DNA from: Streptomyces mobaraensis
Lineage (GTDB): Bacteria > Actinomycetota > Actinomycetes > Streptomycetales > Streptomycetaceae
DNA: 64,000 bases
Assembly (NCBI RefSeq): GCF_020099395.1
Contig: NZ_CP083590.1
Coordinates: 7,502,001 to 7,566,000 of the forward strand
Direction: 5' to 3'
The stretch's first letter is position 1; every line of letters begins with the position of its first letter. The notes under the pieces are model-generated. The model worked only from the letters and a program-made list of their open reading frames with translations. It was not told the DNA's origin and made no database searches. Both the position numbers and the translations under genes were made by a program. Positions 1-64,000 of this stretch are shown here, in pieces.

Positions 1-21
1 AGCGGTCGGCCGTCCCTTGCT

Positions 22-73
22 TCTTGGTCACTGATCGATTGTATCTTGGGCGCAGGCGGTCTTGGTCAGTGAT
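22..73. repeat. 14-base direct repeat pair near the window start
   Basis: TCTTGGTCACTGAT at 22-35 and TCTTGGTCAGTGAT at 60-73 differ at one base and are 38 bases apart. They lie upstream of the truncated monooxygenase that starts at 147. They could be paired regulator sites or overlapping -35 elements. The sequence does not say which protein binds. Confidence 0.4.
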
Positions 74-146
74 AGAGACTCACGATTCGGTCAGTTCCGG
101 CGAGTTCGGGGTGAGTCCGGTGAATTCGATGAGGGAGAGCGAAGCC

Positions 147-600
147 ATGGAACAGAGCGTCGTCATCGTCGGCGGCGGGCCGACGGGGTCGTGGCTGGCC
201 TGTGAACTGCGGGTGGCCGGCGTCCCCACGGTGGTCCTGGAGCGGGATCCGGGCATCGACCCGCGCTCCCGGGCGCTGACGGTCCACCCCCGGACGATCG
301 AGACCCTGGCCCTCCGCGACGCCCACCGGGACCTGCTGGCCGAAGGCGGCCGGATCCCCAGCGGACACTTCGCGGTGCTCGACGAGCGCCTCGACTTCCG
401 GGGGCTGGACACCGACTTCCCGTTCACGCTCACGATCCCGCAGGCGCGCACCACGGAACTGCTCCGGCGGCGCGCCCTCGGCCTGGGCGCGGACCTGCGG
501 CGCGGACACCGGGTGACGGACTGCGCGGAGACCGGCGACGGGGTCGCCGTGTCGGTCGAGGGACCCGACGGGGCTGCCGGAGGCCGCCGACGGAGCCGGA
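147..600 (+). pseudogene. N-terminal fragment of FAD-dependent aromatic monooxygenase
   Basis: The ATG at 147 follows a GAGGGAGAGCGAAGCC leader. The first ~145 residues carry an intact dinucleotide-binding motif (VIVGGGPTGSWLACEL) and the ERD and RSRALTVHPRT segments of PheA/TfdB-type hydroxylases. Homology stops near base 580-600, before the DG and GD FAD motifs. The open frame then runs on to 686 as low-complexity Gly/Arg sequence overlapping the next gene. Full-length relatives are about 480-540 aa, so two thirds are missing. A deletion seems to have joined this stub to the macro-domain gene. It cannot bind FAD productively. Confidence 0.75.
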
Positions 601-654
601 TTGTCAGTGGTACCCCCTACCGTTGCGGACATGGGAACGGACAGGGGGACGGGC

Positions 655-1137
655 GTGGCAACGGACATCGCATACGTACGGGGTGACGCGACGGCACCGC
701 GGGGCAAGGGGCCCCGGGTGATCGCGCACGTCTGCAACGACCTGGGCGGCTGGGGCAAGGGCTTCGTCGTGGCGCTCTCGCGGCGCTGGCCGGAGCCCGA
801 GCGGGAGTACCGGCGCTGGCACCGCGCCCGCGCCGACAACGACTTCGGCCTCGGCGCCGTGAAAATGGTGCCGGTGGGACGGGAGTTGTGGATCGCCAAC
901 ATGGTCGGGCAGCGCGGCATACGCACCGGCCGCGGCAGTGGTGTGCCCGTGCGCTACGAGGCGATCGACGCGGCCCTGGCGAAGCTCGCGGACGAGGCCG
1001 CCCGGCTCGGCGCCTCCGTGCACATGCCCCGCATCGGCTGCGGCCTGGCGGGAGGGCGCTGGGAGCGGGTGGAGCCCTTGATACGGGCGCGGCTGACGGA
1101 CCGGGGGATACCGGTCACGGTGTACGACCACGGCTGA
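655..1137 (+). CDS. Macro-domain (ADP-ribose-binding) protein
   Basis: A 160-residue single-domain protein, about the usual length for stand-alone Appr-1-p processing enzymes. It opens with a beta strand leading to GDAT, then IAHVCNDLGGWGKGF (the N-D-G-G-W-G-K-G ligand loop of the Poa1p/YmdB-like macro fold), then NMVGQRGI and the late HMPRIGCGLAGG loop. Such proteins bind or hydrolyse ADP-ribose derivatives in the cytosol. I chose GTG 655 because AGGGGGAC lies just upstream and the fold begins directly after it; ATG 631 is an in-frame alternative. It abuts the truncated monooxygenase. Substrate is unknown. Confidence 0.82.
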   Translation: MATDIAYVRGDATAPRGKGPRVIAHVCNDLGGWGKGFVVALSRRWPEPEREYRRWHRARADNDFGLGAVKMVPVGRELWIANMVGQRGIRTGRGSGVPVRYEAIDAALAKLADEAARLGASVHMPRIGCGLAGGRWERVEPLIRARLTDRGIPVTVYDHG

Positions 1138-1260
1138 CCGCGCCCGCCGTGGGCCCCCGGGTGGCGGTGGGCCCCGCCGGTCCTGTCCAGAACGGCACCC
1201 TTGCCACCACCCCGCGCGTACGCTGACGCCCAGGTATCACGGAGCACGAAAGGGATCATC

Positions 1261-2241
1261 GTGCGCACACCTCTCTCCTGGCTCGCCGACCGCTATACGC
1301 TCGCGCCCCGCAGCGTCCGATGGGCAACGCTCCTTTCGGTCGTGGCCAGTATCGGCATCGTCGTCACCGGTGGCGTCGTCCGCGTCACCGGCTCCGGTCT
1401 GGGCTGTACGGACTGGCCGGCCTGTTCGGACAGCACCCTCGCCCCGACCGCGGAGATGGGGATGCACGGTGCCATCGAGTTCGGCAACCGCCTGCTCACC
1501 GGCGTGCTCTGCGCCATCGTGGGCTGGGTCATCGTCGCGGCGCGGCTCCAGCGCACCCCGATGCCCTCCGTACTGCGCGGCGGCTGGGCGCAGTTCTGGA
1601 TCGTCGTTCTGAACGCGCTGGTCGGCGGCCTCACCGTCAAGATGAAGCTCAGCCCGTACATCGTCGCCGCGCACTTCCTCGCCGCGATGCTGCTGCTCAC
1701 GGCCGCGGTGGTCACCTGGCACCGGGTCCGGCGGCACGGAGAGGAGGCGAGACCGGCGGTGCCGATGCCGCCGGCCGTCCGCCCCGCCACCGTCGCCCTG
1801 GTCGCCGCCAACGCCCTCCTCATCCTGGTGGGCACCCTCGCCACGGGCACCGGCCCGCACGCCGGTGACTCGTCCGACGTCTCCCGGATGCCCCTGAACT
1901 GGAGGTTCGTCACCACGCTGCACGGTCTGCTGGGCGCCGCCGTGCTGGGCCTGCTGGTCTACCTGCTGTCCGTCCTGCCCAAGCGCGGCCACGCCCTGGC
2001 CCGGCAGAAGACCGTGCTCCTGCTCATCGCCGTCGTGGCGCAGGGAGGCATCGGCCTGATGCAGTCCCTGAGCGGTCTGCCCGCCCTGGCCGTCGTCCTC
2101 CACCTCTTCGGCTCGGCCCTCGTCTGGGCCGGCGCCGTGCAGGTATACCTCACGGTCGGAACGGCGAATTCAGGCCGTCCGGCGCCGGCCGCCGAGACCG
2201 AAAACCGACCCGAGCGCCCGACCACGCTCTCCAGCCGCTGA
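1261..2241 (+). CDS. ctaA: Heme A synthase (COX15/CtaA family)
   Basis: A 326-residue integral membrane protein with about eight hydrophobic helices. Family hallmarks are GVVRVTGSGLGC followed by a second Cys in WPACSD (the extracellular Cys pair), a GMHGAIEFGNR segment with His and Glu, and later helix-borne histidines in VAAHFLAAM, TTLHGLLGAA and VVLHLFGSAL that match the heme ligands. CtaA oxidises the C8 methyl of heme O to the formyl of heme A for aa3 cytochrome oxidase. GTG 1261 is preceded by AAAGGGA at a good distance. The polar C-terminal tail after residue ~300 is not conserved. It appears monocistronic. Confidence 0.93.
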   Translation: MRTPLSWLADRYTLAPRSVRWATLLSVVASIGIVVTGGVVRVTGSGLGCTDWPACSDSTLAPTAEMGMHGAIEFGNRLLTGVLCAIVGWVIVAARLQRTPMPSVLRGGWAQFWIVVLNALVGGLTVKMKLSPYIVAAHFLAAMLLLTAAVVTWHRVRRHGEEARPAVPMPPAVRPATVALVAANALLILVGTLATGTGPHAGDSSDVSRMPLNWRFVTTLHGLLGAAVLGLLVYLLSVLPKRGHALARQKTVLLLIAVVAQGGIGLMQSLSGLPALAVVLHLFGSALVWAGAVQVYLTVGTANSGRPAPAAETENRPERPTTLSSR

Positions 2242-2260
2242 CGCCCTGGTGCGCCACCCC

Positions 2261-2278
2261 CTCGGTCGGCTTACCGAG
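2261..2278. promoter_or_regulatory. Inverted repeat between ctaA and the monooxygenase
   Basis: CTCGGT at 2261-2266 pairs with ACCGAG at 2273-2278 across a six-base loop. It follows the ctaA stop by 20 bases and precedes an AT-rich stretch (AATCAATCATTACTGAGTTG, 2279-2298) unusual in this GC-rich context. It may be a short terminator or an operator for the downstream monooxygenase. Confidence 0.35.
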
Positions 2279-2387
2279 AATCAATCATTACTGAGTTGCC
2301 TTTTCGGGGGCCGATGGGCTTTCATGGCGGGGCGGCGCGTGCGGACAGCGGGCGTCGCCTCAGTGCTCACCGGGGGAAGGAACCGCC

Positions 2388-3827
2388 ATGACCCGCACCA
2401 CCGCCCCGTCGGACACCTCGGTACTGATCGTCGGCGCCGGGCCCACGGGGCTGACGCTGGCCATCGTGCTGGCGCGCGCCGGCGTGGCCGTCCGCGTCGT
2501 CGAGAAGGCGCCGGCGTTCCACCGGGAGTCCCGCGGCAAGGGGCTCAACCAGCGCGGCAGGGAGATCTTCGAGGACCTGGGGGTGGGCGAGGAGGCCACC
2601 GCCTCCGGCATCGAGCACATCACCCTGCGCAAATACCGCGGCGGCGTCCCCGTCAGCGACTACGTGAGCTTCGAGAACAACACCCCGACGGCCGACACGC
2701 CGTACGCGAGCGGGCTGCTCCTCCCGCAGTGGCGGACCGAGGAGATCCTCCGCGGGCGCCTGGCCCGGCTCGGCGTCGAGGTCGAACTGGGCAGTGAACT
2801 CACCGGGTTGCTCCAGGACGAGGGCGGGGTGACCGCCACCCTCGCCGACGGCCGGCGGATCCGGGCCGGCCGGCTCGTCGGCTGCGACGGCGGGCGCGGG
2901 TCCGTCCGCAAGCTCCTCGGCCTCTCCTTCGAAGGCGCCACCGAGGCCGAGGAGTGCATGGTGATCGGCGACGTACGGGCCGACGGGCTCGACCCGGCCT
3001 ACTGGCACCAGTGGTTCGACGAGGACGGCGGCATCATGCTCTGCCCCTTCCGCGGCAGCGACCACTGGCAGCTCCAGGCCGCGCCCGAGCGCGACGCCGA
3101 CGGCGCGGTGCTGCCGCCCTCCGAGGAGTCCTTCCAGCGGACCTTCGACCGCCACGCCCGCATGCCGCACGTCCGCCTGACCGACGTGCGGTGGACCTCG
3201 GTCTACCGCATCAGCGTCCGCATGGCCGACCGGTTCCGCGTCGGCCGCGTCTTCCTCGCCGGCGACGCCGCGCACGTCCACTCCATCGCCGGGGGAATGG
3301 GCATGAACACCGGTATCCAGGACGCCTTCAACCTCGGCTGGAAGCTGGCGCTCGTGCACCGCGGCGAGGCGGCGGAGCCGCTGCTCGACACCTACGAGGA
3401 GGAGCGCCTGCCGGTCGCCGCGTGGACCCTGCGGCTGACCGACGAGCGCCTCGGCGCGGTACGCGAGGGCGTGCGCAGGGCGGGCGTGGGCACGGAGGCC
3501 GCCGTCACCGAGGACACCACGACGCTGCGCGTCGGCTACCCGTGGAGTTCGCTGGCGTGGGGCGGCCTCGACGCGGGCGAGCGTGCGGGCGGGGTACGGC
3601 GCGGCGAGGGCGGCCCGTGGTTCACCCTGCGCGGCCCGGACGGCCCGGCGCTGCGCGAACTGGCCGGAGAATTCGGCGGCTTGGTCCGCGCCCAGGAGGA
3701 ACCGGCGGCCCGGGACCTGCTGCTGGTCCGGCCCGACCACCATGTCGCGCTGCGCGTCCCGCCGTCCGACGCGGGGGAGGTGGCGGAGCGGCTGGCCGGG
3801 CTGCGTTCCGGCCCGTCCGGCGGGTGA
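2388..3827 (+). CDS. FAD-dependent aromatic monooxygenase (PheA/TfdB family)
   Basis: A full-length 479-residue group A flavoprotein hydroxylase. The GxGxxG motif is IVGAGPTGLTLAIVLARAG near residue 10, the DG motif is LVGCDGGRGSVRKLLG near 160, and the FAD-ribityl GD motif is VFLAGDAAHVHS near 290. The C-terminal ~90 residues resemble the thioredoxin-like domain ending LLVRPDHHVALRVP. These enzymes use NAD(P)H and O2 to hydroxylate aromatic rings, often in catabolism or polyketide tailoring. AAGGA sits seven bases before ATG 2388. The truncated relative at 147 suggests an old duplication nearby. The substrate cannot be read from the sequence. Confidence 0.9.
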   Translation: MTRTTAPSDTSVLIVGAGPTGLTLAIVLARAGVAVRVVEKAPAFHRESRGKGLNQRGREIFEDLGVGEEATASGIEHITLRKYRGGVPVSDYVSFENNTPTADTPYASGLLLPQWRTEEILRGRLARLGVEVELGSELTGLLQDEGGVTATLADGRRIRAGRLVGCDGGRGSVRKLLGLSFEGATEAEECMVIGDVRADGLDPAYWHQWFDEDGGIMLCPFRGSDHWQLQAAPERDADGAVLPPSEESFQRTFDRHARMPHVRLTDVRWTSVYRISVRMADRFRVGRVFLAGDAAHVHSIAGGMGMNTGIQDAFNLGWKLALVHRGEAAEPLLDTYEEERLPVAAWTLRLTDERLGAVREGVRRAGVGTEAAVTEDTTTLRVGYPWSSLAWGGLDAGERAGGVRRGEGGPWFTLRGPDGPALRELAGEFGGLVRAQEEPAARDLLLVRPDHHVALRVPPSDAGEVAERLAGLRSGPSGG

Positions 3828-3830
3828 GGA

Positions 3831-3851
3831 CCTCGCGGCGCGGCCGCGAGG
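3831..3851. terminator. Hairpin between convergent genes
   Basis: CCTCGCGGC (3831-3839) and GCCGCGAGG (3843-3851) form a perfect nine-base stem with a three-base loop, immediately after the monooxygenase stop and before the end of the convergent GH3 gene. There is no T tract, as is usual for Streptomyces terminators. It probably acts in both directions. Confidence 0.6.
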
Positions 3852-3909
3852 CCGGGGCTCCGGGGCGCGGCCCTGGCGGAAACGGTGAAGGAGTGGGGCG
3901 GGGGAGGGC

Positions 3910-5421
3910 TCAGCGCTTGCCCGCCAGCACCTCCGCCGCGGCCACCCCGCAAGCCGTGCTCGCGCCGTGGGTGAAGATCTGCACCGCCCCCGGCGCCTCG
4001 GCCCCCGGCAGCCCCATCTCGACGACGATCGCGTCGGGACGCGCCGTGGTGAGGTCCGCGAGCGCCCGGCTCATCCACGCGTGGCGCGGGGCGTCCCGCG
4101 TGACGACGACCAGCGGCCGGCCCACCGCCGCCCCCAGCGCGCGCGTCTCCAGCGCGGCGTCGGGCGCGGCCAGGTCCTGCGGGCACAGCCGGACGGAGGT
4201 CGTCCCGGGCAGCCGCTCGCTCAGCGGGCCGGCGACGCCCCACGGGGTCTCCTTGCCGATGGCCAGGTTCGTGGCGGGGGCCAGCTCCACCACGTGGGGC
4301 GGCGCGGACAGCGGCAGCGCGGCGTCCACGGCCCCGGTCAGCCGGAGGGCGCGGCGGGCGGCGGCGAACCCGATGTCCCCGTCGGCCCCGCCGGCGGAGG
4401 CGGCCCGGCGCAGCCCCGCCGACCAGTCCGCGAACGACCGCACCCGGCCGGCCGCCTCCGCGAGCCGCTCCTCGGCGAGGTCGCCGCGGACCACCGCGTC
4501 CACGAGGGCGTCCGTCAGGAGGCGGGCGGTGGACTCCTCGGCGCTCTCGCCGCCCACGCAGACGGCGTCGACGCCGGCGGCCACCGCCTTCACCGCGGCC
4601 CCGCCGATGCCGTGCGGGCCGGAGACCGCGCCCATCTCGATGGCGTCGCTCACGATCAGGCCGTCGAAGCCGAGCTCTCCGCGGAGCAGGTCGAGCAGGA
4701 TCCGCCGGCTCAGCGTGGCGGGCAGGTCGCGGTCGTAGGCGGGCACCAGCAGGTGGCCGCTCATGACGGCGCGGACGCCCGCGTCCACGGCGGCGCGGAA
4801 TGGCGGCAGAGCCTGCGCGGCGATCTCCTCCCGGCCGGCGCCGTAGACCGGCAGGTCGTGGTGGGAGTCGACGGCGACGTCGCCGTGGCCGGGGAAGTGC
4901 TTGGCGCAGGCCGCCACGCCGGACGACTGGAGCCCGCGGATCCACGCGGCGGTGTGCCGGGAGACCACCGCCGGGCCGGAGCCGAAGGACCGGACGCCGA
5001 TGATCGGGTTGTCCGGGTTGGAGTTGACGTCCGCGCTGGGCGCGTAGTCCAGGCTCACCCCGGCGGCGCGCAGTTGGCGGCCCAGGTCGGCGGCGACGGC
5101 CTCGGTCAGCCCGGTGTCGTCGACCGTGCCGAGGGCGAGGTTGCCCGGCCGGGTGGAACCCGTCCCGGACTCGATCCGGGTGACGTCCCCGGCCTCCTCG
5201 TCGATCGCGACGACCAGATCGGGGTTCTCCGCCCGGAGCCGCTCGGTGAGCCGGGCGACCTGCTCGGGGGAGACGATGTTGCGCGAGAAGAGGACGACGG
5301 AGGCCAGCCCGTCGCCGATGTCCCGCAGCACCCAGTCCGGCGCCTCGGTGCCCACGAAACCCGGCTGCAGGACGGAGAGGGCGAGTCGCCGCAACGCGTT
5401 GCTGTGCTGACTGGAGGACAT
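3910..5421 (-). CDS. Glycoside hydrolase family 3, beta-N-acetylhexosaminidase-like
   Basis: A 503-residue GH3 enzyme. The N-terminal barrel contains VVAIDEEAGDVTRIE, the KHFPGHGD signature around residue 173 and LIVSDAIEMGAV with the expected catalytic nucleophile Asp259. The KHFPGHGD type is typical of NagZ-like N-acetylglucosaminidases, in which the His-Asp dyad acts as acid/base. A second alpha/beta domain follows (residues ~350-503). No signal peptide is visible, so it is probably cytosolic and acts on GlcNAc- or chitobiose-type sugars. A DasR-like operator lies 74 bases upstream of the start, which supports control by amino-sugar availability. The start is ATG 5421. Confidence 0.88.
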   Translation of the reverse strand: MSSSQHSNALRRLALSVLQPGFVGTEAPDWVLRDIGDGLASVVLFSRNIVSPEQVARLTERLRAENPDLVVAIDEEAGDVTRIESGTGSTRPGNLALGTVDDTGLTEAVAADLGRQLRAAGVSLDYAPSADVNSNPDNPIIGVRSFGSGPAVVSRHTAAWIRGLQSSGVAACAKHFPGHGDVAVDSHHDLPVYGAGREEIAAQALPPFRAAVDAGVRAVMSGHLLVPAYDRDLPATLSRRILLDLLRGELGFDGLIVSDAIEMGAVSGPHGIGGAAVKAVAAGVDAVCVGGESAEESTARLLTDALVDAVVRGDLAEERLAEAAGRVRSFADWSAGLRRAASAGGADGDIGFAAARRALRLTGAVDAALPLSAPPHVVELAPATNLAIGKETPWGVAGPLSERLPGTTSVRLCPQDLAAPDAALETRALGAAVGRPLVVVTRDAPRHAWMSRALADLTTARPDAIVVEMGLPGAEAPGAVQIFTHGASTACGVAAAEVLAGKR

Positions 5422-5492
5422 CGGCCGGTGCCTTTCGGTGGGGGAGCGGCCAGCGAAGGCGTCGGCGGAGCGGCGGCGACACTCTCGATGGC

Positions 5493-5508
5493 TTTGGTAT
5501 AGACCAAC
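5493..5508. promoter_or_regulatory. DasR-like operator (dre) upstream of the GH3 gene
   Basis: The core TGGTATAGACCA (5495-5506) differs by one base from the dre core TGGTCTAGACCA known for DasR, the GntR-family GlcNAc regulator of streptomycetes. It sits 74 bases before the GH3 start. An N-acetylhexosaminidase is a natural DasR target. DasR binding itself is inferred. Confidence 0.72.
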
Positions 5509-5675
5509 AAGGGTGCGCTTAGGTTAACCGCATGTGTCAAGAGGGTGTGCGGCATCACTTCGACGGACAACGTCCGGGTTTGCGGGGTTCGTTCGCGGCC
5601 TGACGGGGCCTCACGCGCGCCCGCGCAGAGCGGGCGAATGGATCATGAGCGTGTGAAATGATCTCAATTCGGATG

Positions 5676-5703
5676 TTGACATTCGGAGTTGGTCTAGTCC
5701 ACC
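5676..5703. promoter_or_regulatory. Consensus -35 box with a second DasR-like operator
   Basis: TTGACA (5676-5681), a perfect -35 hexamer, is followed directly by TGGTCTAGTCCA (5690-5701), one mismatch from the dre core. This arrangement is familiar from streptomycete chitinase and GlcNAc-transport promoters. The site lies about 325 bases before the PhyH-operon start (ATG 6027) and about 270 bases from the GH3 start. It could serve either gene or be left from a lost chitin gene. No convincing -10 is visible. Confidence 0.6.
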
Positions 5704-6026
5704 TTGATCGGGTGCACATACAGCGTGGGGCGCGTGAGGCGCGCGGCCCGGAAGAACCGACACGGACTCACCGGCCCCCCCGGCGGCGCCCGGGACCACG
5801 GCCCGAGACGGGCGCCGTTCCCGGAGGCGTGACGAGCCGCGACCGGCTCCCGCCCCACACTCCCTGACGGACGGCCCCGGCCGTCCCGCGTTCCGGACCC
5901 ACCGGCCGGACCGCGACCCACCCCTGCGCGAAGGCGGCCCCGGCATGCGCCGGCGCCCCTCGCGCCCACCGTGCACCGTTGGCGTTCCCAGATCCGGGGG
6001 GCGACAGAAAGGATCCGGAGTACCGC
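5704..6026. other. Long leader region before the five-gene operon
   Basis: About 320 bases with no credible gene. The sequence is GC-rich and codes nothing conserved in any frame. If the promoter at 5676 drives the downstream operon, this would be an unusually long 5' untranslated leader. I saw no riboswitch-like conserved fold and no attenuator with a T tract. Confidence 0.4.
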
Positions 6027-7145
6027 ATGCCGACCGCTGACCCTTACCTCCACCGAGCCGTCACCGACCTCCCCTACTTCAGCGCGGACGGCGAGACCTA
6101 CCTCGCGCGCACCCAACTGAGGGACCTTCAGAAGAGACGGCCCCTCAGAGTGCTGTCCGAGGAGGACTTCGCCTTCTGGCAGACCTACGGCTACGTCATC
6201 GTCCGCGAGGCGATCCCCGCGGCCGCCGCCCGGCGCCTCCTCGACTTCGCCTGGGACTTCCAGGGCATGGACCCCGCCCGGCCCGACACCTGGTACCAGG
6301 ACCGCGAATGGCGCTCCGACCTGGACCGGGAACTGCATGTCTACGGCTTCGTCGAGGCCTACCACCACCAGCTCATCTGGGACAGCCGGCAGACCCGGCG
6401 CGTCTACGACGCCTTCGCCGACGTGTGGGACTGCGAAGAGCTGTGGGTGACCCTGGACCGGCTCAACCTCAACCCGCCCAACGTCCGCAACCGCTCCCGC
6501 TCCCTGATCGAACGCCGCGAACGCGGCTTCGACATCGAGCTGCACTGGGACGTCGACACCTCCCAGGGCATCCTCCCGCAGCGCGTCCAGGGCATCGTCG
6601 CCCTCGACGACACCCGGCCCGACGTCGGCGGCTTCCAGTGCTGTCCCGAACTCTTCCGCCGGTTCGACCGCTGGAAGGCCCTCCAGCCCGACGACCGGGA
6701 CCCCCTCCGGCCCCGCATCGACCGCGACGACATGCCCGTCGTCCGCCCCGAACTGCGCGCCGGCGACCTGCTCATCTGGAACGGCCTGCTGGCCCACGGA
6801 GTGGCGCCCAACACGTCGGAGGACGGGGTGCGCGCCGTCCAGTACCTGTCCATGATGCCCGCGCTGGAGAACCACCGGGCCCTGCGCGCCTCCCGGATCG
6901 CCTCCTGGCGCGACCTCGCCACGCCGGACTGGAACGCCACCCTCCTCGGCGACGCCGTCCGGCACGAGTCCCTGCGCTACGGGCGGGCCGAACTGAACGA
7001 CCTGGGCGCCAAGTTGCTGGGCCTGCGGACCTGGCACGGCGGATCCACCGGGGAGGACGCCGGCGCCCCCGGAGCCGCCGACGCCGCCACGACCGCCGAG
7101 ACCGGCTGGGCCACCGAGGAAGAGATATGCGCGGAATCTGTCTGA
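6027..7145 (+). CDS. Phytanoyl-CoA dioxygenase (PhyH)-family Fe(II)/2OG oxygenase
   Basis: A 372-residue non-heme iron oxygenase. The HxD motif is ELHWDVD (His173, Asp175) and the distal ligand is in LAHGVAPN (His257), preceded by the family's GDLLIWNG segment; an Arg about ten residues later could bind 2-oxoglutarate. PhyH relatives hydroxylate amino acids, polyamines or acyl substrates in secondary metabolism. ATG 6027 has GGAG six bases upstream. It is the first gene of a five-gene overlapping operon. The decarboxylase two genes downstream suggests the substrate is a free amino acid or its amine. Confidence 0.85.
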   Translation: MPTADPYLHRAVTDLPYFSADGETYLARTQLRDLQKRRPLRVLSEEDFAFWQTYGYVIVREAIPAAAARRLLDFAWDFQGMDPARPDTWYQDREWRSDLDRELHVYGFVEAYHHQLIWDSRQTRRVYDAFADVWDCEELWVTLDRLNLNPPNVRNRSRSLIERRERGFDIELHWDVDTSQGILPQRVQGIVALDDTRPDVGGFQCCPELFRRFDRWKALQPDDRDPLRPRIDRDDMPVVRPELRAGDLLIWNGLLAHGVAPNTSEDGVRAVQYLSMMPALENHRALRASRIASWRDLATPDWNATLLGDAVRHESLRYGRAELNDLGAKLLGLRTWHGGSTGEDAGAPGAADAATTAETGWATEEEICAESV

Positions 7146-8446
7146 CCCTGCCCACCAACAGGCCCTGCGCCGAGACGATCGCCGCCGTCGGGCGCGAAGC
7201 CGCCCACGCCGTCGAGCACTTCGACGTCGAGGTGCACCTGCTCGTCCTCGACTCCTGCGCGCCCGCCGACGCCGCCGCCCACGCCGAGGCCGTCCGCCGG
7301 CTGCCCGCGCACCCGCGCATCACGGCGCACCACCTCGACGAGGCCGCGCAGCGGGACTTCCTCCGGCGGGTGATCGCGGACGCCGGCGGGCCCAAGCCCG
7401 AGCTGCTGCTCGACCTGATGCTCCCGGACCGCCTCTCCTACGGCGCCTGCACCAACCGCGCGTTCCTCATCGCCGCCGCGCTCGGCTGCGACTCCGTCCA
7501 CCGCAGGGACTCCGACAGCCGGTACCAGACCCTCGACGGCGAGCCGGTGTACCCGATCCACCACGAGCTGACGTCGCTGGGCCGGCGCGCCGCGGACGCC
7601 GGCGCCGACGTCACCGCGACGGCCCTCGCCCCGGAGCACCTCGACCGCCGGGTCGCCATGGTCGGCGCCTCCTTCATCGGCGAACTCTCCGTCGACATCG
7701 GGGAGATCGAGTCCCTCGACCCCGCCGTCTACCACGACGTGGTCAGCCTCTGGGCACCCGAGGACTGGACCGCCGAGCAGAAGCGCGACCTCGTCGCCGA
7801 GTCCTTCCGCGGCGCCGGCACGGAACCCTTCCGCGGCGACCGCTCCCTGCTCACCCTCGTCGACCCGATGCGCGTGGACATGTGCAACATCGCCTTCCAC
7901 GACGTCCACGAACGCGTACCGCTGCCGCCCGCCACCGACACCATCGGCAGCGACTACTTCCTCATCCACCTCGTCCACGACGCCGGACTCCCCGGCGTCC
8001 TGCACAACCGCCACATCGTCAACTACTACACCGGCGAGCGCCGCACCGACACCGGCTTCACGGCCTACCAGCTGCGCTACGCCAAGTTCCTGCTGTCCAT
8101 GCTCTACTTCAACGCCGTCTACGCCCGCATGGCCGAGGCCGGCGACACGCTGCTCGACGGCCGCGGACGGGTCCGGGCCTCCGTCGTCGCCGCACTCGCC
8201 CGGGAGAGCGCCGGCCTCGACCGGGCCGGGAACGTCCGGCGGCTCGACGCCCTCGACGCCGCCTACCGCCGGCTCGGCGGCCGGTACGCGGAGTTCGCCG
8301 ACCTGCTGGCCGGCCGCCGCGAGCGCCTCCTCGACGAGGCCCGGCGCGACATCGAGGACTTCGCCCTGCTCACCGAGGCATGGGAGGCCCTGGTCCACGC
8401 CGCCCGCACCACCCCCGTCGTCCGCACCCCCTCGGGACGGCCCTGA
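7127..8446 (+). CDS. Glycosyltransferase-like protein (DUF6271-type)
   Basis: A 439-residue cytosolic protein. The N-terminus MRGICLTLPTNRP and the stretch YGACTNRAFLIAAALGCDSV ending in HRRDSDSR (Asp128-Ser-Asp130) resemble a GT-A nucleotide-sugar fold with a DxD metal site. A second conserved block contains GSDYFLIHLVHDAGLPG. I believe this family is catalogued as DUF6271, often beside PhyH proteins, but no product is known to me. ATG 7127 has a GAGGAAGAGAT leader and overlaps the oxygenase end by 19 bases, implying coupled translation. It may glycosylate the pathway intermediate; the donor sugar is unknown. Confidence 0.7.
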   Translation: MRGICLTLPTNRPCAETIAAVGREAAHAVEHFDVEVHLLVLDSCAPADAAAHAEAVRRLPAHPRITAHHLDEAAQRDFLRRVIADAGGPKPELLLDLMLPDRLSYGACTNRAFLIAAALGCDSVHRRDSDSRYQTLDGEPVYPIHHELTSLGRRAADAGADVTATALAPEHLDRRVAMVGASFIGELSVDIGEIESLDPAVYHDVVSLWAPEDWTAEQKRDLVAESFRGAGTEPFRGDRSLLTLVDPMRVDMCNIAFHDVHERVPLPPATDTIGSDYFLIHLVHDAGLPGVLHNRHIVNYYTGERRTDTGFTAYQLRYAKFLLSMLYFNAVYARMAEAGDTLLDGRGRVRASVVAALARESAGLDRAGNVRRLDALDAAYRRLGGRYAEFADLLAGRRERLLDEARRDIEDFALLTEAWEALVHAARTTPVVRTPSGRP

Positions 8447-9666
8447 TGAGCGCCGCGACGACTCTGTGCGACAGCCCCGCCGCCACCCCGCTCTTCGCGG
8501 CACTCGCCGCCTCCGACGAAGACCGGATCGTCTTCGACCTCGACGGCATCCGCGCCCGCCACGCCGAACTCCGCCGCCAACTCCCGGACGTCGACGTGCG
8601 GTTCGCCATGAAGGCGTGCCCGGTCGACGAGGTGCTCGCCACCCTGGCGCGCGCGGGCGCCGGCGTCGACGCCGCGAGCCCGCCGGAAATGGAACAGGCG
8701 CTGCGCGCGGGCGTACCGGCCGGCCGCATGCACTACGGCAACACCGTCAAGTCCGACCGGGACATCGCCCACGCCCACCGGCTCGGCATCCGCGACTTCG
8801 CGACCGACAGCCTGGAGGACGTGGAGGCCCTCGCCCGCCACGCCCCCGGCGCCCGCGTCTTCTGCCGCGTGGCCACCAGCGGGGAAGGCGCGCTGTGGGG
8901 CCTCACCCACAAGTTCGGCTGCCCGCCCGGCCAGGCCGTCCGCGTCCTGGAACGCGCCCGCGAGCTCGGCCTGACCCCGGCCGGCCTCTCCGTGCACGTC
9001 GGCTCCCAGCAGATGACGGCCGAGGCGTGGCGCGACGCGCTGACAGCCCTCGGCGAGGTGCTGGCCGTCCTGCGCGGGCGCGGGATCACCCTCGACCACG
9101 TCAACCTCGGCGGCGGCCTGCCCGCCCTCGGCTACCTCGACCGGCGGGGCATGCCCCTCGACCCGCCGCTCGACGCCATCTTCGCGGCCATCCGCGAGGG
9201 CATGGCCGCGCTGCGGCGGATCCACGGCGCGCCGCTGGACTTCGTCGTGGAACCCGGCCGTCACCTCGTCGCCGACCAGGGCGCCGTCCGCGCCCACGTC
9301 GTCCGCCTCGCCGAGCGCCCCCGCCCGGACGGCGGCCGGCAGCACTGGCTGTACCTGAGCGTCGGCAAGTTCAACGGCCTGTACGAGATGGACGCGCTCC
9401 AGTACCGGCTGGTGTTCCCCGGGCACCACGACGCCGCGTACGTCCGCGCCGTCCTCGCCGGGCCCACCTGCGACAGCGACGACGCCCACACGCCCGGGCA
9501 CGCGCCCGTCGAGGTGCCGGGCGACCTCGCCTCGGGCGACCCGGTCTGGGTGCTGTCCTGCGGCGCCTACGCCACCAGCTACATGACCCAGGGCTTCAAC
9601 GGGATCGCCCCGCTGCCGTACACCTGCGCCGGCGGCGCGGACGACGGAGCGGAGTGGGACCGGTGA
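8446..9666 (+). CDS. Fold-type III PLP-dependent amino-acid decarboxylase
   Basis: A 406-residue ornithine/diaminopimelate-decarboxylase-fold enzyme. The Schiff-base lysine is Lys56 in FAMKACP. Other PLP contacts are HVGSQ, NLGGGLPA and VEPGRHLV. The catalytic cysteine is Cys342 in GPTCDSDD, a motif closer to ornithine than to diaminopimelate decarboxylases, and a C-terminal QGFNG matches the substrate-pocket Tyr/Phe-Asn-Gly region. It should remove CO2 from a basic or modified amino acid. TGATG overlap with the upstream stop ties it to the operon. Together with the PhyH oxygenase it suggests a hydroxy-amine intermediate, but the exact substrate is unknown. Confidence 0.86.
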   Translation: MSAATTLCDSPAATPLFAALAASDEDRIVFDLDGIRARHAELRRQLPDVDVRFAMKACPVDEVLATLARAGAGVDAASPPEMEQALRAGVPAGRMHYGNTVKSDRDIAHAHRLGIRDFATDSLEDVEALARHAPGARVFCRVATSGEGALWGLTHKFGCPPGQAVRVLERARELGLTPAGLSVHVGSQQMTAEAWRDALTALGEVLAVLRGRGITLDHVNLGGGLPALGYLDRRGMPLDPPLDAIFAAIREGMAALRRIHGAPLDFVVEPGRHLVADQGAVRAHVVRLAERPRPDGGRQHWLYLSVGKFNGLYEMDALQYRLVFPGHHDAAYVRAVLAGPTCDSDDAHTPGHAPVEVPGDLASGDPVWVLSCGAYATSYMTQGFNGIAPLPYTCAGGADDGAEWDR

Positions 9667-10250
9667 GCGGCGGCATCCGCGTCCGCGGCATCGCCGAACG
9701 CGACTGGGACGCCGTCGTGGCCCTGGAGGCCGGCGCCTACACCGCGCTCGGCCTCTCCGAGGGGCCCGCCGCGCTGCGCTCCCGCGCGGACGCCTCCCCG
9801 GCCACCTGCTTCGTCCTGGACGTCGACTCCCGGCCGGCCGGCTACCTGCTGGCCCTGCCGTACCCGGCGTTCCGCTGCCCGGACCTGACCCGGCCGGAGG
9901 TGCCGGAAGCGCCGGGGGCGCCGGCGGACCCGGCCGCCAACCTGCACCTGCACGACATCGTCGTCGCACCCCACCTGCGCCGCAGGGGGCTGGCCCGGCA
10001 CCTGCTGCGGCACCTCACGCGCACCGCCCGGGCGCGCGGGGACGAACGGATCTCGCTCGTCGCCGTCGGCGGCAGCGAGACGTTCTGGTCGGCCCGCGGA
10101 TTCGCCGCGCACCCGGACGTGACGCTGCCCGACGGCTACGGCCCGCACGCCGTCTACATGTCCCGGCCGGTGACCGCCGACGACCCAGAGGACCCCCGAC
10201 CGGGCGGGCCGGCGCCGCACGGCCCGCCCGTGCACCACGAAGCGAGCTGA
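9663..10250 (+). CDS. GNAT-family N-acetyltransferase
   Basis: A 195-residue protein with a GNAT core: N-terminal IRVRGIAERDWDAVVALE, strand 4 LHDIVVAPHLRRRGLARHLL with the R-R-x-G-L/A acetyl-CoA loop, and FWSARGFAAH near residue 150. The last ~25 residues are Pro-rich. GTG 9663 overlaps the decarboxylase stop (GTGA) and its own stop overlaps the exporter start. In context it probably acylates the amine released by the decarboxylase, as a tailoring or self-resistance step. Confidence 0.85.
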   Translation: MSGGIRVRGIAERDWDAVVALEAGAYTALGLSEGPAALRSRADASPATCFVLDVDSRPAGYLLALPYPAFRCPDLTRPEVPEAPGAPADPAANLHLHDIVVAPHLRRRGLARHLLRHLTRTARARGDERISLVAVGGSETFWSARGFAAHPDVTLPDGYGPHAVYMSRPVTADDPEDPRPGGPAPHGPPVHHEAS

Positions 10251-11422
10251 TGTACGTGTTCCGACCCCACGACCCCTTCCAGCGCGCCCAGTTGGCGATC
10301 GTCGCGCTGTTCTGCTCCCTGGGCTTCCAGTACGCCACCTGGGCCGCGCGGATCCCGGCCCTCAAGACGGACCTCGGCCTGTCCACGGCCGAGGTCGGCG
10401 TCCTGCTGATGGCCGCGGGCATCGGCGCGGCGGTGTCGTTCCCCCTGGTGGCGCTGCTGATGAAGCGCCTGGGCTCCCGGCGGCTCGCCCTGCTGTCGCA
10501 ACTCGCCCTGGCCCTGCTCCTCCCGGCCCTGGCCGCCGCACCGAACTACCCGGTGGCGCTGCTGGTCCTGGGCGTGGACGGCGTCTGCGTGGGCTGCCTG
10601 AACGTCGCCATGAACGCCCAGGGCGCCGCCCTCGAAGCGAGGTTCGAGCGCACGGCCATGGCCCGGCTGCACGCCACGTTCAGCGGCGGCTCCCTGCTCG
10701 CCGCGCTCCTCGCCTCCGGCATGACCGCGGTGACGTCGTCGGTCGCGGCACACTTCGGCGTGGCCGCCGCCCTCCTCGTCCTGCTGAACGCGTCGGCGCG
10801 GGGCGGACTCCTCACGGAGGAGCAGCCGCGGCCGGAGGAGGCCGGGGAGAAGAAGCCGACGCGCGGACGGTGGGTCCTGCCGTCCCGGATCACGCTCTGG
10901 ATGTGTTCCGCCATGGCCTTCGGCACCGTCACCGAAGGCGCCATGAACGACTGGTCCACCCTCTACATGAAGGACGTCGCCGACGCGTCCGCCGGACTCG
11001 CGCCCCTGGGCATCGCCGTCGTCTCCGGAATGATGGTCGTCGCCCGCCTCTTCGCCGACGGCTGGCGCGACCGCTGGGGCGACGGCCGCGTCGTCCTCCT
11101 CGGCAGCGCCCTCGCCGCCGCCGGACTCGCCTTCGCCCTGCTGAGCGGCGGCGTCGCGGCGGCCCTCGCCGGATTCGCCTGCGTCGGCCTGGGCATCGCG
11201 GCCGTCACCCCCTGCGTCTACGCGGCGGCGGCCCGGCAGGGCTCCGACTCCCTCACCCTGGTCGCCGCGATGGGCACCACGGGCCTGCTCGCCGGGCCGC
11301 CCCTCATCGGCTTCATCGCCAACGCGAGTGGGTTGGCCTGGGGTTTCGCCGCGGTGGCGGTGGCGGCGGGAGTGGTGTCGCTGTGCAGCACGCGGATCCG
11401 GTGGACGCCGGTGAGCGGCTGA
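10250..11422 (+). CDS. MFS exporter, last gene of the operon
   Basis: A 390-residue major facilitator protein with about 12 hydrophobic segments. The N-terminus contains FQYATWAARIPALKTDLGLS, as in the YbjJ-like sugar/drug MFS branch, and LMKRLGSRRLALLSQ is the loop 2-3 motif. TGATG overlap with the GNAT gene puts it in the same transcript. It most likely exports the operon's product. No second transporter is present. Confidence 0.87.
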   Translation: MYVFRPHDPFQRAQLAIVALFCSLGFQYATWAARIPALKTDLGLSTAEVGVLLMAAGIGAAVSFPLVALLMKRLGSRRLALLSQLALALLLPALAAAPNYPVALLVLGVDGVCVGCLNVAMNAQGAALEARFERTAMARLHATFSGGSLLAALLASGMTAVTSSVAAHFGVAAALLVLLNASARGGLLTEEQPRPEEAGEKKPTRGRWVLPSRITLWMCSAMAFGTVTEGAMNDWSTLYMKDVADASAGLAPLGIAVVSGMMVVARLFADGWRDRWGDGRVVLLGSALAAAGLAFALLSGGVAAALAGFACVGLGIAAVTPCVYAAAARQGSDSLTLVAAMGTTGLLAGPPLIGFIANASGLAWGFAAVAVAAGVVSLCSTRIRWTPVSG

Positions 11423-11431
11423 GGTTCTGGT

Positions 11432-11595
11432 CCCCAGCCCCGCCCCTTCACCGTTTCCTGGGGCTGCGCCCCAGACCCCCTTGTCCTCAAACTCCCCCAG
11501 AGGGGGTACCCCCAACGGGCTGAATTCAGCCCGTCCGGGGTTTGGGGGGGCGGGGGCTTGCCCCCGCAAGAAACGGTGAAAGGGCGGGACTGGGG
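11432..11595. repeat. Nested dispersed palindrome between convergent genes
   Basis: The outer arms 11432-11457 and 11570-11595 are complementary at 24 of 26 bases (GAAACGGTGAA and relatives). At the centre ACGGGCTGAATTCAGCCCGT (11515-11534) is a perfect 20-base palindrome, with G- and C-runs between. Elements of this design recur between convergent genes in Streptomyces genomes. It probably serves as a strong bidirectional terminator for the MFS gene and the acyl-CoA dehydrogenase. Confidence 0.75.
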
Positions 11596-11617
11596 CACCC
11601 CCGGCGACAGCCGTCGC

Positions 11618-13345
11618 CTACGGCGCCATCTCGTACGCCCCGGACAGCGCCTCCACCCGCTCCCACACCCGCGCCGAGCGCCCCTCGTCCACAACCGGAC
11701 GACGCACCGCACCCAGCGCCCACCCCTGCTGCGCCTTGGTCGCCGAGTCCTTGCCGTGCAACTCGACCGCATGCGCGGAGAAGTCACGGACGAGCACCGC
11801 GCACAGCTCGTCGAGCACGTCCTCGTCCAGCCCCGTCAGGCGCGCCTGCTCCAGGATCAGCTGGCCGTGCACGACGAGGGCGAACAACTGGCCGACCGAC
11901 AGCAGCAGATCGAGGTCGCGGCTCTGCTCCTCGTCCGGCGCGGCGGTGGTGACGAACGCGCACAGGGCGTCCGCCTGCTCCCGGAAGCGGGCCACGTTGG
12001 GCAGGTGGGCGTACGCGTCGAAGGCCGTCCGCCAGTCGTGGAAGCGGATGGAGCCGAGGCCGCGGGCCGGGCCCTGGCGGAAGAGGAACGCGTCGTCGGC
12101 CGCGTCGAGGCGGGTGGGCACGGGCTCGTACCCGGCCGGCTCCAGCAGGTGGTTGCGGAGGAACTTGAGGATCAGCGCCAGGTTGACGTGGACCGTGCCC
12201 TCCAGCTTCGGCAGGCTCCGGATCTCGACGGCGGCCTGCGCGAAGTAGTTGTCCTTCTCGAAGCCCTTGGCCGCGATGACGTCCCACATCAGGTCGACGA
12301 CCTTCTCGCCCTCCGTGGTCACCTTCATCTTCGTCATGGGGTTGAAGAGGAGGTAGCGGCGGTCGTCGGGGCCGGCCGAGCGGAAGTAGTCGACCGCGCG
12401 GTCGCTGAACAGCTTCATCCCGACCAGGCGGACATAGGCGTCGGTCAGCTCGCGGCGCACGTGCGGGAAGGCGGTGACCGGGCGGCCGTACAGGATGCGG
12501 TTGTGCGCGTGGGTGACGGCCTCGTACATCGCGTGCTCGCAGATGCCGATCGAGGCGGTGCACAGGTTGAACTTGCCGACGTTGACCGTGTTCAGCGCCG
12601 CGTCGAAGGCGGCGCGGCCGGTGTGCAGCACGTCCTCGGCACGGACCGGGTAGTCCTCCAGCCGGAACTCGCTGACGAACTTCGAGGAGTCGACGACGTT
12701 CTTCACCAGGTGGTACGCCGGGTGCCGGCTGTCCGCGGCGAAGAAGACGTAACCGTCGGGGCCCTCGACGTCGGTGCGGCGGCCGAAGACGGAGACGAGG
12801 CCGGCCGCGTTGCCGTTGCCGATGTAGTACTTCGAGCCGGTGGCCCGGAAGCCTCCCTCGCCGTCGGGCTCCAGCAGCATGTCGGTGGAGTAGATGTCGG
12901 CGCCGTGCGTCTTCTCGGACAGGCCGAACGCGAACACCTCGCCGTCCGCCAGGAGTTCCGCGGCGCGGGCGCGGGCGGCGGCGTTGTCGCTCTGCCACAC
13001 CGGACCGAGGCCGAGGATGGTGACCTGCCACGCGTACCAGTAGTCGAGCCCGTAGAAGCCCAGGATCTCGTTGAGCGCGGCGATCCGGGCGGTGTCCCAG
13101 CGCTTGTCCCCGTCGCCCTCGGCGGCCTCGGCCGGGGTGAGGAACGTCGCGAACAGCCCCTCCTTCGCGGCGAAGGCGAGGAAGTCCGCGAGCCAGGCGC
13201 GGGAGCGGTAGTCCTCGATCAGCTTGCGCTTGCCGCGCTCCTCGAACCAGTCGACGGTGGCGCGCAGCAGCCGGCGGGTCTCGGGGTCGAAGTGCGCCGG
13301 GTCGTAGGTGCGCGGGTTGAACAGCAGCGGGTCGGCCATGGCCAT
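11618..13345 (-). CDS. Acyl-CoA dehydrogenase family protein
   Basis: A 575-residue flavoprotein, longer than the ~380-residue short-chain enzymes and near the very-long-chain/acyl-CoA-oxidase size class. FAFGLSEKTHGADIYST matches the FAD/substrate strand of the middle domain and GSKYYIGNGNAAG its second signature. The helical C-terminal domain is extended. ATG 13345 follows GAAAGG by nine bases. It lies 62 bases downstream of the padR gene on the same strand, so the pair is probably one operon under PadR control. Substrate chain length is unknown. Confidence 0.85.
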   Translation of the reverse strand: MAMADPLLFNPRTYDPAHFDPETRRLLRATVDWFEERGKRKLIEDYRSRAWLADFLAFAAKEGLFATFLTPAEAAEGDGDKRWDTARIAALNEILGFYGLDYWYAWQVTILGLGPVWQSDNAAARARAAELLADGEVFAFGLSEKTHGADIYSTDMLLEPDGEGGFRATGSKYYIGNGNAAGLVSVFGRRTDVEGPDGYVFFAADSRHPAYHLVKNVVDSSKFVSEFRLEDYPVRAEDVLHTGRAAFDAALNTVNVGKFNLCTASIGICEHAMYEAVTHAHNRILYGRPVTAFPHVRRELTDAYVRLVGMKLFSDRAVDYFRSAGPDDRRYLLFNPMTKMKVTTEGEKVVDLMWDVIAAKGFEKDNYFAQAAVEIRSLPKLEGTVHVNLALILKFLRNHLLEPAGYEPVPTRLDAADDAFLFRQGPARGLGSIRFHDWRTAFDAYAHLPNVARFREQADALCAFVTTAAPDEEQSRDLDLLLSVGQLFALVVHGQLILEQARLTGLDEDVLDELCAVLVRDFSAHAVELHGKDSATKAQQGWALGAVRRPVVDEGRSARVWERVEALSGAYEMAP

Positions 13346-13407
13346 GGAGGTACGCCTTTCCGGCTCGGGGGATGAGGGATCGGGGGGCTGACTGGCGTCG
13401 GGCGCGC

Positions 13408-13986
13408 TCACCGCGGCGCGGAGCCGATGCGGTGCGGGGCGGTGAGGCGGTGCAGGGTGGCGAGGACGTCGTCCAGCCAGGCGAGCGTCATCCGCTCGTA
13501 GGCGATCCCGCCCCGCAGGACGGCGTGCTGGAGCTCCTGGCCGGTGTCGAGCGCCGGGGGCGCCTCGGGGCCGGTGAAGTCGCGCCGCTCGCCCGCGAGG
13601 TAGTGGGCGAGCCGCTCGGCGTGGACCCGGCGGTGCCGCTCGACCTCGTCGACCAGCTCGGCCGGGTCCCCGAAGGCCGCGCCCCGGATCTTCACCGCCA
13701 GGTCGTGCCGGAGGCCCTCCGGCTCGACCGGCTCCCGCAGCCAGCGGGCGAGCGCCTCGCGGCCCGGGGCCGCCACCGAGTACTCCTTCTTGTCCGGCCG
13801 GCCCTGCTGCGGCACCTCCCGGACGTCGATCCAGCCGTCGCCCACCATCCGCTTCAGAACCCGGTAGATCTGCTGGTGGGTGGCGGTCCAGAAGTAGCCG
13901 ATGGACCGCTCGAACCGCCGGGCCAGCTCATAGCCGGAGCCCGGCTTCTCCAGCAGGGAAACGAGGATCGCGTGCTCGAGCGCCAT
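13408..13986 (-). CDS. PadR-family transcriptional regulator
   Basis: A 192-residue protein with an N-terminal winged helix (MALEHAILVSLLEKPGSGYELARRF, then HQQIYRVLKRMVGDGWI, and GRPDKKEYSVAAPGREAL in the wing) and the helical PadR C-terminal dimerisation domain (Vir family type). Such proteins repress phenolic-stress or transport genes and their own gene. ATG 13986 gives the conserved MALEHAIL start; ATG 13998, four codons upstream, is possible. A strong palindrome sits directly upstream. Confidence 0.88.
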   Translation of the reverse strand: MALEHAILVSLLEKPGSGYELARRFERSIGYFWTATHQQIYRVLKRMVGDGWIDVREVPQQGRPDKKEYSVAAPGREALARWLREPVEPEGLRHDLAVKIRGAAFGDPAELVDEVERHRRVHAERLAHYLAGERRDFTGPEAPPALDTGQELQHAVLRGGIAYERMTLAWLDDVLATLHRLTAPHRIGSAPR

Positions 13987-13998
13987 GCCCTGGATCAT

Positions 13999-14018
13999 CT
14001 ATGCAACTCGTTTCATAG
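13999..14018. promoter_or_regulatory. PadR operator candidate
   Basis: The 20-base sequence CTATGCAACTCGTTTCATAG is palindromic at 16 of 20 positions, with ATG-rich outer arms as in known PadR sites. It ends immediately before the padR coding region and would block its promoter, giving autoregulation of padR and the acyl-CoA dehydrogenase. Confidence 0.65.
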
Positions 14019-14401
14019 GAAAGAGCCGCCGTCCGAGTGAGACCGGGCTCACCCCGCCCGCCCGCGGCCGGGCGGGCGCGGCCAGGGGCCAAAGCCGGCC
14101 AATGACGCTCCGGGCCCCTGGCGGCAGAAACGGTTACGGACCCGGTTCCGGCCATGGTCAGGGGCATATTCCGGGTGCGCCGGGCGCGCTGCCGGGCCAC
14201 CGCGGCGGGCCGGTGCGCCGCCTGGGCGCCCCCGCGGCCGGACGGGCCGGTTCCCGCACCGGTGGCGGGATGCCGCCGGTGCGGGCGCGCCGGGCGCACC
14301 CGTACGTTCGCGGCGTCACGGACGTCCGCGCGTCGGCACGTCCGCACGTTCACACGTCCGCGACCCGTCCGCACGCGCTCCCTCGCCACGGAGGTACCGG
14401 G
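14019..14401. other. Intergenic region between padR and the lectin-like gene
   Basis: About 380 bases between divergent genes without a credible coding frame. It should hold the promoters for both. Short C-G-rich repeats of CGTCCGCACGTTCACACG type occur near 14320-14375. No recognised operator beyond the PadR palindrome was found. Confidence 0.4.
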
Positions 14402-16288
14402 ATGTCGTTATTCCCCTACAAGCAGTCCTTCGCCGGCTCCGCCACTCCGCCCGACTGGAAGCTGTACGGCTCCGCGCGGATGACCGGCCAGGGCTGGCTC
14501 AGTCTCACGCCGGCGCAGACGTTCAAGGCGGGAACCGCCCTGCTGAACGTGGCCTTCCCCAGCAGCGACGGCATCTCGGTGCAGTTCGACCTCGCCGCCT
14601 ACGGCGGCGCCGACCCGGCCGACGGCATGTCGTTCTTCCTCATCGACGGCGCGCACGAGACCGGCGTGGGCGGCCCCGGCGGGGCCCTCGGCTACGCCTG
14701 CTACCGCAAGGGGAAGCCGGACCGGCGGCCCGGCGTCTCCCACGGCTACGTCGGCATCGGCGTCGACCAGCACGGCTCGTTCTCCAACCCCGGCGACGCG
14801 GGTGACACCGGGCCCGGAACGCGCCCGGACAACGCCGTGCTGCGCGGCTCGGGCGACGGGTACGACGGCTACCGCTACCTCGTCGGCGCGGCCCTGCCGC
14901 CGCTGAGCCTCGGCCGGGAGAACCCCACCCGCATCCTGCTCTCGGTCATCGACCGCAAGGTGACGGTCTCCGTCCGCAAGGACAACAACTGGCAGCGCCT
15001 GATCGACGGTTACGACCTGCGGAACGCGCCGGGGCAGGCCGCGCTCCCGGCCACGCTGAAGCTCGGCCTGTCGGCCGCCACCGGCGCGCTCACCAACAAC
15101 TACGAGGTCCGCGACCTCGAAGTGACGCTCCCCGCCGAGTTCCCGCTGGCGATGACCGGTCCGCAGACGGTGGAGGCCGGCTCGCCGATCGGTTACCGGA
15201 TCACGGTCGAGAACAGGGGCCCCAACGCCGTCCCGGACGCGAAGGTCACCGGCAAGCTCCCGACCGAGGTGACCGGAGCCACCTTCGGGCCGCTCGAACT
15301 CGGCGGCGGCGCCACGGCGGGCACCGGCACCATCACGGACGGGACGTTCACCCAACCGCTGCACCTCCCGGTGGGCGGCACGGCCGTCATCCCGCTGAAC
15401 GGCACCGTCGCCACCGGCGGCAGCGGCAGCATCACCTGCGACGCGACCGTCACCTCGGAGACGCGCGCCAACATCGCGACGCGCTACTCCGACTCCGTCA
15501 CGACGACGGTCACGGCACCGCCGTCCGCCGAAGTCCCCCTGGGCATGCGGGGACCGGCGACGGCCGACGCGGGCAAGCAGATCTCCTACACGATGACGGT
15601 CGAGAACAAGGGCCCGGACGCCGTACCGGCCGCCCGGCTCACCGGCACCCTCGCCCCGCGGCTCACCGGACCGGCGTTCGAGACGCCCCAGCTCTCCGGA
15701 GGCGCCACGGCCGGCGAAGGCACCATCTCCGGCGGCGACTTCGTCCAGCCCCTGAACCTGCCCCGGGGCGGCGCGGCCGTCATCCGCGTCACCGGCACGA
15801 TCGAACGCGGCTTCACCGGTGACATCACCAGCACGTCGAAGATCGAGACGCCGGACGTCGTCAACACCTCACCGGACAAGGCCGGAAGCGTCACGACCAA
15901 GGTGAGCCCGCCGAAGATCGACGTCACCATCAAGACGAAGAACGGGTTCGAGCAGAGCTGGCCTCCCGAGGCGACGGGCTACGTCTGGTCGTACACCTTC
16001 ACCCTCGCCGCCAGCGAGAACCGCGTCCAGCAGTGGCGGCTCTCCTTCGACGGGCTGCCGGCCGGCAGCCGGTTCAACCCGGCGGTCACCGACCACTGGT
16101 ACACGGTGGTGAAGGACGGCAGTGAGGACGGACACCTCGTCATCGAATCCCCGGCGACCGGCCACAGCATCGAGCCCGGGACACCGCTGGACGTCCACGT
16201 GCAGGTGCTGCACCGCTCCCTCGCCGAGTCCAATGAGGGCCTGGTCTACAACCTTCAGGGCATCGCCTTGAGGGAGAGCGGCCACTGA
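14402..16288 (+). CDS. L-type-lectin-like protein with two DUF11 repeats
   Basis: A 628-residue protein preceded by GGAGG seven bases before ATG 14402. Residues ~1-240 look like a legume-type lectin beta sandwich (SLFPYKQSFAGS, FDLAAYGGADPADGMSFFL, YVGIGVDQHGSFSN). Two DUF11-type Ig-like repeats follow (~245-365 and ~375-495), each with GPxTxxAGxxIxYxxTVENxGP. A further beta-rich domain ends the protein. DUF11 modules normally occur in surface or spore-coat proteins, yet no signal peptide, anchor or transmembrane helix is visible. Either export is non-classical or the protein is released otherwise. The ligand is unknown. Confidence 0.75.
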   Translation: MSLFPYKQSFAGSATPPDWKLYGSARMTGQGWLSLTPAQTFKAGTALLNVAFPSSDGISVQFDLAAYGGADPADGMSFFLIDGAHETGVGGPGGALGYACYRKGKPDRRPGVSHGYVGIGVDQHGSFSNPGDAGDTGPGTRPDNAVLRGSGDGYDGYRYLVGAALPPLSLGRENPTRILLSVIDRKVTVSVRKDNNWQRLIDGYDLRNAPGQAALPATLKLGLSAATGALTNNYEVRDLEVTLPAEFPLAMTGPQTVEAGSPIGYRITVENRGPNAVPDAKVTGKLPTEVTGATFGPLELGGGATAGTGTITDGTFTQPLHLPVGGTAVIPLNGTVATGGSGSITCDATVTSETRANIATRYSDSVTTTVTAPPSAEVPLGMRGPATADAGKQISYTMTVENKGPDAVPAARLTGTLAPRLTGPAFETPQLSGGATAGEGTISGGDFVQPLNLPRGGAAVIRVTGTIERGFTGDITSTSKIETPDVVNTSPDKAGSVTTKVSPPKIDVTIKTKNGFEQSWPPEATGYVWSYTFTLAASENRVQQWRLSFDGLPAGSRFNPAVTDHWYTVVKDGSEDGHLVIESPATGHSIEPGTPLDVHVQVLHRSLAESNEGLVYNLQGIALRESGH

Positions 16289-16324
16289 GGCACGACGGAT
16301 CCGGCCACGAAGGATCCGGCCACG

Positions 16325-16355
16325 GCGGGCCCGGCTCCGGTGGGGCCGGGCCCGC
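16325..16355. terminator. Bidirectional hairpin terminator
   Basis: GCGGGCCCGGC (16325-16335) and GCCGGGCCCGC (16345-16355) form a perfect 11-base stem with a nine-base loop. It lies between the convergent ends of the lectin-like gene and the MFS gene. Confidence 0.75.
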
Positions 16356-16379
16356 TGCCGTCGTACGGTGCGGGCCGGG

Positions 16380-17699
16380 CTACGCCCCGTCCTCCGCCCC
16401 CGGGGACGCCTCGCCGCCCGAAGCCGCCGCCGCGGCGCCGACCCGGCCCAGGAGCCAGGTCAGCAGCCAGGCCGCCGCCCCGAGCGCGGCGGTGGCCGCG
16501 GCCCAGGCCAGGTCCGCGTGGAGCAGCGCGGCGCCGGCCGCGGCGACGCCCGCCATCGACTGCTGGAGGAAGCCGCAGAGGGAGACGGCGTAGGCGCCGT
16601 CGCCCGGCCGGTCGCTCACGGCGGCGGCCATGCTGTTCGGGAACAGGACGGACTGCCCGAACGTGGTCACGCAGTACAGCGCCACGAACACCGCCAGGGC
16701 GCCGCCGTCCGGCAGTCCCGGCACGGACCACAGCACGACCGTCGCCGCGCCCGCCGCCGTCATGACGGCCGCCCCGGCGGCCATGAGCCGTCCCGCGCCC
16801 ACCCGGCCCACCAGGCGGTTGACGGTCATCGCCCCGGCGAAGTAGGCGGCGCCCAGGAGCAGTCCGAGGCTCCCGTACCGGTCGGCGGTGAGCCCGAAGC
16901 GCTCCCGGAAGACGAACGGAGCGACCTCCTGCAGCAGCACGATCGTGGCGAACCCGGCGCCGCCGGCCAGAGCCGGCAGCAGGAACCCCGGCCGCCCGCC
17001 GATGGCGAGGCAGATCCGCAGCACCTCCGAGGGCCGCCGCACGGCCCGGCCCGGCGCGAACGGCACGGCGAAGGTCAGCGCCGCCGCCACCGAGCCCACC
17101 GCGGCGAGGACGACGAACCCCACCTCCCAGTGGGCGTACCTGCCGATCAGGCCGCCGAGGAACTGCCCGCCGCCCATCGCGGTGATGAACGCCACCGACA
17201 GCACCGACAGGCGGCGGGCCAGCTCGTCGCCGCTCCAGCGGTCGCGCACCAGGATGCGGGCGATGATCGCGGCACCGCCCGCCCCGACGCCCTGCGCCGC
17301 GCGCAGCACCAGCAGGGCCTCGGGCGACCGCACCAGCGCGACGAGGACGCCGGCGGCCACGAACAGCGCCAGTGCGACGAGCAGCGGCCCCCGCCGCCCG
17401 TAACGGTCCGCGGCCGCACCCCACAGGACCACCGGCGCCGCGGCGCCGATCACGAACGCCGAGACGGACAGCGCCGCGTAACCCCGCGAGATCCCGAAGT
17501 CGGCGGCGACGGTGGGCAGGGACGGGAGGTAGACGGTCGTCGCCATCTGCGCCGTGAACACCAGCAGGCAGGCGAGTGCCATGACCCGCCGGTCGGCCCG
17601 CCGCGCCGCCGCCGGCTCCTCGGAATCGGGCCTTCCGTCCTGGTGGACCGCGGTTCGCCGCGGGGCCGGCCCGCGCCGGGAAAACGTCGAAGAAGGCAT
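16380..17699 (-). CDS. MFS drug transporter (Bcr/CflA-like)
   Basis: A 439-residue transporter of about 12 helices. FTAQMATTVYLPSLPTVAADFGIS in helix 1 and GAAADRYGRRGPLL in loop 2-3 (motif A) match the Bcr/CflA subfamily of multidrug antiporters. ATG 17699 follows AGGAG by nine bases. A short palindromic patch (CCGAT...ATCGG near 17735-17750) lies upstream and may be an operator. The substrate is unknown. Confidence 0.85.
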   Translation of the reverse strand: MPSSTFSRRGPAPRRTAVHQDGRPDSEEPAAARRADRRVMALACLLVFTAQMATTVYLPSLPTVAADFGISRGYAALSVSAFVIGAAAPVVLWGAAADRYGRRGPLLVALALFVAAGVLVALVRSPEALLVLRAAQGVGAGGAAIIARILVRDRWSGDELARRLSVLSVAFITAMGGGQFLGGLIGRYAHWEVGFVVLAAVGSVAAALTFAVPFAPGRAVRRPSEVLRICLAIGGRPGFLLPALAGGAGFATIVLLQEVAPFVFRERFGLTADRYGSLGLLLGAAYFAGAMTVNRLVGRVGAGRLMAAGAAVMTAAGAATVVLWSVPGLPDGGALAVFVALYCVTTFGQSVLFPNSMAAAVSDRPGDGAYAVSLCGFLQQSMAGVAAAGAALLHADLAWAAATAALGAAAWLLTWLLGRVGAAAAASGGEASPGAEDGA

Positions 17700-17928
17700 G
17701 CGAGATCGCTCCTGGAACAGCACTCGGTGGGATGTCCGATCCGAAAGGAAATCGGGCATGGGGCGCTGTGCGCCACCCCACCTCACGGGCGTGTGACCAG
17801 CGATTTCTCAGGACTCGGTGAGAAAAAGACTCGCAATCCCGACGAGAGAGTGTCAACGGATCCCGACCGGCAATGTTCTGCCGGTCGCCGGAACGACCCG
17901 GTGCGACGGGGGAAGAGGGGAACGGAAC
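17700..17928. other. Intergenic region upstream of the MFS gene
   Basis: About 230 bases containing the MFS promoter region and the end of the DUF1772 gene. No further gene is supported. Confidence 0.35.
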
Positions 17929-18435
17929 TCAGTCGGCGGCCGGAGTGCGGGCGGCGAGCACGAGGGCCCAGGAAACACAGGCGAAGGAGGCGGTGGAGGC
18001 CAGGGCGCGGATCAGGTTCCACCGGACCCAGACCGACTCGAAGGCGCCGCGGACGGCGGCGAAGTCGGTGATGTGCTCCGGGGAACCGGCCGCCGCCAGC
18101 TTGTTGTTGAGCGGTACGTTGACCGTGCCCGTGATCACCAGCACGGCGAGCTGGAACGCGGCGGCCGCCCCGATCCACAGCAGCACCGTGCGGCCGCCAC
18201 CGCGCCACTCCAGCACGCCGGCGAGCAGGATCAGCGCCAGCGAGCCCAGGAAGGAGAGCATGAACCAGCCGTTGACAATGGCCACGTTGATCCGTTGCAT
18301 CGCGTCGACGAACGTCCGGTCGTCGGCGCGGGCCAGCCCCGGCATCACGGAGCAGGCATACGAGTAGAAGAGCCCGGCGCCGAGCCCGGTGGTCACCACC
18401 GCCCCGAACAGGACCGCCATGCGTACAACCGACAT
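17929..18435 (-). CDS. DUF1772 membrane protein (anthrone-oxygenase-like)
   Basis: A 168-residue protein with four hydrophobic helices and the DUF1772 pattern: N-terminal GLGAGLFYSYACSVMPGL, a central VNGWFM segment, PLNNKLAAAG and a C-terminal WNLIRALASTASFACVSWAL. The family includes anthrone-oxygenase-like proteins, but most members have no assigned function. The start at ATG 18435 has GGGGG eight bases upstream. It is divergent from the AraC-family gene, which may control it. Confidence 0.8.
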   Translation of the reverse strand: MSVVRMAVLFGAVVTTGLGAGLFYSYACSVMPGLARADDRTFVDAMQRINVAIVNGWFMLSFLGSLALILLAGVLEWRGGGRTVLLWIGAAAAFQLAVLVITGTVNVPLNNKLAAAGSPEHITDFAAVRGAFESVWVRWNLIRALASTASFACVSWALVLAARTPAAD

Positions 18436-18496
18436 TCCCATAACCCCCGTTCGCAGTGCCATGCCGCAAGTCAACCCGCCGGGCCCGCCCCCGGCC

Positions 18497-19519
18497 ATGG
18501 CCGAGGACCTCGGCCGCATACGCGAGCGTCCCGCCGACCCCGCACCGGCCGGCGGGGACGCGCTCGGCGCGCTCCTGGCCGGCACCCGGGCCCAAGGCGC
18601 CTTCCTGCTGCGCTCGGTGTTCGACCCGCCGTGGGCGATCCGCGTCCGGGACGAGGCGCCGCTGACCGTCCTGACCATGTTCCGCGGCGAGGGCTGGATC
18701 ACACACGACCGGCGGCCGCCCGTGCGGCTGCGCCCCGGCGACCTGGCCGTCGTGCGCGGCCCCGAGCCGTACACGGTCGCCGACCACCCCACGACGGAAC
18801 CGCGGGCGGTCATCCACCCGGGACAGCTGGCGACCGACCCGGCCGGGGCCGCCCTGTGCGCGGAACTCCACCGCGGCGTACGGACCTGGGGCGAGCGCCC
18901 CGGCGCGGCGCACGTCCTCGTCAGCGGCACCTACCAGCTGGCCGGCGAGGTCGGCCGCCGCCTGCTGCACACCCTGCCGCACGTGCTGCACCTGGCCGCC
19001 GGCGCCTGGCACTCGCCCCTGCTGCCGCTCCTGGAGGAGGAGATGGGCCGCGACGAACCCGGGCAGGCCGCCGTCCTGGACCGGCTGCTCGACCTCGTCC
19101 TGATCGGCGCGCTGCGCGCCTGGCTCACCCGGGAGGGCGCCGCCGCCCCGGCCTGGTACCGCGCCCACGGCGACCCGGTGGCGGGACCCGCCCTCGGACT
19201 GCTGCACGCCGATCCCGCCCGGCCGTGGACGGTCGCCGCGCTCGCCGCCGAGGTCGGCGTCTCCCGGGCGGTCCTCGCCCGCCGCTTCACCGAGCTGGTG
19301 GGCGAACCGCCGATGGCCTACCTCACCGGCTGGCGCCTCTCCCTCGCCGCCGACCTCCTCGCCTCCTCCGACGCCACCCTGGCGTCCGTCGCCCGGCAGG
19401 TCGGCTACGGCAGCGCCTTCGCGCTCAGCGCCGCCTTCAAACGGGTCCGCGGCCTCAGCCCCGCCCGCCACCGCGACGCCTTCCGGGACCCGGGGCCGGG
19501 CTCCGCGCCCCGCGGCTGA
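18497..19519 (+). CDS. AraC-family transcriptional regulator (cupin_6 type)
   Basis: A 340-residue regulator with an N-terminal cupin sensor (GAFLLRSVFDPPWAIRV, RPGDLAVVRGPEPYTVADH) and C-terminal double helix-turn-helix (PWTVAALAAEVGVSRAVLARRF and ASVARQVGYGSAFALSAAFKR). The start is uncertain: ATG 18497 fits the family N-terminus, while ATG 18461 is also possible and neither has a clear ribosome-binding site. It is divergent from the DUF1772 gene, whose transcription it probably governs. Confidence 0.85.
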   Translation: MAEDLGRIRERPADPAPAGGDALGALLAGTRAQGAFLLRSVFDPPWAIRVRDEAPLTVLTMFRGEGWITHDRRPPVRLRPGDLAVVRGPEPYTVADHPTTEPRAVIHPGQLATDPAGAALCAELHRGVRTWGERPGAAHVLVSGTYQLAGEVGRRLLHTLPHVLHLAAGAWHSPLLPLLEEEMGRDEPGQAAVLDRLLDLVLIGALRAWLTREGAAAPAWYRAHGDPVAGPALGLLHADPARPWTVAALAAEVGVSRAVLARRFTELVGEPPMAYLTGWRLSLAADLLASSDATLASVARQVGYGSAFALSAAFKRVRGLSPARHRDAFRDPGPGSAPRG

Positions 19520-19537
19520 CCCTGCCGGGCGCGACCC

Positions 19538-19786
19538 TCAGGACCGCCGCCGGTGGCACGCCTTGTTGGCGATGCGCCGGCCGTCGGCCCCGCGTACCAG
19601 CAGGAAGACGTCGGTGAAGGTGTCCACGCCGTGCCGGAGCGTCATCGTGGCCGTCGCGACGGTGCCGCGGATGTCGACGGCTTCGACGCGGCGGGAGCGG
19701 GCCGGTTCGTCCGGGGCCGGACGGCCGGGGAAGAGGGCGCAGTACTCGGACAGGTTCCACGAGACGAACGCGCCGTCCCGGATCAC
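19538..19786 (-). pseudogene. C-terminal remnant of an NTF2-like (lumazine-binding-type) protein
   Basis: An 82-codon frame opens at GTG 19786, overlapping the stop of the upstream XRE gene (GTGA). It matches only the last ~80 residues of the ~125-residue NTF2-like family: FVSWNLSEYCALFPGRPAPDE, then ATMTLRHGVDTFTDVFLLVR and DGRRIANKACHR. The N-terminal helices are missing. It looks like a gene whose 5' half was replaced by the end of the regulator, though the tight overlap means it may still be translated. Confidence 0.55.
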
Positions 19787-20586
19787 GCCGCCGGTTCGAG
19801 GAAGGTGAGCCGGAATCCCGGACAGCCGACCGGGTGCAGCACCCGGGCGACGACGTCGACCGTGCGCGGCGCGAAGCGGGGGACGCCGCTCAGGCGGAAC
19901 GTGTGGCCGTCGCGGTGGGCGACGACGACCGGGCCGTCGTCCCAGATCCGCCGGCACGCGGGGTCGGCGAGGGCCGTGCGCAGCAGTTCCGCGAGCTCGG
20001 GGTGGGCCGGGTACTGGGCCATGGCGTAGCGCAGCATCGCGAGGTACGCCCGCCCGTGCCGCGGCCAGTCGGCGAGTCGCTCGCGGGCCTCGGGGGAGAG
20101 GAGCCCCCAGCGGATGAGGTTCGCCCCGGGGCGTCGGACCCATGGGAACCACTCGGCCATGGCCTCGTTGTGGGCGAGGACGTTCCACGCGTTATCGGTG
20201 AGGTAGGCGGGGCATTCCGGCCGCTGGTCGAGCAGGCGTCGCAGTGGTGCCAGGTCGGCGTCGGCGGGCGACACGGCGGGGAAGAGCTCGCCGCCGGCGG
20301 CGTGGAGGAAGAGGGCCGCCCGTTCGTCCGCGCAGAGGCGGAGGGCGTCCGACAGGGCGGCGAGCGTCCGGGCGTCCATGCGCGGGGTGGCGCCGCGTTC
20401 GAGGTCCCGGTACCAGCGCTCGCTCATGCCGATCCGCGCGGCGACGTCCACCTGCGGCAGCGGCCGGCCCAGCCCCTGCCGGAGCCCCACCCGCGCCCGC
20501 CAGGCCCGGAGGAGCACCGCGAGCCCCACCTCGTCGTCCGGCCGCCGCCCGTGACCGGTCCGGCCGGTGGAGGTGGTGCGCTGCAT
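19783..20586 (-). CDS. Helix-turn-helix regulator with MmyB-like sensor domain
   Basis: A 267-residue protein. The N-terminal XRE helix-turn-helix spans LPQVDVAARIGMSERWYRDLERG (~45-70). The rest is the MmyB-like domain (CPAYLTDNAWNVLAHNEAMAEW, FPWVRRPGANLIRW), which in related actinobacterial regulators may bind a fatty-acid-like ligand. The start at ATG 20586 lacks a strong ribosome-binding site. It overlaps the NTF2-like remnant by four bases. Confidence 0.86.
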   Translation of the reverse strand: MQRTTSTGRTGHGRRPDDEVGLAVLLRAWRARVGLRQGLGRPLPQVDVAARIGMSERWYRDLERGATPRMDARTLAALSDALRLCADERAALFLHAAGGELFPAVSPADADLAPLRRLLDQRPECPAYLTDNAWNVLAHNEAMAEWFPWVRRPGANLIRWGLLSPEARERLADWPRHGRAYLAMLRYAMAQYPAHPELAELLRTALADPACRRIWDDGPVVVAHRDGHTFRLSGVPRFAPRTVDVVARVLHPVGCPGFRLTFLEPAA

Positions 20587-20743
20587 GGATACGGGCCCCC
20601 GCTCTGACTGCTTCCCGGCGCGGCGGCCCGGAGGGGACCGGCCGGCGGGGGGACCGGCCTGCGCTGTGCGCGGTCGCCGCGGGCCGGAGCCCCCGCGCAA
20701 GGGTATCCCGCGGTGGCGGGCCCGAGACGGCCGAGCCCGCCGC

Positions 20744-21100
20744 TCACCAAGCGCCGTGGTACGACAGCCCCAGGACGAGGGCGGCCACGGCGGTGGCCAG
20801 GAACACGATCCCGCCCACGATGTCGCGCGAACCCACCCGCAGGTGGGCGATGACCGCACCGATGAAGTACAGCACGAGACCGGATGCGGCGAGGGTCCCC
20901 AGCAGCGGCACCGCGAGCCCCGCCACCAGCCCCACGGTGCCCGCCGCCAGCAACAGGCCCAGCACCGGTACGTACTTGCGGGGTATGCCCTTCATGTCCG
21001 CCTGGGACTTGGGGTATTCGTGGCCGATCAGGTACGTGACGGCGGCGGCGCCGTTGAAGACCGCGCCGAGGACGGTGACCGTGATGTAGGCGATGAACAC
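20744..21100 (-). CDS. DoxX-like membrane protein
   Basis: A 118-residue protein with four predicted helices in the DoxX_2 pattern: FIAYITVTVLGAVFNGAAAV, then IPRKYVPVLGLLLAAGTVGL, GTLAASGLVLYFIGAVIAHLR and a final hydrophobic helix. GTG 21100 is preceded by GGAGAG; GTG 21124 is an alternative without a good site. DoxX-like proteins are linked to redox and stress responses, but the function here is unproven. Confidence 0.75.
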   Translation of the reverse strand: MFIAYITVTVLGAVFNGAAAVTYLIGHEYPKSQADMKGIPRKYVPVLGLLLAAGTVGLVAGLAVPLLGTLAASGLVLYFIGAVIAHLRVGSRDIVGGIVFLATAVAALVLGLSYHGAW

Positions 21101-21243
21101 GTTCTCTCCGCTCTGTGGAGACACGCCGCCCGGCGACCGCTGCGGGGTGCCGTAGCCGTGGGGTCCGGAACGCTGACGGTGCGCCGGTGATCGTACAGGT
21201 CACCCCGCCGCGCCGTACGGCCGCCGGTGTCTCCTTCGAGCGG

Positions 21244-21395
21244 TCAGCGCAGGATCCGCTCCTTGGCCAGGCGGAACTCCTCGTCGGTGATGTCGCCTCG
21301 GGTGCGCATCTCCGACAGCTTGTGGAGCTCGTCCGCGGTGCTCGTGCCGCCGGTGTCGCCGGCCGTCTCGCGGATGTACCGGTCGACCGCCTAGG
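21244..21395 (-). pseudogene. Orphan SHOCT-domain C-terminus
   Basis: This frame ends with DELHKLSEMRTRGDITDEEF and RLAKERILR, the SHOCT domain found at the C-termini of many actinobacterial proteins. No start exists in this frame; it begins at a CCTAGG junction near 21391, where it abuts the stop of a membrane-protein fragment in another frame. Confidence 0.65.
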
Positions 21396-21935
21396 TCCAG
21401 GACGACGGCGTCGCCCTTGGCCTCCACGCGCCGGTCCCCTCGCCGGTCAGCGTCTTGACGACGGCCGCGTGGGCCCGCCGGTTCGCGCCGTTCCACACCT
21501 CCGCGAACTCGCCGCTCGTGACCACCTTGTCGATCACCTCGCGGACGGCCGACGTGACCGCGTTCTTCAGGGGCCCGGCGAGGAGCTGCGACTTGTCGAC
21601 GATCCCTGGCGGGGCGTCGGCCTTGGCCAGCGCGCTGCTGAGGGCGTCGCTGATCCCGTTGACGTCGACGTTGTCGACGACGTGGGTGGTCAGCCGGTCC
21701 GTGACGGCCTTCTGCACGGACGGGTCCTTCGCCAGCGGGGCGACGGTCCGCACATAGCGGTCGGTGTCCGAGACCTGGCTGTTCGCCCAGGTCGCCACCA
21801 CCGCGAGCGGCGAGAGGACGAAGACCAGGAGCAGCAGGACGGACGTCACGGCGTACCGCAGGCGGCGGCCGCGCAGCGTCTCGAGGCTGCGGAGCCGGTC
21901 GTAGTCGGCGCGCGCGGCCCCGGCGGGACGTCGGG
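21391..21935 (-). pseudogene. N-terminal fragment of a membrane protein
   Basis: This frame encodes YDRLRSLETLRGRRLRYAVTS, one strong transmembrane helix (LLLLVFVLSPLAVVATW) and an extracytoplasmic segment with DTDRYVRTVAPLAKDPSVQ. It resembles the first ~180 residues of a ~450-residue streptomycete integral membrane protein. The frame breaks near 21425: the natural continuation VEAKGDAVVLDLG lies in the next frame. The remaining helices are absent. A deletion joined it to the SHOCT fragment. Confidence 0.65.
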
Positions 21936-22016
21936 GATCCACCGCACGACGCACAGCATGGCGAGGACCACCACGACCTCGCCGGCGAACACCAGCCGCC
22001 AGGTCAGATACGTCGT
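21912..22016 (-). pseudogene. MFS fragment on the opposite strand from its partner
   Basis: On the minus strand this 35-codon stretch encodes TTYLTWRLVFAGEVVVVLAM and LCVVRWIPD, the helix-6 region of DHA2 (EmrB/QacA-type) drug transporters. Its partner half lies immediately adjacent on the plus strand from 22020. Together they mark an inversion breakpoint within one former gene. Confidence 0.6.
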
Positions 22017-22019
22017 CAC

Positions 22020-22729
22020 CCACCCTCCAGGTCGTCCAGGGCCTCGACGCCTTCCGGACCGGTCTCCGGCTGCTGCCCGTGTCCGTGACGATGCTGCTGT
22101 CCGCCATGGCAGGCCCCCTCCTCGGCCGCGTCGCCGCACCGCGCACGGTGGTGAGGGGCGGACTGCTGGTGCTGCTGGCGGCGGCCCTGTGGCTGCTGGG
22201 CACGATCGAGCCGCGGATCGACAACCTCTCCTTCGGCCTGGCGATGGGCGGCATCGGGCTGGGCATGGGACTCCTCGCCTCGCAACTGGGGAACGTCGCG
22301 CAGTCCAGCGTCGGAGAGGACGAACGCAGCGAGGCGGGCGGCCTGCAGTACACCGCGCAGAACCTCGGCTCGCCCCTGGGCACCGCGCTCATCGGCTCCC
22401 TGCTGATCGGCGCCCTCGTCCACGCCTTCACCACCCAGATCGACGACAACCCGAAGATCTCGGACGCCGCCCGGCACCAGGCCGGGACCGCCATGGAGGC
22501 GGGCGTCAGCTTTGTGAGCACGGACCAGGTGCGGGCCGCCACCCGGCGCGCAGGGCTCCCGCCGGCCGAGGCCGACGCGGTCGTCGACTCCTACGCCACG
22601 GCCCAGCTCGACGCCCTCCGGGCCGCCGTCCTGGCCACCGCGGGCATCACCCTCGGCGCCCTCGCCTTCACCCGACGGCTGCCGGCGGAGCGACCTGCCG
22701 GGCGACCTGCCGGGAAGGCCGGCCGATGA
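22020..22729 (+). pseudogene. C-terminal half of a DHA2-type MFS transporter
   Basis: The frame starts inside LQVVQGLDAFRTGLRLLP, the conserved helix-9 entry of DHA2 transporters, and continues through MLLSAMAGPLLGRVA, GIGLGMGLLASQLGN and the final helices to residue ~236. Nothing upstream supplies helices 7-8 or the first half on this strand. It overlaps the K+ channel start by ATGA, so its transcript may still feed the next two genes. Confidence 0.75.
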
Positions 22730-23226
22730 GTGTCGTGCTGCGTCCGCTGGCCACCGCGACCGGGCTCGTCCTCGCCTACTACCTCCTGCCCCTGAACAAG
22801 AGGTTCGAAGGTTCCACCGCCCTGGGCCTCGTCCTCGGACTGGCCGCCGTGGCGGCCCTGTTCGCGTGGCAGATCCGCTCGGTCCTGCGGTCCTCCCGGC
22901 CCCGCCTGCGGGCGGTCGAGGCGCTGGCCACCACGGTTCCGCTGTTCCTGCTCCTCTTCGCGGCCACCTACTACCTCATGGAACAGACCCGGGCCGGCGA
23001 CTTCAGCGAACACCTCGACCGGACCGGCGCGTTGTACTTCGCGCTCACGGTGTTCAGCACGGTCGGCTTCGGCGGCATCGCCCCGCGCACGGACCCGGCG
23101 CGGGTCGTCACCATGGTGCAGATGGTGGGCGACGTGCTGCTCCTCGGCGTCGCCGCCCACGTCGTCGTCGGCGCCGTGCAGTCCGCCCTGGCCCGGCCGC
23201 CGGCCGGAGGAAGCGGGCCCGGATGA
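22726..23226 (+). CDS. Two-helix potassium-channel-like protein
   Basis: A 166-residue membrane protein. Two N-terminal helices are followed by a pore-loop unit: a helix near FLLLFAATYYLM, the filter-like sequence FSTVGFGGI (compare T-V-G-Y/F-G-D) and a last helix VQMVGDVLLLGVAAHVVVG. The filter ends in Gly-Gly rather than Gly-Asp, so selectivity may be relaxed. No cytoplasmic RCK domain is present. ATG 22726 overlaps the MFS remnant stop, and the following gene overlaps its end. Confidence 0.8.
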   Translation: MSVVLRPLATATGLVLAYYLLPLNKRFEGSTALGLVLGLAAVAALFAWQIRSVLRSSRPRLRAVEALATTVPLFLLLFAATYYLMEQTRAGDFSEHLDRTGALYFALTVFSTVGFGGIAPRTDPARVVTMVQMVGDVLLLGVAAHVVVGAVQSALARPPAGGSGPG

Positions 23227-24194
23227 ACGGAGACGGACCGGGAACCGGCGGAGGGCCGGCGCCGCGGCCGGACGAGTCGACGGTGGTGCGGGCCCAGGCG
23301 CTGCTGCCGATGATCTGGGCCGATCCCCGGCACATGCCCGAGCAGCTCGCCTTCTTCGCGGTACGGCGGTTCGGCCCGCGCGCCGCCGGCTCCGTGAACC
23401 GCCGGCCGCAGCGCGACCCCCTGGCGGGGGAGGAGGCACTCCGCCGGGACGTGATCGTCCACGGCACGCGCCTGACCATGGCCGACGGCGCGGTGCTCGG
23501 GGGCCCGTTCGTGGTCCTCATGCCCGTGAGCTTCGTCGCCGCCCTGCTCTCCCAGGCCCAGATGGTGCTCGAACTGGCCGCCCTCGCCGGCCACGACCCC
23601 TGCGACGAACGGCGGGTGGCGGACCTGCTCGTCCTCCAGGACGTGTACCCGACGACCGAGGAGGCCATGGAGGCCCTGCGCGCGGTGGAGCGCCACCCGC
23701 CGGGAGGCCGGGGCCGGGTCCCCCGGCGCACCCGGTGGTCGCTGATCGTCAGGATGGCCGAACTCCTGGGCATCGTGGGAAGAATGGAGAAGAGCTACTG
23801 GGTGCGGCAGGTCTTCTCGATGGCCCCGATCGTGGCCCTGTTCCTCGTCGGGATGGTGCTGCCGCTGATCTGGGTGCCCGCCCTGGCGGTGATCTACCGG
23901 AAGAACACCCTGCGGCTGGGTGCCAAAGCCGTCGGCTACTACACCCCCGGCGCCGGCGGACGGCCGGGCGGAGCCCGCAGACGGCACCTCCGCGCGCCCC
24001 GGACGGCCGGGCTCGTCGCGCTGCTGCGCGTCGTCGTCCTCGCTGTGGTGCCCTTCGGCGCCGCCGCCGCGGTCGCCGTGGCGGACGTCCGGATCGCCGG
24101 CGGGTTCTGGGGCACCGCGGGGCTCGTCCTCGTCGCGGTCTCCCTGCTCGCGGCGGGCCTCTGGTTCCTGCGCCGGCGGTCCGGCCGCCGGTGA
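23223..24194 (+). CDS. Hypothetical membrane protein coupled to the channel gene
   Basis: A 323-residue protein starting at ATG 23223 within the channel stop. The first ~90 residues are soluble. A hydrophobic stretch GGPFVVLMPVSFVAALL follows, then a helical linker, a transmembrane helix (MAPIVALFLVGMVLPLIWVP) and two C-terminal helices. I recognise no characterised family. The one-codon overlap with the channel suggests the two work together, perhaps as a membrane regulator of ion flux; this is inference only. Confidence 0.65.
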   Translation: MNGDGPGTGGGPAPRPDESTVVRAQALLPMIWADPRHMPEQLAFFAVRRFGPRAAGSVNRRPQRDPLAGEEALRRDVIVHGTRLTMADGAVLGGPFVVLMPVSFVAALLSQAQMVLELAALAGHDPCDERRVADLLVLQDVYPTTEEAMEALRAVERHPPGGRGRVPRRTRWSLIVRMAELLGIVGRMEKSYWVRQVFSMAPIVALFLVGMVLPLIWVPALAVIYRKNTLRLGAKAVGYYTPGAGGRPGGARRRHLRAPRTAGLVALLRVVVLAVVPFGAAAAVAVADVRIAGGFWGTAGLVLVAVSLLAAGLWFLRRRSGRR

Positions 24195-24605
24195 GGAGCG
24201 ACGGACCGGGGCGCGGCCGCCGCGGCGCCCCGGTGCCGGCGGCGACGAGGGCGGCCGCCGCCGGGGGCCCGGTGGCGCGCCGCCTTTCCGAACGCCCACC
24301 GCCGGCGCCCCGGTGCCGAAGCGCGGCGATGCCCTGCGGCTCGTGTGCCTTCCATGCCTGCGGCCCGGAACCGGCCGCGTCGAAGTCGGCCGGACCAGGG
24401 CGGTTCCGCAGCCGGTCACGGAGGAGTGAGCGGGGGAGTGAAGGGGGCGTTCGCCGCCCTTGTGAACAGAGGGCCGGCGCGGTGGTGCCGGCTCCGGGGA
24501 AACGGAGGGGATGCGTACCAGCCGTGCGTTCCGGTCGTCCCGGATCACTCGGCTCCGCGCCATCCCGCCCGGGTGGAGACGCTCCGACGACCGGCGGCCC
24601 CGCCC
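24195..24605. other. Intergenic region without a recognisable gene
   Basis: About 410 bases between convergent genes. The sequence is extremely GC-rich and codes only low-complexity Arg/Pro/Ala peptides in all frames. I see no RNA gene or mobile-element end. Confidence 0.4.
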
Positions 24606-25475
24606 TCACGCGCCCCCTTCCGCCACCTCTGCCAGGAACGGGACGATCGCGTCGACGAAGTGCTCGTTGCGGTCGCCGGCCACCATATGCCCCGCGCCGG
24701 CGACATCGACGCGCCGGGCCCGGGGAACCGCGTCGCAGAACTGCTCGGCGATGTCCGCGCGCACCACGTCGCTCAGCCCGCCGCGGACGAGCAGGATCGG
24801 TACGCCGGACCGGCGCGCGGCCGCGAGGAGGCGGTCCGCCATGCCGGGCGGGTCCATGTGGCCCTCGAAGCTCTCCGGAATCCGGGGGTCCCAGTGCCAG
24901 ACCCAGCGGTCACCGTGGCGCCGCAGGTTCTTCCGCAACCCCTCGGGGTCGTCGGGGCGCGGGCGGTGCGGCAGATGGGCGGAGACCGCCGCGGCCGCTT
25001 CCCCGAGGCCGGCGAAGCCGTCCGGCCGGCCGCGCATGAACGCGGCGATCCGGCGCGCGCCCAGCGGGTCGGGCCGGTGGGCGACGTCGACGAGCACCAG
25101 AGCGCGTACGTCCGCCCGGGGCGCCTCCCCGGCGGCGAGCAGCGAACTCAGCCCGCCGAGCGAGGCCCCGACGAGCACCGGCCGGTCGCCGAGTGCGGTG
25201 ACGAGCGCCCGGACGTCCTCGGCGAACAGGTCGAGGTCGTAGTCGCCGTCGGGCGACCATCCGCTGGCGCCATGCCCGCGCAGGTCCGGGGCGACGACCC
25301 GCCACCCCAGCGCGGCCAGCCGGGGGCCGGCCCGGTGCCAGGCGTGCCGCGTCTGGCCGCCGCCGTGGAGCAGGACGAGAGGCGGCGGGGACGCCTCGCC
25401 CCACACGTCCGCGGCGAGCCGGATCCCGCCGCCGCCCCCGAAACTCCGGGGGCGCGGCCGGGCACCGGCCGTCAT
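24606..25475 (-). CDS. Alpha/beta hydrolase
   Basis: A 289-residue single-domain hydrolase. LVLLHGGGQTRHAWH forms the oxyanion-loop region, GASLGGLSS the nucleophile elbow (Ser) and GAGHMV the catalytic His; an acid is expected near LVRGGLSD. It resembles esterases, epoxide hydrolases or C-C hydrolases and the substrate is unknown. ATG 25475 overlaps the TetR stop (ATGA), so it is co-expressed with, and probably repressed by, that regulator. Confidence 0.87.
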   Translation of the reverse strand: MTAGARPRPRSFGGGGGIRLAADVWGEASPPPLVLLHGGGQTRHAWHRAGPRLAALGWRVVAPDLRGHGASGWSPDGDYDLDLFAEDVRALVTALGDRPVLVGASLGGLSSLLAAGEAPRADVRALVLVDVAHRPDPLGARRIAAFMRGRPDGFAGLGEAAAAVSAHLPHRPRPDDPEGLRKNLRRHGDRWVWHWDPRIPESFEGHMDPPGMADRLLAAARRSGVPILLVRGGLSDVVRADIAEQFCDAVPRARRVDVAGAGHMVAGDRNEHFVDAIVPFLAEVAEGGA

Positions 25476-26128
25476 GCCGTGCCCCCGACGCGCAGCGGTT
25501 CCAGGAACCGGTCGCGGTGGGGTGCCGCGGCCGCCGCGGCGAGCGCGACGTCCAGCGCGAACACGGCACGCGCGAAGAACCGGTCGTCGTCGATCAGGCC
25601 GGCGACCCACTGGTGCAGAGCGCCGACGGACGAGGTGGCGACGGCGGCGGCCAGCGCGTCCGTGTCGACGTCGGCGCGCAGGAGACCCCGGTCCCGCGCG
25701 TCCGCCATCGCCTGCCGGAGCCGGATGAGCGGGCCGCGACGGAAGACGAGGCCGCTCGCCTCCCACTCGCGCACCATGCGGCGCGAGACGACCGGGTCGC
25801 CCACGAACAGCCGGACGGTCGCCTCCACGACCTGCCGCGGGTCGACGGCTCCGCCGGCGGCTCCCCGCGTTGACGCCGCCAGGCGGCGCTCGAGCCGGTC
25901 CATGAAGCCGTCGGCGAGCGCCTCCCAGATCTTGTCGCGCGGTCCGACCAGGTTGTAGACGGTGGCCGGGGCGACCCCCGCGCGCCGGGCGATCCGCTCG
26001 GCGCTGATCACCGACTCCGGGTTCTCCCGCAGGAGTTCACGCGTGGCGTCGAGGATCCGGGCCCGCCGCTGGGCCTTCTGCCGCTCTCGTAGCCCCTTTT
26101 CGACCAGCCCCTTTTCGACCGGTTGCAC
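25472..26128 (-). CDS. TetR-family regulator
   Basis: A 218-residue repressor. The helix-turn-helix is in RILDATRELLRENPESVISA followed by ERIARRAGVAPATVYNLVG (~15-60); the remainder is a helical ligand domain. GTG 26128 follows AAGGG at good distance; GTG 26137 is possible. The gene lies downstream of a perfect 14-base-arm palindrome and upstream of the hydrolase it overlaps, which fits an autoregulated repressor-enzyme operon. Confidence 0.86.
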   Translation of the reverse strand: MQPVEKGLVEKGLRERQKAQRRARILDATRELLRENPESVISAERIARRAGVAPATVYNLVGPRDKIWEALADGFMDRLERRLAASTRGAAGGAVDPRQVVEATVRLFVGDPVVSRRMVREWEASGLVFRRGPLIRLRQAMADARDRGLLRADVDTDALAAAVATSSVGALHQWVAGLIDDDRFFARAVFALDVALAAAAAAPHRDRFLEPLRVGGTA

Positions 26129-26144
26129 ACGCCCCACGCCCTTC

Positions 26145-26174
26145 CGGAAACTTGGAGACCTCTCCAAGTTTCCG
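26145..26174. promoter_or_regulatory. Perfect palindromic operator of the TetR gene
   Basis: CGGAAACTTGGAGA (26145-26158) and TCTCCAAGTTTCCG (26161-26174) are exact reverse complements around CC. ACTTGGAGA-type arms are typical of streptomycete TetR operators. It ends 17 bases before the TetR start. Confidence 0.8.
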
Positions 26175-26333
26175 AGGGGTCCCCGAAGGCGGTCAAGGGG
26201 CGAGCGGCGGATTCCCGGTGCCGGCGCGTGGAACCCCTGCCGAACCGACCACTCCACTGTTCACGGGAGACGGCCGCGGTCGCTTCGGGGCTCCGGCGGA
26301 AGAACCGGGTCCTGGGGAACCGGGAGACGGCCA

Positions 26334-26708
26334 TCAGCACGTCATGGTCCAGGTGTGGGAACCGCCCCTGTCGTTCGCGTGACCGTTGTAGGCGACTTCC
26401 TGACCGGGGGCCAGGCACAGGGTGACGCCTCCCGTCAGCTCGCGCCCGTCGTAGATCTTGACGTGGTCCTTGACGCCGGGCCCGGAGACGCCGTGGTTCG
26501 CCCAGGAGGAGTCGTGGTTGTTCATGTCGCCCTCCCACCAGCGGTCGTCGCCGCTGTGCTCGATCTTCATGCCGGTGAAGTTCGCGTCCGTCCAGACGCA
26601 GAAGTAGCCGCGGCGGCACGACACCGCCGCCTGGGCGTCGGCCGACGTGGTCAGGGCGGCGCCGGCCGAGATCAGGACGGCGGCGAGGAGGGCGGACAGG
26701 CGCTTCAT
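26334..26708 (-). CDS. Secreted peptidase-inhibitor-I36-like protein
   Basis: A 124-residue preprotein. The signal peptide MKRLSALLAAVLISAGAALT ends near ADAQA-A, and the mature part has SCRRGYFCVWTDANFTG, the C-x-x-G-x-x-C-x-W/F pattern of I36/SMPI-like crystallin folds, with further cysteines near the end (TLCLAPG, TMTC). It is probably extracellular and may inhibit metalloproteases. ATG 26708 overlaps the upstream lipoprotein stop (ATGA), so the two are translationally coupled. Confidence 0.8.
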   Translation of the reverse strand: MKRLSALLAAVLISAGAALTTSADAQAAVSCRRGYFCVWTDANFTGMKIEHSGDDRWWEGDMNNHDSSWANHGVSGPGVKDHVKIYDGRELTGGVTLCLAPGQEVAYNGHANDRGGSHTWTMTC

Positions 26709-27250
26709 TGTTGGGGTTCTCCCGTCGGTGGTGGGGTGTCGAGCACGGTGGCGGCCGCGGTGAGGGCACGCGCGCGCATCCGCCGCCAGTCGGCGATCTC
26801 CGTGCGGTGCCGGTCGCGGACCTCGGCGAGGCTGCGGTGGATGCGGTCGGCCTCGGGCTTCAGGTTGTCGACGATCACGGATGCCCGGAACCAGCGGGGC
26901 TGGTCACCGTAGAGGCGCCGCTGGGCGGCGGCCAGGCAGCCGTCGCTGTGCGCGCGGACGACGTAGCCGGTGGGCAGGGTGACGGACAGCTCCGTCCGGC
27001 CCGCGCCGAAGAGCGCGTCGGTGACTCGCCGCTCTTCGGTGGCTGACTGCGAACTCTGCGCGCTGATCTGTGGGTTGAGTCCCTGCCGGGCGAGGCACGC
27101 GTCCGTGAGGCGCTGGGTGGCCGCCTTGATGACGTCATCGGGAGTGGCCGGGCGGGGCTGCTGCCGGCTCGCACAGCCGGCCAGGGCGACGGCCGGCAGC
27201 ACGAGCCCGGTGACAAACGAGGCGGCGGCCCGGGGGCGGGCCTTCGGCAT
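26705..27250 (-). CDS. Lipoprotein of unknown function
   Basis: A 181-residue preprotein. The signal peptide ends in the lipobox PAVALAGC, giving a lipidated Cys at about residue 29. The mature region has two cysteines (TDACLARQG and SDGCLAAAQ) that may pair and a long C-terminal helix (RIHRSLAEVRDRHRTEIADW). No family is recognised. It precedes and overlaps the I36-like gene and may present or hold the secreted partner at the membrane, which is inference. ATG 27250 has no obvious ribosome-binding site. Confidence 0.72.
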   Translation of the reverse strand: MPKARPRAAASFVTGLVLPAVALAGCASRQQPRPATPDDVIKAATQRLTDACLARQGLNPQISAQSSQSATEERRVTDALFGAGRTELSVTLPTGYVVRAHSDGCLAAAQRRLYGDQPRWFRASVIVDNLKPEADRIHRSLAEVRDRHRTEIADWRRMRARALTAAATVLDTPPPTGEPQQ

Positions 27251-27349
27251 ACGGAGGCGCGTCACCGCTGCCGTCCGGCCGTGCGGCCCATGGCGGTTGG
27301 CCGTTCCGGAACGGTGAGGAGTGGGCTCATACGGATGCTCCGGGGGACG

Positions 27350-27372
27350 GTGATCAATGGGTGCACGATCAC
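27350..27372. promoter_or_regulatory. Inverted repeat upstream of the lipoprotein operon
   Basis: GTGATC (27350-27355) and GATCAC (27367-27372) form a six-base inverted repeat around 11 bases, about 100 bases before the lipoprotein start. It could be an operator, but no regulator is encoded next to it. Confidence 0.3.
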
Positions 27373-27561
27373 TCTCTCCACCGTTCGCTCGGCCATGCAC
27401 CCCATGCGCCGTACCACCCGAAAAGGTGACTATAGGGGTTCGCCGGGAGGGGATTTGCCGGCAGCCGGGTGCGCTCCTCGAAGCTCTCGTCGGCCCGTCT
27501 GGAGACGTCGGCGTACGTTCCGAGGCGCACGCGACCGTCGCCGCACCGGCGGTGGCCCCCG

Positions 27562-28110
27562 ATGATGAGAAACGTGACCGACCTTCAGCACCTGCGTACC
27601 GTCGCACTCACCGGTGAGGAGAGCACGGAGGCCGACGATCTGTCGCACACCCTGGCCGACGTGCCGCTCGACCCCACCGTGGAACTGCTGCACCGCACCC
27701 GGCTCGCCGCGCAGCAACTGCCGCCGCGCATCCGCGCCGAGCTGACCGGCATGCGGCTCCGCGACAGCCCCCGCGCCCTCGTCGTCACGGGCTTCGGCGT
27801 TGACGACGAACGGATCGGACCGACCCCCACGACCCGTCCCGCCCCGGATCCGGAGCGGACCCGGCACCAGGAGCCGCTGCTCCTGCTGCACGCGGCCCTG
27901 CTCGGTGAGGCGTTCGGCTGGGCGACCCAGCAGAACGGCCGGATCGTCCACGACGTGCTGCCCGTTCCCGGCGAGGAAACCGCGCAGATGGGCTCCAGCA
28001 GCGAGGCCGAGCCGCTGTGGCACACCGAGGACGCGTTCCACCCGCCGCGCTGCGACTACGTGGGCCTGCTGTGCCCGCGCAACCACCAGCGTGCCGCGAC
28101 CTGCGCCGCT
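27562..28110 (+). pseudogene. Truncated VioC/AsnO-like Fe(II)/2OG oxygenase
   Basis: The frame from ATG 27562 codes ~180 residues typical of clavaminate-synthase-like amino-acid beta-hydroxylases: an N-terminal helical region, LLLLHAALLGEAFGWATQQ, then GSSSEAEPLWHTEDAFHP with the HxE iron-binding pair (His-Thr-Glu) and DYVGLLCPRN. After RNHQRAATC the homology ends and the frame becomes Arg/Pro-rich. The distal His and the 2OG-binding Arg (expected ~100 residues later) are absent, so the enzyme cannot be active. Full-length relatives are about 330-350 residues. Confidence 0.75.
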
Positions 28111-28290
28111 CCCGGTCCGCGCGCCGGTCGGCCACCTCACTGCTGGTGTGAGGGACGGCCGGCCTGGACCTCCCGCGCATCCGCCGCCGGGCCACGGCGG
28201 CCGGTTCGCCGGGCCTGCCCCCCGGCCACCCTGCCGGGGTACGAACCGGTGGCGAGCGCCGCTCCACCGCCCCGGCGGTCTTCGCGAGGC

Positions 28291-28632
28291 TCAGCGCGAC
28301 GCGAGGTCGGCGAAGAACGCGGCCCCGGTGCCCAGGACGAGGAGCTGGAACGCGCCGGCGACGGGACGCCGGAGCGCGAGGAGGCCGCCGCCCGTGACCA
28401 CCGCACCACCGGCCAGGACCCACATCGCCTGGCGTGCGACCCCCGGCGCCTCCGGCGCGTTGGGAGTGTCGTAACCGTCCGCCCACGCGGTGATCCCGTA
28501 GCCGTAGAAGAACCAGGCCATCACCATCAGGTCCAGGAGCAGCAACGCCAGGCTGAGCCCGATCTCCTGCCCTATCGACGGTCTGGCGCGCCCCGCGTCT
28601 CCCGTCGCCGTGTGCTTCGTCGTTCCGCTCAT
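28291..28632 (-). CDS. Small membrane protein (DUF6234-like)
   Basis: A 113-residue protein with a short polar N-terminus and three hydrophobic helices: LSLALLLLDLMVMAWFFYGY, MWVLAGGAVVTGGGLLAL and AFQLLVLGTGAAFFADL. It resembles the streptomycete DUF6234 family, for which no function is known. The start is ATG 28632 without a clear ribosome-binding site. It lies on the minus strand just beyond the truncated oxygenase. Confidence 0.62.
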   Translation of the reverse strand: MSGTTKHTATGDAGRARPSIGQEIGLSLALLLLDLMVMAWFFYGYGITAWADGYDTPNAPEAPGVARQAMWVLAGGAVVTGGGLLALRRPVAGAFQLLVLGTGAAFFADLASR

Positions 28633-29018
28633 GCGGCACAGTCTGCCGATTCCGCGGGAGCCGGGCCTGAGTACGGGTACTCAGGTCCGTACGGCGACAG
28701 CACGGCCGCGGGCCGTGCGTCCGGCGCGCGGTGCCGACCGCGCCCGGGTGCGCCGGCGGCCGGCCGGTGATCGCCGTCGTGATTCCGCGGCGCTGCGGGC
28801 ACGTCCGGTCAGCTCGGCGGTCCGTGGGCGAGGGCGCGGTCGACCGCTTGTCGGGCCTGGTCCGGAGGGAGGCCGGCTTTCGCCTTGTGCGTCAGTGACG
28901 TGCGCATCCGGGAGTCGAGGTTGGCGCCGCCGTCCGTGCGCGACGACGCTCCGGCTCCCGGAGGGGCCCGGCCGGCGAGCCCCTCCGGGAGCCGCTCATC
29001 GGCAACGCGCCGGGAGCG
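28633..29018. other. Intergenic region with a possible short coding remnant
   Basis: About 385 bases. On the minus strand near 28810-28950 a short frame ends with LTHKAKAGLPPDQARQAVDR and ALAHGPPS, which has protein-like composition but no start and no recognised family. Otherwise no gene or RNA is supported. Confidence 0.35.
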
Positions 29019-29522
29019 TCAGCTGCAGCTCGAGTACGGATGGTTGTCGGTGGTGCTCACGCCGCCGTAGGAGAAGTTCCACGTCGAGGTCTGCCCGGAG
29101 CACGAGTGCCCATAGGCGGTGAAGTTCCAGTTGCCCTTGTATTCCCGGGTGTTCGACACGTTCGTCACCGGGATGTACCCGGCGTCGAACCAGTACGAGC
29201 CGTTGTTCAGCACCGGTTTGTTCTGGTTCACTGCGTAGTTGGAGCTGGACTTCACATCGACCTGGCCGAAGCGCCAGTTGTTGACGTAGTTGGTGTTCCA
29301 CAGGTTGACCTCGGTGTAGGCACCGCTGCAGTTCCATCCGAGGTAGAACTGGCCGATGGTCTGCGAGCCCACCTTGATGCTCTGGATGGCCCCGAGCACC
29401 TGGCCGTTCGACGGGCAGCCCGCCGCTTGGGCGGATCCGGTCCCGGCGGTGGTGAACGTGAGGCCGGCCGCGGCGACGGCGAGTGCGGCCGAGGCCGTAC
29501 GTATACGGGATGGCATTCGCAT
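29019..29522 (-). CDS. Small secreted protein of unknown function
   Basis: A 167-residue preprotein with an AGGGGGAATC leader before ATG 29522. The signal peptide (SRIRTASAALAVAAAGLTF) is cleaved near GSAQA-AG. The mature part is rich in Asn, Trp, Tyr and Ser with four cysteines (GCPSNG, WNCSGA, HSCSGQ, YSSCS), suggesting two disulfides and a beta-rich fold. No known domain is recognised. It is one of several small extracellular proteins in this segment. Confidence 0.78.
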   Translation of the reverse strand: MRMPSRIRTASAALAVAAAGLTFTTAGTGSAQAAGCPSNGQVLGAIQSIKVGSQTIGQFYLGWNCSGAYTEVNLWNTNYVNNWRFGQVDVKSSSNYAVNQNKPVLNNGSYWFDAGYIPVTNVSNTREYKGNWNFTAYGHSCSGQTSTWNFSYGGVSTTDNHPYSSCS

Positions 29523-29874
29523 GATTCCCCCTGAGGTCATTGAGTCGACCGACGCTCCTTGTTTGGCATGCTCATGCTGCCACCGGGTTTGTGGCTGACC
29601 TAGGGCCGTTCCCGGCCATCCGGCGGCGGGTTCCGTCGCCGGGTCGTCAAGGTCGTGACGTCTCAGAGGGAGCCTGCGAACTGCCGGTCGGGGCCGGGCC
29701 CCTCGCCGTGCATCTCCTCGGCGTCCGCGTGCGCGTCCGGTACGCCTGGGGCCACTGGGCGGTGCCCCGCCCCTTCGGGGAGGGCCGAGGTCGACGGCCC
29801 GTATCAGCGCTGGGCCACCGTCCGAGACCGGAGCGGGGCGGAAGCCGTCTGCCGCTTCAGCCGCTGATCCCGGC
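29523..29874. other. Intergenic region
   Basis: About 350 bases upstream of the secreted-protein gene, so it must contain its promoter. Plus-strand frames near 29655-29867 code only Arg/Pro/Gly-rich peptide and give no recognisable protein. Confidence 0.35.
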
Positions 29875-29904
29875 AAGGCGGAGGTCGACGTCGACCTCCG
29901 CCTT
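29875..29904. terminator. Perfect 30-base palindrome
   Basis: AAGGCGGAGGTCGAC (29875-29889) and GTCGACCTCCGCCTT (29890-29904) are exact reverse complements with no spacer. It lies downstream of the RICIN remnant on the minus strand and upstream of the 29019 gene. A terminator hairpin is most likely, although a dimeric operator is possible. Confidence 0.55.
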
Positions 29905-29940
29905 CCACGGCCCGGGCCAGGCCGACCAGGAGCGGTGCCA

Positions 29941-29969
29941 CCGCCGCGCCGCGCCGCGTGGCGCGGCGG
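29941..29969. terminator. GC-rich hairpin after the RICIN remnant
   Basis: CCGCCGCGCC (29941-29950) pairs with GGCGCGGCGG (29960-29969) around a nine-base loop, 16 bases beyond the RICIN stop on the minus strand. Confidence 0.55.
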
Positions 29970-29984
29970 GGCTCGATACGGGCG

Positions 29985-30450
29985 TCAGTTCGAGGCGAAC
30001 GGTATGTACCACTTCATGTAGGAGTTGGAGTCCGAGAAGTCGCTGGTGTACACGTTGCCCTTCATGTTGGAGTCCAGCGCCCGCTTGTTCTGGTGGTTGA
30101 TCAGCGCGGAGACGTCGGCCGTCAGGTAGTGCTGCTCCCACAACTGCCGGGGGTTTTCGGAGTCGCAGGCTTTGGCGATGACGCGGTCACTTCCGGTTCC
30201 CCCGCCCGTGAGGCAGAGGCCGGTCTTGCTGTTCTGCAGCATCAGGCGCTTGCCGGAGGTGTGGACGAATCAGCGCTGGTAGGGGTTGTTCGCGCCGCAG
30301 CCGTTGCTGTTCCCTCTGGTGTAGACGGCTCCGCCGGTGTCGCTGTCGAGGCAGTACCCGGTCTGCCAGTTGGTGAGCCCGCTGGTCGCGCCCTGGGCGG
30401 CCGCCGGGGTCTGCATGGCCGTGACGGTCATGCAGGCTGCGGCGAGCAGG
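29985..30450 (-). pseudogene. RICIN-type lectin gene with a nonsense codon
   Basis: Reading on the minus strand, GLTNWQTGYCLDSDTGGAVY is followed by CGANNPYQR, then TGA at 30270-30272 where the QxW Trp codon TGG is expected, and the same frame continues FVHTSGKRLMLQNSKTG, AKACDSENPRQLWEQ and ends at 29985. Apart from that one codon the beta-trefoil repeats are in frame. The 5' end is also damaged: the signal peptide (ALLAAACMTVTAMQTPAAAQ) runs into sequence shared with the AfsR-like remnant on the other strand. A secreted carbohydrate-binding protein was probably inactivated recently. Confidence 0.75.
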
Positions 30451-30451
30451 G

Positions 30452-31818
30452 CGCCGATCTGTCCTACCGGCAACTGGACGAGACCGCTCGCACCGTCTTC
30501 CGCCGCGCCGCTCTCGCGGACGGCCCCGACTTCAGCCCCCGGGCCGCCGCTCTCCTGGCCGGTCTGCCCCCGCGCCACGCCGCCCGGTATGCGCAGGACC
30601 TCACCGACGCCGGCCTCCTCCAGCCCCACCCCACCGCGGAGCGCTACCGCTTCCACGACCTCCTCCGCCTGTTCGCCACCGAGCGGTTGGACGAGGAAGA
30701 CACACCCGCCGACATCTCCCTCGCGCGCACCCGCACCGACACCTGGATGCTGCGCCGGGCCACCGCCGCCGCACGGCTCTTCACCATCGACCACCGCCCC
30801 GACGGTTCCGACGACGACGCCGGCGGCGGCCCCGACCCGGCCACCGCGCCGGTCGACCGTGACCAGGCCCACGCCTGGCTGGAGGCCGAACGGGCCCAGT
30901 GGCTCGCCGCCCTGCGCCGGGCCCAGACGGCCGGCCGTCACCGGCAGGTCGTCGACACCGCCGAGGCGATGCACTGGTTCTCCGACCGCCCCTCGCACTG
31001 GGAGCTGTGGACGGAGGTCTCCGAGCGCGCCGTCGGCTTTGCCCGGCTCTGAACAGCAGGCGCGACGAAACCGCCTCGACTACCTCGCCTGGGCCTACAG
31101 CACCTGCCTCCACGACCACACCACCGCACTGAGCACCGCGCGGACGGCCCTGGCCCCCGCCCGTGAGATCGACGACCAGCTCCAGGCCGGCTGGGCCCTC
31201 AACTACGCGGCCGTGGCCCTCAACAGGCTTGGACGGACCGACGAAGGCATCGCCCACCTCCACCAAGGCGCCGACTGCCTCAGCCGGCAGACCGGCGCGC
31301 AGAGCCGCCTCGCCGAACCTTCCGCTCTCAACTCCCTCGGCCGGCTCCTGCGCCGGACCGGCCGCCCGGACGAGGCACTGACCGTCCACCGGCGCAGCGA
31401 GGCCCTGTTCCGCGCCGGCATCCCGGGCAAGGCCGGTGCCGACGACGGGCACGGCCACGGCGACACCGACCACCACACCGGTGAACGCCGGATCGGACGC
31501 CTGGTCGGGCCCGACGAATGCACCGCGGGCAACATCTGCTTCTGGTCCGAACGCGGCTTCCGCGGCCAGAAGACCGTCTACAAGTCGGCCCTCGTGGAAT
31601 GCACCCGCATCGTCAAGCCCTCCGCCGGCGATCCCGCACGCTTGATGACCGCCCGCTCGGTGAAGAACCGCACCGACCGCACCGTCGTCATCGGCTACAA
31701 CGACTCGCTCTGCCTGATCCCCAGCAGCATCACCCTTTCCCAGACCCCCCTTCACCTCGCCCCGCTGTCGGACAACGCCGATCTCGGTCCGGGTATCCGT
31801 TACATCCGTTCCACCTGA
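30452..31818 (+). pseudogene. Chimera of AfsR-like NB-ARC/TPR and I36-like protein remnants
   Basis: The first part reads LSYRQLDETARTVFRRAALA, then RYRFHDLLRLFATERL, the post-NB-ARC region of AfsR/SARP regulators. It stops at 31050, but the next frame continues EQQARRNRLDYLAWAYS and TPR-like helices, so a single-base frameshift separates them. After ~31420 the TPR frame runs without a stop into ECTAGNICFWSERGFRGQ, an I36-like extracellular domain with later Cys residues, ending at 31818. The NB-ARC P-loop and DNA-binding domain are absent. This is a fusion of two broken genes, not a functional regulator. Confidence 0.65.
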
Positions 31819-31969
31819 CCGGCAGGCCGGTCGAAACGCGCCTTGGGCTGGGTCGCTGCCCTGGACAATCGCGGGATAATCGCGTCAGGGCTTGGGCGGT
31901 TCGCGGGACCCGAACCGGACTCCGTACGACACTTCGAGGTCAGGCGCCGTTGCCATAGGTGCGGCGCGG

Positions 31970-32317
31970 TCAGTCGTGGAGCTTGTGCAACCACAGCCCC
32001 ACGCCTACGCCGTTGCCGGTGAGGACGCACACGTGGTTGTCGAACTTGCCCCGGTCCGCGTTTACGGCGTTGGTGCCCGCCTTGTTGCAGTTGTCGTACG
32101 TCCAGTACCAGGTCTGGTACTCCCAGCAAGGGACCGTGTTGTTGTTGTCCGAGCAACTCGGCGCGGGCTCATTGTCGAAGGGCCGCGCCGGGGCGGCCGC
32201 CGTCGCCGGAGGGTGGCTGTCGGCGGCCGCATGGGCTGTCGTTGCGCCGATGCCGAGGCCGCTGATCACAGCGGCTGCGGATGCCGTACAGGCTGCCACG
32301 CGTGCCCACATTCTCAT
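31970..32317 (-). CDS. Small secreted protein of unknown function
   Basis: A 115-residue preprotein; AAGGGG lies eight bases before ATG 32317. The signal peptide MRMWARVAACTASAAAVISG ends near TTAHA-AA. The mature region has a Pro/Ala linker, then four cysteines (SCSDNNN, PCWEYQ, NCNKAG, VCVLTG) and several aromatics, and ends LWLHKLHD. No family is recognised. It is the third small Cys-containing exported protein within 6 kb. Confidence 0.72.
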   Translation of the reverse strand: MRMWARVAACTASAAAVISGLGIGATTAHAAADSHPPATAAAPARPFDNEPAPSCSDNNNTVPCWEYQTWYWTYDNCNKAGTNAVNADRGKFDNHVCVLTGNGVGVGLWLHKLHD

Positions 32318-33073
32318 CGTTTCGCCCCTTCTCCCGGCTCCCGCCCATGGCAGGAACCCGTACCTCTCAGACCCCAAACGGGGACCTTGTCGTGGCTACC
32401 CAGAGGAAACGTTCCGCTACTCGCGTCATGCCTGCGGGTTCGCGAAATCGCGGCAGAACCGGGTGCATCAAGTGGTGGGGCGGGTCAACGGACCACGACG
32501 GATGTCCGTCGGTTCGGCAGCCAGGCCGGGCTGAGCGCCCTCTCGACAAGCCGCGAGGCCAGCGGTTTCGGAGCCACCGAGGAACTTCTGGGCCGGCCGT
32601 CGGTACGGTCGACGCGGCTGTCCGACCGTCCGGGCTCACCGCGGGTCAGAAGACGGGCGGTCTGGCGGCGAGGGTCAGCCGGGCCACGGTGCGTCGGCTC
32701 ATCGGCGTTCTGGCGCCGGGAGTCCGTCACTATGTCGCCGCCCACGCCCACGCCCAGGCCCCAGCCCCCGAGGCGGAGGCGCGCCTGGCGGTGCTCCTGC
32801 TCACTCTGCGGGCTGTGAAGGCCGGACCGGGAATGTCATGGGCCAGGGGCCACACCGGCTGGCTCCAAGACGATGCCGAGCAGGTGATTCCGTGACTCGT
32901 CGGGCCCGGCACCGCCGCAGGGATGATGGCCTCCTGTCCGAAGGCCGACCGCGATCACTGTCTCCGCACTGCTGTCCGGCCGGTCCCGCGCGTTCGTCTT
33001 CGGCAAGACCGCCGCGTTCCCCGACGAGGAACCCGACGCCACCGGCCGCTCGGGGGCGAAGGCCGCCCGAGTG
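32318..33073. other. Degenerate region with coding remnants
   Basis: About 755 bases with no intact gene. A plus-strand frame to 32895 includes ARVSRATVRRLIGVLAPGV and EARLAVLLLTLRAVKAGPG, which look like the helix-turn-helix part of some lost protein. Another frame directly upstream of the Fic-like gene (LSGRSRAFVFGKTAAFPDEE) might be the end of a lost antitoxin. Both are too short to assign. Confidence 0.35.
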
Positions 33074-33451
33074 ATGCCGCCCGAGCTCTCTATCGATGTG
33101 GCATGGCTTCTTGAGCAGCAGGCCGCGTTCCTTCCCAAGGCCCTTGAGGTGACCGGCTTTTCGGGGCTGGTCGCCGCGGTGGCCCGCCACAAGGTCAACG
33201 CTCCCAAGCCCGAGTACCTGCCCGACGCCTCGCGGCGTGCGGCCGCGCTGTTCCATGAGATCGTCAGCGTCCGCCCGCTGCTCGCGCGCAACCCCACCTT
33301 CGCCGCCCTCGGGGCGATCTCCTCCATGCAGGCCTCCGGCGAGGGACTCGCCGAACCCTACGGCGGCTTCATCGACCTCGCGCACGCCGTACGGGCCGGC
33401 CAAGCGGATGTGTTCACCTGCGCTGAACCGATCCGCCACTGGCGCGTCTGA
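33074..33451 (+). CDS. Degenerate Fic/Doc-like toxin
   Basis: A 125-residue protein with the layout of streptomycete Fic-family toxin components: LSIDVAWLLEQQAAFLPKAL, FSGLVAAVARHKVNAPKPEY, a helix DASRRAAALFHEIVSVRPLL, then ARNPTFAALGAISSMQASGE and the end RAGQADVFTCAEPIRHWRV. The canonical H-P-F-x-x-G-N-G/K-R motif is replaced by RPLLARNPT, so AMP or phosphate transfer is doubtful. The start is uncertain (GTG 33071 or ATG 33074), with no clear ribosome-binding site. No intact antitoxin precedes it. Confidence 0.55.
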   Translation: MPPELSIDVAWLLEQQAAFLPKALEVTGFSGLVAAVARHKVNAPKPEYLPDASRRAAALFHEIVSVRPLLARNPTFAALGAISSMQASGEGLAEPYGGFIDLAHAVRAGQADVFTCAEPIRHWRV

Positions 33452-33489
33452 TCGCGTCCGGGCCGGCGACATCGATTCTCCCGGGGACC

Positions 33490-34113
33490 TCAGACGTGGA
33501 GCTCCGGCGGGAAGCCGGTCCAGCGGAGCCCGGCGGGGAGGTGGCCGGTGTCGTTGAAGAGGAGAACCGCTGGGGGGCGGTCGGGTGTGTAGCGGATGAC
33601 GGTCAGAGCCGCGTTGGCATGATTGATGCCCAGCCATCGCCACTTCGGCGCGTCGAGCGCGGCCCGAACGAGCCAGCCGACAAGGAAGTTGTGGGTGACC
33701 ACCAGCTCGTGGCGCGGTTCGTCGCCGACGACAGGTCCGGTGAATTCCGCGAGTGCCGCCGCCGCGAGCTCGGGGCCCTGCTCGCGTTCCTCAGCCGTGA
33801 ACCGGTCCAGGAACTGGAGCCAGGCGTCGGCTGCCTCCGGCGGCAGCTCTTCGTGAGTAGGCAGGTAGGGGACGTAGTCGCCGGCCGCTTCGGAGCGACG
33901 GTGGGGAATGCCGTCGAGCCGTTCGCCGACCAGTCGGGCGGTCTGTTCGGCGCGGGCCAGAGGACCGTGGTGGATCGCCGACAGCGGAACCTCACGGAGC
34001 CGCTCTCCCAGCAAGGCGGCCTGGCGGCGGCCCACGTCGGTCAGTTGACTTTCGTCCGACGATGCCTCGGCGTGGCGAGTGAGGTAGAGGTAGCGAGCAG
34101 CCATACCGGGCAT
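33490..34113 (-). CDS. Histidine phosphatase family protein
   Basis: A 207-residue phosphoglycerate-mutase-like protein. The phospho-accepting motif is YLTRHAE, an RHA variant of RHG. IHHGPLARAEQTARLVGERL follows, and the second catalytic His is in VVTHNFLVGWLV. These cytosolic enzymes dephosphorylate small metabolites or proteins. ATG 34113 has AAGGA upstream; two further in-frame ATGs flank it. The gene is divergent from the truncated MFS gene. Confidence 0.83.
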   Translation of the reverse strand: MPGMAARYLYLTRHAEASSDESQLTDVGRRQAALLGERLREVPLSAIHHGPLARAEQTARLVGERLDGIPHRRSEAAGDYVPYLPTHEELPPEAADAWLQFLDRFTAEEREQGPELAAAALAEFTGPVVGDEPRHELVVTHNFLVGWLVRAALDAPKWRWLGINHANAALTVIRYTPDRPPAVLLFNDTGHLPAGLRWTGFPPELHV

Positions 34114-34175
34114 GGGCACATCCTTCAACGAAGTCGATCTTGCGGGCTCGTGGAAGGACGCCGACCGCCGGGGGC

Positions 34176-35033
34176 CGGTTCCAGGAACAGTGGGGCGGCC
34201 TGGTCCGCACGGCGATCGAGAGCAGCAAACTCCTCGCCCCCCTGATCGGCGCGGGCCTTTTCGCCGTGCTCGGCGGACCCGCCGTCGCTCTGCTGGACGT
34301 ACTGTCCTTCCTCCTGGGCGCCGCCGCCTTCAGCCTCCTCCGCGTGCGCGAACCCAACCCCGCCCACCGGCCACGTCGGAACTGGACCGCGGAGACCGCG
34401 GCAGGGGTCCGCTACCTGTGGGGGCATCCGACGCTGCGCTCCCTGGTTCTCGCGGCCGGCTGCGCGATGGCGGCATCGAGCCTCAGCGGCACGGCCACCT
34501 ACGCCCTCCTCGGCACCGGACTGCATCAGCCCGCGGCATTCGCCGGCGTCCTCAACTCCGTCCAAGGGATCGGGTCGGTCGCCGGCGGCCTGGCAGCCGG
34601 CGCGCTCCTGCGCCGCGTTCCGCCACACGTCCTGTCGGCCACCGGGGCCGTCCTCTTCGCCGTCGGCGCCCTGGCCCGGCTCACCACGCTCGTCCCCGCC
34701 GTACTGGGCGGCAGCCTGCTCATCGGCCTCGGACTGCCCTGGCCCCTCATCGGCGCACTGACCACAGCGCGGAAGGAAACGCCGGACGAACTCCTCGGCC
34801 GGGTGGCGGCCACGGCGAACACGCTGGTCTTCGCCCCGACCGGTCTCGCCCTCCTCGCGGGCACGGCCATGGTCGCGACCGTCGACTACCGGGTACAACT
34901 CGTCGTGGCAGGTGCGCTTGCCCCGTCGACAGCCCTGCTGTTGGCGATCAGCGGCCGTATCCCACGCGGGCGCGATCCGGCCGAGTCGAGCATGGATCAC
35001 CGCCGGCACGAAACCGATGGCGTGCACAGGTGA
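34176..35033 (+). pseudogene. MFS transporter lacking its N-terminal helices
   Basis: The frame codes about 280 residues that match the middle and end of MFS_3-type exporters: LVRTAIESSKLLAPLIGAGL, GPAVALLDVLSFLLGAAAF, VREP, YLWGHPTLRSLVL and helices 7-12. The first ~130-140 residues (helices 1-4 and motif A) are absent, and the frame opens directly after the histidine phosphatase start with no suitable start or ribosome-binding site. It is related in type to the intact exporter at 39423. Confidence 0.7.
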
Positions 35034-35087
35034 GCGGAGGCGGATGAGCCCCGAGCTCATTGACCCGCCGGACCCGCTTCTCCGTCG

Positions 35088-35741
35088 TCACATGGCGGCC
35101 TGCCGCGCGATCCGCTCGATCTCGGTGGGCGTGCCCGCCATGATGGTGCGGAGGTGTTCGGTGACCAGTTCCACCGGCCAGTCCCACCACGCCGCTGTGA
35201 GCAGCCGCTCGATGTCGGCGTCCTCGTAGCGGCGCCGGATCGTGCGGGCGGGGTTGCCGCCGACCACGGTGTACGGCTCCACGTCGGCGGTGACCACGGC
35301 GCCCGCCGCGACGATCGCGCCGTCCCCGATCCGTACGCCCGGCATGATCAGCGCCTGGTAGCCGATCCGGACGTCGTTGCCGATCACGGTGTCGCCCCGG
35401 CTGGGTGTGCCGGTGACCAGGTCGAGGGTCCGTTCCGTCCAGGTGCCGCCGAACATGGTGAAGGGGAAGGTGGAGACCCCCATGGTGGGGTGGGCGGCGC
35501 CCGCCATCAGGAAGCGGGTGCCGGCGGCGATCGCGCAGTACTTGCCGATCACCAGCCGCTCGGGCCCGTAGCCGTAGAGCACGTTGCGGCGTTCGAACTC
35601 CGTCGCGCCGTCGGGGTCGTCGTAGTAGGTGTACTCGCCGACCTCGATCCGCGCGTCGGTGACCAGCGGGCGGAGCAGGACCACCCGGTCGTGCTCGGGC
35701 AGGGGGTGCAGGGCCTCGGGGTTCGGGATCGACGCGGTCAT
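35088..35741 (-). CDS. CatB/Vat-like hexapeptide-repeat acetyltransferase
   Basis: A 217-residue xenobiotic acetyltransferase. [20 protein letters not shown] is the family's start. The left-handed beta helix includes [20 protein letters not shown], then AGAAHPTMG with the catalytic His, [20 protein letters not shown] and [14 protein letters not shown]. Relatives acetylate chloramphenicol or streptogramin A. ATG 35741 has AAAGGACG upstream. It is divergent from the repeat-bearing TetR gene, a common arrangement for inducible drug inactivation. Confidence 0.87.
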
Positions 35742-35768
35742 GGGGGCGTCCTTTCTTCGCTACAGCAG

Positions 35769-35792
35769 CTAAAGCAACCGGAGTGGCGTTAG
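35769..35792. promoter_or_regulatory. Operator candidate between acetyltransferase and tetR
   Basis: CTAAAGC (35769-35775) and GCGTTAG (35786-35792) form a near-perfect inverted repeat (six of seven) 28 bases upstream of the acetyltransferase start and 48 bases from the tetR start. It is placed to let the TetR protein control both divergent genes. Confidence 0.5.
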
Positions 35793-35840
35793 GATCTTCG
35801 CAGTGCATCCGCCCCTGCGCAAGTCTTAAAGAGACTGCAG

Positions 35841-36577
35841 TTGACTTTGCCTGAGAAGTCGCAGACCACGACGGCCAAGAAGGCCACGACGGCCAAGAAG
35901 GCCACGACGGCCAAGAAGGCCACGACGGCCAAGAAGGCCACGACGGCCAAGAAGGCCACGACGGCCAAGAAGGCCACGACGGCGGGCACCAGGCCCGGTG
36001 GGCGAAGTGCCCGGGTCCGCGCGGCCGTCGTCGCCGCGACCCTCGCCGAGCTCGCCGAGAAGGGGTACGACCACCTCGCGGTCGAGGCGATCCGCCACCG
36101 CGCCGACGTCCACAAAACCACCGTCTACCGGCGCTGGGGCGGCGTCGACGGCCTGATCGCCGACGCGCTCGCGCTCTCCGCCGACCAACCCTGGCCGATC
36201 CCCGACACCGGGAACGTGGACGAGGACGTCCACCTGATGGCCCACGAGGTCTACGCCACCTTCACCGACCCCGACCTGCGCACCACCCCGACCGCCCTGA
36301 TCGCCGCGGCCCTCCGCTCCGACCTCGGCGCGGCGGCACTCGGCGCCTTCTTCACCGCCCGCCACCGCAGGCCGCCGAAGTCGTGACCCGCGCCGTGGAA
36401 CGGGGTCAACTCCTCGCCGGTGTCGACCCGGTGGAGCTGATCCGGGCCGCCACCGCCCCGCTCTACCACCGCCTCTTCATCACCGGCGAACCCCTCGACG
36501 AACAGGCCGCCCACCGCGCGGCCGCCGCCGCCCTGCTCGCCGCCCGCGCCGGCCTGTTCAGCACGGCAGAACTCTGA
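35841..36577 (+). pseudogene. TetR-family regulator with a KKATTA repeat tail and a frameshift
   Basis: From TTG 35841 the protein reads MTLPEKSQTTTA, six copies of KKATTA, then a TetR DNA-binding domain (RVRAAVVAATLAELAEKGYD and ADVHKTTVYRRWGG) and part of the ligand domain. The frame stops at 36386. One base earlier in register, RHR continues as AAEVVTRAVERGQLLAGVDP to LFSTAEL at 36577, the normal TetR end. A single missing base near 36368 explains this; it could be a true mutation or a sequencing error. The first 181 residues would still contain the DNA-binding domain. Confidence 0.72.
35868..35975 (+). repeat. Six identical 18-base tandem repeats in the tetR 5' end
   Basis: ACGACGGCCAAGAAGGCC is repeated six times without a change (35868-35975), followed by a partial copy to 35984. 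Each unit encodes six residues (KKATTA register), so copy-number change keeps the frame. Lysine/alanine repeats of this kind resemble the basic tails of HU-like and linker-histone-like DNA-binding proteins. Confidence 0.92.
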
Positions 36578-36910
36578 GCTGCTTCCTCAGGGCCGGGTCC
36601 GGGCGGGGCCCGGCTCGGCCGGGTCCCTCACGCGGGCGAGGCGCGGGCCGGCCGCCACGAACGCGCCCGACGGGCCACGGAGCGCGGACAGCTCCGTGAT
36701 CATCCGTGATCATTCATGACCACCGGCTGTTCGACGGCCGGACGCGGACGTCCGTCGCCGCGCGGTGTGCCGGACCCGCTGCCGCGGCCCCGAGAGTGCC
36801 CCTCGGATGCACGACAGGCGGGAACACCACCCCCGGTGGGGCCTGTCGCGCAGGCCGAGGCGGGTGTCAGGGTGAAGGGACGACGGTCCCGAGGCGTCTG
36901 GAGCGGAAAC
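36578..36910. other. Intergenic region before the peptide cluster
   Basis: About 330 bases with no gene. It contains GC-rich stem-loop material near 36590-36650, a hairpin with arms CACGGAGC (36676-36683) and GCTCCGTG (36691-36698), and a direct repeat TCCGTGATCAT near 36693-36714. The hairpin probably ends upstream transcription; the repeat may be regulatory for the condensation-domain gene. Confidence 0.45.
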
Positions 36911-38215
36911 GTGCGAGTCCCTTTGACAGCCGGTCAACTGGAGATCTGGATCTCCCAGATCCTGGAACCGGCCGGCACGCCCTACAACGTGGGCGACTAC
37001 TACGAGATCACCGGCGCTCTCGACGCGGCGCTGCTGGAGCGGGCGGCGCGCACCGCCGTGGACGAGGCCGGGTCGCTGGGCGCACGGTTCGTGACGGAAC
37101 CCGACGGGACGCCGGTGCAGGAACTGCGGCCCGCCGAGTGGGAGTTCGAGGTCCTGGACATGACCGGGAGCCCGGGCCCGGACGGGCGGGCGGTGGCCTG
37201 GATGCGCGCCGACCTGGCCCGGCCGGTCGACCTCACCACCGGTCCGCTGCTCGGTGCCGCCCTGATCAAGGTGGCGCCCGACCGCCACCTCTGGTATCGC
37301 CGCGTCCACCACATCGTGGCGGACGGATACGGCCAGGCCGCCCTGGCCCGCAGGACGGCCGCTCTCTACAACGCGCTGCTGAGCGGGAACGCGGCGGAGC
37401 CGCACCCCTTCGAGCCCGTCACGGCCGCGGTGGAGCACGACCGGGCGTACGCGGCCGGCCGCACGTACCGTTCGGACCGGGAGTTCTGGGCGGCGGAGGC
37501 GGCGGCCTGGCCGGCCACGGGACGGCTTCACGCGGAGGCGCCGCCCGCGTCCGCGGCCCTGCACGCCCGGCATCACCTGCCGGCGTCCGCCGTCGCCGCG
37601 GCCGGGGAGCAGAGCGAGCGGCTGGGCATCCCCTCGGCGCACTTCCTGATCGCGGCCACCGCCCTGTACCTGCGGCAGGTCACCGGGGCGGACGAGGTGA
37701 CCTTCGGCTGTTCCGTGGCCGGCCGCCCCACCCGCGTACTGCGCGGCGTGGTCGCGCCGCTGGCGAACATCCTGCCCGTGCGGGTGGCCGTGGCGCCGGA
37801 CGCCTCGGTACGGGACGCCTGCCTGCGGGCGGACGGCCGGATCAGGCAGGCGATGCGTCACCACCGGTACCGCTACGAGGAGTTCCGGCGCGCCCTGGCC
37901 GCCGCCGCGGGCCCGGCGGTCCCACCCGGAGTCGGACCGCTCGTCAACGTCGTGAACTTCGACCGCGACCTGCGGTTCGGCACCGCCGGGGGCTCGGTGC
38001 GCACGCTGGTCACCGGGCCCGTCCCGGACCTCAGCCTGTTCTTCGACGTGGGGTCGCCGGGGGAGGGGACGACCGTGTGCGTGGAGGCCAACCCGGCCAC
38101 CTACGCGCCCGAGCAGGCCGACCGCCACGCCGCGGACCTCGGCCGCCTCGTCGCGGACCTGGCCGTGGCCGACCCCGGGGCACCCGTGCCCGTTCCCGCC
38201 CGCCGGTCCGGCTGA
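36911..38215 (+). CDS. Stand-alone NRPS condensation domain
   Basis: A 434-residue protein that is a single C domain. The start VPLTAGQLEIWISQ is motif C1. The active-site motif is VHHIVADGYG (His133-His134, Asp138-Gly139), intact for peptide-bond or ester formation. Later motifs include VTFGCSVAGRPT and NILPVRV. No A, PCP or docking domain is attached. GTG 36911 has GGAG seven bases upstream. It is separated from the synthetase genes by a regulator and exporter but shares the CCGGTCAAC motif. It may condense PCP-bound intermediates from the A-PCP protein and the large synthetase, or off-load to a free amine. Confidence 0.88.
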   Translation: MRVPLTAGQLEIWISQILEPAGTPYNVGDYYEITGALDAALLERAARTAVDEAGSLGARFVTEPDGTPVQELRPAEWEFEVLDMTGSPGPDGRAVAWMRADLARPVDLTTGPLLGAALIKVAPDRHLWYRRVHHIVADGYGQAALARRTAALYNALLSGNAAEPHPFEPVTAAVEHDRAYAAGRTYRSDREFWAAEAAAWPATGRLHAEAPPASAALHARHHLPASAVAAAGEQSERLGIPSAHFLIAATALYLRQVTGADEVTFGCSVAGRPTRVLRGVVAPLANILPVRVAVAPDASVRDACLRADGRIRQAMRHHRYRYEEFRRALAAAAGPAVPPGVGPLVNVVNFDRDLRFGTAGGSVRTLVTGPVPDLSLFFDVGSPGEGTTVCVEANPATYAPEQADRHAADLGRLVADLAVADPGAPVPVPARRSG

Positions 38216-38252
38216 GGGCCGGGCGCCCGGGGCGGACGGCTCCCCGCCGTCA

Positions 38253-39326
38253 TCACCGGCGCCGGGCGTCCGCCGGACCGGCGCTCGCGAGCACGCGGCA
38301 CCCGGCCCCGGGCAGCGCCCCGTCGGCGGTGTCGTCGCGCGACCGCCCGATGAGGAATCCGGCCTGGAAGCGGCTCTTGGCGCCGAGCGCCTTCATGACC
38401 TCGGCGACGTGGCGCTGGCAGCTGCGGACCGACATGCCCAGCCGCCGCGCGATCGACTTGTCCTCCAGCCCCTCGGCCAGCATGGCGACGATCGCTTCCT
38501 GGATCTCGCCCGAGATGCGGACGGCCGACGCGGTGTCGAAGGCGAGCGGGAAGGGCGAGGCACCGCGCCAGGCCCAGTCGAAGAAGCCCCGCATGCTGTG
38601 GATGAGATGGGGCTCGCGTACGAGCAGGGCCGCCCGCGGGTCGTCCGGTACGCCCAGCACCGCCGTCTGCTGGTCGAAGATCAGCATGCGGCAGAAGCCC
38701 TCGGACTGGGTGCGCACCTCCGCCCCCAGGCTCGTCACGTGCTGCACATGGGCGATCGTCGGCTGGTGGTAGCGGGCGGGGTGCTGGTACAGCGTGCGCA
38801 TGGCGACGCCGCGCGCGAGCATGCGGCGGTCCCGCTCCTGCGCCGCCCCCAGCGTCTCGGGGCAACGCCCGCCGCCGGGCTGCGCGGTGAGGACCTCCTC
38901 GCGGCAGGTGAGGGTCAGCTCCTCGATGATCTCCTGGACCACGTGCAGGTCGGTGACCAGTTCGACGGGCGCGGTCGCGGAGTTGCGCGCGCGGCGCGCC
39001 TCGTAGGCGGGGAGTAACGCGTCGAACATCCACCGGAACCGCTCGATCTCCTCCTGCTGGTGCTGGATCCGGCGCTCCATCGGACGCAGCAGCCGGTTGG
39101 CGGCCACCGTCGGGGGCACGACGGTGAGGCGGTCCGGCACCCCCTGGGGATGGCACAGCAGCCGTAAGCCCAGGAGTTCCTTGACGGCCCGCTCCGCGTC
39201 GTCGGGGTCGAGGCCCGCCTCCGCGAGATCCGCGATGCCGAATACGGTCCGGTCCGCCGCGAATGCGAAAACGTCCAGGGCTTCCCGGCTCAGATCCATT
39301 TCACCGAGTGAGTGCGAGGTATTCAT
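38253..39326 (-). CDS. LuxR-type regulator with TrmB-like N-terminus
   Basis: A 357-residue regulator. Residues ~15-75 resemble a winged-helix TrmB-like domain (LDLSREALDVFAFAADRTVF type). A central sensor-like region follows. The C-terminal LuxR helix-turn-helix is EIQEAIVAMLAEGLEDKSIA followed by RRLGMSVRSCQRHVAEVM. Such proteins often govern the cluster they sit in. ATG 39326 follows AGGGGGG. It is divergent from the exporter, with a direct repeat between them that is a likely binding site. Confidence 0.83.
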   Translation of the reverse strand: MNTSHSLGEMDLSREALDVFAFAADRTVFGIADLAEAGLDPDDAERAVKELLGLRLLCHPQGVPDRLTVVPPTVAANRLLRPMERRIQHQQEEIERFRWMFDALLPAYEARRARNSATAPVELVTDLHVVQEIIEELTLTCREEVLTAQPGGGRCPETLGAAQERDRRMLARGVAMRTLYQHPARYHQPTIAHVQHVTSLGAEVRTQSEGFCRMLIFDQQTAVLGVPDDPRAALLVREPHLIHSMRGFFDWAWRGASPFPLAFDTASAVRISGEIQEAIVAMLAEGLEDKSIARRLGMSVRSCQRHVAEVMKALGAKSRFQAGFLIGRSRDDTADGALPGAGCRVLASAGPADARRR

Positions 39327-39378
39327 GACCCCCCTGCGGTATTCGAGATTTCCACCGATCGCGATCACCCTAGAGGCG

Positions 39379-39399
39379 ACCGGTCAACAACCGGTCAAC
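39379..39399. promoter_or_regulatory. Direct repeat ACCGGTCAAC in the divergent promoter
   Basis: ACCGGTCAAC occurs at 39379-39388 and 39390-39399, an 11-base period that places both on one face of the helix. The same CCGGTCAAC occurs at 36930-36938 at the start of the condensation-domain gene, and CCGGT is the core of the iterons at 40898-40943. It is a candidate site for the LuxR-type regulator. Confidence 0.55.
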
Positions 39400-39422
39400 G
39401 GCGAGCAGACGGAGCCGTCCCC

Positions 39423-40778
39423 ATGGCGGTGAGGGAGCGGGAGAGCCGCGGAGAAGGGACGGCGGACAACAGCGGGAAGAGCGCCGGGAGGCGGCCCGCG
39501 GACCGGTCCGCAAGGGGCGGACTCCTGGGCCGGAACCGGGATTTCCGGCGATTGTGGTACGCCGAGACCACGGGGAAGTTCGGTGCCGCTGTCACCGGCG
39601 TGCTGCTGCCGCTCGTCGCGGTCTCCGCCCTGCACGCGGGCACCTTCGAGGTGAGCCTGCTCACCGCCGCGACCTGGGTGCCCTGGCTCGTCATCGGCCT
39701 GCCGGCCGGAGTCTGGGTGGACCGGCTGCCGCGCAGGGCGGTCATGCTGACCGGCGACGCCGTCTCCTGCGCGGTGTTCCTGGCCGTCCCGCCGGCCCAC
39801 CGGTCCGGCGCGCTCGACGTGGGCGGGCTGCTGCTGGCCGCCCTGCTCGCCGGAACCGCCGCGGTCTTCTTCCAGACCGCGTACACCGCCTACCTTCCCG
39901 GCCTCGTCGACGCGGCGGACCAGGCCGAGGGCAACGCGAAGCTGCACGGCAGCGCCTCGGCGGCGCAGCTCGCCGGAACCGCCGCCGGCGGCCTGATCGC
40001 CCAGGTCCTCGGCGTGGTCGACGGCATGCTGACCACCGCGGCGACCTTCCTCGTGTCGTTCGTGTGCGTGTCCCGGATCCGGCACCGCGAGCCGCCGGCA
40101 CCCGTGGTCGTACGGACGCGGGGCGCCCTCTTCAAGGAGGTCGGCGAGGGCGTGCGGCTGGTGGCGCGCGACCCCTACCTACGTAGCCTCACGTGCTTCG
40201 GAGCCGCCTCGAACCTGTTCCTGGGCGGATGCCAGACGCTGCTCGTGGTCTTCCTGGTACGCGACGTCGGCATGAGCGGGACGGGGGTGGGGGTACTGGT
40301 GGCGATCGGCGGGGCGGGCGGTGTCCTGGGAGCGCTGGTGGTGCGCCGGGGAGTGGCCCGCTTCGGTACCGCACGGGCACTGCTGGTGTTCGAGCTCGGC
40401 GTACCGGCGCTCGCCCCGCTCATGGCGCTCACCACCCGGGGCGCCGGGCTGGCCCTCTTCGTCGCGGGCTACGCGTGCGCCTCGGTCGGCGTCGTGGCCG
40501 GCAACGTCATCAAGGCGGGCTTCCACCAGGCATACTGCCCGGCCGGAGTGCTCGGCAGGGTCTCCGCCTGCTCGTCGTTCCTCAACTACGGGACCCTGCC
40601 GCTGGGCGCGCTGCTCGCCGGCGGGCTGGGCACCTGGCTCGGGGTGCGCCCGACGCTGGGTCTGATGACCGCGGGCATCCCGCTGACCGCGCTGATCCTG
40701 CTGTGCTCGCCCATCCGCACCCGCCGCGACCTGCCGACACGAGGGGAGGCGGCGGGCCCGGCCGAGTGCTCCTTGTGA
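39423..40778 (+). CDS. MFS exporter (EntS/MFS_3-like)
   Basis: A 451-residue transporter. A basic N-terminus of ~50 residues precedes FRRLWYAETTGKFGAAVTGV and LPAGVWVDRLPRRAVMLTGD (motif A), followed by 12 helices. The MFS_3 branch includes the enterobactin exporter EntS and many antibiotic exporters. ATG 39423 has GGAG nine bases upstream. Its position between the C domain and the synthetase genes, divergent from the regulator, marks it as the likely exporter of the peptide. Confidence 0.86.
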   Translation: MAVRERESRGEGTADNSGKSAGRRPADRSARGGLLGRNRDFRRLWYAETTGKFGAAVTGVLLPLVAVSALHAGTFEVSLLTAATWVPWLVIGLPAGVWVDRLPRRAVMLTGDAVSCAVFLAVPPAHRSGALDVGGLLLAALLAGTAAVFFQTAYTAYLPGLVDAADQAEGNAKLHGSASAAQLAGTAAGGLIAQVLGVVDGMLTTAATFLVSFVCVSRIRHREPPAPVVVRTRGALFKEVGEGVRLVARDPYLRSLTCFGAASNLFLGGCQTLLVVFLVRDVGMSGTGVGVLVAIGGAGGVLGALVVRRGVARFGTARALLVFELGVPALAPLMALTTRGAGLALFVAGYACASVGVVAGNVIKAGFHQAYCPAGVLGRVSACSSFLNYGTLPLGALLAGGLGTWLGVRPTLGLMTAGIPLTALILLCSPIRTRRDLPTRGEAAGPAECSL

Positions 40779-40884
40779 TCGCAATCGCCCCTTTTCGCCC
40801 CCTCTCATCTATGCGACAGGCGTGAACACCAGCCCCGAACTCCCTTGGTGAGCGCGCTTTTCCGATGACAGCGTGAATCCCGCC
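40779..40884. other. Spacer downstream of the exporter
   Basis: About 105 bases with AT-richer segments (CTCATCTATGCGACAGG near 40805) and no gene. It leads into the repeat arrays upstream of the oxygenase operon. Confidence 0.3.
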
Positions 40885-40956
40885 GGCCGGTGAACGCATC
40901 CGGTCACCGAATCCGGTCTCGGCATCCGGTCTCCGGATCCGGTGACCGCGTGCGGT
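40885..40956. repeat. 13-base iterons with core ATCCGGT
   Basis: ATCCGGT begins at 40898, 40911, 40924 and 40937, exactly 13 bases apart. Degenerate copies in register lie before (GGCCGGT, 40885) and after (GTGCGGT, 40950). Spacer bases vary but share C/G at the position after the core. The period is not a multiple of three, so this is not coding. The array lies ~300 bases before the oxygenase start and may bind a regulator cooperatively. Confidence 0.75.
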
Positions 40957-40966
40957 GCTCCGGTCC

Positions 40967-41004
40967 GACGCCCGAGTCCGACGGCCGGACGCCCGAGTCC
41001 GACG
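40967..41004. repeat. 17-base direct repeat downstream of the iterons
   Basis: GACGCCCGAGTCCGACG occurs at 40967-40983 and again at 40988-41004, a 21-base period (two helical turns). It follows the iteron array directly and may be part of the same control region. Confidence 0.65.
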
Positions 41005-41080
41005 ATGCGCCGACCGGAAAGACGAGGCGCCGGCCGGAAAAAGGAATCCACCCCCGTTCCGGAAGCACGAGGAAATCCCC

Positions 41081-41152
41081 ATGCTCCTGCGCCGCATCCC
41101 GACCGTCATCCACCACGGCCCGAACGGTGGAGGGGACACCGGATGGGGATGA
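41081..41152 (+). CDS. Possible 23-residue leader peptide
   Basis: ATG 41081 has GAGGAAA seven bases upstream, better than the site of the oxygenase gene itself. The peptide is 23 residues, begins MLLRRIPTVIHHGPNG and ends GGGDTGWG. It lies between the repeat arrays and the oxygenase. It could be a regulatory leader peptide or chance. No run of one amino acid suggests classical attenuation. Confidence 0.35.
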   Translation: MLLRRIPTVIHHGPNGGGDTGWG

Positions 41153-41243
41153 CGTCCGGGACCCGGTGGCATTCGAGGAAATCCGTCAGCGACAACACGT
41201 AGCGACAACACGACAGCGTCAACACGACAGGACACGCACCACG

Positions 41244-42281
41244 ATGAGTGATTCTCCCTCCCGGACCATCGAGCCGACCATCGAGTGGACCGTCGAGACC
41301 GGAAAACCGGCCACGACCCAGGTCCCGCACTTCGCGGACGCCACCGAGGCGTGCGCCTGGCTCGCCTCGGTCCACACCGAACTACGCGCCGCACTGCACC
41401 GGCACGGCGCGCTCTACCTCCGCGGCCTGCCCGTACACGACGTCGACGACTTCGCGCGGGTACGGGACGTCCTCGTCCCGCAGCGCACGCCCTACCGCGA
41501 GAAGGCCACCCCGCGCAGCAGCTACGGCAACGACGTCTACTCCTCGACCGACCTGCCGCCGAACCAGTCGATCCGCATGCACAACGAGAACAGCTACACC
41601 CTCACCTTCCCCGGTCTGCTGCTGTTCGCCTGCCTGACGGCCCCCGAGGAGGGCGGGGCCACACCGGTCGCCGACTGCCGCGAGGTGCTGCGCCGCCTCC
41701 CCGCCGACCTGGTCGCCCGGATGCGCGCCGCCGGCTGGGTGCTGTCCCGCACCTACTCGGAACACATCTCGCTCGACTGGCGCACGGCGTTCGGCACCGA
41801 GAGCCGCGAGGACGTCGAGAAATACTGCGCGGACAACCTCATCTCCTGCGTATGGGACGCTTCCGGCGCCCTGCGCACCCGGCAACTGCGGCCCGGCATC
41901 ATCCGGCACCCCGGGACGGGCGAGGAAGTCTGGTTCAACCACATGGCCTTCTGGAACTCGTGGTCGCTGGACGAGGAACTCCGGGAGGCGCTGCTCGACG
42001 AGTTCGGCCCGGACAGCCTGCCGTTCGAGACCGCCCTCGCCGACGGGGAGCCCCTGAGCCGCGAGGACATCGAGACGATCAACGCCGCCTACGAGGCCGC
42101 GACGATGCGCCGGACCTGGCAGCCCGGCGACGTCCTGCTCGTCGACAACATCCTGGCCACGCACGGCCGCGACCCCTTCCGGGGCGACCGGCGCATCGTC
42201 GTCGCCATGGGCGACCCGGTCGGGCTCGACGCCTGCTGGCCCACCGTGGCCCCCGCCGCACGAGAGGAGCAGGCCGCGTGA
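41244..42281 (+). CDS. SyrP/TauD-like Fe(II)/2OG amino-acid beta-hydroxylase
   Basis: A 345-residue oxygenase. [19 protein letters not shown] followed by RMHNENSYT carries the HxE iron ligands (His113, Glu115) in the HNEN signature of SyrP-type hydroxylases. The distal ligand is His307 in [10 protein letters not shown] and the 2OG arginine lies in GDRRIVVAM. SyrP and KtzO/KtzP act on PCP-bound Asp or Glu. The stop overlaps the A-PCP gene start, so the likely substrate is the residue carried on that PCP. ATG 41244 has AGGA upstream. Confidence 0.87.
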
Positions 42282-44176
42282 CCGGCGTTCTCGAAGGTCC
42301 CCACAGCCCCGAGCCGGCCGTCGCCCCGGCGACGGCGTACGGCCCGTCCACACCCGTCGACCTGCTGACGCGCTTTCGGCAGGCCGTGGCGGACGACCCG
42401 TCCGGGACCGCCGTCCACGACCACGGCAGCCACCTGACCTTCGCCGAACTCGACCGGCGCACCGCCGCGACGGCGGCCGTGCTGACCGGACTGGGCGTCA
42501 CCCCCGGCGACCGGGTCGGTGTCAGCCTGCCCCGGGGCGCGGACCTCGTCGTCGCGCTGCTCGCCGTCTGGCGGGCGGGCGCGGCGTACGTCCCGATCGA
42601 CCCCGAGTACCCGCGGGAGCGGCGGCACGGCATGGTGCGCGACGCCGGAGTCCGGATCCTGCTGACCGCCGACGGCGGCGCGTGGCCGGACGGCGTACGC
42701 ACCGTCGAGCCCGGACGGACCACGGCCGACGCGGACGGCCGGATCGCAGCCGACGCGGACGGGCACCCGGCACATGTCGGAGCCGGTGGCGGCGAAGAGC
42801 CCGTGCCGGTCACCGCCCACACCCCGGCCTACGTGATCTACACCTCCGGCTCCACCGGCACCCCCAAGGGCGTCGCGACCACGCGCGGCGGTGTGGCCGC
42901 CCTGGTGGCCGGGCTGGAGGAGGCGGGCATGTACGCCGCGCGGCCCCGTGTCGTCGCCTGGAACGCCAGCGTCTCCTTCGACGCCTCGGTCCAGCAGTGG
43001 GCGCGGGTGTGCCGGGGCGACACGCTGGTCGTGCTCGGCGAGGACGAGCGCACCGACCCGGCGCGCCTGGTCGAGGCTTTGGACGCGTACGGCGTGCGGG
43101 ACCTCGACCTGACCCCCTCGCACTGGCACCTGCTCCGCGCCGACCTGCTCGTCCGCGCGGCCGAGAACCGGACGGGCGCGCTGCGGCTGTTCATGGGCGG
43201 CGAGCCGGTCCCCGAACAGACCTGGCGGGAGCTGGCGGAGGCCCGCGCCACCGGGCGGCTGGAAGCGCTGAACCTGTACGGGCCGACCGAGTGCACCGTG
43301 GACGCCACCGCGGCCTGGATCGAGGGCGGCACCCCGCACGTCGGCCGCGCGCTGACGGGCGTACGGGCGTACGTCCTGGACGCCGATCTGCGGCCGGTGG
43401 CCGACGGCACGCAGGGCGAGCTGTACCTCGCGGGACCCCAGGTGGCCCTGGGGTACGTGAACCGGCCCGCGCAGACCGCGACGCGGTTCGTCGCCGACCC
43501 CTTCGCCGCCGACGGCACCCGTATGTACCGCACCGGGGACAAGGTGCGCCGGCGCGCCGACGGGGCCCTCGACTACCTGGGCCGCATCGACCGGCAGGTC
43601 AAGATCCGGGGCTACCGCGTCGAACTGGGCGAGATCGAGGCGGCACTGGCCGGTCAGCCCGGCGTCGCCGCCGCCGCGGTCACGCTGCACCGCGGCCCGG
43701 TCGCCGGCGAGCAACTCGTCGCGTACTACGTGCCGGCGCCCGGCCCGGCGGACGAGGTCCCGACCGCCGAGACACTGCGCGGGCGGCTGGCCGGCGTACT
43801 GCCGCGGTTCATGCTGCCCACCGTCTACACCCCCCTCGACGCCCTGCCGTTGACGGTGAACGGCAAGGTCGACGTCGCCGCCCTGCCCGCCCCCGTGGAG
43901 AGCACGGAACCGGCGGCACACGAGGCGCCGGGCGACGCCCCCGAGGGCGAGGCCGAGACGCTGATCGCCGCCGTGTGGTCCGAGGTGCTCGGCCGCGAAC
44001 GCGTCGGGGCCGACGACGACTTCTTCGCCATGGGCGGCCACTCGCTGATCGCGCTGCGCGTCGTGGCCCGCCTCAAGAAACAGTTCGGGATCGCCATGTC
44101 GACCCGCGAGGTCTACCGGCATCCCCGGCTCCGGGACCTGGCCCGGCACGTCGACACCCTGCGCGCCGGAGTCTGA
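42278..44176 (+). CDS. NRPS adenylation-PCP didomain protein
   Basis: A 632-residue A-PCP protein without a C domain. The A domain shows [25 protein letters not shown] (A3), FDASVQQW (A4), [11 protein letters not shown] (A5), [13 protein letters not shown] (A7), [13 protein letters not shown] (A8) and NGKVD (A10). By motif spacing the specificity residues read D-A-Q-D-F-G-L-V-D-K, near the published Gln code DAQDLGVVDK. The PCP carries Ser589 in [12 protein letters not shown] 42278 overlaps the oxygenase stop. It probably charges Gln for hydroxylation and transfer in trans. Confidence 0.9.
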
Positions 44177-44331
44177 CCGCGGCACGGCGGAGCCTGACCG
44201 CGGCGCGCCACGCGGGGCGCGGGCCCGCCGGTCACCGCCCCGCCGCCGGACGGCACCCGTTCGAGCAGCACGAGCAGCACGAGAAGCCCAAGAAGTACGA
44301 GCAGCACAAGAAGACGAGGAAGAAAATCGCC
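44177..44331. other. Spacer with short direct repeats before the thioesterase
   Basis: A CTGACCGCGGC-containing segment is duplicated (about 44168-44185 and 44190-44208), followed by purine-rich repeats of GAGCAGCACGAG type (44260-44320). In the thioesterase frame these would encode Glu/Gln/His/Lys-rich residues, but no start codon opens that frame. The purine-rich end supplies the AGGAAG ribosome-binding site. Confidence 0.4.
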
Positions 44332-45120
44332 ATGGCCGAACGAACCCCCGGAACACAGGACACCACCGTCATCAGGGTCAACCAACGGGACGAGCACACC
44401 GCACGCACCCTCATCTGCCTGGGTTTCTGCGGCGGCGGCACCGGGCCGTACCACGCGTGGAGCGCGTGCCTCCCGGCGGACGTGGCCCTGTCGGCCGTCT
44501 GCTACCCCGGCCGCGAAGGGCGGTTCGCGGAGCCGTACGCGACGGACTGGGACGGGCTCGCGGCCGACACCACCGCCGCCGTGCTCTCCGCCGTCGACGG
44601 TCCGTACGTCCTGTTCGGCCACAGCATGGGCGGCTGGATGGCGTTCGACGTCGCGGCCCGCATCGAGCGCGCCGGCGGGCCGCTGCCGGAGACGCTGGTC
44701 GTCTCCTCGTGCAACGCCCCCGACCGCGGTCTGACGCCCCGCGACATGTTCCCCGCCCGGCAGGACACCGACGCGGCACTGCTCGACTGGATGCGCTCCA
44801 ACGGCCTGATGCCCGCGCACGTCCTGGAGGACCCCGACCTCCAGGAGATGGCGGTGGAGCTCATGCGGGCGGACATCCAGGTCCGCGACACCTTCCACTA
44901 CACGCCGGGGACCACCGTCAGCGTCCCGGTGCAGATGCTCTCGGCGACCGACGACGACGTCATCGAGCAGGACGCCGGAAACCAGTGGCGCCGGGTCGCG
45001 ACGGGGCCCTACCGCCACGACGTCCTGCCCGGAGGGCACTTCTACACCCCGGACATCTGGCGCGAACTGCCGGTCCACATCCGCGCGCTGACCGGCCCGC
45101 CGCTCGGCGCCCCCGCCTGA
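44332..45120 (+). CDS. Type II thioesterase
   Basis: A 262-residue alpha/beta hydrolase of the RifR/SrfD class. LICLGFCGGGTGPYHAW is the N-terminal loop, VCYPGREGRF is diagnostic of type II enzymes, FGHSMGGWMAF holds the nucleophile Ser and GGHFY the catalytic His. It removes aberrant acyl groups from PCPs, or, given carriers without cognate A domains, could clear misprimed PCPs. ATG 44332 follows AGGAAG. Confidence 0.92.
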   Translation: MAERTPGTQDTTVIRVNQRDEHTARTLICLGFCGGGTGPYHAWSACLPADVALSAVCYPGREGRFAEPYATDWDGLAADTTAAVLSAVDGPYVLFGHSMGGWMAFDVAARIERAGGPLPETLVVSSCNAPDRGLTPRDMFPARQDTDAALLDWMRSNGLMPAHVLEDPDLQEMAVELMRADIQVRDTFHYTPGTTVSVPVQMLSATDDDVIEQDAGNQWRRVATGPYRHDVLPGGHFYTPDIWRELPVHIRALTGPPLGAPA

Positions 45121-45191
45121 GCCCGCACGGCGCATCCCGCTCCCTCCACCTTCCCCCCCCTTCTCTCCACCCTGCCGGAAAGGACACCCCA

Positions 45192-45395
45192 GTGGTGACG
45201 AACCCCTTCGAAGACGCCGACGGGACCTACCTGGTCCTGACCAACGACAGCAATCAGCACTCCCTGTGGCCGACGCGGCTCGCACCCCCCATGGGCTGGA
45301 CCGTGGCGTACGGCGCGGCCGGCTACCAGGCCTGCCTCGACTACGTCGAAGAGCACTGGCACGACCTGACGCCGCGACCGGCCGTCGGCAAGTGA
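45192..45395 (+). CDS. MbtH-like protein
   Basis: A 67-residue MbtH family protein with the full signature: [34 protein letters not shown], and CLDYVEEHW followed by DLTPRP. These small partners bind A domains and are often required for their folding or activity. GTG 45192 (or 45195) lies seven to ten bases after GGAAAGGA. It directly precedes the large synthetase and probably serves both A domains. Confidence 0.95.
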
Positions 45396-45423
45396 ACCGG
45401 TACCGGATCCTCAAGGGGGAGTC

Positions 45424-48400
45424 ATGACGTACTCGCGGAAGACGCGGTCGGTGCGGGAAGAGCTGCTGTGCGGTCTGTTCGCCCAGGTGCTGGATGTGCC
45501 GAGCGTGGGTGTGGACGACAACTTCTTCGCCCTGGGCGGCCATTCGCTCAAGGCCGCCCAGCTGCTCAGCCGGATCCGCTCGGTGCTGGGCCTGCAGGTG
45601 GGCGTGCGGGAGCTGTTCGGCGCGCCGACCGTGGCCGGCCTGGCGGAACGACTGGCGGCACAGGCCGCGGACGGCGCGGCGGCGGCCCGGCCGGCGGTGA
45701 CGCGCCGGGTGCGGCCGGAGGTGCTGCCGCTGTCGTTCGCGCAGCAGCGGCTGTGGTTCCTCGACCGGTTCGAGCAGAGCCCCACGTACAACGCGCCCTT
45801 CGCCTTCCGTGTCCGGGGTGAGGTGGACGTGGCCGCCCTGCGGTCGGCGGTCGGCGATGTGGTGGGACGTCATGAGTCCCTGCGGACGGTGTTTCCCGCG
45901 GTCGAGGGTGAGCCCTTCCAGCGGATCCTCGCTCCCGGTGAGGCTTCGGTGGAGCTCAGGGTGGTCGAGTGTGCGGCCGAGGAGGTCACCGCGCGTTTCC
46001 ACGAGGAGGCCTTCACCCCCTTCCGGCTGGCGGATGAACTCCCGTTCAGGGTATCTCTGTTCACGACGGCCACCGACGACCACGTCCTTCTTCTGACGTT
46101 GCATCACATCGCGAGCGACGGGTGGTCGGAGGTGCCGTTGCTGCGTGATCTGTCCACCGCGTACGAGGCCCGGCGGGCCGGGGGCGTGCCGCGGTGGGAG
46201 CCCTTGCCGGTCCAGTACGGCGATTACACGCTCTGGCAGCGTGAGCTTCTGGAGGAGACGGGCAAGGAGCAGGCGGAGTTCTGGGCCGAGGCCCTGGCCG
46301 GTCTGCCGGAGGAACTGGCCCTGCCCACCGACCGCCCCCGCCCGGCACAGCCCACCCACACCGGCGGGCTCCTCCACTTCGACATCCCCGCAGCGGTCCA
46401 CACCCGCCTGGAAGCCTTGGCCCGCGCGCAGGGCGCGACGCTCTTCATGACCCTGCAAGCGGCCCTCGCGGCGCTGCTCACGAGGCTCGGCGCCGGCACC
46501 GACATTCCGCTGGGCACCGCGACCGCGGGCCGTACGGACCAGGCGCTGGACGAGCTGGTGGGGTTCTTCGTCAACACGCTCGTCCTGCGCACCGACACCT
46601 CAGGCGACCCGAGCTTCGCCGAGCTGCTGCGGCGGGTGCGAGAGGCCGATCTCGCGGCACTGGCCCACCAGGACCTGCCGTTCGAGCGGCTGGTGGAGGA
46701 GCTCAACCCGGAGCGCACCAGCGCCCGGCACCCGCTCTTCCAGACCATGTTCGTCCTGCAGAACAACGCCGAGGCCGCCCTGAACCTCCCGGGCACGACC
46801 GTCACGGCGCAGCCTCTCGACGCCGCGCCCTCCAAGTTCGACCTCGGCTGGAGCTTCACCGAACGACGGGAGGCCGGCGGCGGGCCGGCGGGGATCGCGG
46901 GCATCCTGCAGTTCGCCACCGACCTCTTCGACCACGCGACCGCCGAGACCCTCCACCGCCTCCTGGGACGCCTTCTCGACGCCGCCGCCGCGGACCCGGA
47001 GACGCCCGTCGGCTCGCTGGAGTTCTTCGAGGCGGCGGAGCAGGAACGCGCCTTGCGCGCCCGCTGCGAGGAACGCGGCCGTGCCATCGCCGAGGAAGCG
47101 GCAGCGGCGTCGGCGGCGGTCCGCGAGGAGCGGAACCCGCGGTCGGTGCAGGAAGAGCTGCTGTGCGGCCTGTTCGCCCAGGTGCTGGATGTGCCGAGCG
47201 TGGGTGTGGACGACAACTTCTTCGCCCTGGGCGGTCATTCGCTCAAGGCCACCCGGCTCATCAGCCGGATCCGCTCGGTGCTGGGCGTGGAACTGGGCGT
47301 CCGCGCGCTGTTCGGCGCGCCCACCGTGGCGGGCCTGGCCGCCTGCCTGGCCGACGGAGTGACGGCCCGGCCGGCGGTGACGCGCCGGGTGCGGCCGGAG
47401 GTGCTGCCGCTGTCGTTCGCGCAGCAGCGGCTGTGGTTCCTCGACCGGTTCGAGCAGAGCCCCACGTACAACGCGCCCTTCGCCTTCCGTGTCCGGGGTG
47501 AGGTGGACGTGGCCGCCCTGCGGTCGGCGGTCGGCGATGTGGTGGGACGTCATGAGTCCCTGCGGACGGTGTTTCCCGCGGTCGAGGGTGAGCCCTTCCA
47601 GCGGATCCTCGCTCCCGGTGAGGCTTCGGTGGAGCTCAAGGTGGTCCGGTGCGCGGCCGAGGAGGTCACCGCGCGTTTCCACGAGGAGGCCTTCACCCCC
47701 TTCCGGCTGGCGGATGAACTCCCGTTCAGGGTATCTCTGTTCACGACGGCCACCGACGACCACGTCCTTCTTCTGACGTTGCATCACATCGCGAGCGACG
47801 GGTGGTCGGAGGTGCCGTTGCTGCGTGATCTGTCCATCGCCTACGAGGCCCGGCGGGCCGGGGGCGTGCCGCGGTGGGAGCCCCTGCCGGTCCAGTACGG
47901 CGATTACACGCTCTGGCAGCGTGAGCTTCTGGAGGAGACAGGCAAGGAGCAGGCGGAGTTCTGGGCCGAGGCCCTGGCCGGTCTGCCGGAGGAACTGGCC
48001 CTGCCCACCGACCGCCCCCGCCCGGCACAGCCCACCCATGCCGGCGGACTCGTCCACTTCGACATCCCCGCCGAACTCCACACCCGCCTGGAAACCCTCG
48101 CCCGTGACCACGGCGCGACCCTCTTCATGACGCTCCAGGCCACGCTGGCCACCCTGCTCACGAGGCTCGGCGCCGGCACCGACATTCCGCTGGGCACCGC
48201 GACCGCGGGACGTACGGACCAGGCGCTGGACGAGCTGGTGGGGTTCTTCGTCAACACGCTCGTCCTGCGCACCGACACGTCCGGCGATCCCACCTTCGCG
48301 GAACTGCTACGACGGGTGCGGGAAACGGATCTCGCGGCACTGGCCCACCAGGACCTGCCGTTCGAGCGGCTGGTGGAGGAGCTCAACCCGGAGCGCACCA

Positions 48401-51400
48401 GTGCCCGGCACCCGCTCTTCCAGACCATGTTCGTCCTGCAGAACAACGCCGAGGCGACCCTGGACCTCCCCGGCACCAGCATCACGCCCCGGCAGCTCGA
48501 CGCCGCGCCCACCAAGTTCGACCTCGACTTCACCTTCGCCGAGCGGCACACGGCGGACGGCACGCCCGCGGGGCTGCGCGGCACCCTGCACTACGCGGCC
48601 GACCTCTTCGACCACGGCACCGCCACGTCCCTGACCCAGCGCTTGCTGCGTCTCGTGACCGCCGTCACCGAGGCTCCGGACACCCCCGTCGGCACGCTCG
48701 ACCTGCTGTCCCCGCAGGAGAGCAGCCGCATCCTGACCCAGTGGAACGACACCGCCCGCGCGCTGCCCGACGACCGGCTGCCGCACGAGGTCTTCGAGGA
48801 GCACGCCCGGCGCACGCCCGACGCCACGGCCCTCGTGGACGCGCACGGCCCGATGACCTTCCACGAGCTCAACAGCCGCGCCAACCGGCTGGCCTGGATG
48901 CTGATCGGCCAGGGCGTGGGCCCGGACCAGCACGTGGCCACGCTGCTGCCGCGCACGAGCGAGCACATCGTCGCCCTGCTGGCCGTGCTCAAGGCCGGCG
49001 GCTGCTACGTACCGCTGGACCCGGAGGACCCGGTCGAGCGGCTCGCCCTCATGCTGGAGGACGCGGCCCCGGCCCTGCTGCTGACCGATGTGGCGAACGA
49101 GGCCCGGATGCGGCCGCACTGCGCGCCGGACCTGCCGGTCCTGCCGGTCGACGACCCCTCCGTCCAGGCCGTCCGCATCCGTTACGCGCACGTCGACCCC
49201 GCCCGCGAGGACCGGCCCGTACGGCTGCGCCCCGACCACCTCGCCTATTCGATCTACACCTCCGGTTCGACCGGACGGCCCAAGGGCGTGGCGGTCGAGC
49301 ACCGCAGCCTGGCCAACCTGCTCCACGGCCACCTCGGCGAGGTCCACGCGGCCCAGGCGGCGGGCGGGCGGCGCATCCGGGCCGCGCTGACCGGGCCGCT
49401 GACCTTCGACTCCTCCTGGTGCCCGCTGCTGTGGCCGATGGGCGGCCACGAGCTGCACCTGATCGACGACGAGACGCGCCGCGATCCGCAGGCGCTGGCC
49501 GAGTACGTCGCGGCCGAGGCCGTCGACTACCTGGAGGTCTCACCGACGTTCTGCCGCCAACTGCTGGCCGCGGGGCTGCTGTCCGACGCGCGGCCCGCGC
49601 GGCCGCGCATCATCGAGCTCGGCGGCGAGGGCTGCGACCAGGCCCTGTGGAGCGAGCTGCGCGCCGTGCCCGGGACCGTCACCGTCAACGGCTACGGCCC
49701 GACCGAGGCCACGGTGTACGTCACGTACGCGTACGCCGCGGAGCACGAGCGGCCGGCGATCGGACGGCCGATGGGCAACAGCCGGGCGTACGTCCTGGAT
49801 CCGGGGCTGCGACCGGTTCCGGCGGGAGTGGTCGGTGAGCTCTACCTGGCGGGCGCGGGCCTGGCCCGCGGCTACGTCGGCCGGCCCGGGCTGACCGCGC
49901 GGCGGTTCGTGGCCTGCCCCTACGGTGGGCCGGGCGAGCGCATGTACCGCACCGGGGACCTGGCGCGGTGGACCGCCGACGGGGTGCTGGAGTACGTGGG
50001 GCGCGCCGACGAGCAGGTCAAGATCAGGGGCTTCCGGATCGAACCGGGCGAAGTGGAGACGGTGCTCGCCGGTCACCCGGCGGTCCGTCAGGTCGCCGTG
50101 GTCGTCCGCGAGGACCGGCCGGGCGACCGGAGGCTCGTCGCCTACACGGTCCTCGAACGGCCCGGCGACGGCCCGGCGGCGGACCCGGGCGACCGGCATG
50201 ATGACGGCCCGTCGGCAACGGACCCGGGCGACCTGCGCCGCTTCGCGGCGGCCGCACTGCCGCGCCACATGGTCCCGTCCGCCTTCGTCGTCCTCGACGC
50301 CCTGCCGCTGACCTCGCGCGGCAAGCTGGACCGGCGGTCGCTGCCGGCTCCGGGAGACGGCGCGACGGTGCGTCGCCGAGGCCCCCGGTCGGTCCGCGAG
50401 GAGCTGCTGTGCGGCCTGTTCGCGCAGGTGCTGGGCGTGCCGGAGGTCGGCGTCGACGACGACTTCTTCGCCCTGGGCGGCCATTCGATGCTCGCCGTCC
50501 GGCTGATCAGCCGGGTGCGTTCCGTGCTCGGGGCCGAACTCGACATCCGGACCCTGTTCGACGCGCCCACCGTCGCCGAACTCGGCGAACTGCTCGGTCA
50601 GGAACGGCGCGAGGACTCTCTCGCCGTCCTCCTTCCCCTGCGCAAGGCGCGCCCCACGGCACGCACGGCGGCCTCTCCCTCCACTCCCTCCACGGCCGCC
50701 GCACCCGTCCCGCTGTTCTGCGTCCACCCGGCGGCGGGCGTCAGCTGGGTGTACTCGGGACTGCTCCGCCACTTGGCGCCCGACCAACCGGTGTACGGCC
50801 TCCAGGCGCACGGCTTCACCGAGGCACACGCCGCACCGGCGAGCATGGCGGAGATGGTGGAGTCCTATCTCACGCGGATCCGCTCGGTACGGCCGCGGGG
50901 ACCCTACGCGCTGCTCGGCTGGTCCTTCGGCGGGCTCGTGGCCCACGAGATGGCCGTGCGGCTCCAGGAGGAAGGGGAGGAGGTCTCTTCCCTCGTGCTG
51001 ATGGACAGCTTCCCGCCGGCCGCCGCCGTCCCCGCCGGGGGAGAGGCGGACGAGGACGAGCTCCGGCGGGCCCTCTTCGCCTCGCTGGGACACCGGCCGG
51101 ACGCCGCCGACCCCGACGGGCCGCTCGCGCTGCTCGGCGAGCGGGCCCTCGCCGCCATGGTCCGGGTGTTCGCCCACCACGGCGCCCTCCAAGACGGCTT
51201 CGTGCCCCGGACCTTCGAGGGCGACATGCTGCTCTTCGAGGCCACCGAGGGCAAGGCCGCGGGCTCCCCCCGGGCCGACGCCTGGCGGCCGTACGTCACG
51301 GGCCGCATCGACGTCACCCCCGTCCAGGGCGCACACGGCGAGCTGACCCGCCCCGACCGGCTCGCCCACATCGGGCCGGTCCTCGCCGACCGGCTGGCCG

Positions 51401-51429
51401 GAGACCGGCGGACACCCGCACGCGGGTGA
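45424..51429 (+). CDS. Nonribosomal peptide synthetase, PCP-C-PCP-C-A-PCP-TE
   Basis: A 2001-residue synthetase. PCP1 (Ser41, [11 protein letters not shown]) begins the protein. C1 spans ~95-530 with LHHIASDGW (His227-His228, Asp232). PCP2 has Ser606. C2 spans ~655-1095 with His787-His788, Asp792. The A domain (~1110-1640) has [11 protein letters not shown] near 1278, [20 protein letters not shown] and [13 protein letters not shown]; its residues read D-S-C-E-E-G-G-V-Y-K, with no match I recognise. PCP3 has Ser1688. The TE has Ser1834 (GWSFGG), Asp1861 and His1971. PCP1 and PCP2 lack cognate A domains and must be loaded in trans or skipped. ATG 45424 follows AAGGGGGAGTC. Confidence 0.93.
45685..46356 (+). 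repeat. First copy of the near-identical C-domain segment
   Basis: This stretch is nearly base-for-base identical to 47365-48036, offset by exactly 1680 bases, with only scattered substitutions (for example at 45966-45971 and near 46157). It covers the C-domain N-terminal half including LHHIASDGW. The identity far exceeds that expected of independently evolved C domains. Confidence 0.9.
47365..48036 (+). repeat. Second copy of the near-identical C-domain segment
   Basis: This is the partner of 45685-46356. A second block of high similarity follows (46471-46770 with 48151-48450), while the donor-side segment between them and the C-terminal ends differ more. The patchwork suggests duplication of the PCP-C unit with later gene conversion. 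Confidence 0.9.
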
Positions 51430-51439
51430 CCAGACCGGC

Positions 51440-51480
51440 GCGGCCCCGCCCGGGTACCCCCATGATCGGGGCGGGGCCGC
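51440..51480. terminator. Terminator hairpin after the synthetase
   Basis: GCGGCCCCGCCC (51440-51451) and GGGCGGGGCCGC (51469-51480) form a perfect 12-base stem with a 17-base loop, ten bases after the synthetase stop. Confidence 0.75.
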
Positions 51481-51504
51481 GTCATGGCGTCGCGGCGTCA
51501 AGGT

Positions 51505-51541
51505 GGTACGGCGTGACGGTGGTACGCCGTCACGCCGTACC
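51505..51541. terminator. Second hairpin between convergent genes
   Basis: GGTACGGCGTGACGG (51505-51519) and CCGTCACGCCGTACC (51527-51541) form a perfect 15-base stem with a seven-base loop, just before the end of the convergent SARP gene. With the preceding hairpin it insulates the two genes. Confidence 0.75.
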
Positions 51542-51561
51542 GCTGCCGCGGCGTTACGGCT

Positions 51562-54500
51562 TCACGTCGTCGCAGCGTCCGCCGGCGCGGCCAGCCGCAT
51601 CTCCCGGTACAGGTCCGCGGCGCGCGCCAGATGGCCGTCCGCCTCCGCGATCCGTCCCACGGCCCGCAGGGCCTCGCCGAGCGCCTGCCGGCTGCCCGCC
51701 ATGAGCTGGTGTTCCTGGGTGAGCCGGGCCACGGCCACGGCCTCCCGGGCGTGGCCGACGGCGGCCTCCGCCTCCCCGGCCGCCAGCAGGGCCCTGGCCA
51801 GCTGGAACCGGCACTCCGCCTCGTTGCGGACGTGGTCGCTGTCCCGGGCCCGCTCCAGCGCCCGCCGGTAGAGGCGGGCGGCCGCCGCGTGGTCACCGCC
51901 GTACAACAGGCTCTCCGCCTCCGTCATGATCACCCTGATCAGCCACTTCACGTCCTCGCCGCGGGTGAAGACACCGGCCAGCTCCCGGCACCGCGCTCCG
52001 ATGGCGGCCAGGTCCACGTGCCGGCCCGGGTCCTGGACCTCGACCTGGAGCAGCACGGTGCCGCGCCGCGCGACCAGGGACCGGTCGCCGGTGGACGCCG
52101 CCAACGCGACCGACCGCTGCGCGTGGCCGCGGGCCGACGCGAAGTCCCCCAACTGCACGTCGATCTGGGCCAGCATGGCGAGGGCGAAGAGCACCACGAG
52201 GAAGGGTCGCGGACCGTCGGCGGGCCGGGGCGCGGCGCCGAAGATCTCCACCGCCTTCAGCAGGTGTTCCCGGGAGCGGCGCAGGGAACCGGGGGAGAGG
52301 TGTTTCTTGAGGGTGGTGCCCGCCGCGTAGTACGCCATGCCGACCACGCTCTCCCCGCAGTGCGCCAGGGCGGCCGGGACCAGCGCGGTGGCCGCCCGCG
52401 CCAGCCGGCCCAGGGGCAGTACCTCCTCGAAGCAGGGCACGAGGACCAGCACGTCCACGGCCAGGGCCACCGACTCGGCGTCGCCGCTGACCGCCGCCTG
52501 CTCGACGACGGCGGTGAGTTCGGGCAGCACGCGGCGGATCCACAGCATCGCCTCGCGCCCGCTGCCGACGTGCACGTCCTTGGTCCGGCGCGGGTGCAGG
52601 TCGGCGGTCAGCGGGCCGGCCAGCGGCTGGGAGGCCACGACGGCCGCGACCACCCCGGCGCACAGGAAGTCGACCGCGTTGCGCACCGCTCCGCGGCGTT
52701 CGGACGCGGACAGTCCGGTGCGGGCCTTCTCCCGCGCGTACGCCCCGACCAGGTCGTGGAAGTGGTACCGGCCCGGCGCGCCCGCCTCCAGGAGCGCGGC
52801 GTCGACCAGCGCCTCCAGGGTGCCCTCCGCGTCCTGTTCCGGCACCCGCAGGACCGCCGCGGCCGCCTGGACGCCGAACTCGGAGAAGTGCGGGATCGAC
52901 AGGGCCAGGAGCGCTCCGGCGTGCGGGGCGGAGAGCTGCGCGAACGACATCTCGAACACCGCCTCGACCGTCGTGTCGCCCACCCGCAGCTCCCTGAGCA
53001 GCCGGGCCTGGTCCGAGACCCGCTCCAGCAGCGCGGCGACGCTCCACGCGGGACGCGCCGCCAGCCGCGCGCCCGCCGCCCGCAGCGCGAGCGGCAGGGT
53101 GCCGCAGGTCGCCGCCAGCGCCGCGACGGCCTCCGGCTCCTCCTCGATCCGCCGGACCCCCGCGATCCTGCCGAGGAGTTCCACGGCCTCGTCGGCGCCC
53201 AGCCCCTTCAGCGGCACGGTGACCGTCGCCGGCATCGCGGTCAGGGAACGGCCCGTGACGAGCACGGCACACCGGCCCGCGCCCGGCAGCAGCGGTTCGA
53301 CCTGCGCCGCCGCCGTGGCGTTGTCGAGCACGACCAGGACGGCCCGCCGCGAGAGCAGGGTGCGGAAGAGCGCCGCGCGATCGGCCAGGGACACCGGTAT
53401 CCGCTCGCCGGGGACGCCCAGCGCCGTCAGGAAGCCCGCCAGGATCCCGGCCGGTTCGCCCGGGGTGCCGTCGGGGGCGCGCAGGCTCGCGTACAACTGC
53501 CCGTCCGGGTAGGACCCGGCGATCGCGTGCGCCGCCCGCAGGGCCAGCGCCGTCTTGCCGACCCCGCCCATGCCCGTGATGACGGCCACGGCGTGCGGGC
53601 CGCCGGTCGTCAGCGCGGCGACCAGTGCGGCCACCTGCTCGTGGCGTCCGGTGAAGTCGGAGGGCACGGGCGGCAGTTGGGCCGGTTCCTGGAGTCCGGA
53701 GGCGTCCGGCGGAGCGGTGGAGCCTCCCCTCCCGCCCCCGCCCCCGCCGTCGGCGGTCGGGAGGAGGAGAGTCCGGTCCCCCGCCAGGATCGCGGCGTGC
53801 AGCTCGCGCAGGGCGGGTCCGGTGTCGATGCCCAGGTCGTCGGCGAGCACCCGGCGGGCCCGGTCGTACGCCGACAGCGCTTCGGCGCCGCGCCCCGACC
53901 GGTACAGGGCCAGCATCAGCGCACCGTGCAGTCGCTCCCGATACGGGTACGCCTTGAGGGCCTGCTCGATGTCCGGCACCGCCTCCGCATGGCGCCCGCA
54001 CGTCAGCAGCAGTTCCAGGCGCAGCTCCAGCGCGGACGCGCGCTGCTCGCCCAGCGCGCGGCGCCAGTCCTGTGCGAACGGACCGGGCAGCCCCGCCAGC
54101 GCGGGGCCCTGCCACATCGCGAGCGCCTCCTCGAGGCAGGCAGTCGCCGCCTCGGGGGCGCCCGCCCCGGCGTGGCGCCGGGCCTGCGCGGTGAGCCGGC
54201 CGAAGCGCACGGCGTCCACCTGCTCCCCGGGCAGCCGGAGCACGTACCCGTCGGCCGCGGTCGCGATGAGCGCGTCCCGCCCCTCGCCGCCCGGCTCCGG
54301 GCCGTCCTCGCGCTCCAAGTGCGTGCGCAGCCGGTGGACGTAGTTGACGACGACCCGCCGGGCGGAGGCCGGCGGGTCGTCGTCGTAGAGGCCGTTGACC
54401 AGTTCGTCGACCGTCAGCATCGACCCCGCGCTCAGCGCCAGCGCCGCCAGTACGGCCTGCGGCCCGGGAGCGCCGGGCCGGCTGGCGTCCCCCCGGGCCG

Positions 54501-54573
54501 AGACGTACCGGACCGGCCCCAGTAAGCGGATGCGCACCGCCCCGCCCACCGCAGGCACCTCTGACCTCTTCAC
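51562..54573 (-). CDS. SARP-family regulator with NB-ARC and TPR domains (AfsR-like)
   Basis: A 1003-residue regulator. An OmpR-type DNA-binding domain (~15-95: VRIRLLGPVRYV, VNYVHRLRTHLE) and a bacterial transcriptional activation domain (~115-265, ending ALSAYDRARRVLADDLGID) are followed by a poly-Gly linker, an NB-ARC ATPase (~310-600: P-loop VITGMGGVGKTALAL, VLVVLDNATAA as Walker B) and C-terminal TPR-like helices. SARPs activate biosynthetic clusters at direct heptamer repeats. GTG 54573 fits the GGGAG spacing; GTG 54579 is possible. It is convergent to the synthetase and is probably the cluster activator. Confidence 0.9.
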   Translation of the reverse strand: MKRSEVPAVGGAVRIRLLGPVRYVSARGDASRPGAPGPQAVLAALALSAGSMLTVDELVNGLYDDDPPASARRVVVNYVHRLRTHLEREDGPEPGGEGRDALIATAADGYVLRLPGEQVDAVRFGRLTAQARRHAGAGAPEAATACLEEALAMWQGPALAGLPGPFAQDWRRALGEQRASALELRLELLLTCGRHAEAVPDIEQALKAYPYRERLHGALMLALYRSGRGAEALSAYDRARRVLADDLGIDTGPALRELHAAILAGDRTLLLPTADGGGGGGRGGSTAPPDASGLQEPAQLPPVPSDFTGRHEQVAALVAALTTGGPHAVAVITGMGGVGKTALALRAAHAIAGSYPDGQLYASLRAPDGTPGEPAGILAGFLTALGVPGERIPVSLADRAALFRTLLSRRAVLVVLDNATAAAQVEPLLPGAGRCAVLVTGRSLTAMPATVTVPLKGLGADEAVELLGRIAGVRRIEEEPEAVAALAATCGTLPLALRAAGARLAARPAWSVAALLERVSDQARLLRELRVGDTTVEAVFEMSFAQLSAPHAGALLALSIPHFSEFGVQAAAAVLRVPEQDAEGTLEALVDAALLEAGAPGRYHFHDLVGAYAREKARTGLSASERRGAVRNAVDFLCAGVVAAVVASQPLAGPLTADLHPRRTKDVHVGSGREAMLWIRRVLPELTAVVEQAAVSGDAESVALAVDVLVLVPCFEEVLPLGRLARAATALVPAALAHCGESVVGMAYYAAGTTLKKHLSPGSLRRSREHLLKAVEIFGAAPRPADGPRPFLVVLFALAMLAQIDVQLGDFASARGHAQRSVALAASTGDRSLVARRGTVLLQVEVQDPGRHVDLAAIGARCRELAGVFTRGEDVKWLIRVIMTEAESLLYGGDHAAAARLYRRALERARDSDHVRNEAECRFQLARALLAAGEAEAAVGHAREAVAVARLTQEHQLMAGSRQALGEALRAVGRIAEADGHLARAADLYREMRLAAPADAATT

Positions 54574-54924
54574 CCGCACGTCTCCCGTACGCCGACCTGC
54601 CGAACCTGTGGCTCTTCTGCCGGGTGATCATAGGCTGGCTGCCGGCCGAAGTCAGAGCCCGTCCCGGACGGGCTCGGACCCTCCGGCCGGCAGCCACCGA
54701 GCCCGAGGGCTCGCTCGCCCGCGCCGGAGCCGACAGCGCCCCCCGGCCGCTCGGCGGATCCGGCTTCCTCCTCCTCATCGTCGTCCCGCAGGAGCGGTCT
54801 TCGCGCTGCGCCGACGCCGTACGGACAACGAGAGCGACGACCACCCAAGAGCGAAATGGCACGTACCTTGGCACAGCACCGGCGGAGGAACTGCGGGCCG
54901 GACGACAGCCGCTGACGGAAGCGT
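54574..54924. other. Intergenic region with a sorting-signal remnant
   Basis: About 350 bases upstream of the SARP gene. In one plus-strand frame, 54693-54815 reads ATEPEGSLARAGADSAPRPL and then GGSGFLLLIV, the shape of a sortase LAxTG signal and hydrophobic helix with the Thr changed to Ala. No start or body of the surface protein remains. The SARP promoter should lie here. Confidence 0.5.
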
Positions 54925-55139
54925 GCTCGGGCAATGAGGGTCATCGGCCCCGTCCCCGTGTCCGTGAGTCTCCGTATCGCGGTCACCGCCGTGGCCGGGC
55001 GGTGGGCAACGGCCCGGGAGAGCAGGGAGCCGTCCCCCGGCAGCGGGCCACCGCCGCGTGCGGTGACGATCCCGGCCAGAAGCGCGAAGGCGGTCAGGGC
55101 GGTCAGGGCCACCGTGGCCGCTGTGCGGTGCCGGGTCAC
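54925..55139 (-). pseudogene. N-terminal remnant of a PAP2-family phosphatase
   Basis: GTG 55139 opens MTRHRTAATVALTALTAFAL, a membrane helix, then GGGPLPGDGSLLSRAVAHRP and VTAIRRLTDTGTGPMT, the first ~70 residues typical of streptomycete PAP2 membrane phosphatases. The conserved K-x6-R-P, PSGH and S-R-x5-H-x3-D motifs are missing because the frame enters unrelated sequence near 54925. Confidence 0.6.
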
Positions 55140-55393
55140 CGGCCCGTCCCGCTCCGCCGTGCGGCGCCCGCCGGGCGCCCTCGTGCAGCCGGGCCGAGCG
55201 GCTGCGGGCCGGCAGGGCGCCGCCGGCCTTTCTACCGATCGCGTAGCCGCACTGCGAACCCGCCGGCGTGCCCACGACGGCGGTGGCCGGCAGGAGGACC
55301 AGGGGACAGGTGCACACGCCGGTGGCCGACGAGCCCGTACACAGGCGCCGGGGCGGGGGTCCCGGCGGGACCGCGGTCCCGTAACCTGCGGTC
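55140..55393. other. Promoter region of the carbonic anhydrase gene
   Basis: About 250 bases without a gene. A TAACCT box (55382-55387) lies only six bases before ATG 55394 and no ribosome-binding site is present, which would fit a leaderless transcript. Confidence 0.45.
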
Positions 55394-56038
55394 ATGACCC
55401 ATGCCCAGAATCCGACGCCGCGCGATGCCTTCGAGATGCTGCTGGCGGGGAACCAGCGGTTCGTCACGGGGACGCCCGAGCACCCGAACCAGGACGCCGC
55501 CCGCCGCACGGAGGTCGCTCCGGCCCAAAGCCCCTTCGCCGTGCTCTTCGGCTGTTCGGACTCGCGCCTGGCGGCCGAGATCATCTTCGACCGCGGGCTG
55601 GGCGACCTGTTCGTCGTCCGCACCGCCGGGCACGTCATGGGCCCCGAGGTGCTGGGCAGCATCGAGTACGGGGTGAGCGTGCTCGGCGCGCCCCTGGTCG
55701 TGGTGCTCGGCCACGACGCGTGCGGCGCGGTCGCGGCCACCCGCTCCGCCGTGGAGGACGGCACGACGGCCGGCGGCTACGTGCGGGACGTGATCGAACG
55801 GGTGACACCCAGCGTGCTGGCCGTGCGCGCGGCCGGGCGCACGGAGGACCAGGACTTCATCGCCGAGCACATACGGCACACCGTCGACCTCCTGCTGGAC
55901 CGCTCCCGCGTCCTCGCCGAGGCGGTGGACGCCGGACGGGCCGCGGTCGTGGGCCTGTCGTACCGGCTGGCCGACGGCACCGCCCGACTGGTCACCGTCC
56001 GCGGCCTCGACGACGCGGCGGCCGGCGAGGCCGCCTGA
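55394..56038 (+). CDS. Beta-class carbonic anhydrase
   Basis: A 214-residue cytosolic zinc enzyme. The ligands are Cys54 in FGCSDSR, His107 and Cys110 in LGHDACGAV, with the Asp56-Arg58 dyad of type I sites. VRTAGHVMGPEVLGSIEYGV is the dimer-core motif. It interconverts CO2 and bicarbonate, which supports carboxylases and pH control. ATG 55394 has a -10-like TAACCT immediately upstream rather than a Shine-Dalgarno. Confidence 0.93.
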   Translation: MTHAQNPTPRDAFEMLLAGNQRFVTGTPEHPNQDAARRTEVAPAQSPFAVLFGCSDSRLAAEIIFDRGLGDLFVVRTAGHVMGPEVLGSIEYGVSVLGAPLVVVLGHDACGAVAATRSAVEDGTTAGGYVRDVIERVTPSVLAVRAAGRTEDQDFIAEHIRHTVDLLLDRSRVLAEAVDAGRAAVVGLSYRLADGTARLVTVRGLDDAAAGEAA

Positions 56039-56135
56039 GCGGCCGGGCCCGGCGTTCCCGCGGAGCGGGTGCGAGTCCGTGTGGGCCTCGGCGATCCCGT
56101 CGTGGGAACGGCCGACGGAGTTCCGCCACACACCT

Positions 56136-56161
56136 GGCCTGCGCAAGCCATTGCGCAGGCC
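56136..56161. terminator. Perfect hairpin between convergent genes
   Basis: GGCCTGCGCAA (56136-56146) and TTGCGCAGGCC (56151-56161) form an 11-base stem with a GCCA loop, between the ends of the carbonic anhydrase and the trypsin-STAND gene. Confidence 0.7.
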
Positions 56162-56263
56162 AAGGGGCTGCCGGGTGGTCGCCACGGGCATGTTCCACGG
56201 TGGCGACGAGCTGTACGGGCCCGACCCGGCCGAGCATCCGCCCGTATGCACCCCTCAGCCCCC

Positions 56264-59200
56264 TCAGCCCTCGACCCCGAGATGCGCGAGGACGATGTCG
56301 CCCGCGTCGAGGGCGGCCGCGGGGTCCAGTTCCACGAGCACCGACACGGCGTGGTGCCAGCCGCCGGGAGTGAGCGCCTCCGCCAGCAGGGCCTCGGCAC
56401 GGGGGATGTCGGGGCCCGACGGGGGCGGGAGGACGAGGCCGGCCAGGCGCCGGATCGTGGGCAGGATGTCGGAGGCGTCCTCGTAGAGGGGTGCAGCCAC
56501 GGAGTCGCCGGGCAGGCAGGCGTAGTAGGCGGCGAGTTGGGCGAGCACTTCGGAGCGTTCCGCTTCGTTGCGGGCGCGGCGGGCGCGGTCCAGGGCCGGC
56601 TGGTGGTCGCCGAGTGCCGCGTATGCGAGGGCGACGGCTCCCGCTCGTGCGGCCGGCAGTGTCACTCCCTCGTCTTCTTCGGCCACTGCGTCGATGGAGT
56701 GGTAGCGCGTATGAGGGCCGTAGCGCACCGCCGCGAGCAGCCCGGCTGGCACGGTGTCGACGTACGCGTCTCCGGAGGGATACGACCACCTGGGGTGGAG
56801 ATAACGCCGGTACGTACGGGGCTCGCGGTCGTCGAGGATGCCCTTGAGAGTCGAGGCCCGCTTGTCGTCGTGACGGCCTACGGCGACCAGCGCCTGGACG
56901 AACTGGATGTAGCTCGCCCCGTCGGACCGGTCGAGCAGATCGCTCACGGCGAGGTCGAGCAAGTCGGCCGCCGCGTCCGGGTCGTGGGGCCACAGCAGCG
57001 TCGCCGCTTCGAGCCTGGCCCGGTTGAGGGCATCGGCGCTTTCCGTCACATCCTCTAAGTAGTCGAGCGCCTCAGTGACCCGTTCCGCGGCACCGGCGCC
57101 GGCCAGCGCCTGGTAGATGGCCGTCTCGGCACCAGGAGCCCTCCGGAGGTCGGCCTTGGGCCCCAGGGATATGGCCTGCTCGACGAGCCGCAGGGCACGG
57201 CCCGGGTACGCCGACCGCACGGCCAGCGACACGGTCGCCAGGCCGCGGATACGGACCGCCGGGTCGGAGAACGCGGCAACCAGGCGCTCGGCGGTGTCGG
57301 GGCGCCCCGCCGCGGCGAGCGCGCCGGCCAGCGGGACAAAGTGGTTCTGCTGGTGGGAGGCGATCGTCCGACTGCCGGGCCGGGAACCGTGCACAGCCTG
57401 GTAAAGCAGCCGCAGTGAGCGGTCCGGGTCATCTGCCGCGTGGTGGAGGGCCAGGGCGGAGAACGCCTCGGCGGCGACATGCCGGGGCAGAACCTCCGTA
57501 CTGGTCAGCCATGCCTCGGCTTCCGCGGCCCGGCCGGACTCAGCGAGGAGCGTAGCGACGGTCGTCGCGCTGCCGTCCCGGTAGAGTTTGTCGGTAGTAC
57601 TACTCCATGAGAGTTCGAGGGCCGTCCAGGCTGCGGCGGCCTCGCCCCAGCGCGCCCACCCCTCGGCGAGGGCGTTCGCGATCTGCCCCCACCGGTGCAC
57701 ATCGCCATCCCACTGCTCCCGACTCTTCTCCGGATCCAAGCGGGCTGCGAAGCGCTGGGCGTCCGGCATCCTGCCGGCGGCGATGAACGCGAACACTGCG
57801 TCGGGTCCGTGGCCGAATCCATGGGCTGGTTCGATGAGGGCGCTATCGATGAGGGCGTTTGCCACCTCAGGGCGGGTCGCGCGCAGCGCGCGGGCGGCGA
57901 TCGGCGGCAGGCGAGCGTCCCTGGGACGATCGTGGACCAAGGTGAGCAGCTTGTCGTGCAGCCGGTCCCGCTCCTCCGGGAATCCGCAGTCCTGCCAGGC
58001 CCGCGCGAGGACCGACAGCTCGGACGCCCGCTGCGGCGGGGAGTCAATCCCGTGGACGGCTTCCTCCGCCGCCCGCAGGAGGCCGGAGGACGTCTCGGCG
58101 TCCCGCAACGCGACGGCCGCGATCGTCATGGCGTGGGCGAACGACGCGCGTTCACCGTGATTGTTTCGCGGCTGGGGCACCCGGGCGAGGATGGTCATCG
58201 CCTCCTCCCGCCGGCCCGTCCGCGCCAACGCGGCAGATTGGATGCCCAGCGCCGTCCAGAGGCAGGTCAGCGCGACCTTTGGGTCGCTCCCGCGCAGTTC
58301 CCCCTCGGCGAGCCGTACCGCCTCCTCCGCCAGTCCAGCCGCCCGCCGGTCACCGGCCTCCGCCAGGACCCGGGCCAGGCGTTGCAGGGCCGTCGACCGG
58401 TGCAGCGGATGGAAGACGCTGCGGGCCAGGCCGACGGCGAGCCGGACCTTGCCCAGGCGGGCGTAGGCGGCCGGCACGTCGTAGTGCAGCTGCTCGTTGC
58501 GGCGGGCCACGAGGTCCTCCGTCACCGCCAGCGCCGCCAGGGCGTCCAGTCCGGCGGACGCGCCGAGCCCGTACACCGCCTCCCGTACCGCGGCGATCTC
58601 CGCGAGGCACGCCGCATCGCTCCCCGTCTCCTCCCGGAACCGCTCGTGCCGTCGCGTGTCCGTGGCCAGGGAGACGGCCCGCCGCGCGTCGCGCGGGTCC
58701 TGAAGAGCGGCGAGCATGCGGCCGTACGGGCGCAGCAGGTACGCCGGAGTGCCCGCCGGCCAGCCCTCCGCCGCATAACCGGCGGCCCAGGTGTGCAGCC
58801 GTTCCCGGTACGGGTCCAGGTCCGGCCCGAACTCCTCGAGGGCCACGGCGAGGAGCGTATCGTGCGAGAAGGCGTAGCCGCGGCTCTTTGCGAGGGAGGC
58901 CGTGCCGTCGCCGTTCCGGCCCGGCGTGCCGGTAGCCTGCGGTCGCAGGATGCGTCCGAAGGAGCCGCCCAGCAGCCGGCGGAGGACGAACTCGGGCTCG
59001 CCGGTGAGCGCGCGCAGGTCTCCGGCGGTCAGCGGGCCGCGCGCGGCGGTGAACAGTCCGACGAGGTCGCGTTCCGTCGGCGTACCGCCGAACAGCGCCT
59101 GCTGAAGCTCGTACCGCGCCTCGTGCTCGGTGTGCCGTGCCGCCGCGTTGGCCGGCAGGTCCATGACCGGGCAGGTGCGCAGCGGGTGCCCGCCCTTGAC

Positions 59201-60439
59201 GTCCGCCGGGACCTCGACACCGCTCCGGCTGGTCACCAGGACGCGGACACCGGGCGGCAGGCGCTCGGGGAGCAGCGCGGCGATGCTCCTTCCGGTGCCG
59301 CCGGGCCGGAGGGACTGGTCCTCGTCGAGGCCGTCCACGATCAGCAGGAGGGTGCCGCCGTCCCGCGCGACGCGCTCCGCCGCCTGGCGCAGCAGCAGAC
59401 CGCGTTCGCCGTCGTGGGCGGGCGACGGCCCGCGGCTGACCGGTTCCCGGTCGGCTATCGCGGCGAGCTGGTCGACGAGCGCCTCGGAGCAGGCGCCGCT
59501 GTCGGACTGGCCGGCGTCGCGCGCGGTGACGAAGAACCAGACCGGCACCACACCCCTCGGCGGATGCAGCGCGAACCAGGCCGTGAGCGCGGTCTTCCCG
59601 GCCCACGGCGGGCCTTGGAGCCAGAGGTACGGCTCGGCGCCGCCGCAGAACGCGACGAGGGCTTCGGTCTCGCGCCGCCTATCCCGCAGTTCCTCGGGCG
59701 CGTAGTCGGCCAGGTGCGCGCGGTGGAACTCCTGGAGGAGGCCGAGTTGGGTCGCGGGCAGGACGTCCGGCAGCAGGACCGGCCGGACGCCGCTGCCCAG
59801 AGCCTTTTCCAGCGCGTCGAGTTCATCCGCCGCCAGAACTTCGGCCCAGCGGTCCACGCGGCCGGCGGCGATGCGGCCGGGTCCGTCGGACCGGTGGTGG
59901 CGGGTGACGACGCTGACCAGGTGCCCGCCGCTGAAGACGGCCGCGCCGGACATCCCCTCCCAGGCGTCCCGCCCGGCGTCCGGGTCGTCGGCGGGTGGCG
60001 CGTCGACGCGGAGGTCCAGGGTTCCCTCACGGCGGTTGGACAGCGCGGCGCAGCTCGTGTGGACGTGTTCGGCGTCCCGGTAGCGCGAACCGTCCTCGTC
60101 CGTGCGGAGTTTGAACCGCGGAAACCCGACGGCCGTGCAGCGCACCACCGCGTCCTGCTCGCCGAGCCGCCCGAAGGCGGCGGGAGCGACACCCGTTCCC
60201 TCGTCCGCGACCCCGAGCACGGCGACGTCGATGCCCGGGTGCATCCACACAACATCTGCCGTACCGGTCCGCTCGCCCGGCCGGTCGGCGTCGAAGCGAA
60301 CCCGGATGGCCAACGCGTCGTCGACGACGTGCGCGGCGGTCAGTACCCGGCCGGGTGCTACCAGGTAGCCCGACCCGCGGCGCCCGCCCCCGCCGGGGAG
60401 GGCGACCACAACCTCGGCCACCCGCTCGACGCTCAGCAC
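56264..60439 (-). CDS. Trypsin-like protease fused to a STAND NTPase with helical repeats
   Basis: A 1391-residue protein. Residues 1-215 form a trypsin-like domain with a complete triad: His37 (LTAAHVV), Asp71 (GIDVAVLGV) and Ser164 (EGMSGAAV). A STAND/NACHT-type ATPase follows with Walker A GPPWAGKTA (Lys282) and Walker B LLLIVDGLDED. From ~600 on the protein is alpha-helical TPR-like repeat, probably the sensor. No signal peptide is present, so it acts inside the cell. GTG 60439 follows AGGA, 30 bases after the trypco2 gene stop. Such proteins belong to NTP-dependent conflict systems that may trigger proteolysis on detecting an invader. The trigger and target are unknown. Confidence 0.85.
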   Translation of the reverse strand: MLSVERVAEVVVALPGGGGRRGSGYLVAPGRVLTAAHVVDDALAIRVRFDADRPGERTGTADVVWMHPGIDVAVLGVADEGTGVAPAAFGRLGEQDAVVRCTAVGFPRFKLRTDEDGSRYRDAEHVHTSCAALSNRREGTLDLRVDAPPADDPDAGRDAWEGMSGAAVFSGGHLVSVVTRHHRSDGPGRIAAGRVDRWAEVLAADELDALEKALGSGVRPVLLPDVLPATQLGLLQEFHRAHLADYAPEELRDRRRETEALVAFCGGAEPYLWLQGPPWAGKTALTAWFALHPPRGVVPVWFFVTARDAGQSDSGACSEALVDQLAAIADREPVSRGPSPAHDGERGLLLRQAAERVARDGGTLLLIVDGLDEDQSLRPGGTGRSIAALLPERLPPGVRVLVTSRSGVEVPADVKGGHPLRTCPVMDLPANAAARHTEHEARYELQQALFGGTPTERDLVGLFTAARGPLTAGDLRALTGEPEFVLRRLLGGSFGRILRPQATGTPGRNGDGTASLAKSRGYAFSHDTLLAVALEEFGPDLDPYRERLHTWAAGYAAEGWPAGTPAYLLRPYGRMLAALQDPRDARRAVSLATDTRRHERFREETGSDAACLAEIAAVREAVYGLGASAGLDALAALAVTEDLVARRNEQLHYDVPAAYARLGKVRLAVGLARSVFHPLHRSTALQRLARVLAEAGDRRAAGLAEEAVRLAEGELRGSDPKVALTCLWTALGIQSAALARTGRREEAMTILARVPQPRNNHGERASFAHAMTIAAVALRDAETSSGLLRAAEEAVHGIDSPPQRASELSVLARAWQDCGFPEERDRLHDKLLTLVHDRPRDARLPPIAARALRATRPEVANALIDSALIEPAHGFGHGPDAVFAFIAAGRMPDAQRFAARLDPEKSREQWDGDVHRWGQIANALAEGWARWGEAAAAWTALELSWSSTTDKLYRDGSATTVATLLAESGRAAEAEAWLTSTEVLPRHVAAEAFSALALHHAADDPDRSLRLLYQAVHGSRPGSRTIASHQQNHFVPLAGALAAAGRPDTAERLVAAFSDPAVRIRGLATVSLAVRSAYPGRALRLVEQAISLGPKADLRRAPGAETAIYQALAGAGAAERVTEALDYLEDVTESADALNRARLEAATLLWPHDPDAAADLLDLAVSDLLDRSDGASYIQFVQALVAVGRHDDKRASTLKGILDDREPRTYRRYLHPRWSYPSGDAYVDTVPAGLLAAVRYGPHTRYHSIDAVAEEDEGVTLPAARAGAVALAYAALGDHQPALDRARRARNEAERSEVLAQLAAYYACLPGDSVAAPLYEDASDILPTIRRLAGLVLPPPSGPDIPRAEALLAEALTPGGWHHAVSVLVELDPAAALDAGDIVLAHLGVEG

Positions 60440-60469
60440 CCGGTCATCCTGTACACGAGCGACTCAGGA

Positions 60470-60772
60470 CTACCGCTCACCGTCTGCTTCCCCGCCCGCG
60501 ATGAGGACGGGATGCGTACCGGCCGCCCCGGTGCGTGGCATGAGCGTGATGGAGACCCGCTGGGTCTGGGCCTGGGCGTACTTCCCGTCCGCCCCGGCGT
60601 CGACGACCCACAGCCGCACCTTCGCGTCCGCGCCGCTCTCCTGGCTGACGGCGACGGTCGCCTCCAGCTCCACGGGCCCGAGCTCGAACCGTACCGCTTC
60701 CCCGGCCCCGTCGGCCAGGGCCGCGCTCAGCTGCTGTCTCAACTCACCGATCATGTCGGACAGTTCGATCAC
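60470..60772 (-). CDS. Trypco2 (trypsin-co-occurring domain 2) protein
   Basis: A 100-residue single-domain protein: IELSDMIGELRQQLSAAL, then VRFELGPVELEATVAVSQE, AKVRLWVVDAG and QRVSITLMPR. This is the trypco2 pattern, a small domain found beside trypsin-like and STAND proteins. It is thought to act as an adaptor in conflict systems. GTG 60772 follows AGGGGGA. It is the first gene of a two-gene operon with the trypsin-STAND protein. Confidence 0.82.
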   Translation of the reverse strand: MIELSDMIGELRQQLSAALADGAGEAVRFELGPVELEATVAVSQESGADAKVRLWVVDAGADGKYAQAQTQRVSITLMPRTGAAGTHPVLIAGGEADGER

Positions 60773-61186
60773 CGGTTTCCCCCTCGCATCCCTGGACGCA
60801 GCCTCCGGATCCTACAAGGAGCCGCTCCCGGGCCTTCGCGGCGCAGGGACCGCCGTTCAGCGGGGTGTCAGGGGGCAGCCTGCGGGCAAGGCGGCCGTCA
60901 GCCGCTTGACCAGGCGGTTCGGCCTGCGAGGCGTGGCCAGTCCGGCTCGGGCGGCCAGGGAGGATCGCGAAACGGCTGCCACGGCACGCAGGGCAAGGCG
61001 ACGCAGACCCCTATGCCCGGGACGCGCGCTGCCAGGTGTGCTGCGCGTTTACGATCTCCCGCATCGCGTACTGGCCCTCGTGCCCGCTGACCGAAAGGTG
61101 CCTTGCTTTCCACGCGGCGGTGACGGTCGCGGCGGCCTGTGCGCACGGTACGGACACGGCGGTAGAGGCCGGTCCACCCCGCGGCC
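60773..61186. other. Upstream region of the trypco2 operon
   Basis: About 410 bases. A minus-strand frame ending near 61011 reads WKARHLSVSGHEGQYAMREI and VNAQHTWQRASRA, which is protein-like but has no start or recognised family. It may be the tail of a deleted gene. The trypco2 promoter should be in the first 150 bases. Confidence 0.35.
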
Positions 61187-61290
61187 GTGGCCGAGCCCGA
61201 GGGCTCATTCGCCCACACCGGCGCCAATAGCACTCCCCGGTTGCTCGGCGGAGCCGGCCTCCTCATCGTCACCGGGGCAGGGGGGCGGTC
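61187..61290 (+). pseudogene. Orphan LAxTG-type cell-wall sorting signal
   Basis: This frame reads AEPEGSFAHTGANSTPRLLG then GAGLLIVTGAGGR, that is, an FAHTG pentapeptide (LAxTG variant used by streptomycete sortase E), a hydrophobic helix and a short basic tail. No surface-protein body precedes it. The stretch is clearly homologous to the remnant at 54693-54815. Confidence 0.6.
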
Positions 61291-61387
61291 TGCGTGCTGC
61301 GCCGAGTCGTCGGCCACCCGGGAACCCTGCGGGTTGCCGGCCTCAGACGTGCCGGAAGACGGTGGTACGTCACCGGCCGACGCACCG

Positions 61388-62095
61388 TCAGATGCCGTAC
61401 GGTTTCTTGGTGCTCCAGTTCAGGACGTCGGCCTCGTTCCAGCTGAACGTCGGCTTCTCGCCCTTGGAGTCGACGGAATAGAAGGGGCCGTCGTGACCGT
61501 CCGCGCCGCGCAGTGCGATGGCGAAGGACTGCGCCGTGTGGTTCTTCGAACCGTAGTCGAAGAGGTTCACCGCGCTGTACGCCTTGTCTCCAGGGTGGAG
61601 CGTGATGTGCTGGTCGCCGCCCGAGTCGTCCTTCTTCGAGTGCGGCAGCGCTGCGGTGTCGACGTCTCCGCCGAGCTTCACGGCCGGGTACGAGGTGACC
61701 CAGCACGGTGTGGTGCCCTTGTTCGACGCGGTGACCAGCAGGTGGTCGCCCTGCTGACCGGCGAACCGGTGCACCGCGGTGACCAGCATCTCGTCGCCAC
61801 GGCACTGCCGGGCGCCGGCCGTCGTGCTCTTGCCCGCGGCCTCCCGCGTCTTGCCCGGGCCGGTCGCCGGGCGTGACTCCTCCTTGCGGTCACCACCACT
61901 GTCGGGCTGCCCCGCGCTGTCTCTGCCGGGCGCGTCGGACGCGGACCGGCTCTGGGCGGGAGCAGCGGTGTGGTCGCCGCCCGACGCCTTCGCGTCGTCG
62001 CCGCCATCGCAGGCGGTCAGGCCCAGCGCCAGCGCGGCGGTGACGGCGGCCAGGGCGGCGGAACGGGCGGTACGGCGGGCATGGTGATTGATCAT
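61388..62095 (-). CDS. DUF4232-type lipoprotein
   Basis: A 235-residue preprotein. The signal peptide ends in the lipobox GLTAC (lipidated Cys about residue 29). A ~65-residue Gly/Ser/Asp-rich linker follows. The C-terminal DUF4232-like beta domain has DEMLVTAVHRFAGQQGDHLL, NKGTTPCWVTSYPAVKLGG and LRGADGHDGPFY. Members are common surface lipoproteins with unknown ligands. The start ATG 62095 lacks a clear ribosome-binding site. Confidence 0.8.
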   Translation of the reverse strand: MINHHARRTARSAALAAVTAALALGLTACDGGDDAKASGGDHTAAPAQSRSASDAPGRDSAGQPDSGGDRKEESRPATGPGKTREAAGKSTTAGARQCRGDEMLVTAVHRFAGQQGDHLLVTASNKGTTPCWVTSYPAVKLGGDVDTAALPHSKKDDSGGDQHITLHPGDKAYSAVNLFDYGSKNHTAQSFAIALRGADGHDGPFYSVDSKGEKPTFSWNEADVLNWSTKKPYGI

Positions 62096-62829
62096 GATGA
62101 GGGTTCCCCACGGTCTGTCAGGACGGCACTTCCCCTTCGACCACAAGGCGACCGTCCGCATCGGCTGTTTCGCTGTGCACCCCATGAGACGACGTCAGGA
62201 CGGGCGTCGTTCGCTCAGGTCTGTCCGCATTCGGTAACAAGACCCCGGCAACGTGTGGGCGCCCTAGGGCCATTGAGTCCTGATCACTGTGTGCTCCGGG
62301 TCCCGCGCCATGTCTTGAGCTTGCCGACCGACGCTGTGATGGCTGGTCAGTCGGTCGTCACACCGACTTCGGTGGCGGAGACAGCGAGAGTTCGGCCACG
62401 CGCCCCGACCGCCCCGCGCCGCGCCCTGATCCTCTGGACCCGCGGCGAACCGGAGCACCTGACGCGACAGACGACCGCCGCAACGACGCGCGAGGGACGC
62501 CCGGACTCCGTGCCGGGAAGGGTCGGCGTGGCTTCTGCGGAGGTCTGCGACGCCGAAGCCGCCGCACACTTCGCCGGCGTCGAGCCGTCGGTGCCTGCGC
62601 TGCCCGTCGAGGTGGCCGAACGGATCGGTCCGCGTCACCGCGCCGCCCGGCTCGACTGCGGGCGAGCCTTGCTCAGGAGGGGCGGGCGACCAGGACGACG
62701 CCGTGCAGGTGCGCGCGGGGGCACGTAGTCGTCGATGCCCATGGGCACGGTGATGCGTTCGAGTGTGCGCTCGGCGCACAGCACCGCGGTCTGCAGCGCA
62801 CCGTCCGTGGCTGCCACGTCGGTGTGCCA
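62096..62829. other. Degenerate region without an intact gene
   Basis: About 735 bases. A minus-strand frame near 62635-62817 reads AATDGALQTAVLCAERTLER and ITVPMGIDDYVPP, protein-like but without a family. The rest is low-information sequence. It follows the decayed Rieske gene and is probably the remains of its downstream part or neighbours. Confidence 0.4.
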
Positions 62830-63048
62830 GTGCTCCTACGGCCAGTGCGTCCCGCGCAGGGTGGAGTGCGCACGTAGGTTCGACGACGCGGACGGTGCCC
62901 CGCCGGGTGCGGCAGAGGACCACGTCGGCCCCATCGGCGGTGAGCGCAGGACCGTTCCTGGCTTCAGCTCGCTGCTGAAGGCGACCGCGAACCATCCGTC
63001 CGGGTAGGGCAGCGGCCTGTCCGGGCACCGCGGGCCGACGTGCGCCAT
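62830..63048 (-). pseudogene. Decayed Rieske oxygenase (KshA-like) N-terminus
   Basis: From ATG 63048 (GGAAGAG upstream) the frame gives MAHVGPRCPDRPLPYPDGWF and AVAFSSELKPGTVL, the usual start of Rieske-type ring hydroxylases. A frameshift near 62925 moves the continuation DVVLCRTRRGTVRVVEPTC to another frame. The CxH and CxxH iron-sulfur ligands that should follow are not found. The gene is 45 bases downstream of the FMO gene and was probably its operon partner. Confidence 0.65.
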
Positions 63049-63092
63049 GGCTGCTCTTCCTTCTTCGTCGCCGCGCGCCGCGGTGGGGCGGC

Positions 63093-64000
63093 TCACTCAC
63101 CGGGCTGCGGGTGTCCCGCCGCCCGGCCCGGTCCGGAGCGGTTCCGGCCGGGGTCGGACGTGCCGCGCGGCGCGGGCACCCGCGGAGTGCCGGCCACGAG
63201 GGTCCGGGCGATCGCACGTGCTTCGACGCCGGCCTGGTACAAGGCGCCGCTGAGGGGATTGGTGAAGCCTGCGAAGTACAGGTGCGGGGCGGCGCGGGAG
63301 GTCTCCGCCCCGTGCACGATGGGACGGCCCGAGGCGTCCAGAACGTCCTGGACGGGCAGCAGTTGTTCGAGTCCCGGGCGGTAGCCGGTGGCGGCGATGA
63401 CGACGTCGGGACGGAGACGGGTGCCGTCCGTCAGCACCACCCGGTCGGTCTCGAAGCCGGCCACCGCCGCCACCGGCCGGACCCGACCTGCCCGCACGGC
63501 TTCCACGAACCCGTGGTCGAGCACCGGGTTGTTGCCCTCTTCGGCGTTGCGGGTGAAGGGCCCCTTGCGGGGCCGGGGAATACCGAAGGGCGTCAGGTCG
63601 GGAACCGAGCAGCGCTGGGTGAGCAGTGCCGAGCGGTCGCGCCAGGACAGGGGAAGGGACTCCGTCAGGCGCCCGAGCACGTGCCACTGGCTGGAGCTGC
63701 GCGGCAGGATGTTCGGAGGGGTGCGAAAAGACAGCCACACCCGGTCGGCTCCCGCGTCCGCCAGCACGCTCGCGATTTCCGTACCGCTGTTTCCTGCGCC
63801 CACCACCAGCACGGACCTGCCGCGGTAGGGGGCGGGGCCGCGGTAGTGAGCCGAGTGCAGCAGATGGCCGCGGTACTTCTGCCGGCCGGGCCAGTCCGGC
63901 AGTTGAGGGGTGTGGCAGCGCCCGGTGGCCACCACCACCGCCCTGGCCGCGACCACGCCGCCGTCGGTGTGCACCCGCCAGCGCTCCACCGCCCCGGCGG
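63093..64000 (-). CDS. Flavin-containing monooxygenase, partial
   Basis: The gene runs off the window; ~302 C-terminal codons are visible. VVVATGRCHTPQLPDWPG is the conserved ATG region before the second dinucleotide fold, VLVVGAGNSGTEIASVLAD the NADPH-binding GxGxxG, and DVVIAATGYRPGLEQLL the late ATGY motif. These features match FMO/YUCCA-like N- or S-oxidising enzymes rather than Baeyer-Villiger enzymes, though I cannot see the BVMO fingerprint region. Its N-terminal FAD motif lies beyond 64000. Confidence 0.87.
   Translation of the reverse strand, partial: AGAVERWRVHTDGGVVAARAVVVATGRCHTPQLPDWPGRQKYRGHLLHSAHYRGPAPYRGRSVLVVGAGNSGTEIASVLADAGADRVWLSFRTPPNILPRSSSQWHVLGRLTESLPLSWRDRSALLTQRCSVPDLTPFGIPRPRKGPFTRNAEEGNNPVLDHGFVEAVRAGRVRPVAAVAGFETDRVVLTDGTRLRPDVVIAATGYRPGLEQLLPVQDVLDASGRPIVHGAETSRAAPHLYFAGFTNPLSGALYQAGVEARAIARTLVAGTPRVPAPRGTSDPGRNRSGPGRAAGHPQPGE

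What the first reader, a model, noticed from the sequence alone, without database searches (positions are those of the whole stretch)
45424..51429. Synthetase with unusual order PCP-C-PCP-C-A-PCP-TE
The protein starts with a carrier and has two PCP-C units with no adenylation domain before the only A domain. Both C domains keep HHxxxDG and all three PCPs keep the GGHS serine. PCP1 and PCP2 must be loaded in trans, perhaps by the neighbouring Gln-like A-PCP or by the cis A domain acting on several carriers. This departs from collinearity and makes the product length hard to predict.
Basis: partly seen in the sequence, partly recalled or inferred. Interest (0 to 1): 0.75.

Follow-up and report, generated by a model that had tools for sequence, protein, structure and literature searches.

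The report
Synthetase with variable, trans-loaded repeat units
A Streptomyces peptide-making enzyme carries repeated units that have lost their own amino-acid selector and are most likely filled with hydroxylated glutamine by neighbouring genes, and relatives carry two or three such units, so the length of the peptide may be set by how many repeats there are.

Summary
In detail: 45424..51429 encodes PCP-C-PCP-C-A-PCP-TE with intact motifs. It is unlikely to be an assembly artefact: the same nine-gene cassette (36716..54579) recurs in relatives with different flanks. Of ten synthetases read in full, eight have two PCP-C units and two, in separate lineages, have three. C-domain bodies are alike within a genome (about 90% identity, against 75% between genomes), while carriers and C-domain tails keep positional identity: concerted evolution of a tandem array.

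Hydroxylase, A(Gln)-PCP and type II thioesterase genes recur as a set. In 38 of 38 loci with A-PCP directly after the hydroxylase the thioesterase is of this type; in 16 of 16 with A-PCP upstream it is not. At least sixteen other clusters with the set have A-less carriers, three with remnants of a lost A domain. In the main comparison A-less carriers read NFF in 32 of 32, A-linked ones in 10 of 78, with exceptions elsewhere. With the LgnA precedent, the best reading is that the thioesterase shuttles (hydroxy)Gln onto PCP1 and PCP2, and a free starter-type C domain caps the chain: acyl-(OH-Gln)n-X. Iterative loading by the cis A domain is the main rival. Nothing was tested at the bench.

The parts
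36716..38215 (+). Free-standing condensation domain of starter type (HHIVADG at aa 198); the start is uncertain, the gene caller began at 36911
   Evidence: Pfam PF00668; HHIVADG; best PDB matches 7c1h, ObiF1, CDA synthetase I and EntF; a 48.5% identical stand-alone C lies beside a relative's synthetase that begins with A-T
38253..39299 (-). LuxR-type (GerE) regulator
   Evidence: Pfam PF00196; conserved in 5 of 5 relatives compared
39312..40778 (+). MFS exporter (start uncertain)
   Evidence: Pfam PF07690; conserved in 5 of 5 relatives compared
41244..42281 (+). TauD-family Fe(II)/2-oxoglutarate dioxygenase, presumed beta-hydroxylase of carrier-bound Gln (H113-x-E115, H307, R316)
   Evidence: Pfam PF02668; HxE and HGR motifs in 45 of 45 distinct relatives, a following Arg motif in 43 of 45
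42278..44176 (+). A1-PCP didomain; specificity residues read by hand as DAQDFGLVDK (Gln or Glu)
   Evidence: Pfam; residues read from the segments printed; DAQDLGVVDK is said to recognise Glu and Gln (PMC12283262 passage)
44332..45120 (+). Type II thioesterase, proposed aminoacyl shuttle (Ser98, Asp near 207, His236, by motif)
   Evidence: Pfam PF00975; GHSxG in 39 of 39 and GGHF in 38 of 39 distinct relatives; association test
45192..45395 (+). MbtH-like protein
   Evidence: Pfam PF03621 (as part of a longer frame); conserved in 5 of 5 relatives compared
45424..51429 (+). Synthetase PCP1-C1-PCP2-C2-A2-PCP3-TE
45448..45663 (+). PCP1, A-less, [19 protein letters not shown]
45709..47058 (+). C1, elongation type (LCL-like)
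   Evidence: PDB ranking
47143..47358 (+). PCP2, A-less, [19 protein letters not shown]
47389..48738 (+). C2; body nearly identical to C1, tail different
48769..50358 (+). A2, the only A domain in cis; specificity residues read by hand as DSWEEGGVYK, substrate unknown (two acidic residues hint at a cationic side chain)
50389..50598 (+). PCP3, A-linked, [14 protein letters not shown]
50689..51393 (+). Terminal thioesterase (GWSFGG)
45435..46944 (+). Repeat copy 1 (PCP1 and most of C1)
   Evidence: 91.7% identical to 47130..48624
47130..48624 (+). Repeat copy 2 (PCP2 and most of C2)
51562..54579 (-). AfsR/SARP-type regulator, other end of the conserved cassette (an ATG start at 54420 is also possible)
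   Evidence: Pfam BTAD, NB-ARC, TPR; conserved in 5 of 5 relatives compared

Best explanation
The synthetase is an assembly line whose first two modules lack A domains and are fed in trans. A1 activates Gln (or Glu) and loads its own PCP. The TauD-type dioxygenase hydroxylates it there, probably at the beta carbon. The type II thioesterase takes the aminoacyl group onto Ser98 and passes it to PCP1 and PCP2, as LgnA does in its own pathway. The free-standing starter-type C domain acylates the residue on PCP1. C1 and C2 elongate, A2 loads an unidentified residue X on PCP3, and the TE releases acyl-(OH-Gln)2-X. In species with three PCP-C units the product would be one OH-Gln longer. Shown here: the anatomy, conservation, repeat-number variation, concerted evolution, and the associations with the thioesterase, A-less carriers and the NFF carrier signature. 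Inferred: every catalytic step, the carbon hydroxylated, the acyl cap and the product.
For: (1) Of 61 loci fetched with the hydroxylase, 38 of 38 with A1-PCP directly after the hydroxylase carry this thioesterase (48-94% identity), against 0 of 16 with A1-PCP upstream (21-28%); 4 loci had neither arrangement and 3 had only a distant hydroxylase. (2) Outside this family, at least 16 clusters with hydroxylase, A1-PCP and thioesterase have A-less carriers. Examples: one A-less PCP among at least ten modules in G307, one in G393 and two in G394, where the other modules seen have their own A, so A1 has no other evident client. (3) Three of these keep a decayed piece of an A domain between C and the A-less PCP. 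(4) Carrier signature: Asn before FFxLGGHS in 32 of 32 A-less carriers of the main comparison (20 of this family, 12 of other clusters) and 10 of 78 A-linked ones; for carriers followed by C, 29 of 29 against 5 of 44. PCP3, loaded by A2, has Asp in 9 of 9 family synthetases. In clusters fetched later, 3 of 4 clear A-less carriers fit (G393 one, G394 two, G397 not). (5) The free C domain scores with 7c1h, ObiF1, CDA synthetase I and EntF (E 3e-66 to 3e-43) far above elongation C domains (next 2e-25), while C1 does the reverse. (6) LgnA, a thioesterase with GHSxG and a canonical triad, transfers Thr from an A-T didomain to an A-less T (PMC8748450, abstract, passages and discussion).
Against: PCP1 and PCP2 are 71-74% identical to PCP3, which A2 loads, but only 33% to the PCP of A1, so loading by A2 is easy to imagine; direct loading by A1 looks unlikely, and everything rests on the shuttle. 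The NFF signature fails in G397 (Gly), and 13 A-less rows set aside by hand before the count read D 6, N 3, G 2, S 2; among them are carriers of set-bearing clusters (G353, L098, G351: Asp). With them the count is 35 of 45 against 10 of 78. The sequences are related, so the p-values are too small. G396 has the set but no synthetase in the 80 kb read around it. The thioesterase could be a plain editing enzyme: after 7e3z its nearest PDB matches are 6vap and the hydrolase RifR. No LgnA, WS20 or RthD sequence was compared.
Confidence: 0.62

Rival explanations
1. A2 works iteratively: it loads PCP1, PCP2 and PCP3 with the same residue X, so the synthetase makes X-X-X, and A1-PCP with the hydroxylase supplies a separate unit that the free C domain joins to the chain (OH-Gln-X-X-X).
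For: PCP1, PCP2 and PCP3 are alike (71-83%) and unlike the PCP of A1 (33-34%). One A loading several carriers is known: capreomycin CmnA-A1 loads CmnI (PMC12400406, passages), mannopeptimycin (PMC8949500, passages), yersiniabactin (PMC7539972, passages). The count of three C domains and four carriers would close without remainder.
Against: In the other clusters with the same hydroxylase, A1-PCP and thioesterase, the A-less carriers sit between modules with various A domains. PCP1/2 carry the NFF signature of those A-less carriers and PCP3 does not. The free C domain ranks with starter-type C domains.
Confidence: 0.2
2. Mixed use: only one of the A-less carriers is loaded by the thioesterase route (for example PCP2), the other serves as a passive transfer station or is skipped, so the product holds a single OH-Gln.
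For: Skipping of T and C domains has been proposed for locillomycin, whose NRPS begins T-C-T-C-A-T (PMC8949500 passages). PCP1 and PCP2 differ consistently in helix 2 (AAQLL against ATRL in 9 of 9 family synthetases).
Against: Both carriers keep the NFF signature and GGHS, and the C domains of the array keep HHxxxDG in all nine family synthetases checked; the array has three units in two lineages with all these motifs intact, which is unexpected for idle units.
Confidence: 0.13
3. The thioesterase is an ordinary editing hydrolase, and A1 or the A1-bound PCP passes Gln directly to PCP1/PCP2 without a shuttle.
For: The thioesterase has the canonical GHSxG motif and resembles RifR. A-T complementation without a named shuttle is described for albicidin, ramoplanin and enduracidin (PMC8949500 passages).
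Against: Strict co-occurrence of this thioesterase type with A1-PCP placed directly after the hydroxylase, and its absence where A1-PCP lies upstream. PCP1/2 are only 33% identical to the PCP that A1 normally serves.
Confidence: 0.05

Closest known systems
Legonindolizidine LgnA-LgnB-LgnD (thioesterase-mediated trans-aminoacylation; PMC8748450, abstract, passages and discussion read)
   Same: Free A-T didomain, stand-alone type II thioesterase with GHSxG, A-less T in the main synthetase
   Different: Thr instead of Gln; an A-less C-T unit rather than an N-terminal array of T-C repeats; no hydroxylase and no repeat-number variation in what I read
WS9326A and rotihibin trans A-T systems (WS5/WS20 with WS22/WS23; RthB/RthD) (PMC8748450 discussion, PMC8552735 passages, PMC7539972 passages)
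   Same: A-less C-T module fed by free A-T with a proposed thioesterase shuttle; RthB proposed to act twice
   Different: Thr and Asn units, larger lines, a single A-less module
Capreomycin CmnA-A1/CmnI (PMC12400406, passages)
   Same: A T-C unit without A, loaded by an A domain elsewhere
   Different: Loading is by an A domain of another module, no shuttle thioesterase
Locillomycin synthetase [T-C-T-C-A-T-C] (PMC8949500, passages)
   Same: The same order T-C-T-C-A-T
   Different: Described there as part of a PKS-NRPS lipopeptide line with skipped domains; no hydroxylase/A-T/thioesterase set mentioned in the passages read
Lipopeptins (contain hydroxy-Gln; PMC10172682, passages)
   Same: A Streptomyces peptide with a hydroxylated Gln
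   Different: Octapeptide with one HyGln; its gene cluster was still to be identified in that paper, so no link could be tested

Membership tests
LgnA-type thioesterase-mediated trans-aminoacylation | Free-standing A-T didomain | tested here: met
   42278..44176 is A-PCP with no C domain
LgnA-type thioesterase-mediated trans-aminoacylation | Stand-alone type II thioesterase with GHSxG and Ser-Asp-His | tested here: met
   44332..45120, Ser98 and His236 by motif, Asp near 207 by motif only
LgnA-type thioesterase-mediated trans-aminoacylation | A-less T domain in the main synthetase | tested here: met
   PCP1 and PCP2
LgnA-type thioesterase-mediated trans-aminoacylation | Thioesterase falls in the LgnA/WS20/RthD clade | not tested
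   No LgnA, WS20 or RthD sequence was fetched; the paper reports under 30% identity of LgnA with WS5, WS20 and RthD
LgnA-type thioesterase-mediated trans-aminoacylation | Aminoacyl transfer between T domains shown | not testable with these tools
   needs holo proteins and intact-protein mass spectrometry
Iterative or trans-acting A domain (capreomycin, yersiniabactin type) | The A domain of another module loads the A-less T without a shuttle | tested here: inconclusive
   PCP1/2 resemble PCP3, but carry the A-less signature
Starter condensation domain | Sequence nearest to acylating first-module C domains and intact HHxxxDG | tested here: met
   PDB ranking with C1 as the opposite control; HHIVADG; that these PDB entries are first-module, acylating domains is recalled
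Starter condensation domain | Uses an acyl-CoA or acyl carrier donor | not testable with these tools
   none of the nine cassette genes matched an acyl carrier alone or an acyl-AMP ligase
Fe(II)/2-oxoglutarate amino-acid hydroxylase | His-x-Asp/Glu...His...Arg | tested here: met
   H113, E115, H307, R316; HxE and HGR in 45 of 45 distinct relatives, a following Arg motif in 43 of 45

The most novel reading that the evidence does not exclude
The synthetase is a length-variable array of A-less carrier-condensation repeats, kept alike by gene conversion and fed by one shared loading set, so that the length of a hydroxyglutamine oligomer can change by recombination between repeats alone, with no new adenylation domain.
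Probability: 0.5. Interest if true: 0.72.

Novelty: new variant of a known kind. Interest (0 to 1): 0.57.

Why it matters
In the precedents read here, A-less modules are mostly single oddities. Here they form a tandem array whose copy number differs between close relatives (two or three) while the rest of the cassette stays the same. That makes a natural experiment on whether peptide length follows repeat number when one A domain and one shuttle serve several carriers. It also gives a sequence mark (NFF) for carriers that are probably loaded in trans, which could improve product prediction, and shows A-less modules with remnants of a lost A domain. If the loading rule holds, the unit (hydroxylase, A1-PCP, thioesterase, PCP-C) would be a ready-made way to add hydroxyglutamine residues one at a time.

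Tried and rejected
Assembly artefact: rejected as unlikely, because the copies differ and the kind of order recurs in 9 further synthetases read in full. Plasmid origin of the repeat: one megablast of 45424..47200 against the plasmid collection gave partial matches in 17 records, at most 28% of the query covered in the 5 listed. Independent duplication in each species: disfavoured, because PCP position signatures (AAQLL for PCP1, ATRL for PCP2 in 9 of 9) and C-domain tails keep positional identity.

Substrate of A2: not solved. PDB search gave only general A-domain similarity, and one survey of codes held neither DSWE nor DSCE in its main text (its supplementary tables were not seen). Product identity: not found. 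Ten full-text searches were made: hydroxyglutamine + Streptomyces + nonribosomal, six spellings of hydroxyglutamine, PCP-C-PCP-C, T-C-T-C + adenylation domain, the shuttle searches, 7E3Z and concerted evolution. They gave precedents but no report of this cluster in the listings. PDB 7e3z, the best match of the thioesterase, could not be tied to a pathway.

Mistakes corrected: the first hydroxylase alignment had three rows on the wrong strand (redone). The window free C domain was read in a wrong frame (redone). The code columns 299 and 301 are off by one residue and column 239 is misaligned for many rows; codes were re-read by hand. In one search four carriers at contig edges or behind an interrupted A domain (L104, G256, L070, L073) were relabelled A-linked by hand, and 13 A-less rows were set aside by hand.
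Full report
Observation. The ORF 45424..51429 encodes 2001 aa. Pfam and local profiles give PCP-C-PCP-C-A-PCP-TE. All three carriers keep GGHS, both C domains keep HHIASDG, and the A and TE core motifs are present. The two PCP-C units are a tandem repeat, 91.7% identical in DNA over about 1.5 kb.

Surroundings. From the hydroxylase on, five genes run close together on the plus strand: hydroxylase (TauD), A1-PCP, type II thioesterase, MbtH, synthetase. Upstream lie a free-standing C domain, a LuxR-type regulator (minus strand) and an MFS exporter; downstream a SARP/AfsR regulator on the minus strand. Compared gene by gene with five relatives (40-55 kb each), all nine genes from the free C domain to the SARP are conserved in order (61-93% identity). 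None of the 12 called genes listed on the left from 28291 on has a match. Of the 5 called genes on the right, one has a single match in one genome. So the cassette is 36716..54579, nine genes, with no tailoring gene besides the hydroxylase.

Distribution. A hydroxylase search of 392 genomes of the genus gave six with at least 79% identity (the window's own included), and all six hold the whole cassette. Further copies come from named records: Streptosporangium nondiastaticum as titled (L059; NCBI places it in another order), S. netropsis (L061), S. olivoreticuli ATCC 31159 (L063) and Streptomyces sp. MspMP-M5 (L064). Three more are cut by contig ends (L060, L062, L065). G241 corresponds to S. 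roseoverticillatus (L114) and G349 to S. pinistramenti (L066), by matching contig lengths; the genus name Streptomyces for the window rests on that. Ten family synthetases could be read in full (L059 by tblastn hits only). Eight have two PCP-C units; G137 (2570 residues from stop to stop) and S. olivoreticuli have three.

Evolution of the array. In codon alignments of seven of the eight two-unit synthetases (L059 was not included), the C-domain body (all but the last 60 codons) is 90.2% identical within a genome. It is 75.3% between genomes at the same position and 75.0% at the other position. In the last 60 codons the order reverses: 66.0% within a genome, 76.0% same position, 65.4% other position. 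In a DNA tree of C domains the copies group by genome in 7 of 9 genomes; G294 and G064 group by position instead. PCP1 keeps AAQLL and PCP2 keeps ATRL in 9 of 9. This fits an ancestral duplication followed by gene conversion confined to the body of C. On a tree of A2, thioesterase, A1 and hydroxylase, G137 pairs with L064 (n=2) and L063 with L061 (n=2), both with support 1.0, so repeat number changed at least twice. The extra unit of G137 has a C1-like tail and a carrier identical to PCP2 over the 72 residues compared, whereas that of L063 has a different tail.

What loads PCP1 and PCP2. The hydroxylase occurs in many other actinobacterial clusters. Of 61 loci, 3 had only distant hydroxylases and 4 had neither arrangement. 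In 38 the A1-PCP directly follows the hydroxylase, and all 38 carry a thioesterase of the window's type (48-94%; the lowest, L070, is broken into several frames). In 16 the A1-PCP lies upstream of the hydroxylase, and none does; the nearby thioesterase is only 21-28% identical. In the clusters of the second kind that were annotated (L079, L085, L090, G025; some cut by the locus end), A1-PCP follows an ORF ending in C, as if in line, and no A-less carrier was seen. The 16 look like one group of related clusters and are not independent. In contrast, at least 16 clusters outside this family with the set hold A-less carriers: G042, G258, G060, G307, L103, L104, G143, G256, G194, G137 (second locus), G393, G394, L067, G397, G353, L098. 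G221 and G351 have the set and A-less carriers in other settings and were not counted. G396 has the set but no synthetase in the 80 kb read around it. Others are cut by contig ends and were not counted. Three keep a decayed A-domain piece between C and the A-less carrier (G307, G143, and G256, which is the same locus as G403), so A domains were lost from ordinary modules there. The A1 code reads DAQD or DSQD with VDK wherever it is complete. The window's own linkers keep no such piece.

A carrier signature. The residue before FFxLGGHS is Asn in 20 of 20 A-less carriers of this family and 12 of 12 of other clusters, against 10 of 78 A-linked carriers. Restricting to carriers followed by a C domain gives 29 of 29 against 5 of 44. 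I had set aside 13 further A-less rows by hand (stand-alone carriers, or carriers in other contexts: D 6, N 3, G 2, S 2); including them the count is 35 of 45. Clusters fetched afterwards gave 1 of 1 in G393, 2 of 2 in G394 and 0 of 1 in G397; G398 (the same locus as L098, already set aside) has Asp, and G405 has Gly at a contig edge where an A domain may be cut off. The rows are related and not independent, so this is a correlation, not a proof. In the window PCP1 and PCP2 have Asn and PCP3 has Asp.

Precedent. LgnA, a type II thioesterase with a canonical Ser-Asp-His triad, was shown to move Thr from the T domain of a free A-T didomain to an A-less T (PMC8748450; abstract, passages and discussion read). 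The same is proposed for WS9326A and rotihibin. The window's thioesterase keeps GHSMG and the His motif. PCP1 and PCP2 are only 33% identical to the PCP of A1, which argues against direct loading by A1 and for an adaptor, or for A2.

Chain start. The free C domain scores far better with 7c1h, ObiF1, CDA synthetase I and EntF than with elongation domains, and C1 shows the reverse order. That these structures are acylating, first-module C domains is recalled. A 48.5% identical stand-alone C domain lies beside the G393 synthetase, whose first module begins with A-T. A trans-acting starter C domain is therefore the likely partner of a line that begins with a bare carrier.

Mechanism and rivals. 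The best reading is acyl-(OH-Gln)n-X with n equal to the number of A-less units, at confidence 0.62. The main rival is iterative loading by A2 (0.20), which the likeness of PCP1, PCP2 and PCP3 favours. Every catalytic step is inferred. The identity of X, the acyl group, the hydroxylated carbon and the product are unknown. No report of this cluster appeared in the listings of ten full-text searches of the held library.

Verdict. The architecture is real and conserved. The principle (A-less modules fed in trans) is known. The N-terminal array of such units with changing copy number and concerted evolution, tied to a hydroxylase, A-PCP and thioesterase set with a carrier signature, is a new variant.

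Noticed in passing
window 6027..11422: Separate operon-like group: PhyH-type dioxygenase, DUF6271 protein, PLP-dependent decarboxylase-like protein and GNAT acetyltransferase, then a gene that looks like a membrane transporter by eye (not scanned); possibly another small biosynthetic cluster.
   Followed up: partly
window 56264..60772 (minus strand): Trypsin-like peptidase fused to a NACHT-type NTPase (1391 aa) next to a 100-aa Trypco2 (trypsin-co-occurring domain 2) protein.
   Followed up: partly
window 35847..36386: TetR-type regulator preceded by six KKATTA repeats in the reading frame.
   Followed up: no
L072 and G396 C14 95-175 kb (S. netropsis): MbtH, hydroxylase, A(Gln)-PCP and shuttle-type thioesterase present without any NRPS synthetase found in the 80 kb read.
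   Followed up: no
L109 (S. eurocidicus) and L112 (S. albireticuli): Hydroxylase homologue (63-64%) directly beside a 68-70% SARP homologue but without A1-PCP or thioesterase; looks like a reduced relative of the cassette.
   Followed up: no
G307, G143, G256/G403 synthetases: Decayed A-domain fragments of about 90-100 aa remain between C and the A-less carrier.
   Followed up: yes
L079, L083, L085, L088, L090-L097, L099, L102, L115, L119: A second type of cluster in which the same hydroxylase lies downstream of the A(Gln)-PCP, which seems to work in line, without the shuttle-type thioesterase.
   Followed up: partly
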